Shown one piece after another: positions 1-64,000 of a stretch of 64,000 bases of DNA. Numbering within the stretch: the first letter of the stretch is position 1; each line of letters opens with the position of its first letter. The notes beneath the pieces were generated by a model that saw nothing but the letters and a program-made list of their open reading frames with translations, searched no databases and was not told the DNA's origin. The stretch comes from Polytrichum commune (lineage: Eukaryota; Streptophyta; Polytrichopsida; Polytrichales; Polytrichaceae), in the NCBI GenBank assembly GCA_950295325.1, contig OX485803.1, positions 73,175,554 through 73,239,553 of the forward strand, read 5' to 3'. A program made the position numbers and the translations under genes.

Positions 1-890
1 TTTGTAGATTCATCCTTTGATAATGAGGAATCAACCCTTCCACTCAAAATTGGCCAAAAACCTATTCGGTGGAGTCATGTGCATCTATGCTCTTGAAACG
101 TGGGAAAAAAATAAATAGCCATTTTGAAATTCATAGGACTAAGTTTGGGGCTCCAAACTACCCAACTATAGTGCATGCCTTGGTGGGTAGTTGCCACTGG
201 ACGTCACCCGGAGCTAACTTGCCCAAATTAAGGGACAATTGGTTGGGGCCAATTGGGTCCAAGCCTCACACTGATCCCCCCCCCCAACACTAACTGCACT
301 CCAGGGTTACATGGACTTGCCTTACCGGTTGGGGTCTACCAACCTACCCCATGCCAGGGGCTACATGAACCTACTCTTGTAGCGGGATCTGCAAAACGAC
401 CCCAACCCCCTGCTCACTATCCACTTTAGCACAAACAGTTGTTTGATGAAATTTTTGGGCACAATTGGTCAAAATCCTAGAATTTCAAAATCATATTGCT
501 TATATGTTGAGATCGTGCTCGTGCCCTAATTAAGTTTACATCACATTTTTTGATTTAACTTGGGAATATAATCTTATGGTCTCAAGCCTTGAACCATGAG
601 CATACCAATGAACGGGTAGTGCCGGCAGTTAGTTACGAGCTAGCCGGTTGATTTTGAGAATTTCCGAATGAATTTGGAAAGTTTAGGAAGGGGTTCCGGA
701 AGAAAATGAAGGTTTCCGGAAATGGGCCGATTAGGAAAAAAAAATGCCGGCATTTCGGCAAGCTGCCCTAGAGTATCCACGGCAAATTGCCGATTGAATT
801 TTTTTTTTCACGGCGGGCAGCCGACCAAATATATAATTTTTAGGTAAGGTTTTCAATACTATGCATAGTTGGAGTCTTGGAGACTATGCC
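1..890. other. Intergenic, fragments of a dispersed repeat
   Basis: No gene is visible. Around 454-500 and 605-660 lie two opposite-facing pieces of the repeat family better preserved at 9148-9836, 31796 and 60415 (shared core: cggcagttagttac and ggtcaaaatcctag). A short poly-C run sits near 275-286. Confidence 0.45.
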
Positions 891-897
891 TTGTTGG

Positions 898-958
898 CTT
901 GTGGTTTAGGGTTAGAGGGGCTTGTGGTTTAGGGTTAGAGGGGCTTGTGGTTTAGGGC
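898..958 (+). repeat. 23-bp tandem repeat, about 2.6 units
   Basis: The unit cttgtggtttagggttagag plus ggg occurs twice exactly, at 898 and 921, and once partially from 944. It contains tttaggg but is not a telomere array. Confidence 0.85.
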
Positions 959-1079
959 TCCCATTGCTTCCCGCTACAACTTTGACTCCGTAGTAGTGAA
1001 GGTTTTGTTGTTGGTTTCACAAACAAGCACTTTGGAGGCTTGGACCCTAATTGTGTGAGAGAGTTGTTGTGTGGTCGTA

Positions 1080-1480
1080 AGCATTTGTGAGTTGTGAAAT
1101 TCTTGAGTTGTGAAACCTGTGAGAACTCTTAGAAAGCTTAGATGAGAAATCTGTGAGAACATGTGCGAACTCTTAGGAGGAGAAATCTGTGAGAACTCTT
1201 AGAAACCTGTGAGAACCTAGGAGAAATCATACACTCGAGGCAAAAAGCTTCAGAAAGCTCAGAACATGTGCGAACTCTTAGCTCAGAAAGCTTGAAAATT
1301 GAGGCAAAAAGCTTGGATTCTGTTAGCCGAGGAGAAAGCTTGGATTGTGCTTGGATTCTGTTAGATTGGGAAAGCTTAGATTGGGAGAGCCGAGAAAGCT
1401 CTGTGTTGCGAAGTTTGTGAGCGAACTGTATGCTGCGTAGTCTGTGAGCGAACTCTGTGTTGCGAAGTCCCATAACCCTT
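1080..1480 (+). repeat. Degenerate short-repeat leader upstream of the hAT gene
   Basis: The words gagaaatctgtgagaac, gcgaactctta and gaaagcttgga recur imperfectly many times. It is followed at 1525-1600 by a GC-rich stretch and at 1615-1655 by poly-T, then by an acceptor-like site (tttgatttcag) just before the transposase start codon. It may be the 5' leader of the hAT element; its regulatory role is unknown. Confidence 0.45.
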
Positions 1481-1689
1481 GGCTTGAACTGAGGAGGCAT
1501 CCTTAAAGGGAAAAAATTACGGAGAAGGAGAAGGAGCGCGAGCGCGAGCGGCGGGGTGGGGCGGCGGGGGGCGAGGCGGCGGGGGCCGAGGCGACAAGTA
1601 GGTTTCGCTTGTTTTTGTTTTTTTTTTTGTTTTTTTTTTTGTTTTTGTTTTTGAAGCAAAATTGTTTCTGTTTGATTTCAGGTTCTATT

Positions 1690-3922
1690 ATGGCTAAGCG
1701 GCAGAAGTCGATCAGGGACGCCTATTTTGCTAAGAGCCGCGACACTGATTCTTCCACAAGTGAGAACAACATCTCTGTTCAAAGTCCCACTACAAATCGG
1801 GCTATATGGAAGGAGCAATGGGCGATTCAGTTCAAGTGGATAGACTACTCTGCTTCGGAGGGAAAAATCTTTTGTAAGATTTGTAGAGAGAAAGGTGGCC
1901 GCTCTGTCTATGCCAAAGACGGATCAAATTTTTTTAAAGTCAGCGCCTTTACAGATCATTCCCGTTCGAACGAACATCAAAGGCTTGCTTGGGCATCCAC
2001 AAGCGGAGAGAAAACCATGGAAAAAACAATTTTTGCTAGTCAGCGTGCTTGTGATGAAGCTCTACAAACCCTTTTCAAAGCCGCCTACTTCACAGGGAAG
2101 CAGTCTCTCCCGTATTCCAAATTTCCTGCTCTCTGTAAATTGCTCATGTCTGTCAATGCTCCTATTACAGCTAGTATGTATCAGGATGAAAAAGCTTGCA
2201 GTGATTTGATATTTTGCATATCCACAGTAATCCAGCAGAAAATAGTTTGTAGGATTTGTAATTCTCCATTTTTTGGCATTATGGTTGATGAATCTATAGA
2301 CATCAGTGCCACTGGACATCTTGTTATGTTTGCAACCATTATAGAGGAGGGTCTGCTCATAACTGTTTTCTTGGGGCTGTTGCAGTTGGATAGCGGTAAA
2401 AAAGATGCAACTTCAATTTTTGATTGTGTCATCTCCCAGTTAAAGTTGTGGGATTTGAATTTATGCAAGTTAGTGGCCTTTGGTAGTGATGGAGCCAACA
2501 GTATGGTGGGTTCTCAAACCGGCGTTTCAACACGACTCAAAGAGGTTAATCCATTCCTCTTAGCCTGTCATTGTGTCGCTCATCGCACAAATCTTGCTGC
2601 TTTGGATGCTACCAAAACACCGGATTGTAAGGTTATATCCACTGAAATAGATGTTTTGATAAATTCCATTTCCAATTTTTTCACAAATCTAGTAAGCGCA
2701 AACATGCATTAACAACCTTGCAGGAACAATTGTTTGATTCCAAAAAAACAATGAAGCGTTATCACAAAATTCGTTGGTTAAGTAGATGGCAGACAATCAG
2801 TTCCCTTTGTGATTCACTTGAATCTGTCCTCATTTTTTTCCAAGATGTTGATGAAAGTGAAGCTGTTACAAAGTTTATTTTGGAAAAATTGGGTCAGTTT
2901 AAATATATTTATATTCTATATTTTTTGGCTGACATTCTTCACTCGTTGGCTATGTTGTCAAAGGTATTTCAACTGAAGTTCGTGGATGTTACCACTGTGG
3001 GCAGTATTGTGCGTACTGAAGTGGCTCAAATTCGTATGATGTTTATTATCGATTCTTGTGATTTGAATGTTGATGTCTTTAACGAGTCCACTGGTTTTCA
3101 TGTTTTGCCTGATTACGGTCCTCACGGTGGATACTTGAAAAGACTGCAATCTGAGGTAAGAGGTTCCATGTTTCACAGTTTCACAGTTTCCATATGACAC
3201 GTTCTAGGCTTGGTACTGACTTGGAAGAGGCATTGATGTTCCAGAAATTTTTTACACAATCTATTTGTTCTGCCCTTGATGCACGTTTTTGTGACAATGA
3301 TTTGATTTCTTGTTTTAAGATTTTGAATCCGACTAATATGCCTTCAGGGCAAGTGGGCTTGCAAAATTGGTGTGTTTCAGAATTAGATACTTTGTTGTGC
3401 CATTATGGAGTAGACCGCTCACATGGAAGCTTCAAGCTTCCTCCTCTTGTCGACCAAACCGCATGTAAGCGTGAATTCTTGGCCTTCAAGCTTCAATGCA
3501 CTACGGAATGGGGGGATAAGAATTTCAGGGATTTGTGGGGCATGATAACTTGGAATCATGCTTTGCAAGCACGGTACCCCAACCTCCTTATTCTTGCAAC
3601 GTTAGCTCATGTGCAATGTGTTTCTACTGCGACATGTGAGCGTGCTTTCAGTGTGCAAAATTTGATCAAACCCAAAGTTAGAAATAAGTTGGGTAGTAGG
3701 AATCTCGATGCAATGCTGCGAATTGCCTTGGAAGGGCCAGATGAAGGGGTGGATGACATAATTTGTGACGCTATCCCACTTTGGAAGAAAGACAGTAAGT
3801 ACCGTTTTTTGTATGCTAATCATTCTTCTTATTTGAATTCTCCTAATACAATGAGTGTGAGTGATGTGTTTTGTTCGTTTGGTGCAATTGATACTAACGG
3901 CAATGGTACGCAAATCTTGTGA
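1690..3922 (+). pseudogene. hAT-superfamily transposase (ZNF862/KIAA1586-like), frame-broken
   Basis: This encodes a hAT DNA transposase. The N-terminus has a BED/TTF-like finger (C62, C65, H90, H96). The catalytic core is recognisable: GIMVDES (D200), AFGSDG (D267) and the CHCVAHRTN block near 293-301. The C-terminal dimerisation block follows near 3610-3740 (TATCERAFSVQNLIKPKVRN, then LRIALEGP). The start is the ATG at 1690, directly after a likely 5'-UTR splice acceptor at 1681. Coding runs through three frames: 1690-2712, 2718-3197 and 3194-3922. The first shift lies near the T-run at 2677-2690, the second at a duplicated tttcacag near 3170-3190. The gene is therefore probably dead but young enough to read easily. 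Terminal inverted repeats were not located. Confidence 0.85.
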
Positions 3923-3939
3923 CTTTTCAATACTAACTA

Positions 3940-6900
3940 GCCTCTGGATAATACTTGGACCCTTTTGTGGTGCTTGTATTTTCCGAAGGCTAAATCCTTA
4001 GCCCTAAACGGTAGGGGCTTTGCCAGGTTCAAATCCTGCTAAGGATACTATTTAGATGACAATAAATGGAGAGTGAATGCCCAAAGTAATAAATCCTAAA
4101 CACTTCAAGAAAAATTGAATTAATGATAATGACACATCCACCACCAAAATTTAAAACCGGCCACACTTTAGACCTTCCGGAAATTGCCTAAATGAAAAAA
4201 AAAATGCCGGCTAATTGCCTAAACACATTACGAAATGGGGGATATCAACCGATAAATCTTGCACTATTTAGGCCACTTCCGGGAGACATTTCAAAAATCC
4301 GAGCCACCTCAAGAAACCTCGGCAATTAGCCGGTTTCTCTACATAACTCCCCGGACTGTGGAGCATACTTAGAGGCTTACGAAAGTCCTTGTACTTGAGA
4401 ACAATGCGTGTGAGCTAGAAACACATGCACTGAAGTAATTAAATGATGAAGTTGCTTATGTGGGTGATGTTGAAGACCAAAATAAGGCCTTGAGCTCCCC
4501 ACCTTGACATTGGGCTAGCTTAAGTAACTTAGTCTTTATCTACTCAGGCTTCAAAGCTGCCTTGACATGGTCCCCTTGGAGGCTGTGTTGTGCAGGGGTC
4601 CCACAACACATAACAAATTAACAATCCATGTTGGCACCTTTCATAAGCCATGCATGCACATTGAGGCTGCCGGATGGACTTGTGTGGATAGATTGTACAG
4701 ATTTGCCTGGCCTGTGACCTCACAGGGCCCATTCACAATGCCTCAATGACGCGAATGACCATGTCATAGTCAATCACGGTCCCTTGTTTTGAGCTGTGGA
4801 TGTTTGCAGAGCAAGGAGTCAAGGAATAAAATCGTAAAGGATGTACAACACAACAACGTAGGTTGCCACAAATGATGGCATCGAATATCTCAAAAACATT
4901 AGTAATGATGAATAGTATGCAAAGTTGCTCTCTCACTGCTATACTAAAAATGATATTTAATGTCAACAATTCTAATTGTCTTGCTCAATAGTAATTGTAA
5001 ACCGCGGTATGGTGTCACCAACACTAAATGTTAACCCAACATTATTTGTCATTCCTTGTATTTTTATTTTTTTTTTGGGGGGGGGGGAGGGGGACTACAG
5101 ATTTACGGTGTTGCAAAAACTGTCACTTACCAAGTGAATTTTCATCCAAAGTTCAATCATCCATGAGAACGTTTCATCATGAGTTGCTGACAAGAGAAGG
5201 TGGGATTTTGGCCAATGGATGAACTCATCTGTCATCCATGACAATATATGTAAACTTATTCATAAGAAGTGTCATCTGAAAAGTCGCCATATGATACTAA
5301 ATATCATATTTAGTGTAGTGATCTCTATGACTAATAATTTACTCTTAACTTGCCGAATTCAACCTAACTTGTTTGCAAGTTGGTGCATTGGCTGAAAATT
5401 CATCATTGCATTCTATTGAAATATAACGTGCCATGATGTACACAAGTTTTTTTTGAAATGCGATGATAATTATTAATTATCATCATCACGTGTCATGATA
5501 TTTAATGAAGATTCGTGAAGTATCCATGAAAATATCACAAAATTGTCAGAAAATAAATTAATATTCACACTCAAAATAAAAAAATTCACAATAATATTCA
5601 AAAATTTAGGGAAGATTCGTGGAGACTTCCACACAAAGTAGAAGATTAGTGTGGCCCACATTAAGGGCCACTTCACACACAAGATTGAAGGCCCATGACT
5701 AGTGCATATTAAGATCTCTCGGTGGTCGAAAAGGCCGAGACCGTTCAAGTTCACTTCACACTAGAAAGTGAAGGTCTGAGGGTCCAAAGAAATTCTCATG
5801 GATGACAATCTAAATGGATTCCTACAGGGCATACTATGGATAATTTTTCATGGTCTATCATAATTTGTGTCAAACCCACCTCCAAGAGGAAAGCTTGACA
5901 CAAATTCTGGCATACCATGTTGGAGTCAAGGCCTTGAATGGTTGGTACGCCATTTGGATGAGAGTCAAGGGCCCTCACAATATCATGGTTGTGGCTTTTG
6001 GCTTGTGTGTGACGTGGCCTTAACTATCTCCATGTTGACTGTCCATCCACACCACCCCATTTACGGCACTCAACGTCACATGTGTAATTATGCCACATAC
6101 CCTATTATGAAGTGTGCGCTAGGTTACACTAATCGCTAGGGGAGGAATGGACTCAAAAGGTTGTTGCCCTTGTAATAGCCAAAAAAATAGATTCTCCATA
6201 TCCCAAGCCCTGTAGTACAAGGGCGTACCCACGAGCTCAAATGGCACGTAAGGTGCCACATGGTTTTGGATCATGGGTCCGAGCCAATGGAGTCGTGCTT
6301 AGCGTACTCAACGTTGCCGATGTGACTCTGGAAGTACATAGTGGAGGTCACAACAAAATCACAAGTACTAAAGGACTACACCATGACAAGTCCACACCCT
6401 AATGTGTCAATAGGTTAGTGGTTCCGGTTTCTAATACCTTTGAGCCGAACCTCATTTTCATTGGAGTTTTGAAGACAAATTATTAGAGAAAATCCTTTTT
6501 TGAGACCAAACTTGTGGGCACCTTTTCAGTTCATTCATCCTCTAATTGGCCAACAACTTGACCACTAGTGCAACCTCATGATACTTGGTGTTGTAGTATG
6601 CTTACTAATAGATTGGCACTTGTATGTTCATTAATATAATGAGGTCTATATGCTTTATTTAAATAAATTTAGACATGTTTTCAAATTTTAGACTATTTGG
6701 TTGGTTCAACATCATAGGATCCTATGATACACTTATGATATACCTAAATTTTATGGAAGATGTGTGAATCCTCATTGATTACTTGAATTGTATGTTGTTA
6801 AAATATGATGAAAATAATAATAATAAATATTTTTATGTTATTCATATATAAATAAATGTTGAATAATGAAAATACAATCAAAACAATTGCTATAATACTA

Positions 6901-7401
6901 TCGTTACCAACTCTCCATATCCTACCGGAGGATCTTACCACACAATCATATTGTAGGATCCTATGATAGAATCCAACATGCTATAATTATGGACTTGGAC
7001 TTAGTTCATTTTTACTTAACCATGTGTTCTATCCATGAGTTACACAATGATCACAAAGTACCTATGAGAGTACAAACATTGCCACTTGACATTAGTATGC
7101 TCCAAAATATCTTCCTCATGCACACTATATTTTAAACATGTGACACTTGGCATCAGTATGCTCAATGCTATATTTCTCTTGTATACTAAAATGTAAAACT
7201 ATACTAGTTTCAAGCACTCTGATGTGCTACACTAAATGTCATAATGTAATTATTTCTTCACCTAAAAAAGTCGTTTATTTTGACAGATAGCGTCATGTTG
7301 ATAGATAGCATCATGTTGACAAATAATGGATGACAAATAGGCAATACTAGACCTCTAGGTATCTAGATTAGGCCCTTTGCAAATAATGTATATGGCACTG
7401 A
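3940..7401. other. Intergenic, no gene recognised
   Basis: AT-rich sequence with only short chance reading frames and no recognisable protein. It holds a poly-G run (5079-5088) and a T-arm-like sequence near 4030 that I did not accept as a tRNA. Confidence 0.5.
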
Positions 7402-7940
7402 CACGGGTAGATCACTCTAAGGCATTTTTGTGCACCACGTGCGGCTGGGGTTTTTTTTGTTTTGGGGCTATTTACCTTCAAGGGCTGAATTAAAGCCTCC
7501 CTATAATTACTTAAATTTCAAAAATGGCCCATTTGTTTGCACCCTTTCATTACTTATATTGTCCAAGTCACTGCAATTTTTTGTACTCTATATTCCTTTC
7601 AAGTAATAAAAGCTAATATACTTCCTAATGCAATTGATGAGTGTTGAGGGAAAGCATGGAAGCAAAGAAGGGTGCAAACATCCCCGTGAGTCCTAAACCC
7701 ATTTACATACCAAACTAAACATACCTTCTAGGATCCTTATCTTCAGCCCCTATATTAATTTTACAAAAAAATAATGGCCCACGTTTTATGTCCATCTAAC
7801 TTACTTATAATGGGATTGTCTACATTTAATGGTCCCTTTATTATTTGGAATTCCTTTATAATTTTTATTTCAAATGATTTTAATCCTCTCTATATTATGC
7901 CGCACGTCGTTTTTAAAATGCACTAAGTGATCTACCCGTG
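7402..7940. mobile_element. Nonautonomous hAT-type MITE, family 1
   Basis: The 539-bp element has imperfect terminal inverted repeats of about 40 bp, beginning cacgggtagatcact and running to gtgcggc at both ends. It is flanked by a perfect 8-bp target duplication, ggcactga, at 7394-7401 and 7941-7948. An 8-bp duplication with CA-starting termini fits hAT. There is no coding capacity. A close copy lies at 28517-29016 and a third begins near the window end. Confidence 0.9.
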
Positions 7941-7948
7941 GGCACTGA

Positions 7949-9147
7949 ATACCATAAATGGTGTAGCAAGACTATCAGTGTCCCATGGGGTTGTGGGGAA
8001 ATCCATGCCCCTCCCATATTTGTTGTTACTTCATTTCAATTGAGTTCCACTCGACATAAATCAAGATCTCGGACCCCAATGTAGAGGTCATGTTGGTTTA
8101 GTACAAAATTCCTTGTAACATATTATATTTCTCTATGTTTATCCAATGACCCCAATCTCATAGATTAGGCAATTAGTTTGTATCCAAACGACATGATTGC
8201 CCCCCCCCCCCTCCTTTATATGGGATACATAACGATTTGTACAGACCTCCCAACAAGTGGTTAGGTAACATTCTAATATTTAGTTTATGGTCTATAATCC
8301 ATAATCAACAAAACTCATACGAAAGAGGAAGTGAAAATCAAGTCATATCCAACTACAATGATTAGGCATACATGATATATATATTTGAGTCTAGGTACAA
8401 GCTTAAATCTCTCTATACATCATGTTACATGAATGTATGTTTTGATTGGCATGATGCATATCAAATGGGCTACTTCTAGATTGGGTCACATAAAAAAAGT
8501 CAAGAAATGATCTCAAGTTGTTAAGGCTTTTTATGAAACCATAAAGCCCGAAATTGACCTCTTGGACCTTTTAAGTGTTAAAAAGCTTGGACTTCTTTTT
8601 TGTAGTAGTACACTTTGCACTTGATCTATGTGGCTGGAAATTTCTATCCTCTTGTCATGATGTGCATGTCGTGTCCTTTGCCCTTTCGGTCGATCTTTTT
8701 GACATGGGAGAGGAGTCATAAGATAGACATGTCTTTTTACATGGGTCATCTTCAGGTAATCATAATGAAAACACACTACTTATTGTTTGTCATTAAACAC
8801 AACTCTCATTCATGAGCTCTAACTTTTGGTTCTCAATTTGCAAATGTAGATGAAGAAGCCACATTCAATGGCAGAGATATTTGAAGCCCACATACATCGT
8901 TATGGTCAGCCTCACCATGCAATGCACCATCACCCATCAATTTCAAACTTCTTCCTCCTAACTTACTATCTCTCACCATGTTGACAAGACTACATCATTT
9001 GGCTTGACGCAATGAGAAAAATGATTTCACTTGATCATTTGAGTAGACTTCACATAACATTATTAAACAATGTGCATTCGTTATTGTGGACCCATGCAAG
9101 GAGACTCAAATTAAATCTACATCTACACTAGGTTGGGACCTATGATC
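7949..9147. other. Intergenic, no gene recognised
   Basis: No convincing coding or RNA feature. A poly-C run sits at about 8201-8211. Confidence 0.45.
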
Positions 9148-9836
9148 GGGGAGAACCGGCAGTTAGTTACAGATGAACCGGTTGAGTTTGAGAAATAACC
9201 GGTTGAAGTTCAAGACTGCAGGAAAATTACCGATCATTTTAGAGGAATTTATAGAATATACCCCAATTTAATAAAGGAAGCCGAAGGATGTCAACATGTA
9301 ACCGGTAGGACTTGCAAACACTAGGATCTCAACCGATTATGCCCAAAAATCTCCCCGATCACTGGTTGGGACATCCCATAGTTATATTACGAAGGCTCAC
9401 ATGAACGAACACACTCTCCTTAAAAATATTATTCAAAAGAAATTAAAAAAATAATCCTTAATAAAAAATAAAATAAAAAGACAACCAACTGCTCATTGAT
9501 GTATGTATCAAGACGTACAGTACGGACTTTATTTGCATCAGTCCCAGCATTTCATGACATTATTTAAGTTAAATCAAATTCGGAGAATGACTTATTCGGA
9601 GGAAAGCAATGCTCTGTGACAGTGTTTGGAAAGATTTTTGGACATAATCGGTCAAAATCCTAGTGTTTCCAAGTTACGTGTTCAAGATGTGAACTTTCGG
9701 TTTTCTTTATTAATTTGAAGTATAGTCCTTAGATTCCTCTGAAATGATGGGTAATTTTCCTGAGATCTTGAACTTCAGCTGGTTATCTCTCAAACTCAAC
9801 CGGTTCATCTGTAACTAGCGGTCGGTTCTCCCCGTT
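9148..9836. repeat. Fold-back repeat with about 220-bp inverted arms
   Basis: The left arm (9148-9370) begins cggggagaaccggcagttag and the right arm (9616-9836) is its diverged reverse complement, separated by about 245 bp of AT-rich DNA. Arms end in accgattatgcccaaaaatc-like sequence. Single arms occur at 31796 and 60415 and partially at 454-660, so this is a family. It could be a fold-back/MITE-like element or two single-arm copies inserted head to head. No clear target duplication was found. Confidence 0.65.
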
Positions 9837-11104
9837 CATTGCTCGGTGACACACCTACTCCTGGTGGATTTGTCCGATTCTGAAGGGATCGTTGGCCATA
9901 ATCTGAGTACTCCCGTATGGAAACTAAATTTCTGTCAACTCCAGGGTGATGATTTCTCTCCACTTATAGCATCTCTAGGAACAACTTTCTCACCACTAGA
10001 AATTCCCCCCTACCTGCAGAAGAATCTAGTGTAGAAGTTCATGGGGACTCATCAGAAGTTGCTTAATTTGACATGTATGTACATGTTTACAGTTGCTATT
10101 GTTATTCTGCTGAGGAGAATAGAGAGATTTCGTCATGTGACGCCATTGTACAATTTGGATACACAATTTGGAAGCTTCTCCTTGGTAGCCTGAACATTTG
10201 GTCAAGGACTTTTGATTGCTGATGACTCAAGATTCCTTTTGGTGAGCCCCATCGTTATGTCGATTTGCAAGTCAGAACATATCGCTTCATGATTCATGTC
10301 GTGCTTACTAGTCGCGACCAGTTGAGATAATAAGTAAACCATGAAGGTGTTGATGTTGCATGATCCTCAAAAGCAATTAATTGCAGTTTCCAGCTTTCCG
10401 TAGATTGATGAGCAGATTTTATTTTTTGAGGTCTAAGTAGCCCTTTTCGTCCTTTTTCGTATCTTGCAGCTGTACCTCTTCTTCTTCCACGCAAACTAAA
10501 TGGTGCGCTTTAAAGAAAATTCTGATGGATCAGCAACTTTTGAAAGATTGGCCTTCGCATTCGCGTGGGGGCACACGTAACAATCACGCAGAATAGTTTG
10601 TAGCAAAGAATTCACGACATCGACTCGTCGGCGTGCTTCTTTTTTCCTCGACGAATTCGGTTTCGAGGAAAACGTCAGATCGTTGTTTGCTACCGCTTGG
10701 GATATACCAAACACAAGGATTGCTTGTAAGTTGACGTCGTTATAATTCTCTCGCTACAAATTCTCTCGCTCATCTTTTGTCTCCCCGCCGGCGCCCCCCC
10801 CCCCCCCCGCTTGCAAGAGTTCAGGGACTTCGTAATTTTCCTCCAATTGCAACTTTACAATCATGTAAGCTGGTCATGGACTTGCAGTTTGAATGCGAGT
10901 GTTCTGTGTTAGTCACAAATCTGCAGATTGGAGTGACGTTGAGGATACCAATGTTCGTAAAGATCTATTGGAGATTCCTCGTTTGCAAGGCAGATCAGTG
11001 CATATAACTGACATTAGGCTCAATACATGCTTTCTTTCGTGCCTAGGCTGTGCAAGGCGAAAGCATGAAGAACGAGTGTCCTTTGGTACTTCCAAAAGTT
11101 TGAC
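9837..11104. other. Upstream region of the NPF gene
   Basis: This contains a 62-codon open stretch (9846-10034, plus) and others on the minus strand (10294-10714), none matching a family I know. A C-run (10795-10808) and pyrimidine-rich DNA precede short upstream reading frames from 10777. The promoter and 5' leader of the transporter presumably lie here, but no motif identifies the transcription start. Confidence 0.4.
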
Positions 11105-14100
11105 ATGGACGTGGATGTCGGAGATGGCTCCGTCGATTTTCGGGGACGACCTGCCAAGAAATCGACTTCAGGGGGATGGAAGGCAGCCTACTTCATCATG
11201 GGTATACTCTGCTTTGAGCTCCACAACTTTCAGATGCATCTGCAGCACCAAATTCGAGTTTTCCATGTTCTTGCAAAAACCCTGCCAACATTTAGAGATC
11301 ACAAACTACATATGTTGCAATTTTGATAATGCAGAAGAAATTTCTGCAACTGGTAGAATGTTCTGTGTGTAGGTGTATTATCTGCTCCGACAAGATTGCA
11401 TAAGCGCTTCGGAATCTGTGTCAAAGTAATCACCTAACTTGGGAACAGCTTAAACCCATGGGGTTTATAATTTTATCCAGCACTTGTATGATTGTTGACA
11501 AGAAATACTTGGTGGTTGATTATCTCTTGATTCGTGGGAATTGAACAGGAGTGCAGCTCTTAGAGAGAACCGCTTACTACAGCATCTCCCTCAATTTAGT
11601 CACATATCTGGTCCAAGTACTTCACCAGGGCACCGCACAATCAAGCACAACGATTTACAACTGGGCGGGTGCGGTATGGATACTGCCGTTGCTCGGAGGG
11701 TTTCTGGCAGATGCATATACAGGTCAATTCTGGATGATCTTTGGGTCTGCCGTCATCTACCTTCTGGTAATTAATATGCTCAAATCTTCAGGGAACCTTC
11801 TAATTTGTCAGCAATCCATACTCATGGGGGTGCAGAGAAATGTGTTGCCTCCAGAGCAATTGTCAAGTGAGCGTAGACAGAAGTCCCAGAGAGGACTATT
11901 TTCTTTAGAAGGAGAATATGCTTGATATCTTGAAATTTGTGTGTTTTTTTTTCAGGGTCTTATCCTGATGTCCGTTTCGATGTCAGTGAAAGGCTTGCGA
12001 CCACCGGATTGTCCTGGACAAGTAAACTGTAACCCTGCAACAGAGGCACAAGTAGCCTTTTTCTATTTCTCCATTTATGTAGTGGCGGTTGGGTGTGGGG
12101 GGATTATCCCATGCTTGTCACCGTTTGGCGCCAACCAATTCAATGAGGAAGATAACAAGGAGAGGCGGATGAAGCGGTCGTTTTTCAATTACTGGGGGAT
12201 TGCCATAGCTGGAGGAGGCGCAATTGCTGTCACCGGTAGGTGACTAGCTGTGATGAACTTAACCAAATCAATTAGCAGGCTAATATTTGTTTCTTTCTCT
12301 AAAGTTCACATTTGCTCTCTACGATGGAATTGTATACCAATCGTATGAAGAAAGGACTCGGAGGAGGCTGATCATGCAATTGTTGTTTTTCGCAGCACTC
12401 GTCTATGTGCAGGACCATGTGTCCTGGGGATGGGGCTACGCAGTTCCGGCCTTCGGCCTTGCCCTTGCGATTGTCGTGTTCCTCTCCGGCACAACAAGAT
12501 ACCGAAACCAACCGCCCGGTGGCAGCCCCTTGACACAAATTGCCCAGGTTTTCACAGCCACAATTTGGAATAGGAATGTTGCAGTCCCAGCCGACTATGC
12601 CCTGCTCTATGAGGTCGATGTGAAGGGGAAGAGGAATGTCCTCCACACAAATTCGCTGAGGTACTGAAAAGTGTTATCCCTAGTTCCACATTTCATCCTG
12701 GAATCTTCAGTCGTGCATGCTTTAAGAGTACTAGATCAAATTATGCTCGGCATTCAGGAGTTTGAGTATCAAAAATAGAATATAGAGTCTCTTTTTGGTC
12801 AAGAGAACTTGATGAACAACAAAACATGGAGAACTCTGTTTGTGGGTCACCTATCGAAACTTGATGATTCGGGAGAAGTCCTCTTGAATAAGGTTTTTGA
12901 AAAAGGTTTCTCTCTCATACTTAGCTCTCAACCGCCTTCACCCATTCCTCAAGCATCTCTCAACCATGTAAGCATTGCGGTGACTAACCTTCTAATTGGG
13001 AGGGCCATTTTCCTACTCGCTACGGGCAGTTCCCCACACGCTGATTCATGCTTACCTACAAGTGGCGAATCCCCCTGGTTCACATGGTTAAATGAACGGA
13101 AGTCAAATTAGAGATTGCTTTTTTTCTCAGCTGCTAGTGCGCCCAGGTAAATAACCATCTCACATTGTTGGGACCCTTTCAGAGGTACCCTTCACTAATT
13201 TGAAGTGTGTGGTACATTCAAATCCAAAATCTGCTACTTACTTGTACATTTCAATGTTTTGTTGTTGATGACGGTACGGGCTAATAGGTACCGAGGTCTA
13301 ATAAGAGATTTCTTTTTCCCTGATTCTAGCCCCCTCACTTAGATAAGGACCATCTTACATTGAGAAGTTTGAGTAATAAGAATAGAATCTGCCTTTGTCC
13401 AAAAGATCATGAAGTCTGTTTGGTGGGTATCCTATCAAAACTTGATTCACTACTACTAGTACCCCTCTTCAAAGCCAAATAGATTCAGCAAAAGAAAAAA
13501 TCCGAGAGATCCAATCCATGTCATGAGTAAAATATTTCACGGTCATATCGTTTAGGTGTAAATTTGTCCTTGGATTAGTGCAACGGAGAAGTCCTCTTCA
13601 AGAAGGTTTATATCTTATACATTCGCACACTACCACCTTCCATTTCTCAAGCATCTAAATGTTGCGGTGCCTATCCTACTTGAAGTCATTCTTCCTACTC
13701 GTTTCGGGCAACTATTGGCATGTCAGTCCATGTTCATTCACATGGTTAAATGAACCGTCGAGGCCTAACTTAATAGGAGATTTCTTTTTTCTCCGACTCT
13801 ATTCAGCCCCCCCCCCCAACCCCGATAACCATCATCTTATATATTGGGACTCCCAAAATAGAGCTTTAGAGGCAACCATGGAAATTGATCTGAAGTGTAA
13901 AGATTTCTTAGTGCAATAACAGCCACTTACCGGTGCACTCCAATGTTATGATATTGTTGACATTACAGGCTTCTGGACAAAGCTGCAGTGATAAAAAGCG
14001 AAGCGATGTCAATATTAACAAACAATTCGGCCGACACCATCGACATCGAAACAAGTAACGCTTCCAAACCGAATCCATGGCGCATTTGCCCTGTCACACA

Positions 14101-14848
14101 AGTCGAGGAGGTGAAGCTGCTAGTTCGTGTGCTACCGATCTGGATCTTCTCATTGATGTTCATGGTACACATCACACAGCTGACCTCCTTCTTTCTCCGC
14201 CAAGGCATGAGCATGGATACATCCATGGGTCCCCACTTCAAGATCCCCCCAGCATCCCTTTCTGTCTTCAACTCATTAACTGCGGTGGCATCCATCCCGC
14301 TGTATGACCGATACTTCGTCCCTTGGATGCGGAAACTCACCGGAAATGAACGTGGAATCTCCATGTTGCAACGGATCGGAACAGGCCTAGCCCTTTCCAC
14401 TTTCAGCATGGGGGTGGCAGCTCTTGTGGAGATGAAGCGGTTGCGAGTGATCGAACAACATGGTCTGGAGGATCAACCTGGTGTGCCGGTACCCATGAGC
14501 ATCTTCTGGCTCCTGCCGCAGTACATCGTGTTTGGAGTCTCGGAGATTTTTGTGATTCTAGGTCAAATCGAGTTTTTCTATGACCAAGCTCCCGATGAGA
14601 TGCCGAGTATTGGCACTGCTCTTTACACAAGTAACACGGGAGTCGCCCATTTTCTGTGCACAGCCATTTTGCAGATTGTGACGAGTGCGACGAGTAAGGG
14701 TGGGAGCGGATGGATTGTGAACAACTTGAACAGATGTCGTATCGACAAGTGGTATTGGACTTTGGCAGCCTTGGGTGTTGTCAACTTGCTGTGCTATGTT
14801 GCAGTTGCCAGATGGTATACTTACAAGATGGTTGTGCGGCGTTTTTGA
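11105..14848 (+). CDS. NRT1/PTR family (NPF) transporter, five exons, 579 aa
   Basis: A proton-coupled oligopeptide transporter of the plant NPF type (nitrate, peptide or hormone substrates), a 12-helix major facilitator membrane protein. Exons are 11105-11201, 11549-11766, 11956-12235, 12396-12660 and 13969-14848. All junctions are gt/ag, phases agree, and the spliced length of 1740 nt gives 579 codons plus stop, the usual family length. Signatures in order: LLERTAYYSI (helix 1), FLADAYTGQ, VGCGGIIPCLSPFGANQF (helix 4), VSWGWGYAVPA, LYEVD, LLDKAAV after the central loop, LPQYIVFGVSEIFVILGQIE and FFYDQAPDEM. Oddities: the helix-1 ExxER motif reads QLLER, the GGIKPC lysine is isoleucine, and GADQFD reads GANQFN. 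The gene looks intact; the substrate and proton coupling are uncertain. Intron 4 (1.3 kb) is filled with repeats. Confidence 0.93.
12780..13760 (+). repeat. Two degenerate dispersed-repeat copies in NPF intron 4
   Basis: Segments 12780-13100 and 13430-13760 resemble each other (gaagtcctctt, ttctcaagcatct, catttcctactcg-like blocks). Related pieces lie at 17860-18130 and 30380-30600 (gtacccctctcccatgccaa-like start). Their element class is not identifiable by eye. Confidence 0.5.
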
Positions 14849-14929
14849 CACCAAAATGTTGCAGTCTCCAGCTCAACTTCAATATTGTTTGGAGTTGATT
14901 ATACAATAATTGGAGACTTTTTTATGAAT

Positions 14930-16760
14930 CGGGAAATGGATGCATGTGAGGTAGGTACAGCCGGATCAGCGGATGGATTTTGAACAAGTTGAACCTGTAG
15001 GTGCCGTCTCGACACGTGGTATGCAACTTTGGCAGGCTTGGGTGTTGTCAACTTCCTCTGCTATGTTGCAGTTGCAAGATGGTTTACTTACAAAATGGTT
15101 TGCGGCGTTTGTATTCTCCAACTCAACTCCGATATTGTCGAGGCTACCTGTACAGGAGGTTTGAAGACATTTTTATGATCAAGGTACTGGGTGCTAGATT
15201 CAGCTGATGGCAGGGCGATACGAGTGCAACCAGTAAAGTGGGCGGCAACGGATAAATTGCGAATAACTTGAACAGATCATGTCACATCAACAAGTGGAAT
15301 AATTGGATTTTGGCAGTCTTGGGTGTTGTCAGCCTCCTCTGTTGTGCTGCCGTTGCCAGATGGTAAGTCACCTACAAAATGGCTGTGCGGCGCTCTTGAC
15401 ATCAGATTCTTGCAGTACTCTCCATCCATTTCACTAGTTCCACTTGCTTGTGCAAGAAATGCCGACATTTAGTAAATAATTGGGTAGTGGATGTGAGCCG
15501 ACCATGGCAAGCGACTTGAATGCAACGAGTAATGGAGGGCGGAGTGAGTGGAAAGTAAAATGCCTTGAACAGGTGTTGCATAGACAAGTGGTACTGGACT
15601 TTGGCAACCTTGGGTGTTGTCAACTTCCTCTGTTATGTTGTCGTTGCCAGATGGTACACTCTCAAAATGGTTGTGCGGTGTCTTTGACACCAACATGTTG
15701 CGCTCTCCAACTCGACAACCAGTATTGTTGGGGCATTTTTACATAAATGAACAAATTTCATGAATCAGTTTCTGGATGCAAGGTAGATATTGGGTGCTTG
15801 CTACAGCCGATGGCAAAGGCGACACCAGTGTCACTAGTGAATGAGTTACAATCAGTGGTCCCTAACATGTCCAGGGACATGTTCATAAAAAAAAATCATT
15901 TCCAGTGGACGGGTTCTTAGAAAATGAACCGGTTTTTGGACGTGTCAAATTCACTTTGGACGGGTTCTACAAATAACAATTTTTTTGATAATTTTTTCCA
16001 AAAAAAGAAATGGTACAAATATCAATTACATCATGTCATATATGACATGTGAATATAAGCATAATGCAATCAAACCACTAATACCCAATCAAAATATCAA
16101 TCTTGAAGTGCTTGATTCACCTGCATACATTAATTCATCAACCGCAAAATTTAGAATGGGGTGTACTGGAAAGATGAGAATCGATAGCAAAAGACAAATA
16201 ACTGACGAACATTGAAGGCATAATTTGTCAAGATCCTATTGTTTCCAAGTACAACCAGTCACATGTCGACATCTTTCGGTTTTTTTTTTTCTAATTTTTT
16301 TTCTAAATTTTTACTAACATTGTAAGAAACTTATTTATACCTCTTGCGGGATGGGTATTTTCATTTTCAAACTGATTTTGGGACGGGTTATTTTTTCTTT
16401 AACCTTTCCATGGGCGGGTTGGTTTAGAAATTACCAGTTTTGGGACGGGTTGCAAATTTTTATGCCTTTCAATTCAAGGTTTTAGGACATGGACGGGCAA
16501 AAACTTTGTGAAAAATCAGCCCTGGTTACAATGGATGAGTGATGAACAAGTTGCAGAGATGTCGCATGGACAAGTGAATTGGACATGATTTGCAGCTAGA
16601 TGATACATTTACAAAATGGCGGTGCAACGTTCTTGACACCAAAATGATGCACTCTTCAACTCAACTCCAATAAATGTGGAATAGGTATGCAGAAATTTTA
16701 TGAACTAGACTTATTGGATGCAAGGTCGATATTGGGTGCTTACTACATCTAGACATGGGT
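14930..16760 (+). repeat. Decayed tandem copies of the NPF gene's 3' end
   Basis: Four or more copies of the last about 150 coding bases plus 3' flank of the NPF gene follow it head to tail: roughly 14964-15180, 15224-15460, 15505-15790, and a copy starting near 15815 that resumes at 16525-16700 after a transposon insertion. Each retains the remnant encoding the last membrane helix (ttgggtgttgtcaact, gccagatgg, aaaatgg.tgtgcggcg). Repeated units also keep the ttgacaccaaaatg downstream block. Stops and indels abound, so none is coding. The period is about 260-290 bp, suggesting unequal crossing-over or replication slippage seeded from the gene's end. Confidence 0.85.
15853..16524. mobile_element. 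672-bp nonautonomous hAT element
   Basis: Termini are cagtggtccc and its partner atcagccctg, i.e. CAGTG/CAGGG-type hAT ends. It is flanked by a perfect 8-bp target duplication gttacaat at 15845-15852 and 16525-16532. The interior has repeated gacgggtt motifs and T-runs and no transposase. It sits inside one of the NPF 3'-end copies, so it is younger than that array. Confidence 0.85.
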
Positions 16761-19700
16761 GTGAATTACTGGACATATACTAATGGTAAGGCCATTGAAT
16801 AAGATCATCAACTATGGGTGATAGTGTGCCTCCTCGTAATCAATCATGTTTTGACACATCATAAAATTGCTTGGCATGACCACCACAAGCAAACATGTGC
16901 TATGTCCTCTCGAGTCCAACTCAACTCCAATTTGGATTACATGTGCTATGAGTGAAGATGATCCTTATGCACTCAAGTGCTCTATACCTTGGTTTTTTGG
17001 GTCCCCTTGCAACTTGATTTTATGAACAATGCACTAAATATTGTATTGAGTGTCACTTACTATTTGGAGTTATGCGATGCTATAATTATTTACTGTATAT
17101 CTCAAATTTTGTCAACAAAGGTCAAATTATTTGTTTGGACATTATAGAGCATTAATATCTTTAGTTGGTAAAAATTGTATCAATAGTAAACCGTTATAGC
17201 ATTGTGTAATTCCAAGTAGTATGTGGTCAAGGAAGGAGTCATCATGATTTTGACCTGGGGGGCCTGACCTCATAATATGGAAATATCCAATGTATATTTT
17301 ATTCTCAAATTTCAATAGGTGGTCGAATTTTATTATTTATTGAGAGATTTAGACTCATCCATCTATCATCCCCATTTTTAAATTTTTTACTTTTGATAAT
17401 GTCGTTAATATCCAAAGCTTTGACAATGGTCTTTTCGATATAGATCATCATCATATCGACCATGCAATCATCGCCAATAGCCATCGCCAACAATAAGCAG
17501 ATGCCCAATTTTCTTTCAACACACTTGTAGAAAACATTGCGAAAAAGAACTGCAGTTGTTATCCCATTCCAATTCTTTTGACCAGCCTGCTCTGCAGTCG
17601 CTAAACAACTGCAGATTGTTTTTGGTTTTACCAAATAAAAGTCTAGGACTTTGGGGCTTGTAATATACCATTGGAAAGGTCTTGAAAACACCTTTCATAT
17701 GGTGCATTATACAGCCCGAAATTTTCAACATTGTAGTCACAAAACAAAAAAGAAAGATTTTGTACTTGTTTTAGCATAGTTTCCTACTAGTGATGTTAAG
17801 GGGGCCAAAGCCCTCCCCCCCTCCTTGGCTCCGCCCCTATTAGTGGTGCTAAATACAATTTTTAGTGTAGTACCCCCTCTCCCATGCCAAACTAAACAAA
17901 TTTAGTGCATAAGGATTTAGCAAAAGAAGAAGAAAAATAAAAACAAGAGATCTATGTGATAACAAATGTGAACAAGTATTCCTTGGGAATTGGCTCCAAT
18001 GCGAGCTTGTGATAGCATTGCATAATGCAAAGGAGAACTTGTCCACGTTGGAGAAAGGTACTCTCTTGCATGTGTGCACATGACCCCCTTCATTTCTTAG
18101 GCAATTAGGTGTTGTGATGGCTAACCTACTTGGGTGTAATTAGAGTTAATTATTCAGAATGTTAAGAAGATGAAACCATGGGTTTATGAATTGACACAAA
18201 GTCACCCAAGTTTTCTTGATGCTTAAATTATCATACACAAAGAATGGTGTCGTGCTATGACAAACCGGTTGTCTAGCTTGTCCTACTAAGATGGGCGGGC
18301 CAAGCTAGCCTTGCATAGGCCAGAATTTTAAGATTTAGGACAGCGGGTCCCATGCGCATACCCTATTTTAAATGCTATAATTCTCTCAAAGTTTTTGAGA
18401 TGGCAAGAGGAGGTCCCAAAAGCTTCACCCAACTTTCAAAATAGGCTCTAATACACGACAAGCTAATGAACTCTTAATAGAGGTTTCTTCAAAGAAGGAT
18501 CAAACCCATGATTCCATCCCTCTTTGAGGGACTTTATAGATAACTTTGTCATCCCTACTTGCTTTGGACAATTATCCACATGTCAATATTGCAAGAATTG
18601 CAGGTATTGATGAACATTGCAAAGTTTGATTAGACTCTAAGCAAAGTTAAGGTATGGTTGGTTTAAAGGGTTAACATTGGAACTAGAAGAAGAAGAAGAA
18701 GAACTCCGGTCTCCGGTCTCCGGAGGAGGCCGGAGTGAATAAAGTGTCTGTTCGTAGAACATCCTAGGCCATGCCTCATGGCAGTGGCGTTAGATGTAAA
18801 ACTACTTCACCCTTTGCATGACATAGACACTATATTTAGTAACCAGTAGTAAATTTTGGTAGCCGGTTATTATGTATGAGCCTTGTTTGGGGTAATTAGT
18901 GGGGGGGGGGGGGATCTGTGTTGGGTTGGGAGTTTTATTTATTATGAAGGGTCTTGGAGATCATGGATAGTTTGTCGATTTTCTAGCCTTCGTTTGTGGA
19001 CTAATATGGAATGTGCATATTGTGTTGCAATTATGTTAATTTGTCTAAACGTGTTTTTGATTTTCGTGATAGGAAGTGTGAACGTTGTTTCCAATTTTTT
19101 CATTGATGGGATATGTGTTGTGCCTCTTGCTCCCGCAACTAGTACCATGAGTGGGGCTACGTTCCAACCCTTTGTTATGATGTTGTTTATGAGTGGTTGA
19201 TATTTTATGATTTTTCTATCTAGGGTTTCAGTGGCAAACCTATCATTGCAGTATGTGAATTCGATAAACTGTATGGTGATATTAGGTGTAGGGGTTTTTT
19301 TTGTTTTTTTGGGGGGGGGGTTATGTGGATGGCCTATGATGCATAGTATGTCCGGTTTGAGCCTAGCATTGCAATGACATCTTTGGGTATCACATGTACA
19401 TGGAAGTAGCCATGGGGGGACTCTATTTTCTTGGGGTAGTTCATTACGCGTTCCTGCATTCATTAATGTATAATGTCTTGATATTTGAGTTGATAGAATG
19501 AGTTTGTGTATTTCCCATACCGCCTTGTTATGCCTTTTGTTATGAGTGCATGGATGTGTTGTTGTTGGCAATTAAGTAGTACGTCACTAGAAGGAATCCT
19601 GTCCAAATCAACCATGCAGGGTAGCAGGAATTTCACTGTAAAAGGGCACCGGTATGGGTGGGTAGTAGTCTGTCGGTGCAGTCTTGATGGCCTAGTTAAA

Positions 19701-20270
19701 AGCTGGGTGATGTAGCCAATAATGCTCTTTTCAACCCCTTAGGGCTTCTGTGGGTGATGATCACCATCCCAAGGGTGACGCATACCCTTTGCCCATTCTA
19801 CCACAATGGGTGGGGTGGAGTGGGTTTTGGGTGACATTAGTTCGGTGCCCTCTTGGTGACGTGCGCCAGAATTGGGTGCTTTGTGGTGCGCACCATCTAC
19901 CCGAATCGGTGGACATACCAAGATGGCCACCGTTGTGGGTGCACATATGCCATTCACCTATCATGTGTTGACACGTTGTGCATTAGAGTACATGGAGGGT
20001 ATGACAAGTTACCCGTTCACGGGTTTAGCATACCGGTCACCGAACTAACCGGCCGAGGGTGGACATATTGGGTGGCATATTGCACTACCATAAACCGGGT
20101 TGGGTGTCGGGTCGGGTATAGGCTACCCACGGAGGTGACATTCGGGTGGATACTCACCCCCATGGTCACCATTGCCGGTTTCGCTTCTGATTGTCCTATC
20201 CAAGCATGCCACGTCGGCCGGCAAGTGACCAAATAGGTGAAATTCGTTACCCGTCAGTGGGTGGCGTTCA
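16760..20270. other. Intergenic, repeat debris
   Basis: No recognisable gene. A 128-codon minus-strand open stretch (17305-17691) matches nothing I know. The segment near 17240-17845 is bounded by ggggggcc-rich sequence and ends in a ctccgcccc-like motif often seen at transposon ends. There is a gaa microsatellite near 18690-18705 and poly-G runs near 18901-18913 and 19312-19320. Confidence 0.4.
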
Positions 20271-20640
20271 ATGGATGAGGGTTATTCGGTGTGTGTGGGT
20301 GGCCCAGTTTCACTCGGGCATGGGTGTTGAAGGGTTAGTGCAGGGTGGACAAACTTGGGGGTCGGGTGGGCGTCACCGGCAATTGGTAAGTGCTGGTGGG
20401 GGTCGGGTGGGCGTCACCGACGATTGGCAAGTGTTGGCGGGGGGCCGGGGGGGGGGGGGGGGGTTCGGGTGAGGGTCGGGTGGGCGTCCTCGGTGGACAG
20501 GGCAGTGCCGGGTGGATGTCGGGTGGTGTTGGGTGGGCATCCTTGGTGGATGGGTTAGTGCCGGGTGGCCGTTTAGGGTGCATGGCTCAATGTGGGTGGT
20601 TGTTATTGGGTGTTGGGTGGGCGTCCAACATTACTCCGTA
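20270..20640 (+). repeat. G-rich degenerate minisatellite
   Basis: Imperfect repeats of gtcgggtgggcgtc and ggtcgggtggg blocks, including a near-duplicate of about 50 bp at 20351-20438, then a 15-base or longer G run near 20446-20463. Open frames here are by-products of low complexity. Confidence 0.7.
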
Positions 20641-21176
20641 CATATTGATTTGGACGCGAGAGGATTGATTTACGCATTAATTATCATCATGTCCAAAATT
20701 GATAAAGGCTTGAAATTGGTGTAAATTGCACCCAATTTCAAACATGTGGATGCTCCAAAATTAATGCAGTACACTCTAAATTGGAATAAATAGCACAATA
20801 TCCCTTCCCCTCCTCTGTTCATTCTATGTTTTTATCCTAAGGGCCTCAGATTCATGACAACCATTGAGGTCATCCAAAGCAGGATTGTTCATGTAATGTT
20901 GTGCATCCAATATTTCAACACTGTTCTAGTTGCATAAACGACCAAAAGTCTTGAACTTATGAATCTTTCATTGCTTGATTATTGTGATTTCAAATCGGGG
21001 GAATGTGGACGATGTATAATGATTGGTAACGAACCTCGGCTGCACCTACAATAGTATTAGTTTAATCTTATGAGAATTGACATAATGGAAATTTCTTATT
21101 TGTACAAACTATGATCTATTAACAAATAGCGGCCACAAATTGCTTTGAGTTTGTAAGGATTACAAGCTAGACCTTT

Positions 21177-23166
21177 TGTGAGCCTAAATTGATGCCCACA
21201 TTGGTTGTTAACACTTGTAAAACATTACAAGTGGTGTTTTGGTGATTTATGATTATTCACAAAAATATAAAAAGACTGAAGCTTGAAGAAAACTTAGTTT
21301 GAAGCATTAGGCTTTTGTGGAGTGGATTTAAATAGAAGAAGGACAAACCTTGGTAAAGTGTGGTAGGTAGAAAACCAAGGTTAGTTAAATGTTTGAATTA
21401 GGATCCTTGTTGATCATTTGAGGGAGGAAGGCTTAGGAGATAGGATTAGAGTCTACAAAGTAGGAGGAGATCTCGAGGACTTATCGTGAGCCTTGAGGGT
21501 GCTCACCCCCTCAAACTCACTATATAATCCTTCATTCTTCCCTCACTCATCATCTTTTCCCTTCGTGCTCCAAGGCACCCCACGTGTTATAAGTGTGGGT
21601 GTGTTGGAAGCAAGATTGGAGCATATGTGTGTGCTTAGTTTTTAGTTGGAGAGCCAAGGCTAGTTGGCCTTGAAGAGGGTTTGACCTCTTGTTAGAATTA
21701 GTTTTGGTGTGAATAATTTTAAGATATTTTATGGCTTCAAGTTGTAGTACTTGAATTCATATTTCTTGGGTATTTCTTGAGTAGTTTAGGTTGTAAGGGG
21801 CATAACTTCCGAGCAGAAGAAGACACTTCGTTGAAATTTAGAGGGTTAGTAAACAACTTGTTTATATGAACATGGTCAAAATCTGAGGATGTTTGGAATA
21901 CTGGAGCAACAATTATGATATTCTGAACTTCGCCTACATTTTCGAGCTGAAATGGGCATAACTCCTGGACAGAGGCTTGGAAACTCATGACATTTTGAGG
22001 GATGCTTTGTTCTTAGGTTTCCTAGTTGTGGTACAAATTTCAAGTCATTCCGAGTAGATGAGAAAGAGATATATCATTCTGAAGTGTTTTAAAGAGTTGC
22101 AGACTAAAAAGGCCATAACGTTTTGGCAGAAAATGAAAATAGTTTGAAATTTCAGGGGGTCATAAACAATTAGTTTTTGTGATTGCTCCCAAAATTTGAA
22201 GTTCTTTGGAGCTTGTGAGAGGAAGTTATGACATTCTGAACTTTGCCTATATTTTCGAGCTGAAATGGGCATAACTCCTGGACAAAGGCTTGGAAACTCA
22301 TGAAATTTTGAGGGATGCTTTGTTCTTAGGTTTCCTAGTTGTGGTACAAATTTCAAGTCATTCCAAGTAGATGAGAAGGAGATATATCATTCTGAAGTGT
22401 TTTCAAGAGTTGCAGACTAAAAAGGCCATAACGTTTTGGCAGAAAATGAAAATAGTTTGAAATTTCAGGGGGTCATAAACAATTAGTTTTTGGTGATTGC
22501 TCCTAAAATTTGAAGTTCTTTGGAGCTTGTGAGAGGAAGTTATGACATTCTGAAATCTGGGTAGACTAACACACTAAAATGGTCATAACTGTCGGACATA
22601 AAATGGGATAGGCTCACAAATTGGTGAGATGTTTTTTTTGCTTTGTCTCCTTAGTTACAGATAAAATTTCAAGACATTCCGAGAAGTAATGGGAAAGTTA
22701 CACTATTAGCTAGTAAAGTCTAGGGGAGCAAAGGAAGTTTGCTTGGTTCCATTAGGGATAACCATTAGTTCATTAAACCAATATAGTGGTTGAAGCGTGA
22801 GGAGAAAACTACAATAAGTGACAAGTATTTATCAATACTTAAACTTGTGTAATTTATGGAATCAATAAGCGAGAACTCATGTAGTGGTGTGGAGTCGGCG
22901 GCAAGGACTCGCTTCACAAGAGGGATATCTTTGAAGGCATGCGTGGCCAAAGCGGCCGGGTGGACTTTAGAGAAGTACAAGGATGTGACATTACCCGAGA
23001 TTAAGGAGTGTAAGAAGACATAGTATAGACTTGGCTAAGTTGTGTATATTCCAACGATAGATTGGAATCATACATTGTGTTATAAAGAGAGAAATCTCTA
23101 CATGTCATTATAAACTTCTCCATTCGGGCTAGAACGAAATTGAAGGATAGAGGTTTTTTGGTGACA
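21177..23166 (+). mobile_element. Solo LTR (1990 bp)
   Basis: The segment starts tgtgagcc and ends ggtgaca, flanked by a perfect 5-bp target duplication ccttt at 21172-21176 and 23167-23171. No internal region is present, so it is a solo LTR left by recombination. It contains an internal near-duplicate (around 21940-22250 versus 22255-22560). Related LTRs lie at 45275-46351 and 55929-58062. Confidence 0.88.
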
Positions 23167-23358
23167 CCTTTCCAAAAATATGATTATGGGTTGACAACGC
23201 CCTTTTGAAAACCTTGAGTCGTATTGGGAACCTTTGTAAGTTGTAGGTGTGTGAAACCTTAATTTGTATTGCCTTTGTAATAGATGACAATCTATAGCAC
23301 AATCTGAAAGATCAAAAGGCAATTTTCAATTCCTTGCCAAATCCTATTACAGTCTTGC

Positions 23359-23910
23359 CAGGGTTGTCTATCCCGACGTCATGACGTGTCGTGTCGTGAC
23401 GGATCCCTCCGTCACGATACAATAGGGTTCACGTAGGGTCAACCTAGGGGGAAGCTAGTAGGGTGGGTAAAATACTTACCTTCTTGCCAAGGTGGCGTCC
23501 TATGTGGCAGAAAAGGCCGACGTGGACGTGGATATGCCTAGCGCCAGGTAAACCATTTTGCCATTCTGTTTATCATTCTGTTAAAATTAAAGTAGTAAAA
23601 TATGACTAAGGAGGGTGTGGGGCGGACGGGGGGGAACGGGGGCGGACAGGGGGGGGGGGGAAACGGGTGCGGACGGGCGCTAGTAATTTTTTCCCCACTT
23701 TACCTCTACTTTGCTGACATGTCATCACACGTGGACATCTTACATCCTACGTGTCCGAAATGGGGTAATGTAATTACACACAGAATTCGGTAAAATTCAA
23801 GTCCGTCAGGATAAAGACAACATCCGGCATAATGTCGTGACGGATACGTGTCGTGACGGCACGACATTATGCCGAGATTAGCCTCTGTCACGATACAATA
23901 GACAACCCTG
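23359..23910. mobile_element. CAGGG-ended MITE, family 2
   Basis: The 552-bp element begins cagggttgtctatc and ends with the reverse complement (gacaaccctg). It is flanked by agtcttgc (23351-23358) and agtcttgt (23911-23918), a 7-of-8 match that fits a hAT target duplication. Both ends carry a gtcgtgacgg palindrome. No coding capacity. Confidence 0.78.
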
Positions 23911-23950
23911 AGTCTTGTTTTACAACAAAGACTGAGTGTGTATCAGTCCT

Positions 23951-24150
23951 NNNNNNNNNNNNNNNNNNNNNNNNNNNNNNNNNNNNNNNNNNNNNNNNNN
24001 NNNNNNNNNNNNNNNNNNNNNNNNNNNNNNNNNNNNNNNNNNNNNNNNNNNNNNNNNNNNNNNNNNNNNNNNNNNNNNNNNNNNNNNNNNNNNNNNNNNN
24101 NNNNNNNNNNNNNNNNNNNNNNNNNNNNNNNNNNNNNNNNNNNNNNNNNN
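23951..24150. other. Assembly gap (200 N)
   Basis: An unbroken run of N. The true length is unknown, and the left end of the following MITE is hidden in it. Confidence 0.99.
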
Positions 24151-24414
24151 ATATTTTATTACTTTGATTTTAACAAAATGGTAAACACAATGGCAAAATG
24201 GTTTACATGCCAAGGGAAATATGCACATCCACGTCGGCATTTTTTGCCACATAGGACGCCACCTTGGCAAGAAGGTAAGTATTTTACCCACCCTACTAGG
24301 TTGACCCTAGTTTGACCCTACGAGGAGCCTATTGTGTCGTGACGGAGGGGTCCGACCCGACACGACGCGTCATGACGGCACGACCCCGTCATGACGTCGC
24401 GATAGACAACCCTG
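24151..24414. mobile_element. Second family-2 MITE, left end in the gap
   Basis: 24213-24414 is the reverse complement of the left end of the element at 23359 (shared blocks gccaccttggcaagaaggta and gacaaccctg). It ends at 24414 with the same terminus. The two copies face each other across the gap, which may explain the assembly failure. Confidence 0.7.
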
Positions 24415-24708
24415 TCCACATGGTAAACACTAACACCTAAACAGGTGTCGAGTCTAGCCGGCCATTTTCCAGCAATTTCCTTTCCATCAAAGAAGACTTT
24501 CATATACGGACACTATTTGATCAACCTAAGCTAGAAAGACAGCCCACCTTGAAAGTCCAACTCCTTTACTCCGATGTTCAGACTACTTCCAGAATGACCA
24601 TTTCTATATACAACGCATTGTGTTGTGAGCCTCTCTAGCTACTTCATCATCTCCATAAATGACTCTACTTATGATATTTATGGTAATTGTGCTCATCTAG
24701 TGATTTGA

Positions 24709-26042
24709 TCACAGTCTCCGACCACCCATGGCATAAGAGATAGTTTGCTTCTTCAGAGGGCCCAACAGATGCACAACATTGAAACCGGCTGCATGAGCTA
24801 TGTCAAAAGGTCCAAAATCTCCCGGTAAATCTTTTGGAAGCCATCCAAGATATCCATCATTGCCATATTGGTCTTCTTTCGCTCTCCTTCATATTCTTCC
24901 AGTACAATTGTCTGAAATGTGATAACAAATTAATTAGAGATAGTCACATAATACCATTTCAGCATGTTCACTTTAGTAGTACATAGCGAAAAGGGTGGCT
25001 TAAACCCAAGGAATAAACCCACATCACATAGGGAGTCCAAGGTTAAGATGCCTTAGGCCATAATAGTGGTTAGATGGGTACTCCACCAAATCATAGTGCA
25101 TGTATGCAGATGAACCCAATATTTTCAACCACCCATGTGGGAGCCTATAGGCTTGGCCTTGAGGGAGATTAGGTGCAACTTGGATTATTCACGCCCATTC
25201 AGGGTGTTCACCTATGATAGAGGCAGTATTCTTCAGGGTCCCTCTAAATCTTGTGATGTCTGTTTCAGGAATACATACAGAATAGGACTAATTTGAAGAT
25301 GAAGCAACACTATAATGCACGCCAGTGGTTATGTTGAAACATCTCTCCTCACATAGTGAAATCACATCGTCAGCATCTTCAACTTCACCAGAAAGGAAGA
25401 ATCAAGACATTGGAACAACATAATTTACACATACCTCTCCAATATCGCGGCCACTGTGTATGCCTTGTTGCAAAACTTTTGTAAGCGCATCAACATCTCC
25501 AAACCGTAAATTGGCACCCTGTCCAAGAAGGGTATGCACTGTATGTGCAACATCACCAACAAGAGCAACACAGTGGCTCACATACTTGGTTGCATGCATT
25601 AAAGACAATGGAAATGAAACCCTGTCTGTGACATAGCCCACAATGCGGGGAGGAACTTGGAACTGCTCCAGTGCTGAAGGTGCCATGGCTCCAAGCACTT
25701 CAGCCCCTAGCACTCCCCCCAACACCTCTGCAATCCTTGAGTTTGGTTGCGATCCATAGTCTTCTAGTAATGCTTTGTTTGCTACTGTAACAAATTTTTC
25801 ACGTGACATGGTCTTTAGGTCCTGGGCAGGTGCAGGCGAGGTTGTCCACACTATGTTGCTACATGAAACTCCCAATGGCAACAATGCAAATGGGCCAGTG
25901 GGAAGAAAACGTTGCCAAGCTGTAGCGCGACCCCATTCCACCTTTACTGTGCAAATGACTGTTGTTTGTTTGCACATGATTCCTTCTACTGTATCATTCA
26001 AACCAAGACCTAAATTTTGCGTTTGTGCTCCTTCCTGAGCAC
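24709..26042 (-). pseudogene. COQ6: COQ6-like ubiquinone monooxygenase, 3' fragment
   Basis: The segment matches the C-terminal part of COQ6, the flavin monooxygenase of ubiquinone ring hydroxylation in mitochondria. Exon 25435-26042 carries AWQRFLPTGPFALLPLG, SNIVWT, FPLSLMHATKYV and VALVGDVAHTVH. It ends at a good donor (GAG/gtatgt) and joins in phase to exon 24709-24911 (LEEYEGERKK, MAMMDILDGFQKIY). The FAD-binding N-terminus is absent: directly upstream lie LSM4 exons instead. The usual HPLAGQG reads HTLLGQG, and a frame shift near 24800 separates FQKIYR from the DFGPFDIAHAAGF tail, which ends SYAMGG then a stop. I read it as a captured or decayed fragment, not a working gene. Confidence 0.8.
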
Positions 26043-26248
26043 CAAGGCATCGCAAGCAACTCGAGCACTGTCAAGTAGACTTAAAACAAATGTTTATTCA
26101 TATAAATCAACGAATGTGTGTAGAATATCCAACATCCACTTTGTCTCAGCCATATGGAGGGGAAACCAATACCTGGAGCAAACAAGGTTGCATCCATAAG
26201 AAGAATGATACATAGCATAGAAATATACTTTCACAAAAGAGAAATCAC

Positions 26249-26483
26249 CTTAAGGGTACAGATAACTTCCCGAAGATGTATGTTCATCCATGTATCGCAA
26301 TCGACTAGATGACCATTGTAAGTCTCTCTGTTCTTCAGCTCAACAAGCTGATTTCAATATCGTCAAGAAAGATAGTAAGCCCAACAAAAGTTCATGCATA
26401 CCAGTGGTACACAGTAGGCCTCAAGAGGTAAGGAGGTGTACCATATAATGCCCTTTCGCTGTCTTCAACAACGATAGCGGAAG
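26249..26483 (-). pseudogene. LSM4: LSM4 fragment, first two coding exons
   Basis: LSm4 is a subunit of the LSm2-8/LSm1-7 rings (U6 snRNA binding, mRNA decapping). Two exons are recognisable: 26442-26483 (LPLSLLKTAKGHYM) and 26249-26347 ([20 protein letters not shown], then [13 protein letters not shown]). They join in phase 0 across a gt/ag intron exactly as in plant LSM4. The initiating Met is missing, since the codons before LPLS read LR. The exons for the rest of the Sm fold are not found before the COQ6 piece about 200 bp downstream, so this is a gene fragment. Confidence 0.85.
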
Positions 26484-26763
26484 CCGCAACACACATAAAG
26501 CAAAATTCAGATGAGAGCAATAAGTTTGAGGACTACAAATTGGTTGTTGATAGGTAGGAGCTACAAGTAGAAACATGTGGTATTCAAATAGGAGTCTTTT
26601 TCTTGACATTTTTTTCTATATGGTTTATTCAGGTAGTCAGCTCTCAAGTACCCTGCGAGTAAATTAGAGGTCTTTGCCTATTGATAAGGAAAAATGAGCT
26701 GCCTGGATACCCACACCCATTTACATCCTTAGACACAACCTCACTGGATCTTTCCATGGTCGT

Positions 26764-28133
26764 TGTCAGCCCTAAACTCCCACCCTTGAGCGTCGTAATC
26801 CGGGTGAGAGCTTATGACTCACATGAACTCCACTGGCCTTGATAAACAGTTGTAACTTATACCCATTCCAATTGGTGAATCGGTGTACTTGACACCTCTT
26901 CCTTTATTAATTCAAACTCAAGTGTTTATAAACACTCGAGTATCACACTCACACAAATAAAAGAAAAACCCGAGTTCAAGGTTGTAGGCTAAATAATACT
27001 AACCTAGAGATCTAATGATATAATGCCTCTCACTGAGGTTCATTACTTGATCACAACACACATGGCATATTACCAAGCTTATCACTAAGCCTACTCCAAC
27101 CTTATCATTCAACATTCATAGGATTCATAAATCCTTTTGCTAAACATTTATATTATTTCATTTTAAGAACTTTGTGCCTTCATCTACTTAGGGAGGGAGA
27201 GAAAGAAAAAAAGAAAGATAGTCCTAATCGCAAGAGTGAGAGAGTGAGAATGAGCCTCCGTCCTTCCCTTCGGGGGACTACCTCCTTCCATCACCAAGCA
27301 TTACCGGCCGTAGATCTAACCATACCCACATCTAACGGTTGGAATTGCCGGCCGTCATACTCTAGCCGTCATCCCTAGAATCCCTAGATCCAACGGTCTT
27401 GGTCTTCCATCCACTTGATCAAACGGTCTTCATCCATCCGGCTTCATCCGCTTAGCATCATCCACCGTTCGTTGCCATCCTTCATTCGTTCGTCTTCATC
27501 CTCCGTTCGTTGTCATCCTTGTGTCCTTCGCAAGTATCTTGATTTTTTTATACGAATTACTTAACTTAAATCTAATTTGAACCACTGAATTCCTTTCTAA
27601 TTAACCCGCGAACCTTAATAAACCGTGAGCGGTTAGGTGAATATAAGTAAAATGCCTCTAAAATATGAAAAGTAATCGAAAAGGTTCTACTTACACATAT
27701 GTGGTAACTTCTTCTCTGTATCTGCCTATAGACTATTCCTGCTTTTACCACTAGCTCATCTTGGGATAGCACCAGTTTATGGAACCAACCGGATTCGAAC
27801 CCGGGTTGGTCCAAATCTTAATCTAGTCTCTTACACACAACTCGCATCCACAGGCGGATGTGCCAAAATCTAGTGACTATCTATAAAGGTTAATAGAACC
27901 CCGTTTACTAAACTTAAACCTTTAAGCCTAGGAACCCCATTAACCAACCTCTAAATAACTCTAACAATTCCTACTAGTACTCAGCACTAACACCCTAGCT
28001 TCAACTTAATTCAACTAATAACTAAGAACACAACTTGTTTTTATGTTTTTGAATATTTGAACACAAATGAAAGTTCAAGTTTTGTTAATCCCTTGCGATT
28101 AAGAACACATGTGGGCACCATATCGGGCTCACA
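26764..28133 (-). mobile_element. Solo LTR, related family (1370 bp)
   Basis: Read on the minus strand it starts tgtgagcccgatatgg and ends gggctgaca. The flanks are gtcgt (26759-26763) and gtcgc (28134-28138), a 4-of-5 target duplication. No internal region. Its start resembles the LTRs at 21177, 45275 and 55929 but the body differs. Confidence 0.7.
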
Positions 28134-28429
28134 GTCGCCTAAATTTCTTTGTGGTCAATTCAACTCGAATCTCTGGACACTCCCCACTGAGCCAGTATGC
28201 TCAACTAAGAGCACCAGAGTTGGAAGAACTGTCAGTAATCTCAAACTTGAAGCTCCCATATATCGGAAACCTCTAAACTCATATACCATTGACACCGATT
28301 TCACATCAATTCAATCGTACCAAACCACAACATTGACTTTACACCAAACATAGGGTCACAAATGCAAGACCAAAATTTTCCTGAATTACGCGTTGAATCA
28401 ATGTTGAATCAATCATTAGCAAGATGTTG

Positions 28430-29265
28430 AATTAGCACTGCAATTGTCCACATCCGAGTATCTGAGCTGTAAGCTTCCAACAACGAGAAATGATTGCCTC
28501 CATGATCACCAGGATGCACGAGTAGATCACTCTAAGGCATTTTTGTGCACCACGTGCGGCTGGGTTTTTGTTTTTGTTTTGGGGCTATTTACCTTCAAGG
28601 GCTGAATTAAAGTCTCCCTATAATTACTTAAATTTCAAAAATGGCCCATTTGTTTGCACCCTTCCATTACTTATATTGTCCAAGTCATTGCAATTTTTTG
28701 TACTCTATATTCTTTTTAAGTAATTTTGGACAGACGGAAATCCCAATTATCATCCATCCTAATGAGTCCTATACCCATTTACATACCATACTAAACATAC
28801 CTTCTAGGATCTTTATCTTCAACCCCTATATTAATTTTACAAAAAAACAATGGCCCACGTTTAATGTCCATCTAACTTACTTATAATGGGATTGTCTACA
28901 TTTAATGGCCCCTTCATTATTTGGAATTCCTTTATAATGTTTATTTCAAATGATTTTAATCATGTCTATATTATGCCGCACGTCATTTTTAAAATGCACT
29001 AAGTGATCTACCCGTGCCAGGATGTGCAATTGAGCGGATCGCATGAAACCCTAGCCCACCGGAGTTTTCCACAATCTTCATAGCCGTTGCGGATGCAGGG
29101 GTGCACGGAGAAGATGGAGGTTGAGGTAATTGTGTCCACGCTTTCGTTGTTGGATTACACACAACAATTCCGTCCTCCGAATAGCCGTTGGAGTTTCCCA
29201 CCAAGTTGGAGCACAAGACCAGCCCTCCAGCGCTAGCCTTGACGGCTGTGAGGGTCGGTATGAAG
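28430..29265 (-). pseudogene. F-box/kelch-type protein fragment, split by a MITE
   Basis: On the minus strand 29017-29265 encodes kelch/F-box-associated sequence (GLVLCSNLVGNSNGY, VVCNPTTKAWTQLP). The frame resumes on the far side of the MITE at about 28516-28440 (DHGGNHFSLLEAYSSDTRMW) with the 8-bp duplication accounting for the overlap. Plant F-box/kelch proteins recruit targets to SCF ubiquitin ligases. The F-box and the upstream part are missing, replaced by a minisatellite at 29266-29412. A fragment, not a functional gene. Confidence 0.72.
28517..29016. mobile_element. Nonautonomous hAT-type MITE, family 1
   Basis: A 500-bp copy of the element at 7402-7940, with ends cacgagtagatcact and agtgatctacccgtg and a perfect 8-bp target duplication ccaggatg at 28509-28516 and 29017-29024. 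It interrupts the F-box/kelch fragment. Confidence 0.92.
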
Positions 29266-29412
29266 GCAACCCATTGCAACCCATTGCAACCCACTCCAAC
29301 CCACTCCAACACATCTCGAACCCACATCAACCCACATCAACCCATGTCAACCCATGTCAACCCATGCGAACCCAATATAACCCACGCCAACCCACGCCAA
29401 CCCACACCAACC
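29266..29412. repeat. 10-bp minisatellite (caaccca-type)
   Basis: About 14 imperfect units of the form caacccactc, caacccatgt or caacccacgc in tandem. It lies exactly between the F-box/kelch piece and the VPS35 piece, so it marks their junction. Confidence 0.9.
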
Positions 29413-29663
29413 GTGCTACTAATTTTTGCTCTTCCTTGAAATCCTCTTCATCCAACTGTACCCACTCCAGAATAAAGATATCATCTGTTAGTCACCTGTG
29501 CGTATGCAACTCTTTAAAGTCGGTTTCTAGATGAAATATAGTTAAAAGAGCTTGAGGTAGAATAAAGAATGGTTCCACAAATCACCATGAGTACCTCATC
29601 TATTGATGGTGCACCTTCACTATCTTGAATGAGCTCTTTCAAAAGCTCAAAGAGGGCATCCAC
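29410..29663 (-). pseudogene. VPS35: VPS35 fragment, two exons
   Basis: VPS35 is the retromer scaffold for endosome sorting. Exon 29595-29663 (VDALFELLKELIQDSEGAPS then IDE) has a clean acceptor and a GAG/gtactc donor. The next exon begins at 29455 (LDEEDFKEEQKLVARLV) and runs straight into the minisatellite, where VPS35 similarity stops. Both match the plant VPS35 block around DALFELIKGLI and DEEDFKEEQ, from memory of the family. No other part of VPS35 was found. Confidence 0.72.
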
Positions 29664-29941
29664 CTGTATCATCACAGAACAAAGAATCAATCTGCCTCTC
29701 TAGAGTACAAGGTACTTTGATTAATTTCTGGAGTCTGTGCAAATAGGTAAATTAAACAATTGACAATTATTGCATCTTGCCTCCACAACATAGCTTGTAA
29801 CTGTGATAACCACGACACATAAAGCCTCCAGGCTTAATTGTCATGTAATGGTCAATTGCCTAAACCCTGGTATGTACAGTCCTCAACAACACATTGTCTT
29901 TAGCACAATGAAGACAGTAGGGAAAGACATACCAGACTCAC

Positions 29942-30044
29942 AAAAGAAACTCATCAAACCAATGGTAAGCCCCACGTGCTTGCAAGTTTTTGACCAGAAA
30001 GAGATGGTATTTCAGAGCTGCCTCCAACCATTCGGGAGCAAACA
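29942..30044 (-). pseudogene. Unidentified exon-like segment
   Basis: Between an acceptor (tttcag) and a strong donor (gtgagt) lies an open stretch with protein-like composition (FAPEWLEAALKYHLFLVKN, GAYHWFDEFLL). It is on the same strand as the neighbouring gene fragments. I do not recognise the parent gene. Confidence 0.4.
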
Positions 30045-30059
30045 CTGAAATTGCAGGGG

Positions 30060-31620
30060 CAAGGTGTTTAGGAGGGTGAGGTTTTTTGCAGTGCTGCATC
30101 TAATAAAACTGACCCTATGTAGCTTACAAGAAGGTACTAAGTACAATATTGTTTCGGCCATTGTTTTGTGAAATATGGATGTTACCTATGGGACAACCAT
30201 AGAATCTGGGTAGTGCAACACTACACTTGGAGATTCGAACTCTATGAAAAATGGAATTGTTAGGCTCCATTCCAGGGCTCTTGATGCATTCTGTGCATTC
30301 CATTAAGTGCTCTCCGTGTTTCGGCTGGAAATGTAGTGCTATAGTTTACTTGTTTGTTGATCCTTGTGCATAATCAATGCCCAATACATTAGCACTGGTA
30401 CCCCTCTCCCACACCAAAACATACAGCAAAAAGAAAACAAGACAAGCAAATCCTGCCCAAATGTAAACTTCTGCTTGCATTAAGTATTGTCGGGGAGAAT
30501 CCCTTTTGATGAAGGTTTTCTTAAAATATGTGTTTACACCACCCCCTTTACTTCTCATGTATCTTAGGTATCCAATTGCAGTGACTAATGTACTTGGGAG
30601 AAAGAACAAGTTGGGTTGATAAAAAAGAAAAATATATCAATCATGATAAATTAATCACCTCCAAACCACATTCTGACATCTATTTTCCTACCAACTATGT
30701 TAAGAACAGAGCATGATTAAAATCAATTGAATCAATAGGTAGGAAGCAGCCAAGTAGACTGGTTGTTTGCTTCTATAGCACATGGTCATTACACCTGATA
30801 CATGGCATCACAATTTGATTCCTTATAGTTGCGTGTAGCTGCTTCGCTTAGTACAAATTATGGTCACATGACTTCCGGAGAAATGTAACTCAAGGTAACA
30901 ACTCTCATCACAGAAAATGCTTGCATCTTCGAGTCAAGTCAGAGCTTGACTTAAAAACAATGTATTGTTTCAAGATTTTTCTTATCTCATTAGCTTGAAA
31001 AAAATACACAAGCAGTGGTGATGAACGAAGTTCTCAAGATTTTGACAACAATCACTCTAGTTCCGAAAGACCTTTTCTAGCCCCAACTCTTGCACATTCA
31101 CTACCCAACATCGAAAATATGGACAAGAAAAAACTCGGATCAATTTGAGAACCAGTCTTTGAGCGCCTTAAAGTCCTTGACCACGGAAACAAACAAATTT
31201 TTTTACCTGAATTGAGTCAATTTCAACTTGTTGGGCTTCATTGATTTAAGAGTAGTATTCATCACCACTGCTCGTGTACATTTGGAAGGAGCTCTGTTGT
31301 TGCATTTTTCTGAGATAAATTGTTCTTCAAGCTTCGCAAACAACCTCTCTACTTACAACAGTAATGTCCTAACCACAGCTCTTGCACATTAACCACCCAC
31401 ACCCAAAATAAAAAAAATAAAAAAATAATAGAACCAAAAACATAAAAGAAGAGAATTGGTTTCTCTCCCGCAACCCACGCATACACACCTTATGAGCTCC
31501 TCGGAAATCATTGCCCACGGAAAACCAAACTCTGTGTATTACATTTCCACCCAAATTGAAATGAACACTCCCGAGATTTTGGTGGGAAAGTGTGACATTG
31601 GTTGAAAATTGTTTATGTAA
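30060..31620. other. Intergenic, repeat debris
   Basis: No recognised gene. 30380-30600 is a diverged copy of the repeat found in NPF intron 4. 30690-30790 resembles sequence near 60640. Confidence 0.4.
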
Positions 31621-31624
31621 ACAA

Positions 31625-31970
31625 CACATGCATATTCAACATTCATAGATTAACCTCAAAACTTCAATTTTGACATGTAAATTATACCACTTGTTCAACC
31701 AACAGAGCATAATCAAACCATTTTGCAATAAATAGGGCAGGAGTGGCAAGATTAAATATAGGCAACGAGCAGCCAGAGCAATCTGGCTGTAATGAATAGG
31801 GAGAGCCGATCGCTAGTTACACATGCACGGGTTGAATTTGAAAAATGGTCGATTGGAGTTCCAGAATTCATGAAAATTTTCTATCGTTTGGAAGTCTAAA
31901 CAGAGTTTACCGCAACTCAATAAAGATAGACCGAAAATTATCGTGACATATACAGTTTGTCCAAACGGGA
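31625..31970 (+). repeat. Dispersed repeat, homologous to 60240-60640
   Basis: Shares about 330 bp with 60240-60565 (catgcatattcaacattcat, gagcagccagagcaa, gaatagggagagcc) and includes a single arm of the 9148 fold-back family (ctagttacacatgcacgg). Confidence 0.7.
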
Positions 31971-32340
31971 GCGCTCCCCTTTCATGCACCTGGATACCAC
32001 CTTCGTAAACCCAACATCAAAAATTGGATGGCCAATATACTCAAATTCAGAATCCATCGCTTCACACAAGCTAGCGTAGGCCTCCACATTCTGGTCTTGC
32101 ACCTTTACAATCGAAACATCTAGAAATACGGTGCACAATGTTCTCAAAATCTCTATGAATTTGGATCATGTTCCACCAGTTTCGATTGGTTGTCCCTCGC
32201 TATTGCACTCGATCATAAATGGTTTTTGTCCCCTCGCAATCTTGTCCGACTCCTCTATCTCATAGAATTGCTGTAGATTCGGGATCCGTTTTTTGGACCT
32301 ACTACCGGTTTCGCTGGAGCCGGTGTCGTGATGTGGGCCG
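31938..32340 (-). pseudogene. CACTA (En/Spm) accessory protein fragment
   Basis: Minus-strand codons 32330 to 31938 read KPFMIECNSEGQPIE, then SKFIEILRTLCTVF and CMKGERSRLDKLYM, resembling the plant Ptta/En/Spm transposase region (FxxNxxGQPIG followed by a helical domain). A stop (TGA at about 32168) interrupts it. It abuts, but is distinct from, the CACTA end at 32427. Confidence 0.5.
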
Positions 32341-32426
32341 ACTACTAGTTAGAACTTAGGTAATTTTATATGTTATTGTTATTTTCAAATAGAGATTAAT
32401 ATGATGATCTAAGTTAGTTGTTTACA

Positions 32427-33690
32427 CTACAAAGAAAGCATGAAAAAATAATTGGGGTTTCTGACTAAAATCGGTAGTAAAGTGCACTGATGACTAGCAC
32501 CATTTTTAGTCCTCAACCTGGTCATGTCGGACTAGTCGCTCCAGACAAAATGACTACGGTCATATCGGACAGTTCTTGTTCCCTATGGCGCGTTCCCCAT
32601 AGGGTTTAGGAACCTCGTTTTGGGACGTTCTTCAACCCTTCGTTGTTATTACTATATTTAGTCATACGTATATGAGTAAATATCGCAATATGTAGTCATG
32701 TCCTCTGATTTGAAGTACTCATCTCTACTTCACTGGAATTAGTCATGATATGTATTTCCATTACTACATGGTTTTCCTTGCTAAAGTCCATTTGTCCAGT
32801 GCATTCGTTCAACAATTGTTTTTAGTCATATTGTGACTAATAATTGTCATCATATACATGATCTCTTACCAAACAGAGTCACATTTGGCGGAATTCATTT
32901 TGAAGGGCTGATCAATGTTCTCGGTGTATAGTAGTCAGCGTTTCGGTTTTAGTGACCAAATGTAGTCATTCCATTTGACTGTAACTAGTACCATGTTTAA
33001 AACTGGAGACTTTTATATTCATGACGATTGCACTTATACAACAAACATGATGATTAGGCTTTGTCATCATTATCAAACATTCAACGCCATCATATTGGCA
33101 CATATAGTCATTTTATCGATATGACTAGGACCTATATATGACTAAGCATAGTCAAGATATTCAAATAATGCACTGCAAGAGAGGAATACGTATGATCAAT
33201 TTCAACCACTACAACTAGTCACACATGATTATGAATAGAGTCATTAATCTCGGACATTTTACTAGGTATAGTCATCAATCTCGGATATTTTACTACAAAC
33301 TGCCAGTAAACAATGAACTACATGATATGGTCTCATGTGATTACTTTATTTGAACTACTTGCATCAAAGCACGTATGTATATCAATGTATTTCTTGCACT
33401 CAGCTACGCCTGCATATTTGGATGGCGTAGAAACTCGGTGGGCCACATTATAAAACTTCCCACAGCTTCTCCGATCTTCCGCAACGGTGGATCATCCATT
33501 TCCACACTCTTGAAGAAGACATATTCGTCGTCCTCGCTTTTCTGCACTTCTAAGGACACACAACCTTCGTATATTATGGCACCGTGCAATGTCTCTCCCT
33601 CCACATTCTTCACCTTCCCATGCGCAATCAGTTTTCCTTCCTCTCCTACCCCATAACTCATCAGTTTCACAAGATCATCTGCCGAGAAAG
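32427..33690 (-). mobile_element. CACTA element, 3' end with DUF8039-like exon
   Basis: The terminus cactacaaagaaagca at 32427 is a CACTA-type end. The next 900 bp hold many scattered tgacta/tagtca motifs typical of CACTA subterminal arrays. Minus-strand exon 33404-33690 begins after an acceptor (tcggcag) and encodes VKLMSYGVGEEGKLIAHG, EGCVSLEV and GEAVGSFIMWPTEFL, matching the DUF8039 domain at the C-terminus of plant CACTA accessory proteins. The other end and the transposase were not found, so the element is truncated. Confidence 0.65.
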
Positions 33691-33799
33691 AGGGAGGTTT
33701 TTATTGTCTTTCGACTGTTGCAACCACTTGCACTTGCGAAAATGCCATACATCAGAAACTCTAGGATGCACCACGCAAGCAAACATTTAAATTTTAAAT

Positions 33800-35070
33800 A
33801 ACATTGCAATATATCATTCCGAGGTTAAGAGGTGTAATTAAATTGAGAACCGGTCTTAAGTTCAAAAGCGGGTGACTTGGTAGAATGATGTTGTAGGTAG
33901 GATTTCGGAATGATAGGATTTACCGGCGGTGGCCGTTACCTAACCACCTTCGGAATCTAGAAGGCCTAACCTTAAAGTTTTCTATTGGTTAGCTGGATAA
34001 GCCTTTAATCCAAACATTTCCTATTTCTAGCGGGATAAGGGTTCTAGAAGCCTTTAATACAAATGTCTCCTATTAGTTAGCCGCTTAGGGGTTCTAAAAG
34101 TCTTTACCTCAAAGGTATTCTATTGGCCGAAGGGGGCAAGGTGGAAGAGTATTTGAGGGGTGTTAGAAGGGTGTTGAGGTGAGAAATTAGCATTTGGAGT
34201 TGGTACTTGTGCATATTTGAAGGAACTTTGAGCATTTTAAGATAGATAAGCATTTAGGAAGCTCTACTATACTTGAGGGTGTAGGAATGAAAGTTTAGAA
34301 TAAATAAGTTGTACTAAGTGCTCTATTTGTATTGTTTCATTGGTTATTAAGTGAGCATAACTTTGGAGTGAAAATTTTTGTGAATTGTGGATGATTGGCG
34401 TGTTCAATTGATATGAAAATTTGAGAGAATGTTCCTTGTAAGATATTAGTGTTGAAGTAAAAATTTGGAAGCTTTAATCTTTTGGAAGAAAAAATTATAA
34501 AGAATTGAAGTGAAGGGTGGGTATAAGCATCATTGGGTGGCTCCACTATGAACCACCTAGGAAAATATTCAGGAAATGGAGGGTAGACGACGATTAATGT
34601 TTTTTTCATGTAATAAATAATTAGTATTTTACTTATTGGTTCTTTCCACTGACACAATCTTATCATCATCGCTGTCAAGGGGGAGAGTCCCGCCTATGTT
34701 GAGTAGTAAGGGGGTCTGTTTGAAAAAAGTCCTAAAGAACTCTTGGTCCCGCCGAAACTCAAATGACCATAATAGGATCTACATGTGGTCACCAACCAAA
34801 AATGACTGATAGGGTAGGGTTTTTTTGCGAGGAATGAGGCTCTCTGCTTGGGCGCAAGAGTTTGAGCAAGCGGCAACCATCAGGTTGTCCAATGAAGCAC
34901 ATTTTTTTTGTTTGTTTAGCGTTGTTTCCATAAATTCATTGTGTTTAGGGTTGGCTATGGCGAAACAGGTGTGTTTTGGCAATTTCACATTCAAAATGTT
35001 CATGTCTATCTACGCTTGGACCGGACGGTGATTTGTTCATCTCCTCTTATGCATCTTGTGTTCTCATTCC
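33800..35070. other. Repeat-rich stretch before the RING gene
   Basis: 33963-34130 is a degenerate tandem of about 50-bp units (cctttaatccaaacatttcc-type, three copies). 34300-34680 has LTR-like sequence but no ends I could prove. 34690-35070 may hold upstream exons or the promoter of the gene that follows; none is convincing. Confidence 0.4.
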
Positions 35071-35156
35071 AGGATGAATCCATTCTAGATCTCCACTATT
35101 TCATCAATGTTCAAGGTTTGAGAGGAGAAGGGAGGGAGGTGAAGTCTTTGCAAGAG

Positions 35157-36129
35157 TGTCGCGCACCTCTCCATGAGGAGTGCCCGAAACACCATGGGCA
35201 CAAGGGGGACCCCGGAGTGACACCCGGGACTTGTGGCGCCGTTGGTGAGAGGGCCCAAGTGATCCTAGTGTGGGTGAGGGCCCCGGGCGTTGGGAACGCC
35301 TCCCACCCACGAAGACTAGGAGGCACAAGGGTAAGGCCATGAGCTATGCGTAGCTCATGGCGTGGTGATTCTAGAAAGCTCAAGAACACCTCAATCGGAG
35401 GTGTGAGCTAGGAGTTATGGCCATTTGAGTGGGGCGCTGTCCCGGGACAGCGCCCTGGTACAGCAGTGCCTGGGAGTGATTCCCGGGACTGCCAAGGTTC
35501 AAACAGGCATAACTTCCTCAAGACTTGCCCGAATGGGGCAAGCGAGGAGTCCATCGGCATCTACGTGAAGCGTAGATGAAGATGGAGTGGTTGGTTGTTA
35601 TGATCAGACATCATACAAGGAAGTTATGATGGTCTGAAGCTGCTAGTGGGTTCTAGGCCCAGCAGCTAAAGGAAAATGTCCACTTGGCCCCAACTCTTGG
35701 TAGAGAGACAAGAGGTTGGTTGACGGTGGGGTAGGGGCCCCGCGTGAAGTCCTAGAGGCTTATATGGGTGAGGTGGTGTGGCCTCACCCACCCGAGGCCG
35801 AACGGCAAGGCCTCCATGGGCTTTGGCCTATTGTGAGGCCATAGTTGCCTAGTATGGTTCGGGTTGTTGTAGTGTTGCTCCGGCAACGCGATGATCAACA
35901 TAGGATTGGACTTCCATGGATGGAAGTCCACATTGGGGAAATGGGCTACCAATTAAGGGGTGAGTCCCGAAAGCAAAGTAGGAGGGTTGGTTCCCTCCTA
36001 TGAACTATTGGTCCGGGGTAAGAGGAGCTATCCATTAGCATGGCGGAATGCGAATGGTTAGCGCTCGTAACCTTTGCTAGAAACGAAAATTGGCAAGATG
36101 GTCAAGGGGGACTAGCAAGGGTTGCGACA
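35157..36129 (+). repeat. 5' LTR of the chromovirus
   Basis: 973 bp, tg...ca ends, indistinguishable by eye from the copy at 41010-41982. Confidence 0.95.
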
Positions 36130-36130
36130 C

Positions 36131-36149
36131 TTGGTATCAGAGCAGGGTT
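36131..36149 (+). promoter_or_regulatory. Primer-binding site (initiator tRNA-Met type)
   Basis: ttggtatcagagcagggtt begins two bases after the LTR and matches the tggtatcagagc core complementary to plant initiator tRNA-Met. Confidence 0.9.
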
Positions 36150-36779
36150 CCAAGTTTTGAGCTCGCACTTTGAGGGAAACATGGCTATCAAAAATGCGGG
36201 TTATGATGGTGAGCCCGGGGTTTCCAAAAGGTTGTGAGGCTCAAATTGGAACAAGGATCATGTGCAAGTGGAATTTGACCATACCATTGGTTCTAATGAC
36301 AATGGTGGGCATGAGGGTGGATTTGGTAAGGAAAATGGAGGAGTGCTTTGAAAAGGGCTCCCGCAAACCTCAAAAAAACATTTGGGGCCTAGAATACCGA
36401 ATGCACCCAAAACCTTGGAGGGTATTAATGTTGGATTGAAATTCAATTCGAGATGCTTCGAAGGTTCGGATGTTGAAATGAACTTGGTGCTAATTAGGCA
36501 CCCATGGCCTCTTAAGGCCTATGTGCGCTATTCAAACGCACAAATGAAGGATACACCTAAAACGGACGAGCTTTCTAAGAAATGCATCGTTTTAGGTGGG
36601 GTTTTAAAAGCGGGTGGTGGATGCCTTGTTTAAGTCCCCAAGGCTTCTTGAGGACATGGTGGGGACCATCAAGTTTGCAAGAGCATTGAAGCCGATGGTC
36701 CCAAAGAGAAGTTTGGTGGCGCATCACCACAAGTGGCTTTAGCCAAAGTAGGTCCCAAAGAAATGAGTGCAAATTGTTT

Positions 36780-37090
36780 GGTCCATTTTACTTAGGCAAA
36801 ACATGTTGGTGCCGCAGACGGAATGTTGAAAGGTGGCTTTATGCTTCCAAAGCAAATCATACTTGTGCCGCGGACGGAATGTTGGGAGGTGGGTTTGTCC
36901 TACCAAGGCAATTCATGTTCGTGCCGCGGATGGAGTGTGGGAAGGTGGCTTTGTGCTACCAAGGCAAAACATGTTTGTTTTGCGGACAAACTATTAGAAA
37001 TTGGTTTTGTGGCACCAAACCAATTTGTCCCGCGCACGAAATGTTTGAAGTTGGCTTTGCGGACCAAACCAAGTCAAGTTGCCGAGGACC
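36780..37090 (+). repeat. About 68-bp tandem repeats inside the chromovirus
   Basis: Four to five diverged units with the core gtgccgcggacggaatgttg and ccaaggcaaaacatg. Confidence 0.75.
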
Positions 37091-37929
37091 AAATGTAAGA
37101 CGATGGCATTGTGGCCAAGGCTAGTAGCCTTAAGCCGAGGCCAAGTCTTTTGTACCTTGAGGCTCAAATGAATGGGAGATATGTCTCATGAGTTGACAAA
37201 GAGGCAATGGACTCTTTCATGAGCCCAAAGCTCACAAGGGAGTTGGGGCTTGCCAATTGATAGAGCGGGCAAGCCCACCAAGGTGCGGTTTGGAAAGGGC
37301 GAACCGCATGAAACAAAGGAGGCCGCGATGCATGTAACCTTTCAATGTGGGACATTGGATTTTTGTCAAAATTTCACACCAAGTAAAATAGATGAAATGC
37401 ATGTCATTGTGAAGGCCGCCTTCTTTGAAACTCACATGATAGATGTGAGGTGCAAGCCGGGTGTTTGCAATGCATTATGATGTGTCATAATAGCAAAGAA
37501 TTGAAGTTCAAATTGACAAGGACTCCTATGGTAGGAGGACCCAAGTTGAATTTGGTCTTAATGGACCAAATGCAAAATATAAACATAATTGTCGTGGTTC
37601 AATTGGAGCAACTCCAAAGAACGTATGGGGAGGCGAGGAAAGATGGGCCTCCCCCAAATCACATTGGTGGGATGTTGGTGAGATACAAGGATGTATTCAC
37701 CAATGTGTTGCCCAAAAACATTACCGCCAAGGAGTGAAAAATAACTTTGCTCAACGAGAGATTGAGTTCTTGAGGTATGTGGTGACAAAGGACGTTGGTG
37801 GATGAACATGAAGAATGTCAAAGCAATCCAAAAGGAGAATTGGCCCTTCATTCAAAAAAATGCTTAGGTCATTTGTTGGCCTAGCCAACTACTACCACCA
37901 CTTCATTCAAGAGTTTTTGAAGGTTGCTA

Positions 37930-38400
37930 GGACCTTAATCAACTTATTGAGGAAAATGGCTATCCCAAGAGTGGGATGAGCCTTGTCACCAAGCCTTTGG
38001 GAAGCTTAAGACCAAGTTCTCTTCGCCGCCCGTGCTCAAGTTCGTGGAGTTGGCAAACCTTTGAGGTGCATACGGGGGCGGGTGACTTTACCATTGGCGG
38101 ATGTTAAGGCAAAATGGATGGCCATTGCATATAAGAGCATGAAGCTTGATGGTTGTTCAACCTTGTCCAACTTGTGCAAGAAATGGCTATCCCAACAGTG
38201 GGATGAGCCTTGCCACCAAGTCTTTGAGGAGCTTAAGACCAAGTTCTATTCGCCACCCGTGCTCAAGTTCGCGGAGCTTGACAAACCTTTTGAGGTGCAT
38301 ACGGGGGTGAATGACTTTGCCAATGGTGGATTTTGTGTAAGATGGATGGCCTTTGCATATGGGAGCATGAAGCTCGATGGTTGTCAAAGAAGACAACCAA
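37930..38400 (+). repeat. Direct duplication inside the chromovirus
   Basis: Two diverged copies of about 240 bp, each with gtgggatgagcctt, gcttaagaccaagttct and gaggtgcatacggggg. Confidence 0.75.
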
Positions 38401-40996
38401 CTCATGACAAAGAACTTCTTTGCCGTAGTGCATTGCTTGAAGATGTGGCGACATTATATGGGGTCGCACAAAGCAAAGGTCTACATGGACAATGTGTCCT
38501 AAAAGTATTTTGACATACAAGCATAAGTGAACGCCAAGTCATTGCGGAGGCATGATAGTTTGGCGCTTATGAAGGTGGATTTAATCCACAAACCGGACCG
38601 TGGAAATGTGGTGCCGGATGCGCGAAGTAGACCGGAAGAGTTCCAAGCAATGAGAACCATCCAAACCTTGTGGCTAATGTGTGCCGGCAAAGGAAACTTG
38701 TGATGCAAGATACGGGAGGGGTAAATTTACTACCCCAAAAGCACAAAAACTTTTAGGTGAGCTTCGCAAGAGCAAGGTGCTCAAAGAGGTTAAGTTGGTG
38801 GACGGATTGTTCAAGTGTAAACAAAGTCGGGTGTATGTGCCACAAGGCAAGTTGAGGCTATCGGTTTTGAAGGAAGAATGTGATAGTCCTATTGCCGGCC
38901 ATAGAGGAGAAAGAGAAAGCCGCCATAGAATGGTGTCAAGGGGGTACCATTGGCGGTGCATAAAGAAGGATATAGCCCACTTTGTGAAGGCTTGGATGAA
39001 GTGCCAAGTGAACCGAGCCTCTTACCAAAAGCAAGGCGGTTTCTTGCAACCGTTGCCTATCCCGTCGGCGCCATGGCATAGTATGTGCATGGACTTGATC
39101 ACAAGTTTGCCGGAGTCACATGGGTATGATGCCATCTTGTTGATGGTAGAGCAGTTTGCCAAGTTGGCACACATGGTGCCGATTGTGGGAACCGCCACCG
39201 CGTTGGAGACCGCATAGCCTTTTCTCAAAGGATGGTTGAGGCACCACGGGTTGCCAAGAGTGATTGTGAGGGATCAAGATCCAAAGTTCACAAGTGCATT
39301 TTCAATGCATTTCTCTAAGGAGGTCGGAATGAAACTAAGGTTTAGCACGGCCTTGCATTCCCAAATGGATGGGAAAGCGGAGCATGTGAATGGAGTCTTG
39401 AAGCAATACTTGAGGAACTTGGTGGGGGCGGACCAAGGAGATTGGGCGGACTATGTGGGTCGAGCGGAGTGTAATTGCAATGTAGCCACGCACTTGGCTA
39501 CCAAGGGGTGGTTTTTCGTGGTGGCTTATGGAGTGGATGCGCTCCAACCTATTAACCTAGCTCTCGAGGGGGCACATTCAACACTAGAGTTCAACCAAGA
39601 TGGTAAGGACTTGGCCAAGGAGCAAAAACAAGTCTTGGAGATGACCAAGTTGTTGGTGGAGAAAGCCCGAAGGTGCTACGGAGTGCAAATCAATGCCGGA
39701 AGACGCGAAGTGGAGTATGAGGTGGGCCAATAAGGTGTTGTTGAATGTGGACAACTTCACCTTGCCCAAAGGCCTTACTCCAAAAGTTCATGTCCAAAAT
39801 TGGAGCTTCGTTTTCCATTGTGGAACAAGTGTTCAAGGACATGTATAAGTTGGAATTACCGCCGGAGATCAAAGTGCATCCGACATTTCATGTCTCATTA
39901 CGAAAGTCATTTTAGGACGACACCTTGTGGCCCGATCACAAGCAAGTGATTAGGCCACCTCCCGACCTTGTGGAGGTCATTTGGAACATGAGGTAAGAGG
40001 GCATCCTCAAGTGTAGGAAGCCCAAGTGAAAATGAAAGAAAATGTACAAAGGAGTACTTGGTGAAATGGTGAGGATACCATGAGAAACAAACCGCTTGGG
40101 TGGCGGCAAGAGACATGGTGAACACCAATGAATTGGTGAAGCACTTTGAAGAAACTAAGGCTAAGGATTCCAATAAAATGAAGCGGAGGCATTGATGAGG
40201 ACATCAATCTCCTTTAGTGGGGGAGAGACGCTAGTAGCACACTTAGCTTCGAGGTTAATTGCTCCACAACATGAACTTGTTCTTTGGCTTGAGGGAATAA
40301 AGTCCAAACTTTAGTGGTGCAAAGAGAAAAGTATGAGATGAGGTCCTAGTCTTGTACTTGTGCTTGGTTAATGGAAGAGGGGGAATAGATATGCCAAACT
40401 AGGTTGGGTAAGCCGAGTAATTGGGGGCCATGGCTTGGAGGGGCCTTGGATAAAACCAAGAAACTTCTTAGTTGTGGGCTTGTCCGGGCGGGGGCAAGGT
40501 GATGGCGCGTGCTCATAAAAGTGCTACCCGCGAGCTAACGAGAGTTGGCGCATGGGAGTCATGAACCCATGTCTCGAAAGAGCAAAGTGGGAACCGAGTC
40601 GGGCGGGACTTGGCATCACCCCCGTGCGATCGAGGCGTGGCTTAACAATGGAAAGCCATCTCGGAGTTGCAACCGAGACAACTTAGTGGAAGCGTTGAGG
40701 TCTCGCCTAGATGTGTCACGTTAGGCTAGTGGAGCCTAACGGGGGAGGCCCCAAAGGAGGGGCAACCCAAGTGAGTCCTAAAGTAGGTGGGTCTAGTATA
40801 GGTTAGGTCCTTGGATGAGAGATCCAAGGTCGCTAACGGACCACCTAGGAACGACACCTTTGGGACTATGCCAAATTTGAAGATGCATTGTGGGGGTCGC
40901 GCCCTAAGGTAAACACAATGCCGCACCATAGAGGATGGCAACTTGAGAATTGGTGTGCCGACTACGAGTATAGTCGATGAGGGCATCGACTCCGTT

Positions 40997-41009
40997 TGGT
41001 GGGGGTGAG
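40997..41009 (+). promoter_or_regulatory. Polypurine tract of the chromovirus
   Basis: tggtgggggtgag lies immediately before the 3' LTR, where plus-strand priming is expected. Confidence 0.7.
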
Positions 41010-41982
41010 TGTCGCGCACCTCTCCATGAGGAGTGCCCGAAACACCATGGGCACAAGGGGGACCCCGGAGTGACACCCGGGACTTGTGGCGCCGTTGGTG
41101 AGAGGGCCCAAGTGATCCTAGTGTGGGTGAGGGCCCCGGGCGTTGGGAACGCCTCCCACCCACGAAGACTAGGAGGCACAAGGGTAAGGCCATGAGCTAT
41201 GCGTAGCTCATGGCGTGGTGATTCTAGAAAGCTCAAGAACACCTCAATCGGAGGTGTGAGCTAGGAGTTATGGCCATTTGAGTGGGGCGCTGTCCCGGGA
41301 CAGCGCCCTGGTACAGCAGTGCCTGGGAGTGATTCCCGGGACTGCCAAGGTTCAAACAGGCATAACTTCCTCAAGACTTGCCCGAATGGGGCAAGCGAGG
41401 AGTCCATCGGCATCTACGTGAAGCGTAGATGAAGATGGAGTGGTTGGTTGTTATGATCAGACATCATACAAGGAAGTTATGATGGTCTGAAGCTGCTAGT
41501 GGGTTCTAGGCCCAGCAGCTAAAGGAAAATGTCCACTTGGCCCCAACTCTTGGTAGAGAGACAAGAGGTTGGTTGACGGTGGGGTAGGGGCCCCGCGTGA
41601 AGTCCTAGAGGCTTATATGGGTGAGGTGGTGTGGCCTCACCCACCCGAGGCCGAACGGCAAGGCCTCCATGGGCTTTGGCCTATTGTGAGGCCATAGTTG
41701 CCTAGTATGGTTCGGGTTGTTGTAGTGTTGCTCCGGCAACGCGATGATCAACATAGGATTGGACTTCCATGGATGGAAGTCCACATTGGGGAAATGGGCT
41801 ACCAATTAAGGGGTGAGTCCCGAAAGCAAAGTAGGAGGGTTGGTTCCCTCCTATGAACTATTGGTCCGGGGTAAGAGGAGCTATCCATTAGCATGGCGGA
41901 ATGCGAATGGTTAGCGCTCGTAACCTTTGCTAGAAACGAAAATTGGCAAGATGGTCAAGGGGGACTAGCAAGGGTTGCGACA
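41010..41982 (+). repeat. 3' LTR of the chromovirus
   Basis: 973 bp and followed directly by the aagag duplication. Confidence 0.95.
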
Positions 41983-44900
41983 AAGAGGGTGACGTTTCTA
42001 ATGACGAAATTTGTGAGATTTTCGGACCTCGGAAGGATAAGAATGGCTGGAAGGTCAATGAGAAGCCAAGTAGGGAGTTCCAAGAATCAGTGGTGAATTT
42101 GTACTCCTGAGTGATCCTCAGAGATCAAGTCCTCAATGACCAATTGACCTTGGAGTGGGCACGAGCCATTGTGGCAGAGAACAAGGGCATCCCTGTGAAT
42201 TGGGCATCATTTGCCGTACACCTACACAAAAAACGTTTGTCCTTGGAGAATGTCAAGAAGGCTAAGAAACTTGCCAAGGAAGGCACCAGTTCCGATTCCC
42301 TTAATGTGGCATCCAGATCATGGCCAGAGCTTGGTATCCAACCTCCAGGGAGTTCCATTGCCCAACTTCCTGTTTGTGCTGTAGGAGTTGTTTCTCAACA
42401 TCTTTCCCCTGCCCAAAAACCTCAATCTAGTGGTTCTATCCTAGGACCTGATAGAAAGGGTAGTTTTCGTACACCTGTGAGTCGATCTCTTTTGTTGCGT
42501 GCAAGTAAAGGGAAGGTTGAAACTGGGGTGTCAATTAAGCGCAATAACCTAAGTGTCTTAAATCCAAGGGTGAAGGCGATGATGGCCTCAAATCCACCAA
42601 AGCGTGGAACAGAGGACATCATTAGTAGACTTCATGAGTTGCTTCTATCAAAGCAGAAATCATTGTTACAGTCAAAAGAACGGCTTCGTGCTACTAGTGA
42701 CACTAAATCTAATTTTGAGATGGACTTCAAGAGGGCAAAACTCATGCTGGATGTTCTTAAAGGTCTCCATATTGATGCTGAATGTGAACTGTCTAGAGCT
42801 CGTGTTGCTTTGCAAGATGCTATTTCCTTTGAGTCTAATCCCATTCCTACCCCTGATGCATCTGTTGTGGTGGAAGAAAATGGGGAGGGATTTTCATCAG
42901 TTAATGCACACATAGAAAACTCTGTTGCTCAATTGCAACAAAGATTGCGCTGTGAAGAGCGCAATGTCCAGTCATCTCTGTCTAAACTTTCCGCAGCTGA
43001 GAAAGATTTTGTTCTCAAACAAAATGAACTTTCCAGTAGTGAAGAGGCATATGGGGAGGAAATTCAACATCAAGTTGTCGTAGAAAAGATGTTGACCCTC
43101 ATAGCAGACTATTTGTCTAAGTTGAAGGGTGGCATTTTATTAACCACCCACCCTGAACCTATTAGTAGGGCTGATAGGACTAAGTCCCAATGTGTTCAAG
43201 TGAATGTTGAAGACTGTATTTTTTGCAAAGAAAGTTTTCATGTCAATGATATATGTGTATCCTCATGCGGTCACTGCTACCACCCTTGGTGCCTTGGTAT
43301 GCACATTAGCTCTTCCAACAAATGCAAGTTACAATCATGTCAACAAGAATTTGATTTACAATGGCGATTGTCATTTGGATTTGTAATTCCAAAAACTGGC
43401 CAGCATCAACTCCCCTCTGCAGCTATGTCTGGTGAGTCCAAACCCTAATTGATTATTTGCCTATAATTTTAGTTCTTTACATTGTTTTTATGGCATTTTG
43501 TGTAGAAGATATAAGACATGAGGTCAGAATATGTTAGCATCATGCTAAGTTACCCCTAGCAAATGTTTGTATGTACCTTTGCTGCATATACAAACTTAGA
43601 TGAAAAACAATTTGAGTTTTGGATGTCCACCTGGTGCATCATACATAGGTATGTTACACCTTGCTATTTGGATTTGATTCATTTAATTTTTGTACACATG
43701 TAGAATGAGTCCTACATTCCTCTCCCTTGGGCCATGAATATCTACCCAGCTCCACACATTCTAGCAACCTATTCCACAATGTTGTTATTTACTGTGGAAT
43801 GGGTGTTCACATTGAATGTGGGGACTAATAGGAAGCACTAAAAAATTTCCCTAGTCCCCTACCCCACCAGGATTTGTTGTACTTACAAATCCTCCAGTAT
43901 GGATAACTAGGATTGCAATTCCTTCCCCCAGACACCTAATAAATTGCCTTCATTTGCAATGTTCCAATTTTTAGGATCCAGGACAAAAATACTAGGCCCA
44001 CTGCAATGCCAGGAACTCTGTAAATACCATTAATACCATTTTCTAGAGTCAGGATCCAACTTCCTGACTCACATGCTTAGTACTCTACCCCTTTGCTTCC
44101 ATTCCTACCCCCATTGTCATCCAGGACCCAATTTCCTATTGTCATTCCTATCAACATATCAATTTTTTTTCCATTCCTGCCATTTTATTGAATCAGGACA
44201 CAATTTCCTAGGGTCCTTGCGTACTTGGAAGCTATCTAATATCAATAGGAATATTTTTTGGATACAAGAAGTGATTTCCTGGTCCATTTGGATACCATGA
44301 CTCTTTGGTATTAATTCCTAGTTTGTTTTTGGACCAGTATATGTTAGTTCATTCCTGATTCCTAATTTAAGTCCTTATTCTTGCTTGTAGATGTCCATTC
44401 AGACTTTGGAGCTTCCACCACTATTTTCCAACACTTGGGCGACACAAACTCAACAATACCTGAGCCATCCTGCTCTTTGAGGACTCACACATCAGCAAGT
44501 CAAGACAACTTTGTTCCAAGAAGTGGTGCATGCGCGGAAGAATATGCCGAGGTGGCCTCAAAGAAATGCCATCAACCAGCGATTTCACAGAAATCATCAT
44601 TGGTGGAAGCTGAGGATGGAAATTTCCCAGGGTTAGACACAACAAGCTTTCAATGCATTATTTGCTTTGAGAAATGCAAACCCATGGCTACATTGGAGGT
44701 GAGTGTTTAGGCATAAATATATGTCATTGTACAAAATCATATATGTTTTGTTTCAGTTGATACAAAATCATCAATGTTGGATTATAGGGCCATATGGTGG
44801 TCTCTAGATTTTTTTATTAATACTCCTTTGCATGGGTTGTGATGCAGCCATGTGGTCATACTTGTGTTTGCACGACGTGTGCAAAAGACCTACTTTTGTG

Positions 44901-45274
44901 TCCAACTTGCTATGACCTCATTTCAGGATCAATGCGTGCTAACCCGAAACCAAAAAGTACTATGGTGGGTCTAGGGAATGCTTTCAATGCAAGTGTGCAA
45001 CCGGTGGTTAGGAGAACCATTAGATTTCCAACCAATAAACGCGCAAAAATTGTTAGTCAAGGACGTAGTGGGATGGAAATCCATGGATTCAAAGAGCCAG
45101 ATTTTGATTTTGACTCTGATGAATCTAATTCTGAAGATGATTTGGCTAGATTGGAAACCCCTACTGGTTCTTTGCAAAACAGACCTAAAAGAACATCTTG
45201 TGGTAGTGGGAATAGTGTACTTTTGGGACTAAATGATACGTACACTGATAGTAGTGATGACGATGAGGAGAGAG

Positions 45275-46351
45275 TGTCACCAAAAAGCCTCCACCCTTCA
45301 ATTTCGTCCTAGCCCGAATGGAGAAGTTTATAATGACAATGTAGAAATTTCTCTCTTTGTAACACAATGTACGATTCTAATCTATCGTTGGAATATACGC
45401 AACTTAGCCAAGTCTATACTATGTCTTCTTACACTCCTTAATCTCGAAGTTTGGAAGTTTGGAAGTTTGGACATAGTCTCGGTTTTTTGGCTCTCAAAAA
45501 TTCATATGAAGTCCAAAAAATGAGTTCTTGGTATCCATGTATAGGTAATGAAGTCCTCTACATGAATATGCAATAATATTTCTACTACCACAAAGTATAT
45601 GGTCGCAATTCTACGCTGTTCCCTTTGAACCTACACTTTTTCACTAGTTTTTGGAAGTTTGGACATAGTCTCGGTTTTTTGGCTCTCAAAAATTCATATG
45701 AAGTCCAACAAAACTAAATGCTCCAATAAGAGACTTTGCACATCCGCATAAGTATAAGGCTAATCAATGTAAATCCAAATATCCAAACAAAGACATAAAT
45801 TAAATTTTAAATCATTCACGCCCAACTATTACTAACAAGAGGTCAAACCCTCTTCAAGGCCAACTAGCCTTGGCTCCTAACCTTACATCCATGCACACAC
45901 ACGTACTCCTATCTTGCTTCCCACGCACCCACACTTATAACACGTGGAGTGCCAAGGAGCACGAAGGAAAGAGAGGATGAGTGAGGGAAGAATGAGGGAT
46001 TATATAGTGAGTTCGAGGGGGTGAGCATCCTCAAGGCTCACGATAAGCCCTCGAGATTTCCTCCTACTTTGTAGGTTCTTATCCTATCTCCTAAGCCTTC
46101 CTCCCTCAAATGATCAACAAGGATCCTAATTCAAACATTTAACTAACCTTGGCTTTCTACCTACCACACTTTACCAAGGTTTGTCCTTCTCCTATTTAAA
46201 TCCACTCCACAAAAGCCTAATGCTTCAAACTAAGCTTTCTTCAAGCTTCACTCTTTTTATATTTTTGTGAATAATCATAAATCACCAAAACACCACTTGT
46301 AATGTTTTACAAGTGTTAACAACCAATGTGGGCATCAATTTTGGGCTCACA
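45275..46351 (-). mobile_element. Solo LTR (1077 bp) in the RING gene's last exon
   Basis: Minus-strand copy starting tgtgagcccaaaattgatg and ending ttggtgaca, with a perfect target duplication gagag at 45270-45274 and 46352-46356. It is shorter than its relative at 21177-23166 but shares both ends with it. Confidence 0.92.
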
Positions 46352-46781
46352 GAGAGGTTGTCCTAGTGATCCCAAACCAATCCAGCATACAAACTACACT
46401 AGCAGTTGTTTGGAAGACAAGGTGGAGAAGAATACAGATTCCTTAGATTCAAAGGAGAAGGTCCCTAACTCATCCTTGGATGTTCATCCTCTTCCAGCCT
46501 GCACCTATGTAGATATTCAGTCTGAGTCTACGCAAATTGTTGAATCACATGAATACATCCCTCATATGAAAAGGAAAAACCCTACAATGCCAGGTAATTT
46601 TGCTAAAAGAGTGACTAGAACTGAGGGTCCAGCTGAGGACCCTTCTGCCTTCCTAAGTAAACATGGGGGCCAAAAACCAGTTGCCAACAAAGAGGTTATG
46701 AAGTTGTTGGCTGGCAGTCCTTCTAAGTCTGCCTCCGTTCGTCATGACAATAGGTCCAGACGAAGTGGGAGGGGCAAGTGA

Positions 46782-47390
46782 TGATTAGAGGGTTAGGCTT
46801 TCACATAGCATTATGGAATAAAAATTGAATGTTCATTGCCTTCGTTATTTGAGTGAATTGATGTTTACTCATTGTATATCGAGTGATTTTGCATCAATTG
46901 TCATCTATTTATAACACGTACAACATAAGTACATGTAGTCCTAGGTGTTCAAATGTAACATTCAGGGTTAATGATTACGTAGTTAGTTGTTTTATTTGAT
47001 TGTCAATGATTACGACAAGGTTTAGGCTACTTGGGAAATGACTACACATGGAAATCATACATGTGGACCATCCTCATGATTTCAGTTCCTTATTGGCACA
47101 AATGATTTAAATTGACACATGTCCTAGTACTTCTAATGTTTTCATGCAGCTTCTAGAGGCTCCCATCCAATCTAAGAATGCAAGTTGGGCATACATGCTG
47201 GTACACTTCCCACTCCTCTCTCTACTCTTACCCACAACAGCCATGTTACATTAGCTGCATTTTGAATCTGCTCATAGCTTTGTCTTACTCCTCTCTTTTC
47301 TAAGCTACCACACCATATTCTGAGGCCAGGTGTTGAGGAAGTGTTGCACTGGTGTAGGGATTGGGTTTAGATTTGTTGTAGAAGATTGCT
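46782..47390. other. Spacer between the two plus-strand cargo genes
   Basis: Holds the 3' flank of the RING gene and presumably the promoter of the next gene. No specific motif stands out. Confidence 0.4.
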
Positions 47391-49055
47391 ATGGAGGGGA
47401 GCTGGAGGTGGTTTCGAGACGTTGTGGGACTTCCAGCGAAGGGGTTGCTTCCTTCTCCTAACATCGGGAAACGCTATGCCTCTAAGAAGGAGTGTGAGAA
47501 AATGCGGGGAAAGCGCAAGAGCAACAATGGCTTTCGCTACACTAGCCATGACGATGAAGCATTGAAGACTAGGATTGAGACCCTGATTCGCAAAGTGTAC
47601 CAGCGCAAGCAGACAATCAATTCGGACATCACCCTTGGATTTGCACTAGGAGTTCTTGCAGAGCGCAAAGGATTTAGCATAAATTGGGCTAAATTTGCTG
47701 AAGGTGTGCATAGGAGGAAGGGAAGCTTCTCACCACTTCCTGAGTACAAAAATGCCACTTCTAGCCAAGATGGAGAGGAAGAGGATGATGAGGAAGATTA
47801 TGATGATGAAGAGGAGGACACTGAAGATGAGGATGAGGACTTTGAGGTTGAGGAAGAGGGGGACCAGGGTGAGGAGGATCAGGATGACAAGGAAGAAGAG
47901 GATCAGGAAGAGAAGGAAGAGGAAATGGAGGGAGAGAAAGAAGATGCAGCTAAGGCACATGACATTGGGTTGCAGGAAGGTGCTTTCAATCAAAAAAATG
48001 ACCAGATTGGGGATGATGCACTTGTTACAGATCTTCCAACAATGAATGATCAGCAAGTTATTGAAAAGGCCCTTGTGCAACCTGAACCTGTTATTCTAGG
48101 TGGCCCTGATGCGGATCAATTTCAATCACCTAGGCAGGGAGTAATGTCTAAAGATGCTCCTACAGATTGCATTGGAGAGGACCAATTGGGTGCAGAAGTC
48201 CTTGGTCAGAGTCCCTTTGCTGACAAAGTGACAACAAATTTTGAGTTGAACATGCCTCAAGACAAAGAGAAGCTTGTGGGAGATACACATAGTGATGCTA
48301 TGAACCAATCACATGCTGTGCCAATCATTGATGAATTGGCCACCCCACCCCTTCCAAATGAAGGTTTGCAAATGCCACCCACACTACCAACAGAAATTGA
48401 TGACAATGGCCTACTTGTCTTGGAGAGGGCAGTGAGGCTGAAGGAAGTGAGATTGAGAGAGGAGCAAGTGAAATTCAAGAGAGAGCTCTTGCAGTTCAGA
48501 ATTGGACAGTTGGCATTGAAAAGAAAATTTCTGCAAGTAGGATCCACTGCTGGTGTAGTGGAAGAGGAGAGAGGTGTCCATATGGGTGAGGGATCAAAGA
48601 TTGCTAAATTTAGCTTGGCCACTCAATTAAAAGACATTAATGCACTTGTTTTGAAGAAAAGACAAACTGTGAAGGAGTGTACAGAAGTGTTGGAAGGCAT
48701 GCAACAAAATTTAATTGGACTGCTCTACAAAATGAACAATGCGGAAGGCCGTCTTCATGATGCCAAGGTCCAAGTCATAGGTTTAGAAGCCATTGATGGA
48801 ATCGATGTGCACAAGTTTGGATTAGCAGAAGTGCAGGATTCAATTCTTGAATTAGAGAAAATCTGCCATGAAATTGGGGAAGTTAGGTGCAAACTTAAAA
48901 CAAAGGTTGAGCACCACAAAAGTGAATTGGCAAAGCTCCATCACTATGAAGATTGCCTTCTTCGATTGAAGCAGAAAACAAGTGTACAAATGGAAGTCCA
49001 ACAAGGTTCTTCCTTAACCTTTCTCTTTACAGATTTGCATTGTTCTTGCTGGTAG
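47391..49055 (+). CDS. Acidic coiled-coil protein, paralogue of the RING gene's N-terminus
   Basis: An intact open frame of 554 codons from the ATG at 47391. Residues about 45-108 (GFRYTSHDDEALKTRI ... TLGFALGVLAERKGFSINW) align without gaps to the RING gene's N-terminal domain. Residues about 122-185 are almost entirely Glu/Asp (EEEDDEEDYDDEEEDTEDED and similar). Residues about 335-545 are coiled coil (LERAVRLKEVRLREEQVKFK, then KLKTKVEHHKSEL). The frame probably leaves by splicing near VQMEVQQ/gttctt or slightly later, so the last residues may not be real. The function is unknown; the acidic tract suggests binding to basic proteins such as histones (inference). Confidence 0.75.
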   Translation: MEGSWRWFRDVVGLPAKGLLPSPNIGKRYASKKECEKMRGKRKSNNGFRYTSHDDEALKTRIETLIRKVYQRKQTINSDITLGFALGVLAERKGFSINWAKFAEGVHRRKGSFSPLPEYKNATSSQDGEEEDDEEDYDDEEEDTEDEDEDFEVEEEGDQGEEDQDDKEEEDQEEKEEEMEGEKEDAAKAHDIGLQEGAFNQKNDQIGDDALVTDLPTMNDQQVIEKALVQPEPVILGGPDADQFQSPRQGVMSKDAPTDCIGEDQLGAEVLGQSPFADKVTTNFELNMPQDKEKLVGDTHSDAMNQSHAVPIIDELATPPLPNEGLQMPPTLPTEIDDNGLLVLERAVRLKEVRLREEQVKFKRELLQFRIGQLALKRKFLQVGSTAGVVEEERGVHMGEGSKIAKFSLATQLKDINALVLKKRQTVKECTEVLEGMQQNLIGLLYKMNNAEGRLHDAKVQVIGLEAIDGIDVHKFGLAEVQDSILELEKICHEIGEVRCKLKTKVEHHKSELAKLHHYEDCLLRLKQKTSVQMEVQQGSSLTFLFTDLHCSCW

Positions 49056-49939
49056 GTGTTTGGGTTTATCTACATTGAGTATCCAGGTTGTCTTATGTCT
49101 TTAGTTTTCTGCATACACAAAAAGACTTACAGATGTACATGGCCTTTTGGAATTGCCTAGGTGTGCAATCTGGATGAGCTGAACACATTCAATTGCTCTT
49201 GAGCCCAACACACTCTAAAAAGGTAAGTTTCAATGGCATTCACCTTGCGTTTTTTTGGGTTTATATTTCATTTACCATGTCTTATTGTGGATTTAGACAT
49301 TGTTGGCTCCTTGTTTCCAATGCTGAGTTGTTGGAATTGACACTATGTTTGTTGGTCTGACACTCAGGAGGTCATTAGCTTCACCCTTGCAACAACAAAG
49401 CACAATCCAGCATGTACACATAGGAAGTAGATGGTATCAGGTGGTTTTTGGATGGAAAAATTTTGTGACTATTTTTTTGAGTGGTAATCCACCTACTAGT
49501 ACTTCTATTTTAGATGAAGGAATATTTATGATATACCAGCAACAGGCAATGTCTCCAGATATGTATAGACCTTTGAAATGTGACAATACCATATAGACTG
49601 TGTGAACATTTTCTTCTCCCTTGTGTTGTTGTATACGTCATCCACCCTACAACCTATTAGTAGATACTAACTGATATGGCCTAATTCAAGAATGGAATGA
49701 ACACATGTATGGTCATTTTGGTTTGTACTGGAATTTATAGGATTGAGTGTTGTGTATAGTGTTGAGGGCTCCAATCTTGCTGATGTTGAAACAAATGTTT
49801 TGGAGGAATTATACATGTATGAGGTTGTCATTTCCCTCTCGCTTGTTAAAGCCATAAGCTACAATGTTGCTTGACAAGACAAATGTATATGTCTAATTAC
49901 CTATGCTTTAAACATGTATGTTGTTTGTCAAAGGGCTGA

Positions 49940-50404
49940 AGCTTGACTTTGGAAGATGTTCTGGCTATGTATCCTAGACATAATAGAATATGTTTACTTA
50001 TGAGTATTAAAAGAGCAGTAGCCTTGCACACTGACCAACCACTGCTTGGGAACTTGTACATAATATTGGTGAAGTTCCGGAGGTCCGTTGGAGGAAGTTT
50101 TCCATTTCTCCACAACAGTATTGAATTTGAGCCTGTAGAATGGTTGGCCATCCCTCCAGGTCAACCCCAACACAAAACCAGAACCACCCTTTTCACTTTT
50201 CATTCCAGGTCAACCCCAACACATACTGTAGTTTTGAATACTTCAGATTCTTTTCTAACATTGACGACCTAGTCTTTGTCTTATAGGATTCCGCTATCTG
50301 ACCAACCTGTGAACATGAAGAAATTTGATGTAATGGAACTTGAAATTGATGAATGGATGGCCTTTCTTACCAATCTTCAGCTTAGTGTTAACATGAAACC
50401 TTAA
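49940..50404 (+). CDS. Exon pair of an unidentified small protein or 3' end of the preceding gene
   Basis: Exon about 49943-50208 (SIKRAVALHTDQPLLGNLYI, FEPVEWLAIPPGQPQ) splices in phase to 50287-50404 (IPLSDQPVNMKKFDVMEL, EIDEWMAFLTNLQ) with stop TAA at 50402. A 19-bp duplication (ccaggtcaaccccaacaca at 50157 and 50206) creates two donors; only the second keeps frame. A possible exon at 49367-49594 lies between it and the acidic protein. No family recognised. Confidence 0.45.
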
Positions 50405-51273
50405 TTAATCGCACATGGAACATGAACGAGTACCACAAGCCAATATAGTCTAAATTATAAGCTATTTTATGGAGATTCCTTAGCAACGGCGAGATTTTGA
50501 GCCCAATCATCATGTGGATGCTTCCTTGGAACTCATCTTTAGCATGTCCACTCAATGCTTGCTCAAACGACACGGAGCTTGAGGGTTGAATTAATTCTTA
50601 AATAGTTTTAAAATAAGGGGTGTACAATGTAAGCCAAACAATCAATGGGAAGCATGCTTCAGTAGATATATTTATGCTTAAGGGCAGTGCATGTTTGATG
50701 ATTTTCTTATGGAATACACAGATTCTTCAAATTTGGCTCAATGTGATTTCAAATACTATGGTAGCTATTGTGAATGTTCTCATCAAAGTGAACCAAAACC
50801 CAAGCCCATGTGCACCCGAAACGAACATATACAAAATACATTCAACCCTTTTAGAACAAATTATGTTGCATCCTGGATACCAATAGACAGGGATGGTATG
50901 GAAATAAGAGGGCACCCTTTTTGAAACTGGAATGCATTTACATTCATATATAAAGTGACCCCAGCTGGGTCTTCACCCTAAACCACATCCACAATAAAAA
51001 AATGGATGTCCACAATTAACTCACATTGACTGCCACAACACAATAGGAATGAGAAGGGGCACATCAAATTGTTAAACCAAATACATAGCAGATTGTAGGC
51101 TAATGACATGATTTGCATTTGGGACCAAAAATCCACCAGTGGGATGGTGGCACACTTAAATGTGGTAATATATTTGGTACAAGAGGAGGCACTAGTGCAC
51201 TCACTCTCTGGATCATCTATTTGACCAGTACACATCACCCTAGCTAGCAACTCCACGATGTTAGATGATTGTC
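50405..51273. other. Convergent 3' region
   Basis: AT-rich DNA between the plus-strand genes and the end of the minus-strand transposase. A 99-codon minus open stretch (50978-51277) overlaps the transposase 3' end in another frame and is probably 3' UTR. Confidence 0.4.
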
Positions 51274-54200
51274 TCAAGTTGCACTGAGCCTGGCTTCTAT
51301 GAGTTCATGAGCAGCTGCAGGGAGAGTGTACACCTAACCAACACCCACAAATAATAATTAGGATAAAACCTTTAATGCCCCACAACATCATGGTCACCAC
51401 AACAAGGAGTTGGAGGAGGTTTTGCATAACAGCCCATCCTCTTATCCCATCGAGCTAAAATGTTGTGTGCAAACAATCACATGGCATTATATTGGAAACT
51501 AAAGCACGCATGTATCATATAATTCCCTTTTGCCTAACAAAACTACCTTAAAGAACTTGCTATTCAAAAAAATTTGAAGATGTGCATACAAAATGAAGTG
51601 GGGCTTGTATATATTGTATGTACCTGTGTCCCCTCCCTCCCACCTTTTTGTCGATGCCGAGCCGGCAACATTGCAAACTTTGCAGCAATTACCAAATGGG
51701 AGTAGATATAAGCAGGATCAGCATCGCACAAAACATAAGATCTCATACTCCTTCCTTTTTGCTTATAATACCTGCCTACCACAATTTGCTCTCCCTTGTA
51801 CACCTTTTGGCCCCAACAATCTTCTTTGGATTCCTCCTCAACTGCATGAAGAGTCTCTTCAGTAATTAAGATCCAAAAATTTGCATCCTCAGAGTTTCCC
51901 TCGTCAGCAACAACCGCAAAATGATCCCCAACCTCCAAGCTAGCAGCTATCGCCTCCCTGTCACCCTCCCCAATGACATCAACATGTTCCACATCTGCGC
52001 GAACGTCATCTATGTTGCAAGGCTCGATCCTAATAAGTTTATAAGGCTCCACATAGTCAGCATTATCACAAGGGCCATCACCTCCATCTTGACAAAAGCT
52101 ACAGAAACATGATAGGGTCCGGACCTGCAAGGAAATCATATCCAATCCTACACTACGAACCTGGTGAAATGATCTAGTTCCCTCCACTATGCGGGCATTA
52201 AATTGATCTACACGCACAACATCAGTGCTAGCCACCTCATAAAAAAATCGCTTCACATCCCTACGAACATTGGTATACCCAGCGTATTGCCGACCCATAT
52301 ATTGCCTAAGGTAAGCAACTGCATCACTCGCATTGTGAAGCCTAATACCATCAGGTTTCACCTGCTCTGCTCGCAGAGCTTGTTTGATTGTTGCTCCTGC
52401 CCCATCCCAACGTCCCTTTCCGTGCCCAGAGCCGAAGTGATTCCATTGCATAGCACACCCATTGGGTAGGTCTGGACTTCTGGTTAGCGCAGGATAGCGG
52501 GTCACAAAAAAAAGGGACCTTGCGCACTTGAATTGAGAAGAGCATCCATCAGAGAAGACTATGTGCTCCACTGGTAGTGCATGGCTAGACTCCCTCAAAA
52601 AAACCCAATGCAAACCAAAACAATATTGCACAAATAGATTGTCATGGGTTTTGTCATCACTCACATAGAAGTGATATTCAGTAAGTATTTTGGACCTGAC
52701 ATCCACTTCATCCCAGCCAGGATCAATTCGAAAGGTAATGTGCACTAGTATTGTCACCTGGAATGACTGCCAATGTTGGGATTGCACCTCGTTTTGCCAT
52801 TGAAAGGAATAGTTTTCAGCAAAGTCAATGACTGATAGGATTTGGTCACTTGACAAGTTTTCAAGGCAGGATTTAAATTGGCGATCTTGCCATTTTGCCT
52901 CAAAATTGTGTACCACAAACTCTGCAAGCTTGGGTTTAAGGAAGGATATGAATTCAGAAGGAGTAGTGGTCTTGTGCTCCAATCTGAGAGCATGGCGATC
53001 ACCACCTTCAGAATTTTGGCCTACAAAAACATTCTCAAACTTCCTCCAAGGAATTAGTGTTGTGGAATTGGGGTCCACCTCATGAGGACACAATTCCAAT
53101 CTCCAGACACCACAATCATGACAATTTCCTCTTATGCACTCAATCTTGTGAAATTCCATGGACTCCAGTTTTGGACAAAACACCAAATCGCACAGGGCTC
53201 TTACACCTTCAACTGTAGATGAAGAAGCCCAACACGGTGTGTCGGGAGTACGTGCACCACACACAACACAATTACAGCTACATGATTGATGCAAGATTCG
53301 TCGTCTCATGTTGTTGAACCCATCTTTCAATTCTGCAATCTGCACATGATAGCGGCAGCAACAAGAATTGAAGTCCTGCAACCTCTTCACATACCAGGGC
53401 TTCAATGTCTCAAACATGCGCAATCCAACTTCCACATTTGGATTTTCCTCTTTGAATCGAGTGTACAAAGAAAGCTGCAAAAATATAGGACATTTCAAAA
53501 ATATTAATGGATGTTCACATTACACAAAACATTTGTGAATTTAGTAACTAGAATATGAAATACATAAATGTAGAGTAAGAATCAGGACTAGGGTGTGTTA
53601 TCTGGAAATCTAGCATTCAGGAACTTGACTGAACAGGAAAGAGGTGATACTTCAGGAAATCCTGCGGATCATCAGGAAACCTACATACAAAAAATTGGAA
53701 TCATTAGGAACAATGTAAATCCTCAGGAACCATAGATAAAAGAAATAGGAATCTTTAGGAATGAGGCTAATCATCAGGAATCATAGAAATGAAGCGTAGG
53801 AATGATAATAGACTCCTAAAACATCCACAACCTCTACATGAACAATATCACAGGAAAAGGATATATGAACTCTAGTACAGGATTGGATTAAAGGCTTGGG
53901 AACCATATTAGAGGCTTAAGGAAAATACAATATACACAGGAAGCACCAGGAAATTATCTAAACTTTGCAAAGATTTCCAAAGACTAAGACAGTAGGAAGA
54001 TCCAAATAAAAGTGTTCCAAGATTGAGGGTACCTCCTCAGGAAGCCTATAAATCATGATGAACCTTAAGGATTAAATTGCGAATGGATTAGAACCCCAGG
54101 AACCGCATTAAAACATGGCAAGACCTTGAATATCACAGTAGAACACAATGTAATGTAGGAAAAATGCAAGGAAACTTTTGATGAACTGAAAACATTCCAT

Positions 54201-55409
54201 AATAATTCTTAATTTATTTAACAAGAAGGACCACATCATGATATAGAGAACCCTACTAATAGACTCGAAAAAATCAAGGACCCTTAAAAATCAGCGTAGG
54301 AGTGAGGTAAAGTCCAACAAACCCTTTGCGACATCCTAAAATCAGCCCAAACAATAGGAGCTACATGTGTGTGAAGGGGGAAACAATAATTTAGCAAGGG
54401 TGCACACAATGAACATCCAAGGGCACTGGACCATAGCAAACCATAGAACCCGAAATGAACACAAGCCTTGTCAAGAATGAAAAAAAATTAGAAAACACTC
54501 AAAATAGAGATCCTAGGGGAGTGTTGTCATTTTGAGCCTAACAAAACGTAAACCAAGAATGACAAAACTCCCTGAAATTTCCAATTGCCCTTAACATTGT
54601 GCATGTTCCATTATATTAACATTCCAATGAATATAGAAGAGGGCCATGGTAAGGTGTACCTGAGATTCCATGAGGTGGTGGGTTGCATGCGTCTCCCACA
54701 TTCCACTGTCGATTTGTTTCCTCACAACATCCTTTCTATTAGGACTTACCCTTGAATTTAGGCACCAGAATTCAACAATGAGCTCACAAACACTTGAAGG
54801 CGTGGCATCTATACGCTTTGATTTTCCACAAAGAGCCCACAAAGACCGATCTACACGGGCTTCTAAACTCAACCGCCTCACTATCCCAACATGGAAATTC
54901 CTCCTATGGATGCCAGTGAGGAGGCTTGTCTGCCTCATATTTGTATTCCTACTGGCAACCATAGGAATGATAACATTCCTAGCCCTTTGGTCATCCTTGG
55001 AGTGACAACCTTTGATTTGTTGCCACCCCCTAGCAATATTCCCTACAGTTTCCCAAGCATGTTCCATTTCAGAGTAGTTGGGGAGGACATTTTGCCAAAC
55101 AACATGTTTCAATATTTTGGGAATCAATGACCTTTGATATTGTAGACCCCTTCCAGCTGTTTCTTGATACCATTGAAGGGCAAAATTCTCTGCCATCCTA
55201 GTTGTTGACCTCTCCACATCAATGTTGCTATCCTCAGACACTTGGGAGTCTAGTTCCTCGCATAGAGCTCTCAGATTTTCAGACCTTCTCTGTCTACACT
55301 GTCTTTGCCGTTCATTTTGAGCCTGTCTATTCTGAGACACTTCTAATTCTCTAGCAAGACGCTCTCGTGTACCTTGACCTGGCATTTTTCTATTCCGTTG
55401 GTTTGCCAT
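51274..55409 (-). CDS. DDE-like transposase, three exons, 886 aa, intact
   Basis: Minus-strand exons 55409-54660 (250 codons), 53474-51624 (617 codons) and 51333-51274 (19 codons plus TGA). All junctions are gt/ag in phase 0, with no internal stop. Exon 1: basic bZIP-like N-terminus (about 10-52), then a helix-turn-helix-like region (about 157-190) and SRVSPNRKDVVRKQI. Exon 2: FKEENPNVEVGLRMFETLKP, a Cys-rich block (CSCNCVVCGA ... CIRGNCHDCG), then VIDFAENYSFQWQNEVQSQH, SDDKTHD, EHIVFSDGCSSQFK and NHFGSGHGKGRWDGAGATIK. The aspartates of DFAENY, FSDG and GRWDGAG are candidate catalytic acids of an RNase-H fold. A C-terminal beta-rich domain (about 520-610 of exon 2) is unassigned. I know this motif set from uncharacterised repeated proteins in animals and early land plants, and infer a cut-and-paste DNA transposase. 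Confidence 0.82.
53475..54659 (-). other. Intron 1 of the transposase gene
   Basis: 1185 bp with donor CAG/gtacac and acceptor tttgcag. It is rich in aggaa/ttcct words (e.g. atcaggaac), as is the RING gene's intron at 43432-44390, suggesting shared element-specific intron composition. Confidence 0.7.
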
Positions 55410-55433
55410 CTAATTGGAGATCAATGACTAACC

Positions 55434-55883
55434 CTATAACATGCATGTCTCACTAACACGACTCAAAGAGCAACCTGATGTAAATGACAAAGGAGGAGAA
55501 CTTTTTGAGGTTGCAAACCCATGGATACTCTGAGAAGACGAGGAAGAAATAGAAGGTGCCGATGAGCCAGTGCATTCGCAAGATGAGACACTCTCGGATG
55601 AGACTCCCTCTTCATGCCTTAAATTTGAACCCTTGAAGAAATCTGTAATGAGTGTCTGGGAGTGTTTTACACCCAAAACCTGCCTCGGTCTCTCAAAACC
55701 CATTACAACCCACTTCAGTCTAATGCTACACTTCTTGGCACTACCCACTGTGTTGGAGCTTCCGACCTTCAAACCACCATAGCCAGCAAGTGAAATGCGG
55801 CAAACATCACTTAGGAACTTTAGAAAATCGGCGGCAAAACATTCTCTCAGCAAAGTAGGTCCATGAATTTTCGCTAACTCCAT
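55434..55883 (-). CDS. 149-aa protein with PIP-box-like motif
   Basis: Open frame from ATG 55883 to TAG 55434, ending 24 nt before the transposase ATG in the same orientation. The N-terminus looks folded (FAADFLKFLSDVCRISLAGY, IRLKWVVMGFERPRQVLGVK). Then comes QTLITDFF at residues 76-83, a consensus PCNA-interacting (PIP) motif Q-x-x-I-x-x-F-F with a following lysine. The rest is a Ser-rich tail (SSAPSISSSSSQS). It may be a separate ORF, or an upstream exon spliced to the transposase. A PCNA link would couple the element to replication or gap repair (inference). Confidence 0.6.
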   Translation of the reverse strand: MELAKIHGPTLLRECFAADFLKFLSDVCRISLAGYGGLKVGSSNTVGSAKKCSIRLKWVVMGFERPRQVLGVKHSQTLITDFFKGSNLRHEEGVSSESVSSCECTGSSAPSISSSSSQSIHGFATSKSSPPLSFTSGCSLSRVSETCML

Positions 55884-55928
55884 CTTATCAGTTCGTTAAT
55901 GATCTAGTGACTCGGAGGAAAAGTGCTC

Positions 55929-58062
55929 TGTGAGGCCAAACCCCCCACCCTTAAGCGTCCGTAGTCCGAGTAGTGGGTTTGGGCTCACATTCCTCCGCGG
56001 TATTGGATTTGGACTTGGATGAGTCCATAGTGCAAGGTTCACCCTTCAAGTGGTCTTGGATTTAACTGGAATTTCACTTTTAACAACTCAATGTACAATT
56101 TCAATACGTATGTGGAGAATGCACAAGTTAACTATGTTATTTTAACCTCCTTATGCTCGGGTGCTATTTTGTCTTTGTTTGCTTCTAACGTCCATCCGGC
56201 CGCTTTAGCTACACAAGCCCTTAAGGATATCCCTCTCCTAAATGGAGTCCGTGCCGTTGACTCTATACTACCACTTGAACTATCACTTGTGTATTCCGTA
56301 TCGCTACTATAAGAGGTCTCACTTGGTGTCTCCATACCGTACATAAGCCTTTAAGTATTAAGAAATACTTATGTGACTTATGTCAATCTCTCCCTCGCAC
56401 CTTTGGTCTTTGCTTCCTTTGTCTTGCCATCGCGAGAGTGCTCCACATTCTCCATTAATTTGTGCACGTGGTTTATTTTTAAAGAGAGGATGCAAGTGTT
56501 AAAGAAAACACTATTCTCTATAGTCAATATCAAATACATTTACTTGTGAAAGCCACCATAACACTAACTAGCATAATGTAACTAACTACTTGTCTATGAG
56601 CTAATTAGGTAGGCTATCTACTAAGCTCCTTCATGAACCCATCTCTTTACTTTCTAATTACATAAACCTAGCTCCTTCATAAACCCAGCTCCTTCATAAA
56701 CCCAGCTTCTTAGCTTCTAACTAAACAAACCCAGCTCCTTCATGAACCCAGCTCCTTAGCTTCTAACTAAACAAACCCAGGTCCTTCATAAACCCAGCTC
56801 TTTATTTTCTAACTAAACAAACCCAGCTCCTTCATAAACCCAGCTCCTTCATGAACCCACAACTTTGTAGTTGTAATCCCCAACTACCTCACTAATTATT
56901 CAAGCCCTTAACTAATCTTCCTACCTAATTTCCCTAATTCTACTAACAACCCCTTTCTAATCACACAATTCTTCTCTAATCCTAAAATCCTAAAATCCTA
57001 GAGGAGAGGGGGAGAGAGAATTTCCTAACTTCACTAAGACTAACTAATCCACACAAGTATATTTTTGCACTCATCACAACATCAAGTGCTCAACTCTTAA
57101 ACATGGAACTTGCAACCACGTGTATTCAAAACATGAACTTTAAGTACCACAAATTGGAATCATGAATTAACTTTAAAATCCTTCACGTCAACACTAATTC
57201 TACCAAGAGGTCAAGCCCTCTTCAAGGCTAACAAGCCTTGGCTCTCAAACTAAAAACTAAGCACACACATGTGCTCCAATATGGCTTCCCACACCCACAC
57301 TTATAACTCGTGGGGTGCCTTGGAGCACAAAGGAAAGAGAGGATGAGTGAGGGAAGAATGAGGGATTATATAGTAAGCTTGAGGGGGTGAGCACCCTCAA
57401 GGCTCACGATAAGCCCTTGAGATTTCCTCCTACTTAGTAGGCGCCAATCCTATCTTCTAAGCCTTCCTCCCTCAAATGATCAACAAGGATCCTAATTCGA
57501 ACATTTAACTAGCCTTGGCTTTCTACCTACCACACTTTACCAAACTTGGGATGCTTCAACCCAAACTTAGCCTCCTTCGCTTTCCGCCGCCATAACTTTC
57601 TCCCCTTACTTTCCCAAATCGTCGCTCACCACTTAATTCAAACCACGATGCTTAACTCGTGATTTGATTGGTGCTTTGAGAATTTGCTTATCCTCCACCT
57701 TGCATTCTTCCTTGGGCCTTCCCCATTAAGTGGCCATGATGAGGTGGTCCACTTGTGCGCTCCATGTGATCCTCCATTCATCCCAATTCGAATGCACTTG
57801 CCTCTTGAGTCACTTTGGTTGTCTCCATCCATTTGTACTAGCCTACTCACTAACTACTCAATCCAAGTTCTCCTTACCTATCCTCATTCACTCAAATCCT
57901 TCCGAAGGTAACAACTCACATCCTAGCCTCTTACAACATGGTACTTCTAAGACTAACATTTCACTCTTTTTATATTTTTGTGAAATAACATGCTACTTCA
58001 AAGTGCATCAACTAACGTTTCAAGGGTCTAAGACTAAATGTGGGCACCCTTTTGGGCTCACA
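55929..58062 (-). mobile_element. Solo LTR (2134 bp) upstream of the PIP-box gene
   Basis: Minus-strand element with ends tgtgagcccaaaagg and ggcctcaca and a perfect target duplication tgctc at 55924-55928 and 58063-58067. It shares blocks with the LTRs at 21177 and 45275 (e.g. gtccatccggccgctttagc versus 22935-22975 reversed). It sits 46 bp upstream of the PIP-box ORF's start and so separates the gene from its original promoter. Confidence 0.9.
56623..56866 (-). repeat. Tandem repeat inside the solo LTR
   Basis: Imperfect alternation of acccagctccttcataa and ttctaactaaacaa blocks, about eight short units. Confidence 0.85.
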
Positions 58063-58067
58063 TGCTC

Positions 58068-59270
58068 TGAATCCAACAACTCAGAATTAAAGTGGAAAAA
58101 GTGAGTGGTGGGAATCATGAATACCACCATAGGAACGTTTGGCAGGAAAGTTTCCTATGCCATTCCGGGGATTCCTGAAACTTTGGCATGGAGGGCACTT
58201 TGCAGGTTCACCTTGTTTTTTTCCAATAAATGGCCCACTGGTTCACTAGAAGATGCCGAGGAGTATCTTTAAGATGAGCTAAAACACAAAAATAAATCAA
58301 TGTTGGTGTCCTTAATGATGTTGCCCCCGAAAAGCTGTGTTCCTAGAGGTCAACTGACCCCATTTACTGTTTTAATAACTATTTTTTGCAAATAATGAGT
58401 AGGTAGCATTATTGGGTTCAGAGGTTACTATGCAAAAATAAAACCAAAGATAATTGATATTATTTTGCATTCCTACTTGGTTCCTAAAGTTATAAGTATA
58501 CACAGTTCATTCCTGAAAATCTTTGCTAACAACCCTTTCAAGGTTGAAAACACAAGGTTTTTTCTTAGTCTTTTATATGAATGGCTACACCTAAACCTAA
58601 TTGACCATAAAATGTGTTTATAAGGAAAAAACAATCACTTGAGATGGAAAACAAGTTTCCTAAAACTTACCCTATCAAGTGAAATTTGAGTGTGACGTTC
58701 CTAGAGGATCCACCCAAGGATGCTTCCACCCGGGTATCTAGAAGCAAATGCAACTAAGGTAACAAGGTTAGAAAATATGGATCTTTTAGAATTTTGTAGA
58801 TATGGCTACAAAAATTTAGCATTACCTTTTGATCTTATCTATCTATTATGTGTAAAAATTTGAAATTGATTGGATTTAAATGTTAGAAGTTATGAGAATT
58901 TTAGTAACCGGAGGTTATAACACAACATTCATGCTAAGAATGTAGAGTTAGTAAATTATACATAACTTTTTGGTTTAAACTTTGTTTGTACTAAATTTTG
59001 GTGTGTGAACTTTTAATAAGGTACTTAATAAGTGTACTAAGTTTCACTTGAAGGAAGTGAATTAATTGAGAGTTATACTATTCTGAAGTATGATAGGACA
59101 ACATTGAGAGGAATTTACGACAAGGGTGTAGGAAAATGGGAAGGTATTAGAAAGATTTTAAACACTACCATAAAAAGAAGCCCCGTGTTTACCATATAGT
59201 GCACAATCTTCTTGACACCGGTATATATGCATTATTCTCCACATTTTGTATGTTTTTTTGTTGCAGAAGA
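58068..59270. other. Region beyond the LTR, possible right flank of the large element
   Basis: 58068-58270 contains aggaac/ttcctga words like those in the cargo-gene introns, so the large element may extend here. From 58750 the sequence is AT-rich and LTR-like (repeated ...aaattttgg...gaatt phrases). I found neither a gene nor a terminal repeat matching the left side. Confidence 0.35.
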
Positions 59271-59289
59271 CTCCGGATACTCAAGGCTA

Positions 59290-60230
59290 TAATGGGGGGA
59301 ATTGTGGGCGGCAAGGAAGGTGCGCTGCCAATACCAGGTTGGTTGCTCCCATACCGAATGGATACCCTGCCATAGCCATGCAGGTCGCCTCTTCGTACAT
59401 ATCTCGTCCTTCAATGTGTTGCACTGCATAACCATCCATGTCGATGTAAACTGGATCCATTATGTGTCAGCGGTCACGAGGATATCGTGACCGTAGTGCA
59501 TTTAGTCTCCTAATGGGATCTTGCCCCGCCATGGTCCGCCACGCCCAACATTGCACGACATTCTTTCATCATACTAATGCGGTTCATTAAAATTTCCATT
59601 CTGTCAGTTTTGTGTGCGTGTTCCAATGTTATACCACTCTTCATTGTATTCGTTGTCGGCTTGGCTACACTGGGCAGATGCCGGCCATCCGGGATGCACA
59701 TGCAGAGTTTGTGAGGGGTGCGGCTCCGTCCATCTTTCTTCCCCCTCCACGCTCCGTCCGTGCAGTGGCAGCCTGATGTTACAAGGGAATTGTTCTCGCG
59801 TGGCCTGGTTAGGCATCCCCCCTTCCTCCCTTGGAAGTCAAGGGCGTCCAACCTTGCACGTTTTTTTGCTGGTGCCTGCGAATTTGAATCCTACCAACCC
59901 ATTCCAGACATGAATACATAGTTCAGTGTTTTCACGGGCCGTCCTTTAAGGAAAAGCCTCAACACTTTGAAGGTGAATCCAAATTTTAAATTCAAATGGA
60001 CTCTCACCTTTCCAGGAGACGAGCCAGTGGACACTTGCGGAAATCCGACGTCTCTGCAATGTGATTTGTTGTGGTGCCGCCAACCCCACCAACGCAGTTG
60101 TCTCTTGTCCCACGATATATTATTGATGCGGAGTTCCGAGGTTTAGTGTTCTCGACCATAATATCTCCTGTCTCCGCCATGCCTGCCTGTTGATGCCTTC
60201 CCTGCACTCTAGAAACTGAAGCCACACGAC
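59290..60230 (-). pseudogene. Unidentified broken coding segment, probably transposon-derived
   Basis: Minus-strand stretches read like protein in changing frames: MAETGDIMVENTKP near 60180, HKTDRMEILMNRISMMKECR near 59600, and MDPVYIDMDGYAVQHIEGRD plus YEEATCMAMAGYPFGMGATN between 59460 and 59310. GC content is higher than the surroundings. I do not recognise the family; a Harbinger- or Mutator-type accessory gene is one possibility. Confidence 0.35.
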
Positions 60231-60239
60231 CCAGAAGTT

Positions 60240-60640
60240 GTTATACATGCATATTCAACATTGATAGAATAACCTCTAAACTGCAATTTTTGACATGTGG
60301 ATTATACCAAAACATTTAGAGAACATAGCATGACCAAATCATTTTACAATGGATAGGGCAAGTGTACCAAGATAAATTATATGCAGCGAGAAGCCAGAGC
60401 AAACTGGCTGCAATGAACAGGGAGAACCAATCGCTAGTTACAGATGGACGGGTCAAGTTTGAAAAATGACCGGTTGAAGTTCGAGAATTCGGGAAAATGA
60501 TGCATCGTTTACAAGTCTTAACAGAGTACACCTCAACTCAATACATAAAAACTGAAAGCTGTCAACGTGGAACCGGTTGGTCATGGAAACACTGGGATTT
60601 CAACCGACTATGCCCAAATCCCACCCCGGACACTGACTGC
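60240..60640 (+). repeat. Dispersed repeat, homologous to 31625-31970
   Basis: See the copy at 31625. This one retains a fuller single arm of the 9148 fold-back family (gaacagggagaaccaatcgc to aaccgactatgcccaaatcc). Confidence 0.75.
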
Positions 60641-61151
60641 TTGTTTGCTTCTAAGGTGCATGATCGTGGTAACTCACTACTTTTGACCAAGCTCTCAATT
60701 ATACCCTCAGAGTTGCGTCGTTCGTGTTTTAAGCAAGGATATTGACATACAAACCCAAAATCGCCATTGAAAATATTTGTTGTTAATCAACAGTTTCCAT
60801 GTATCTGGGTAGTCCGACATTACACTTGGAGATTACTATTGATGCTAGGGCGATATACCCATGCATGAAGGTTCTTGCATGGAATATAGGACTGAATGGT
60901 ATCGGAAACACAAACTTTGTGAGATAACCATACCCAACCAACTGGTAGAACACCAATTTTTTCCTGAAACCCAAATTCGTTGTTTTAGCAACTTGGCTTA
61001 AGCCTTGCGAAGACTTTTGTGATTTTATTCACATTCTCTCAACTCGCCATTTTAGCCAGCTCACCTGGAGTTTCAAATAGAGACTTATCAAGGTTACTAC
61101 TCTATTGTTATGAGGAGTGACATCAACAAATAATATTGGATCAGTGCTTAC

Positions 61152-61223
61152 AAATCTATCAAGTGCAGCAAATTAGGCAGCGAGTCTGGTATCACGCCAC
61201 TCAGATTATTGTCCTGCAAGCGC
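61152..61223 (-). pseudogene. 72-nt leucine-rich-repeat exon
   Basis: Between an acceptor (atttttag) and donor (gtaagc) on the minus strand is an exon of exactly 72 nt encoding RLQDNNLSGVIPDSLPNLLH and on to LIDL. This is the one-repeat-per-exon structure of plant LRR receptor kinases. A possible signal-peptide exon lies upstream at about 62540-62403 (MYLSATLWEILG ... ILSAESYAAA). No kinase domain is in the window, so it is at best part of a gene. Confidence 0.65.
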
Positions 61224-62810
61224 CTAAAAATCCAATCAGCATTACACAGGGATGAGTCTGACTCAAAGTTCATGCTCTTCTTTCCAAATATTGTATGTCA
61301 AGAGACAACAGGGAAGCTGCAAGAAATGCCAAGTGGAAATAAAATGGCTGCATGTGGGTCAATATACAATATGAATCTGCCGCTCATTCAAGTTCAAGTT
61401 CGCCCACTGATACATGAGCGGTCTTCTAAGTAGCTTAACTCACAGAAAAAAAAAGCTTGCCTTTATAGAAGGAGGCCTTGGAACTTCTGCTCGGAAAAGT
61501 TGATGATGAGAAGCAGATGTGCCTAGTTCAGTTACTTAATCGGATGCCCATGTTTGAAAAACGTGTAGCTGGATGTGGCTCTGGAAACAACTATTACAAA
61601 GGAAATGTGTCCTGAAAATATTGGACTCCCTGGTTGGAACGTGTTAACCATTCTAGGCTCAGCAGTCAAAATAGTTGAGGGGGAGGGAAGGTGTGACCAT
61701 TTCATGAGCACGAGAATCTTCACTTTGATACTGAACAAGATGTTCCATAACATTCCCCAACTGAGCGATCAAGTTGGTGGGGCTAAAAACTGCCATGTAA
61801 GGAGCTAAGACTACACTTTACGGATGCTTGATAATATTTACGGATGCTTGATTTTATTTTGTCAAATAAGAAGGTGAGCTCTGGATGTTGAACTTACAAG
61901 CTTGTGAGAGAATCCTGCCACGAGGGCTGGAAAATTTGGATGGAAAAGTGCCCTCGAGATGATAACATGAGAGAATCCTGCACAAATCCCCCTCACACAG
62001 ATTCAGGAATCGCAATGCTATGTTGGCCTTTGTACTTACAATGAATGTGTTAAATGAGTCTACTAAACCTCCCAAAAACCTTGGCACAACAATGACTCTA
62101 ACAAATTATGATATATCAACTGCAAATTTCAAAACCCCACTGAAGTAGATGTACTTTAGCTATCCTAGGTGACTGCTTGGGAACACACATAAATGTGTAT
62201 ATACACACGCTTCAATTTTCGTCAACAAAAATGCTCATGAAACATTTGACGATTCGAAAATCCTAACGAGCGAGTTCCGCTGATTTCGCGAGAGGGTGGC
62301 CTGCACCAACGATCCCGGGAGAGATTGTGTGGAGCACATAAGGATGCGTACAATACTTCTATGAAAATAATACAAGTCCCACGGGAATTAAACCACAGCA
62401 ACGTACCCGAAGTTCTGAAGACACTGCCGCTGCATAAGATTCAGCAGAAAGAATGATGAAACATGAATTAGGTAAACTTGCACTTATACACAAGAAACAC
62501 TTCAACCCAAGAATCTCCCACAGAGTGGCGGACAGATACATAGAAGCTTGTTTTCATTGAACAATGTCGGAAGACACCCACTCACCCACAAATTAAGCTC
62601 TGTTTCGGAGAAGGAATCAGGCCGAAGAACTCGCATTGCGGGACCCTCCACAAAACCCCACCACATAACCCTAATCCTCTCGCTCCCACACACAAACCCC
62701 CATTCCGACCCATGCGAACCCACATTATGGCGTACACGGTGTCGTAATGTGAATACGTACACTGTATAGATGTGTACGTATTTAGAATTGCATTGTGATT
62801 TTTGTACCCA
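61224..62810 (-). other. Possible upstream part of an LRR receptor gene
   Basis: Minus-strand open stretches (62087-61854 with SFNTFIVSTKANIALRFLN; 62762-62502) could be exons 5' of the LRR exon, but none matches a domain clearly and no splice chain is convincing. Confidence 0.3.
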
Positions 62811-62811
62811 T

Positions 62812-63003
62812 AGGTTACTCTTAGTTACCTATGCTAAAGAATAGAAATAGATTACCTTTATGTTTACTCATAGTTACTCTTAGTTACCTTTACTAAAGGA
62901 TAGAAATAGATTACCTTTATGTTTACTCATAGTTTATTCTTAGTTACCTTTACTAAAGGATAGAAATAGATTACCTTTTTGTTTACTCATAGTTTACTCT
63001 TGC
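62812..63003 (+). repeat. About 60-bp tandem repeat, three units
   Basis: Units share ttactcttagttacc, aaaggatagaaatagattac and ttgtttactcatag, with few differences between the second and third. Confidence 0.9.
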
Positions 63004-63937
63004 CTTTTAGTTATCTTGAGTTACTTTGGACCAATAGGTGATTAGAAGCCATGTGATGGGGATAAGATGGAACTTTGTCTCGGGCATTAAGGGGAGAGAG
63101 GCATTGTGAAGAGAAAAGTTGTGGTGTTGTTATTGTATTGAGGAGGTTGTAGAGAAGCAGGGACTTGATTTTGAAGCATGGTGTGTGTTGTGTTGAGAAG
63201 AATTTGAAATAAAATACGGAGGAGTTGTGATTCAAAAAGTTGTTTCTTTAAGAGTGATATCACTTGTTTGTTTTGGAAGTTAGCAATCGAAATCTGTGCT
63301 AGTTTGAGTGGAGGGAGGTTTGTTGGTTCTTAAAAAAGAAGAGCCGAGGCTTCGACCGACCATAGAAGACGGACAGATTTGAAGATTTGAGAACTTCACA
63401 AGACTCAAGAGCGTTGTTCGTTGTGTTTTTTTTGTGATTCCAAGCCGGTTTTGGAGGCTAGTTGCATTTGTATTTTTCATCGTAAATTTGTTGCAAGTTA
63501 TGTGGGAAACCACAAACCCCTGTTTCATGTTTGTGACAACGAAGTGGGATTGATGACCCACAAGGTTGTTTCATGTTTGTGACAACGAAGTGGGATTAAT
63601 GACCCGCAAGGTTGTTTTCTGTCGTTCCCATTGGTGAGGTGCAATTGCTGGTCACCGTGGGTTTGAAAGTTTAGGAGCCAATCTTTCGGAGGTCAGCTCG
63701 TGTTCTGACGTCCCGTTTTACCCGTCCGAGGCCTGTGGTATCTTATCACTCTACCCTTACCCTTGACCCATATAGAGCCGCAACAAGATAGGTCGACGGG
63801 AAAGAGTTTGTAGGCTTGAAGAAACTGAAGACCAAGACTCTTGAAGACTAGAAGATTCGACGGTCCGGTAAACAAGTCCAATTGCAGCCAAAAGCCCAGT
63901 GTTTTTCCAAGGCGGAACCCTCTCTACTCGACAACGG
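63004..63937. other. Unassigned, LTR-like or untranslated DNA
   Basis: No gene recognised. Composition (gttgtattgaggaggttg, then pyrimidine-rich and short tandem DNA) resembles a retroelement leader, but there are no diagnostic ends. Confidence 0.35.
63520..63615 (+). repeat. 46-bp tandem duplication
   Basis: tgtttcatgtttgtgacaac through gggattgatgacccacaagg is repeated immediately with two or three changes. Confidence 0.88.
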
Positions 63938-64000
63938 GGAGGTCACTCAGTAGGATTTTTGTATACCACGTGCGGCGGAGGGGTATTTGTTTAGGGGCTA
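63938..64000. mobile_element. Start of a family-1 MITE, cut by the window edge
   Basis: ggtcactcagtaggattttt and ataccacgtgcggcgg, then tttaggggcta, parallel the left ends of the MITEs at 7402 and 28517. The copy is more diverged. Confidence 0.55.

Follow-up and report, generated by a model that had tools for sequence, protein, structure and literature searches.

A multi-gene DNA transposon of Polytrichum commune that carries a transposase gene and a facing gene for a putative RING partner

A 64-kb stretch of Polytrichum commune DNA (assembly GCA_950295325.1, contig OX485803.1, positions 73,175,554–73,239,553; hereafter, the window) contains a RING gene (gene A) and a second gene (gene B) on the plus strand. 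Both face a minus-strand transposase gene with a small open reading frame (ORF) ahead of it. Do these four units move together as one DNA transposon and, if so, what could the partners of the transposase be doing? The original prediction, made from the sequence alone, proposed a single mobile unit at 35071–55883 and reported neither terminal repeats nor a target duplication. Our comparison with other copies in the genome confirmed the four units and strongly supports the view that the cluster is one mobile multi-gene DNA transposon carrying a transposase and partner genes (Table 1).

Table 1. Features of the transposon copy in the window and of the insertions nested in it (window coordinates).
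Feature	Position	Strand	Remarks
Target-site duplication, RING-gene side, GGGT	34515..34518		Matches 58732-58735
Terminal inverted repeat, RING-gene end, GGGTATAAGCATCATTGGGTGGCTCCACTATGAAC	34519..34553	+	Similarity to C6 copy starts at 34519
RING gene exon: N-terminal domain, coiled coil, RING-H2-like finger	35073..43431	+	Splice motifs at 35067, 43422
LTR retrotransposon	35157..41982	+	LTRs 35157-36129 and 41010-41982, 100% identical; duplication AAGAG
RING gene middle exon, first half of canonical C3HC4 RING	44391..44698	+	Splice motifs at 44381, 44692
RING gene last exon: second half of C3HC4 RING, acidic stretch, basic C-terminus	44848..46781	+	Splice motif at 44841
LTR-type insert, solo LTR by form	45275..46351		Duplication GAGAG
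Gene B: N-terminal domain as in RING gene, acidic stretch, long C-terminal part	47391..49052	+	554 aa open frame
Transposase exon 2, candidate triad D219, D309, D357 (exon-2 protein numbering)	51624..53474	-	
Transposase exon 1, 250 aa	54660..55409	-	tblastn matches in both distant families
Small ORF, PIP-box-like motif QTLITDFF	55437..55883	-	Recurs in family
LTR-type insert, solo LTR by form	55929..58062		Duplication TGCTC; same family as 45275-46351
Terminal inverted repeat, transposase end, GGGTGGAAGCATCCTTGGGTGGATCCTCTAGGAAC	58697..58731	-	
Target-site duplication, transposase side, GGGT	58732..58735		

Ends, copies and gene order

We searched 407.8 Mb of genome sequence in 64 contigs, seven of which are large (42–78 Mb). 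Copies at different genomic places are similar up to the same base and divergent beyond it. These copy edges reveal the terminal repeats that the original prediction lacked and show that its proposed extent was too short. The window copy spans 34519–58731, or 24 kb (~14 kb minus later insertions). Its terminal inverted repeats are 35 bp long and imperfect, start with GGG and are identical between the two ends at 29 of 35 positions. The target duplication is 4 bp, GGGT on the plus strand (ACCC from the other strand).

The same anatomy recurs across the family, which we defined by a search with the small ORF (17 matches, two of them in one locus, hence 16 loci). Three of the 16 loci surveyed for ends and duplications (C7:27.27, C6:40.8 and C7:27.4) are without one end in the sequence examined. 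In the 13 loci with both ends, the ~35-bp inverted repeat is identical at 23–32 of 35 positions, and 12 of these loci are flanked by exact 4-bp duplications of the target; the remaining one (C7:39.4) is rearranged and has no exact 4-bp duplication. The transposase-side end starts GGG[A/T][A/G]GAAGCAT and the RING-side end GGGTGTAAGCATCC or a near variant. For example, a complete copy on C4 measures 13,785 bp and is flanked by the duplication ATAA, and a C6 copy measures 14,457 bp with the duplication AGAT. Movement was recent, given the 99.7% identity over 2,660 bp between two copies from different contigs.

As originally predicted for a mobile unit, the RING gene and gene B recur in the same order in other copies. 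All four parts are present in at least 14 of the 16 family loci, and the canonical order and strands (P> T> B< R<, for small ORF, transposase, gene B and RING gene) are found in at least 13, spread over all seven large contigs. These counts are lower bounds, with 69 of 147 transposase, 95 of 111 RING-gene and 78 of 108 gene B candidates scored. One entry per locus and part was chosen or merged by eye under a rule that separates two neighbouring C7 loci. The parts are dispersed over 46 and 149 kb in two canonical loci, presumably through later insertions. Among the exceptions, C7:39.4 has no gene B among the matches listed, C4:41.19 has gene B inverted and C5:0.52 has no transposase exon-2 match among the matches listed.

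Three LTR-type insertions, each with a 5-bp duplication, are nested in the window transposon. We take the large insert (35157–41982) to be of Gypsy type by the order of its parts, read by eye. The insert at 55929–58062 sits between the small ORF and the transposase-side end. The window also contains an ORF strongly matching a PTR2/POT transporter and pieces of hAT elements. No Rfam family or tRNA was found in the 64 kb.

Coding content of the element

The transposase was predicted to be intact, and its frame is open across exon 1 (55409–54660) and exon 2 (53474–51624), with 872 amino acids in the spliced model; a possible short last exon starts from 51314. We estimated dN/dS for pairs with at least 8 changes. 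Values for the transposase were 0.16–0.18 in exon 2 between sub-families (8 loci) and 0.15–0.57 in exon 1 over the pairs listed (10 of 16 loci). Values for the RING exon were 0.21–0.32 between sub-families (9 loci). Hence, the transposase and the RING exon are under purifying selection. Some copies are nonetheless decaying or relaxed: the two closest to the window copy (C6:6.2 and C7:27.27) carry stop codons in exon 2 of the transposase and in gene B, which speaks against every copy having been active recently, and near-identical RING pairs have a dN/dS of ~1.2 on 15–18 changes.

Three motifs in exon 2 supply the candidate triad. The aspartate is present at the first, second and third motif in 13, 15 and 14 of the 16 loci scanned, eight of which are close copies; in L068, a divergent copy with an open frame, N occupies the first position. 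The order of strands and helices in the transposase model fits an RNase H-type arrangement at low model confidence (mean pLDDT 51.6). Foldseek returned no match to this model at E ≤ 0.001. Searches by sequence gave no match in PDB for exon 2 at E ≤ 1 and none in Pfam at E ≤ 1 for the window exon 2 or five relatives.

The layout of the RING gene was taken from a model of the C4 copy, and its homologues from a search of the genome. In the window, the retrotransposon at 35157–41982 interrupts the first listed exon (35073–43431) and the LTR at 45275–46351 the last. The frame runs across the first empty site up to a stop and is continuous across the second. The in-frame stop lies at 42108–42110, where the complete C4 copy is open; therefore, intact RING genes exist. 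The protein has a canonical C3HC4 RING on spliced exons that scores 32.3 bits against Pfam zf-C3HC4_3 (PF13920; cut-off 27) and has a tblastn match at locus L061 on C7 (37.5% over 56 columns, E 1.7e-5). The RING-H2-like finger of the sampled families scores 11.2–20.7 bits against zf-RING_2 in four proteins, below the cut-off of 27.3. Its zinc ligands are kept in a six-row alignment except for one that is shifted in L051, and its last pair is C-x4-C, not C-x2-C. A Foldseek search with the RING-protein model gave no match at E ≤ 0.001, and the best 50 rows look coiled-coil or helical. As to the predicted ubiquitin ligase, the C3HC4 RING passes the Pfam cut-off and the common finger falls below it. 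From these motifs we infer that the RING protein is a putative E3 ubiquitin ligase; within our overall reading of the element, true E3 activity is likely.

Gene B was predicted to have the same N-terminal domain as the RING gene. Indeed, the gene B protein matches RING loci (E 1.2e-8 to 1.7e-7), among them the RING-gene locus of the window and other RING loci of the family. Its C-terminal part looks by eye like a coiled coil. Gene B has a dN/dS of 0.39 against the C4 copy (one pair, two loci). It is 67–74% identical to four copies of other sub-families (near full-length matches) whereas transposase exon 2 is 90–94% identical; gene B evolves faster than the transposase. As a second gene with the N-terminal domain, it is found in the window family and in a ~49%-identical family.

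The small ORF ahead of the transposase had been read as a PCNA-binding factor. Its motif, QTLITDFF, matches the PIP-box consensus Qxx[ILM]xxF[FY], and PIP boxes also occur in proteins of pogo and LINE-1 (PMC5371812). The motif is unchanged in 14 of the 16 loci, and the frame is open in the aligned loci that retain it. The ORF and its motif recur, but without a clear coding signature. Between the nearest sub-families, the dN/dS of the small ORF is 0.41–0.65. It rises to 0.85–1.27 against the distant L019–L021 (overall range 0.41–1.27; 10 of 16 loci), where transposase exon 1 has 0.15–0.35 and the N-terminal part of the small ORF is different. Codon positions 1/2/3 of the small ORF hold 33/33/33 variable sites (9 of 12 aligned loci), a weak test in which the control, the first 133 codons of the transposase, gave 21/13/21. 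At the DNA level, the motif has one synonymous difference, in 3 of 10 loci. Because it hardly varies in DNA, its constancy is explained as well by DNA-level constraint, a leader function or recent descent. Furthermore, in three other families we found no such ORF ahead of the transposase, and the PIP motif class also occurs elsewhere in six-frame scans of these elements. We consider it improbable that the small ORF encodes a PCNA-binding protein directing transposition to replicating DNA; it is perhaps a leader or upstream ORF.

Transposase and RING gene beyond the family

The association of RING gene and transposase is wider than originally predicted. We recovered at least 77 transposase matches, 17 of them at 86–100% identity and 60 at 31–49%. 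After merging, the 77 transposase matches represent 63 loci and the 82 RING matches 71. Among the matches listed, 52 of the 63 transposase loci have a facing relative of the RING gene within 45 kb, and 45 have one within 15 kb. In 1000 random placements on the same contigs, the mean was 0.29 paired loci and the maximum 3, which refutes chance clustering of transposase and RING loci. Thus, other transposase copies keep these neighbours in most loci of the family and the RING gene at most wider loci, with 11 of the 63 transposase loci lacking a facing RING partner within 45 kb among the matches listed.

Distant elements with defined ends illustrate this pairing. C3:30.6 (C3:30635013-30643520) is 8,508 bp long with a 17-bp perfect repeat and the duplication ATAA, and C6:10.6 (C6:10563749-10572336) is 8,588 bp long with a 26-bp perfect repeat and the duplication ATAG. 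In both, transposase and RING gene face each other; no small PIP ORF was found ahead of the transposase and no separate gene B was seen. The 13,335-bp element C2:6.27 (C2:6263922-6277256), of the 49% family, shows matches to the transposase, the RING gene and gene B; its duplication reads TATGAG, a 6-bp exception to the 4-bp rule. The layout of N-terminal domain, coiled coil and RING-like finger is kept where the transposase is only 41–44% identical. The RING partner is probably part of the transposition machine, because most related loci that we examined have it in facing orientation to the transposase.

The unpaired loci could point instead to separate or host genes clustered by chance, or to a one-off gene capture by the window copy. 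RING genes are common in plants. Moreover, 19 of the 71 RING loci are unpaired among the matches listed, and two RING-gene stretches (one also with gene B) have no transposase within the stretch examined. Against this, at least 13 of the 16 family loci, found across all seven large contigs, share one order and one set of strands, terminal repeats with target duplications enclose every part, and the pairing extends to diverged families. Together, these observations make such an origin of the cluster barely credible.

We also looked for the element outside this genome. Viral contigs contained no match to either a single protein or an alignment as query. Among genome contigs, one degenerate relative with 32% identity turned up; it lies on a MAG contig labelled Trichormus that ends within the transposase match. 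This contig is probably eukaryotic contamination, because its other long ORFs look by eye like a LINE. We presume that the source was perhaps the host fern of such cyanobacteria.

Proposed mechanism and comparison with known systems

We consider it fairly probable that the element is a large cut-and-paste DNA transposon with Sola-like anatomy that works as a multi-protein system. The transposase would cut at the GGG ends by an RNase H-type DDD active site (D219, D309, D357) and insert the element at cuts staggered by 4 bp. The RING protein and protein B would assemble via their coiled coils, and their common N-terminal domain could bind the end regions of the element or the transposase. The RING would then recruit an E2 enzyme, and the complex would mark a target. 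This target may be a host repressor or the transposase itself, whose marking would time or dismantle the transposition complex.

In a different reading, the RING protein and protein B act outside the cutting complex as anti-silencing or host-manipulating factors that degrade or displace a host repressor. VANC proteins are such factors of the VANDAL Mutator elements. The faster evolution of gene B, the combination of the RING with acidic and basic regions and the apparent lack of a separate gene B in C3:30.6 and C6:10.6 are consistent with such a role. However, the layout kept at 41–44% transposase identity fits a fixed role alongside the transposase at least equally, and we regard host manipulation as rather unlikely. 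We favour a role of the RING protein and protein B as transposition cofactors over the marking of a host repressor, since transposase and RING gene remain paired even where the transposases have diverged strongly.

A separate RING protein has accompanied the transposase through divergence to ~40% identity. This pairing makes it possible to examine directly whether DNA transposition or host silencing is controlled by ubiquitination. Furthermore, a laboratory assay is feasible, because the ends and duplications are known and open frames are present in several near-identical copies.

Other DNA transposons also carry more than a transposase. The autonomous elements of En/Spm, Mutator and Harbinger encode a transposase and a second protein, as the present element does. 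They have other terminal inverted repeats and duplication lengths, and their partner proteins are not known to be RING proteins, unlike here. Transib target duplications are 5 bp, a length that differs from the 4 bp found here in 12 of 13 loci.

The closest anatomy is that of Sola. These elements are described with a 4-bp target duplication, terminal repeats of 11–1124 bp, a DDD transposase and a size of 2–9 kb, with some over 15 kb, and have been reported in a moss (PMC10741241). Amoebal Sola2 elements, as described in PMC3627910, have an 888-aa transposase, 4-bp duplications, short terminal repeats (12–13 bp; 21 bp imperfect) and the extra gene Fanzor1. The likeness of our element lies in the 4-bp duplication, repeat length, a size within range and a candidate DDD transposase, and is one of anatomy. 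The differences are a RING/coiled-coil gene convergent with that of the transposase and gene B, which has the N-terminal domain in common with it; neither of these partner genes was found in the portions of the Sola descriptions available to us. Furthermore, Sola2 duplications are AT-rich (PMC3627910) whereas those here are mixed, and the related element C2:6.27 reads a 6-bp duplication.

The RING protein and the PIP motif have precedents in other arrangements. PIP boxes of pogo/Tigger transposases and LINE-1 ORF2p lie within the enzyme (PMC5371812), whereas the motif here is in a separate small ORF. RAG1 and two Chapaev subgroups carry a RING finger on the transposase itself, and TransibSU lacks it (PMC4411706); here, the RING belongs to a separate protein. 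In the part of this 2015 paper available to us, RING fingers in transposable elements are given only as fused to the transposase, in Chapaevs (PMC4411706). A literature search for a separate RING partner encoded by a transposon found none in the texts available to us, which is not proof of absence from print. We suggest, tentatively and as a possibility rather than an expectation, that these elements represent a lineage, or a new superfamily, of eukaryotic DNA transposons whose DDD transposase has a stand-alone RING/coiled-coil protein as its fixed partner. Such a recombinase of two components, in which the ubiquitin-ligase part has separated from the enzyme, would be parallel to but independent of RAG1/RAG2, and one branch would have gained the paralogous partner gene B. 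In combining a transposase with a separate partner protein, the element resembles TransibSU and the hypothetical TransibVDJ/RAG transposon, where the pair is RAG1L and the Kelch-PHD protein RAG2L (PMC4411706).

Transposon relatives beyond the window

Two stretches of this genome carry the RING gene with no transposase within the stretch: L061 (C7:457001-467000), where gene B, which shares its N-terminal domain, is also present, and L062 (C4:55505001-55513000). Both are either decayed elements or candidate domesticated genes. A related element at C2:6263922-6277256 (L063/L064) has a duplication that reads as 6 bp (TATGAG) rather than the usual 4 bp, a single case.

Outside this genome, a degenerate relative of the transposase (32%) occupies positions 4405-5424 of contig L069, which bears a Trichormus MAG label. 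LINE-like ORFs adjoin this relative, and the contig is probably eukaryotic contamination.

Repeats and other genes in the window

Three copies of one LTR family, with pieces 67-94% identical, are present in the window, and the transposon houses two of them (Table). The last contains a 17/46/63-bp tandem array (56624-56859). A 313-bp unit is tandemly duplicated at 21913-22554 (96% matches), also within the LTR-family region.

The hAT-type element retains, in separate frames, a zinc finger (PF25431), DUF4371 (below its cut-off) and a hAT dimerisation domain. The PTR2/POT-family transporter gene is probably a host gene.

Table. Additional features of the window
Feature	Position	Strand	Remarks
hAT-type element, broken	1507-3922	+	domain matches in separate frames
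PTR2/POT-family transporter gene, C-terminal part	13961-14848	+	173 bits
LTR-family copy	21177-23167	reverse	outside transposon
LTR-family copy	45275-46351		inside transposon
LTR-family copy	55929-58062		inside transposon
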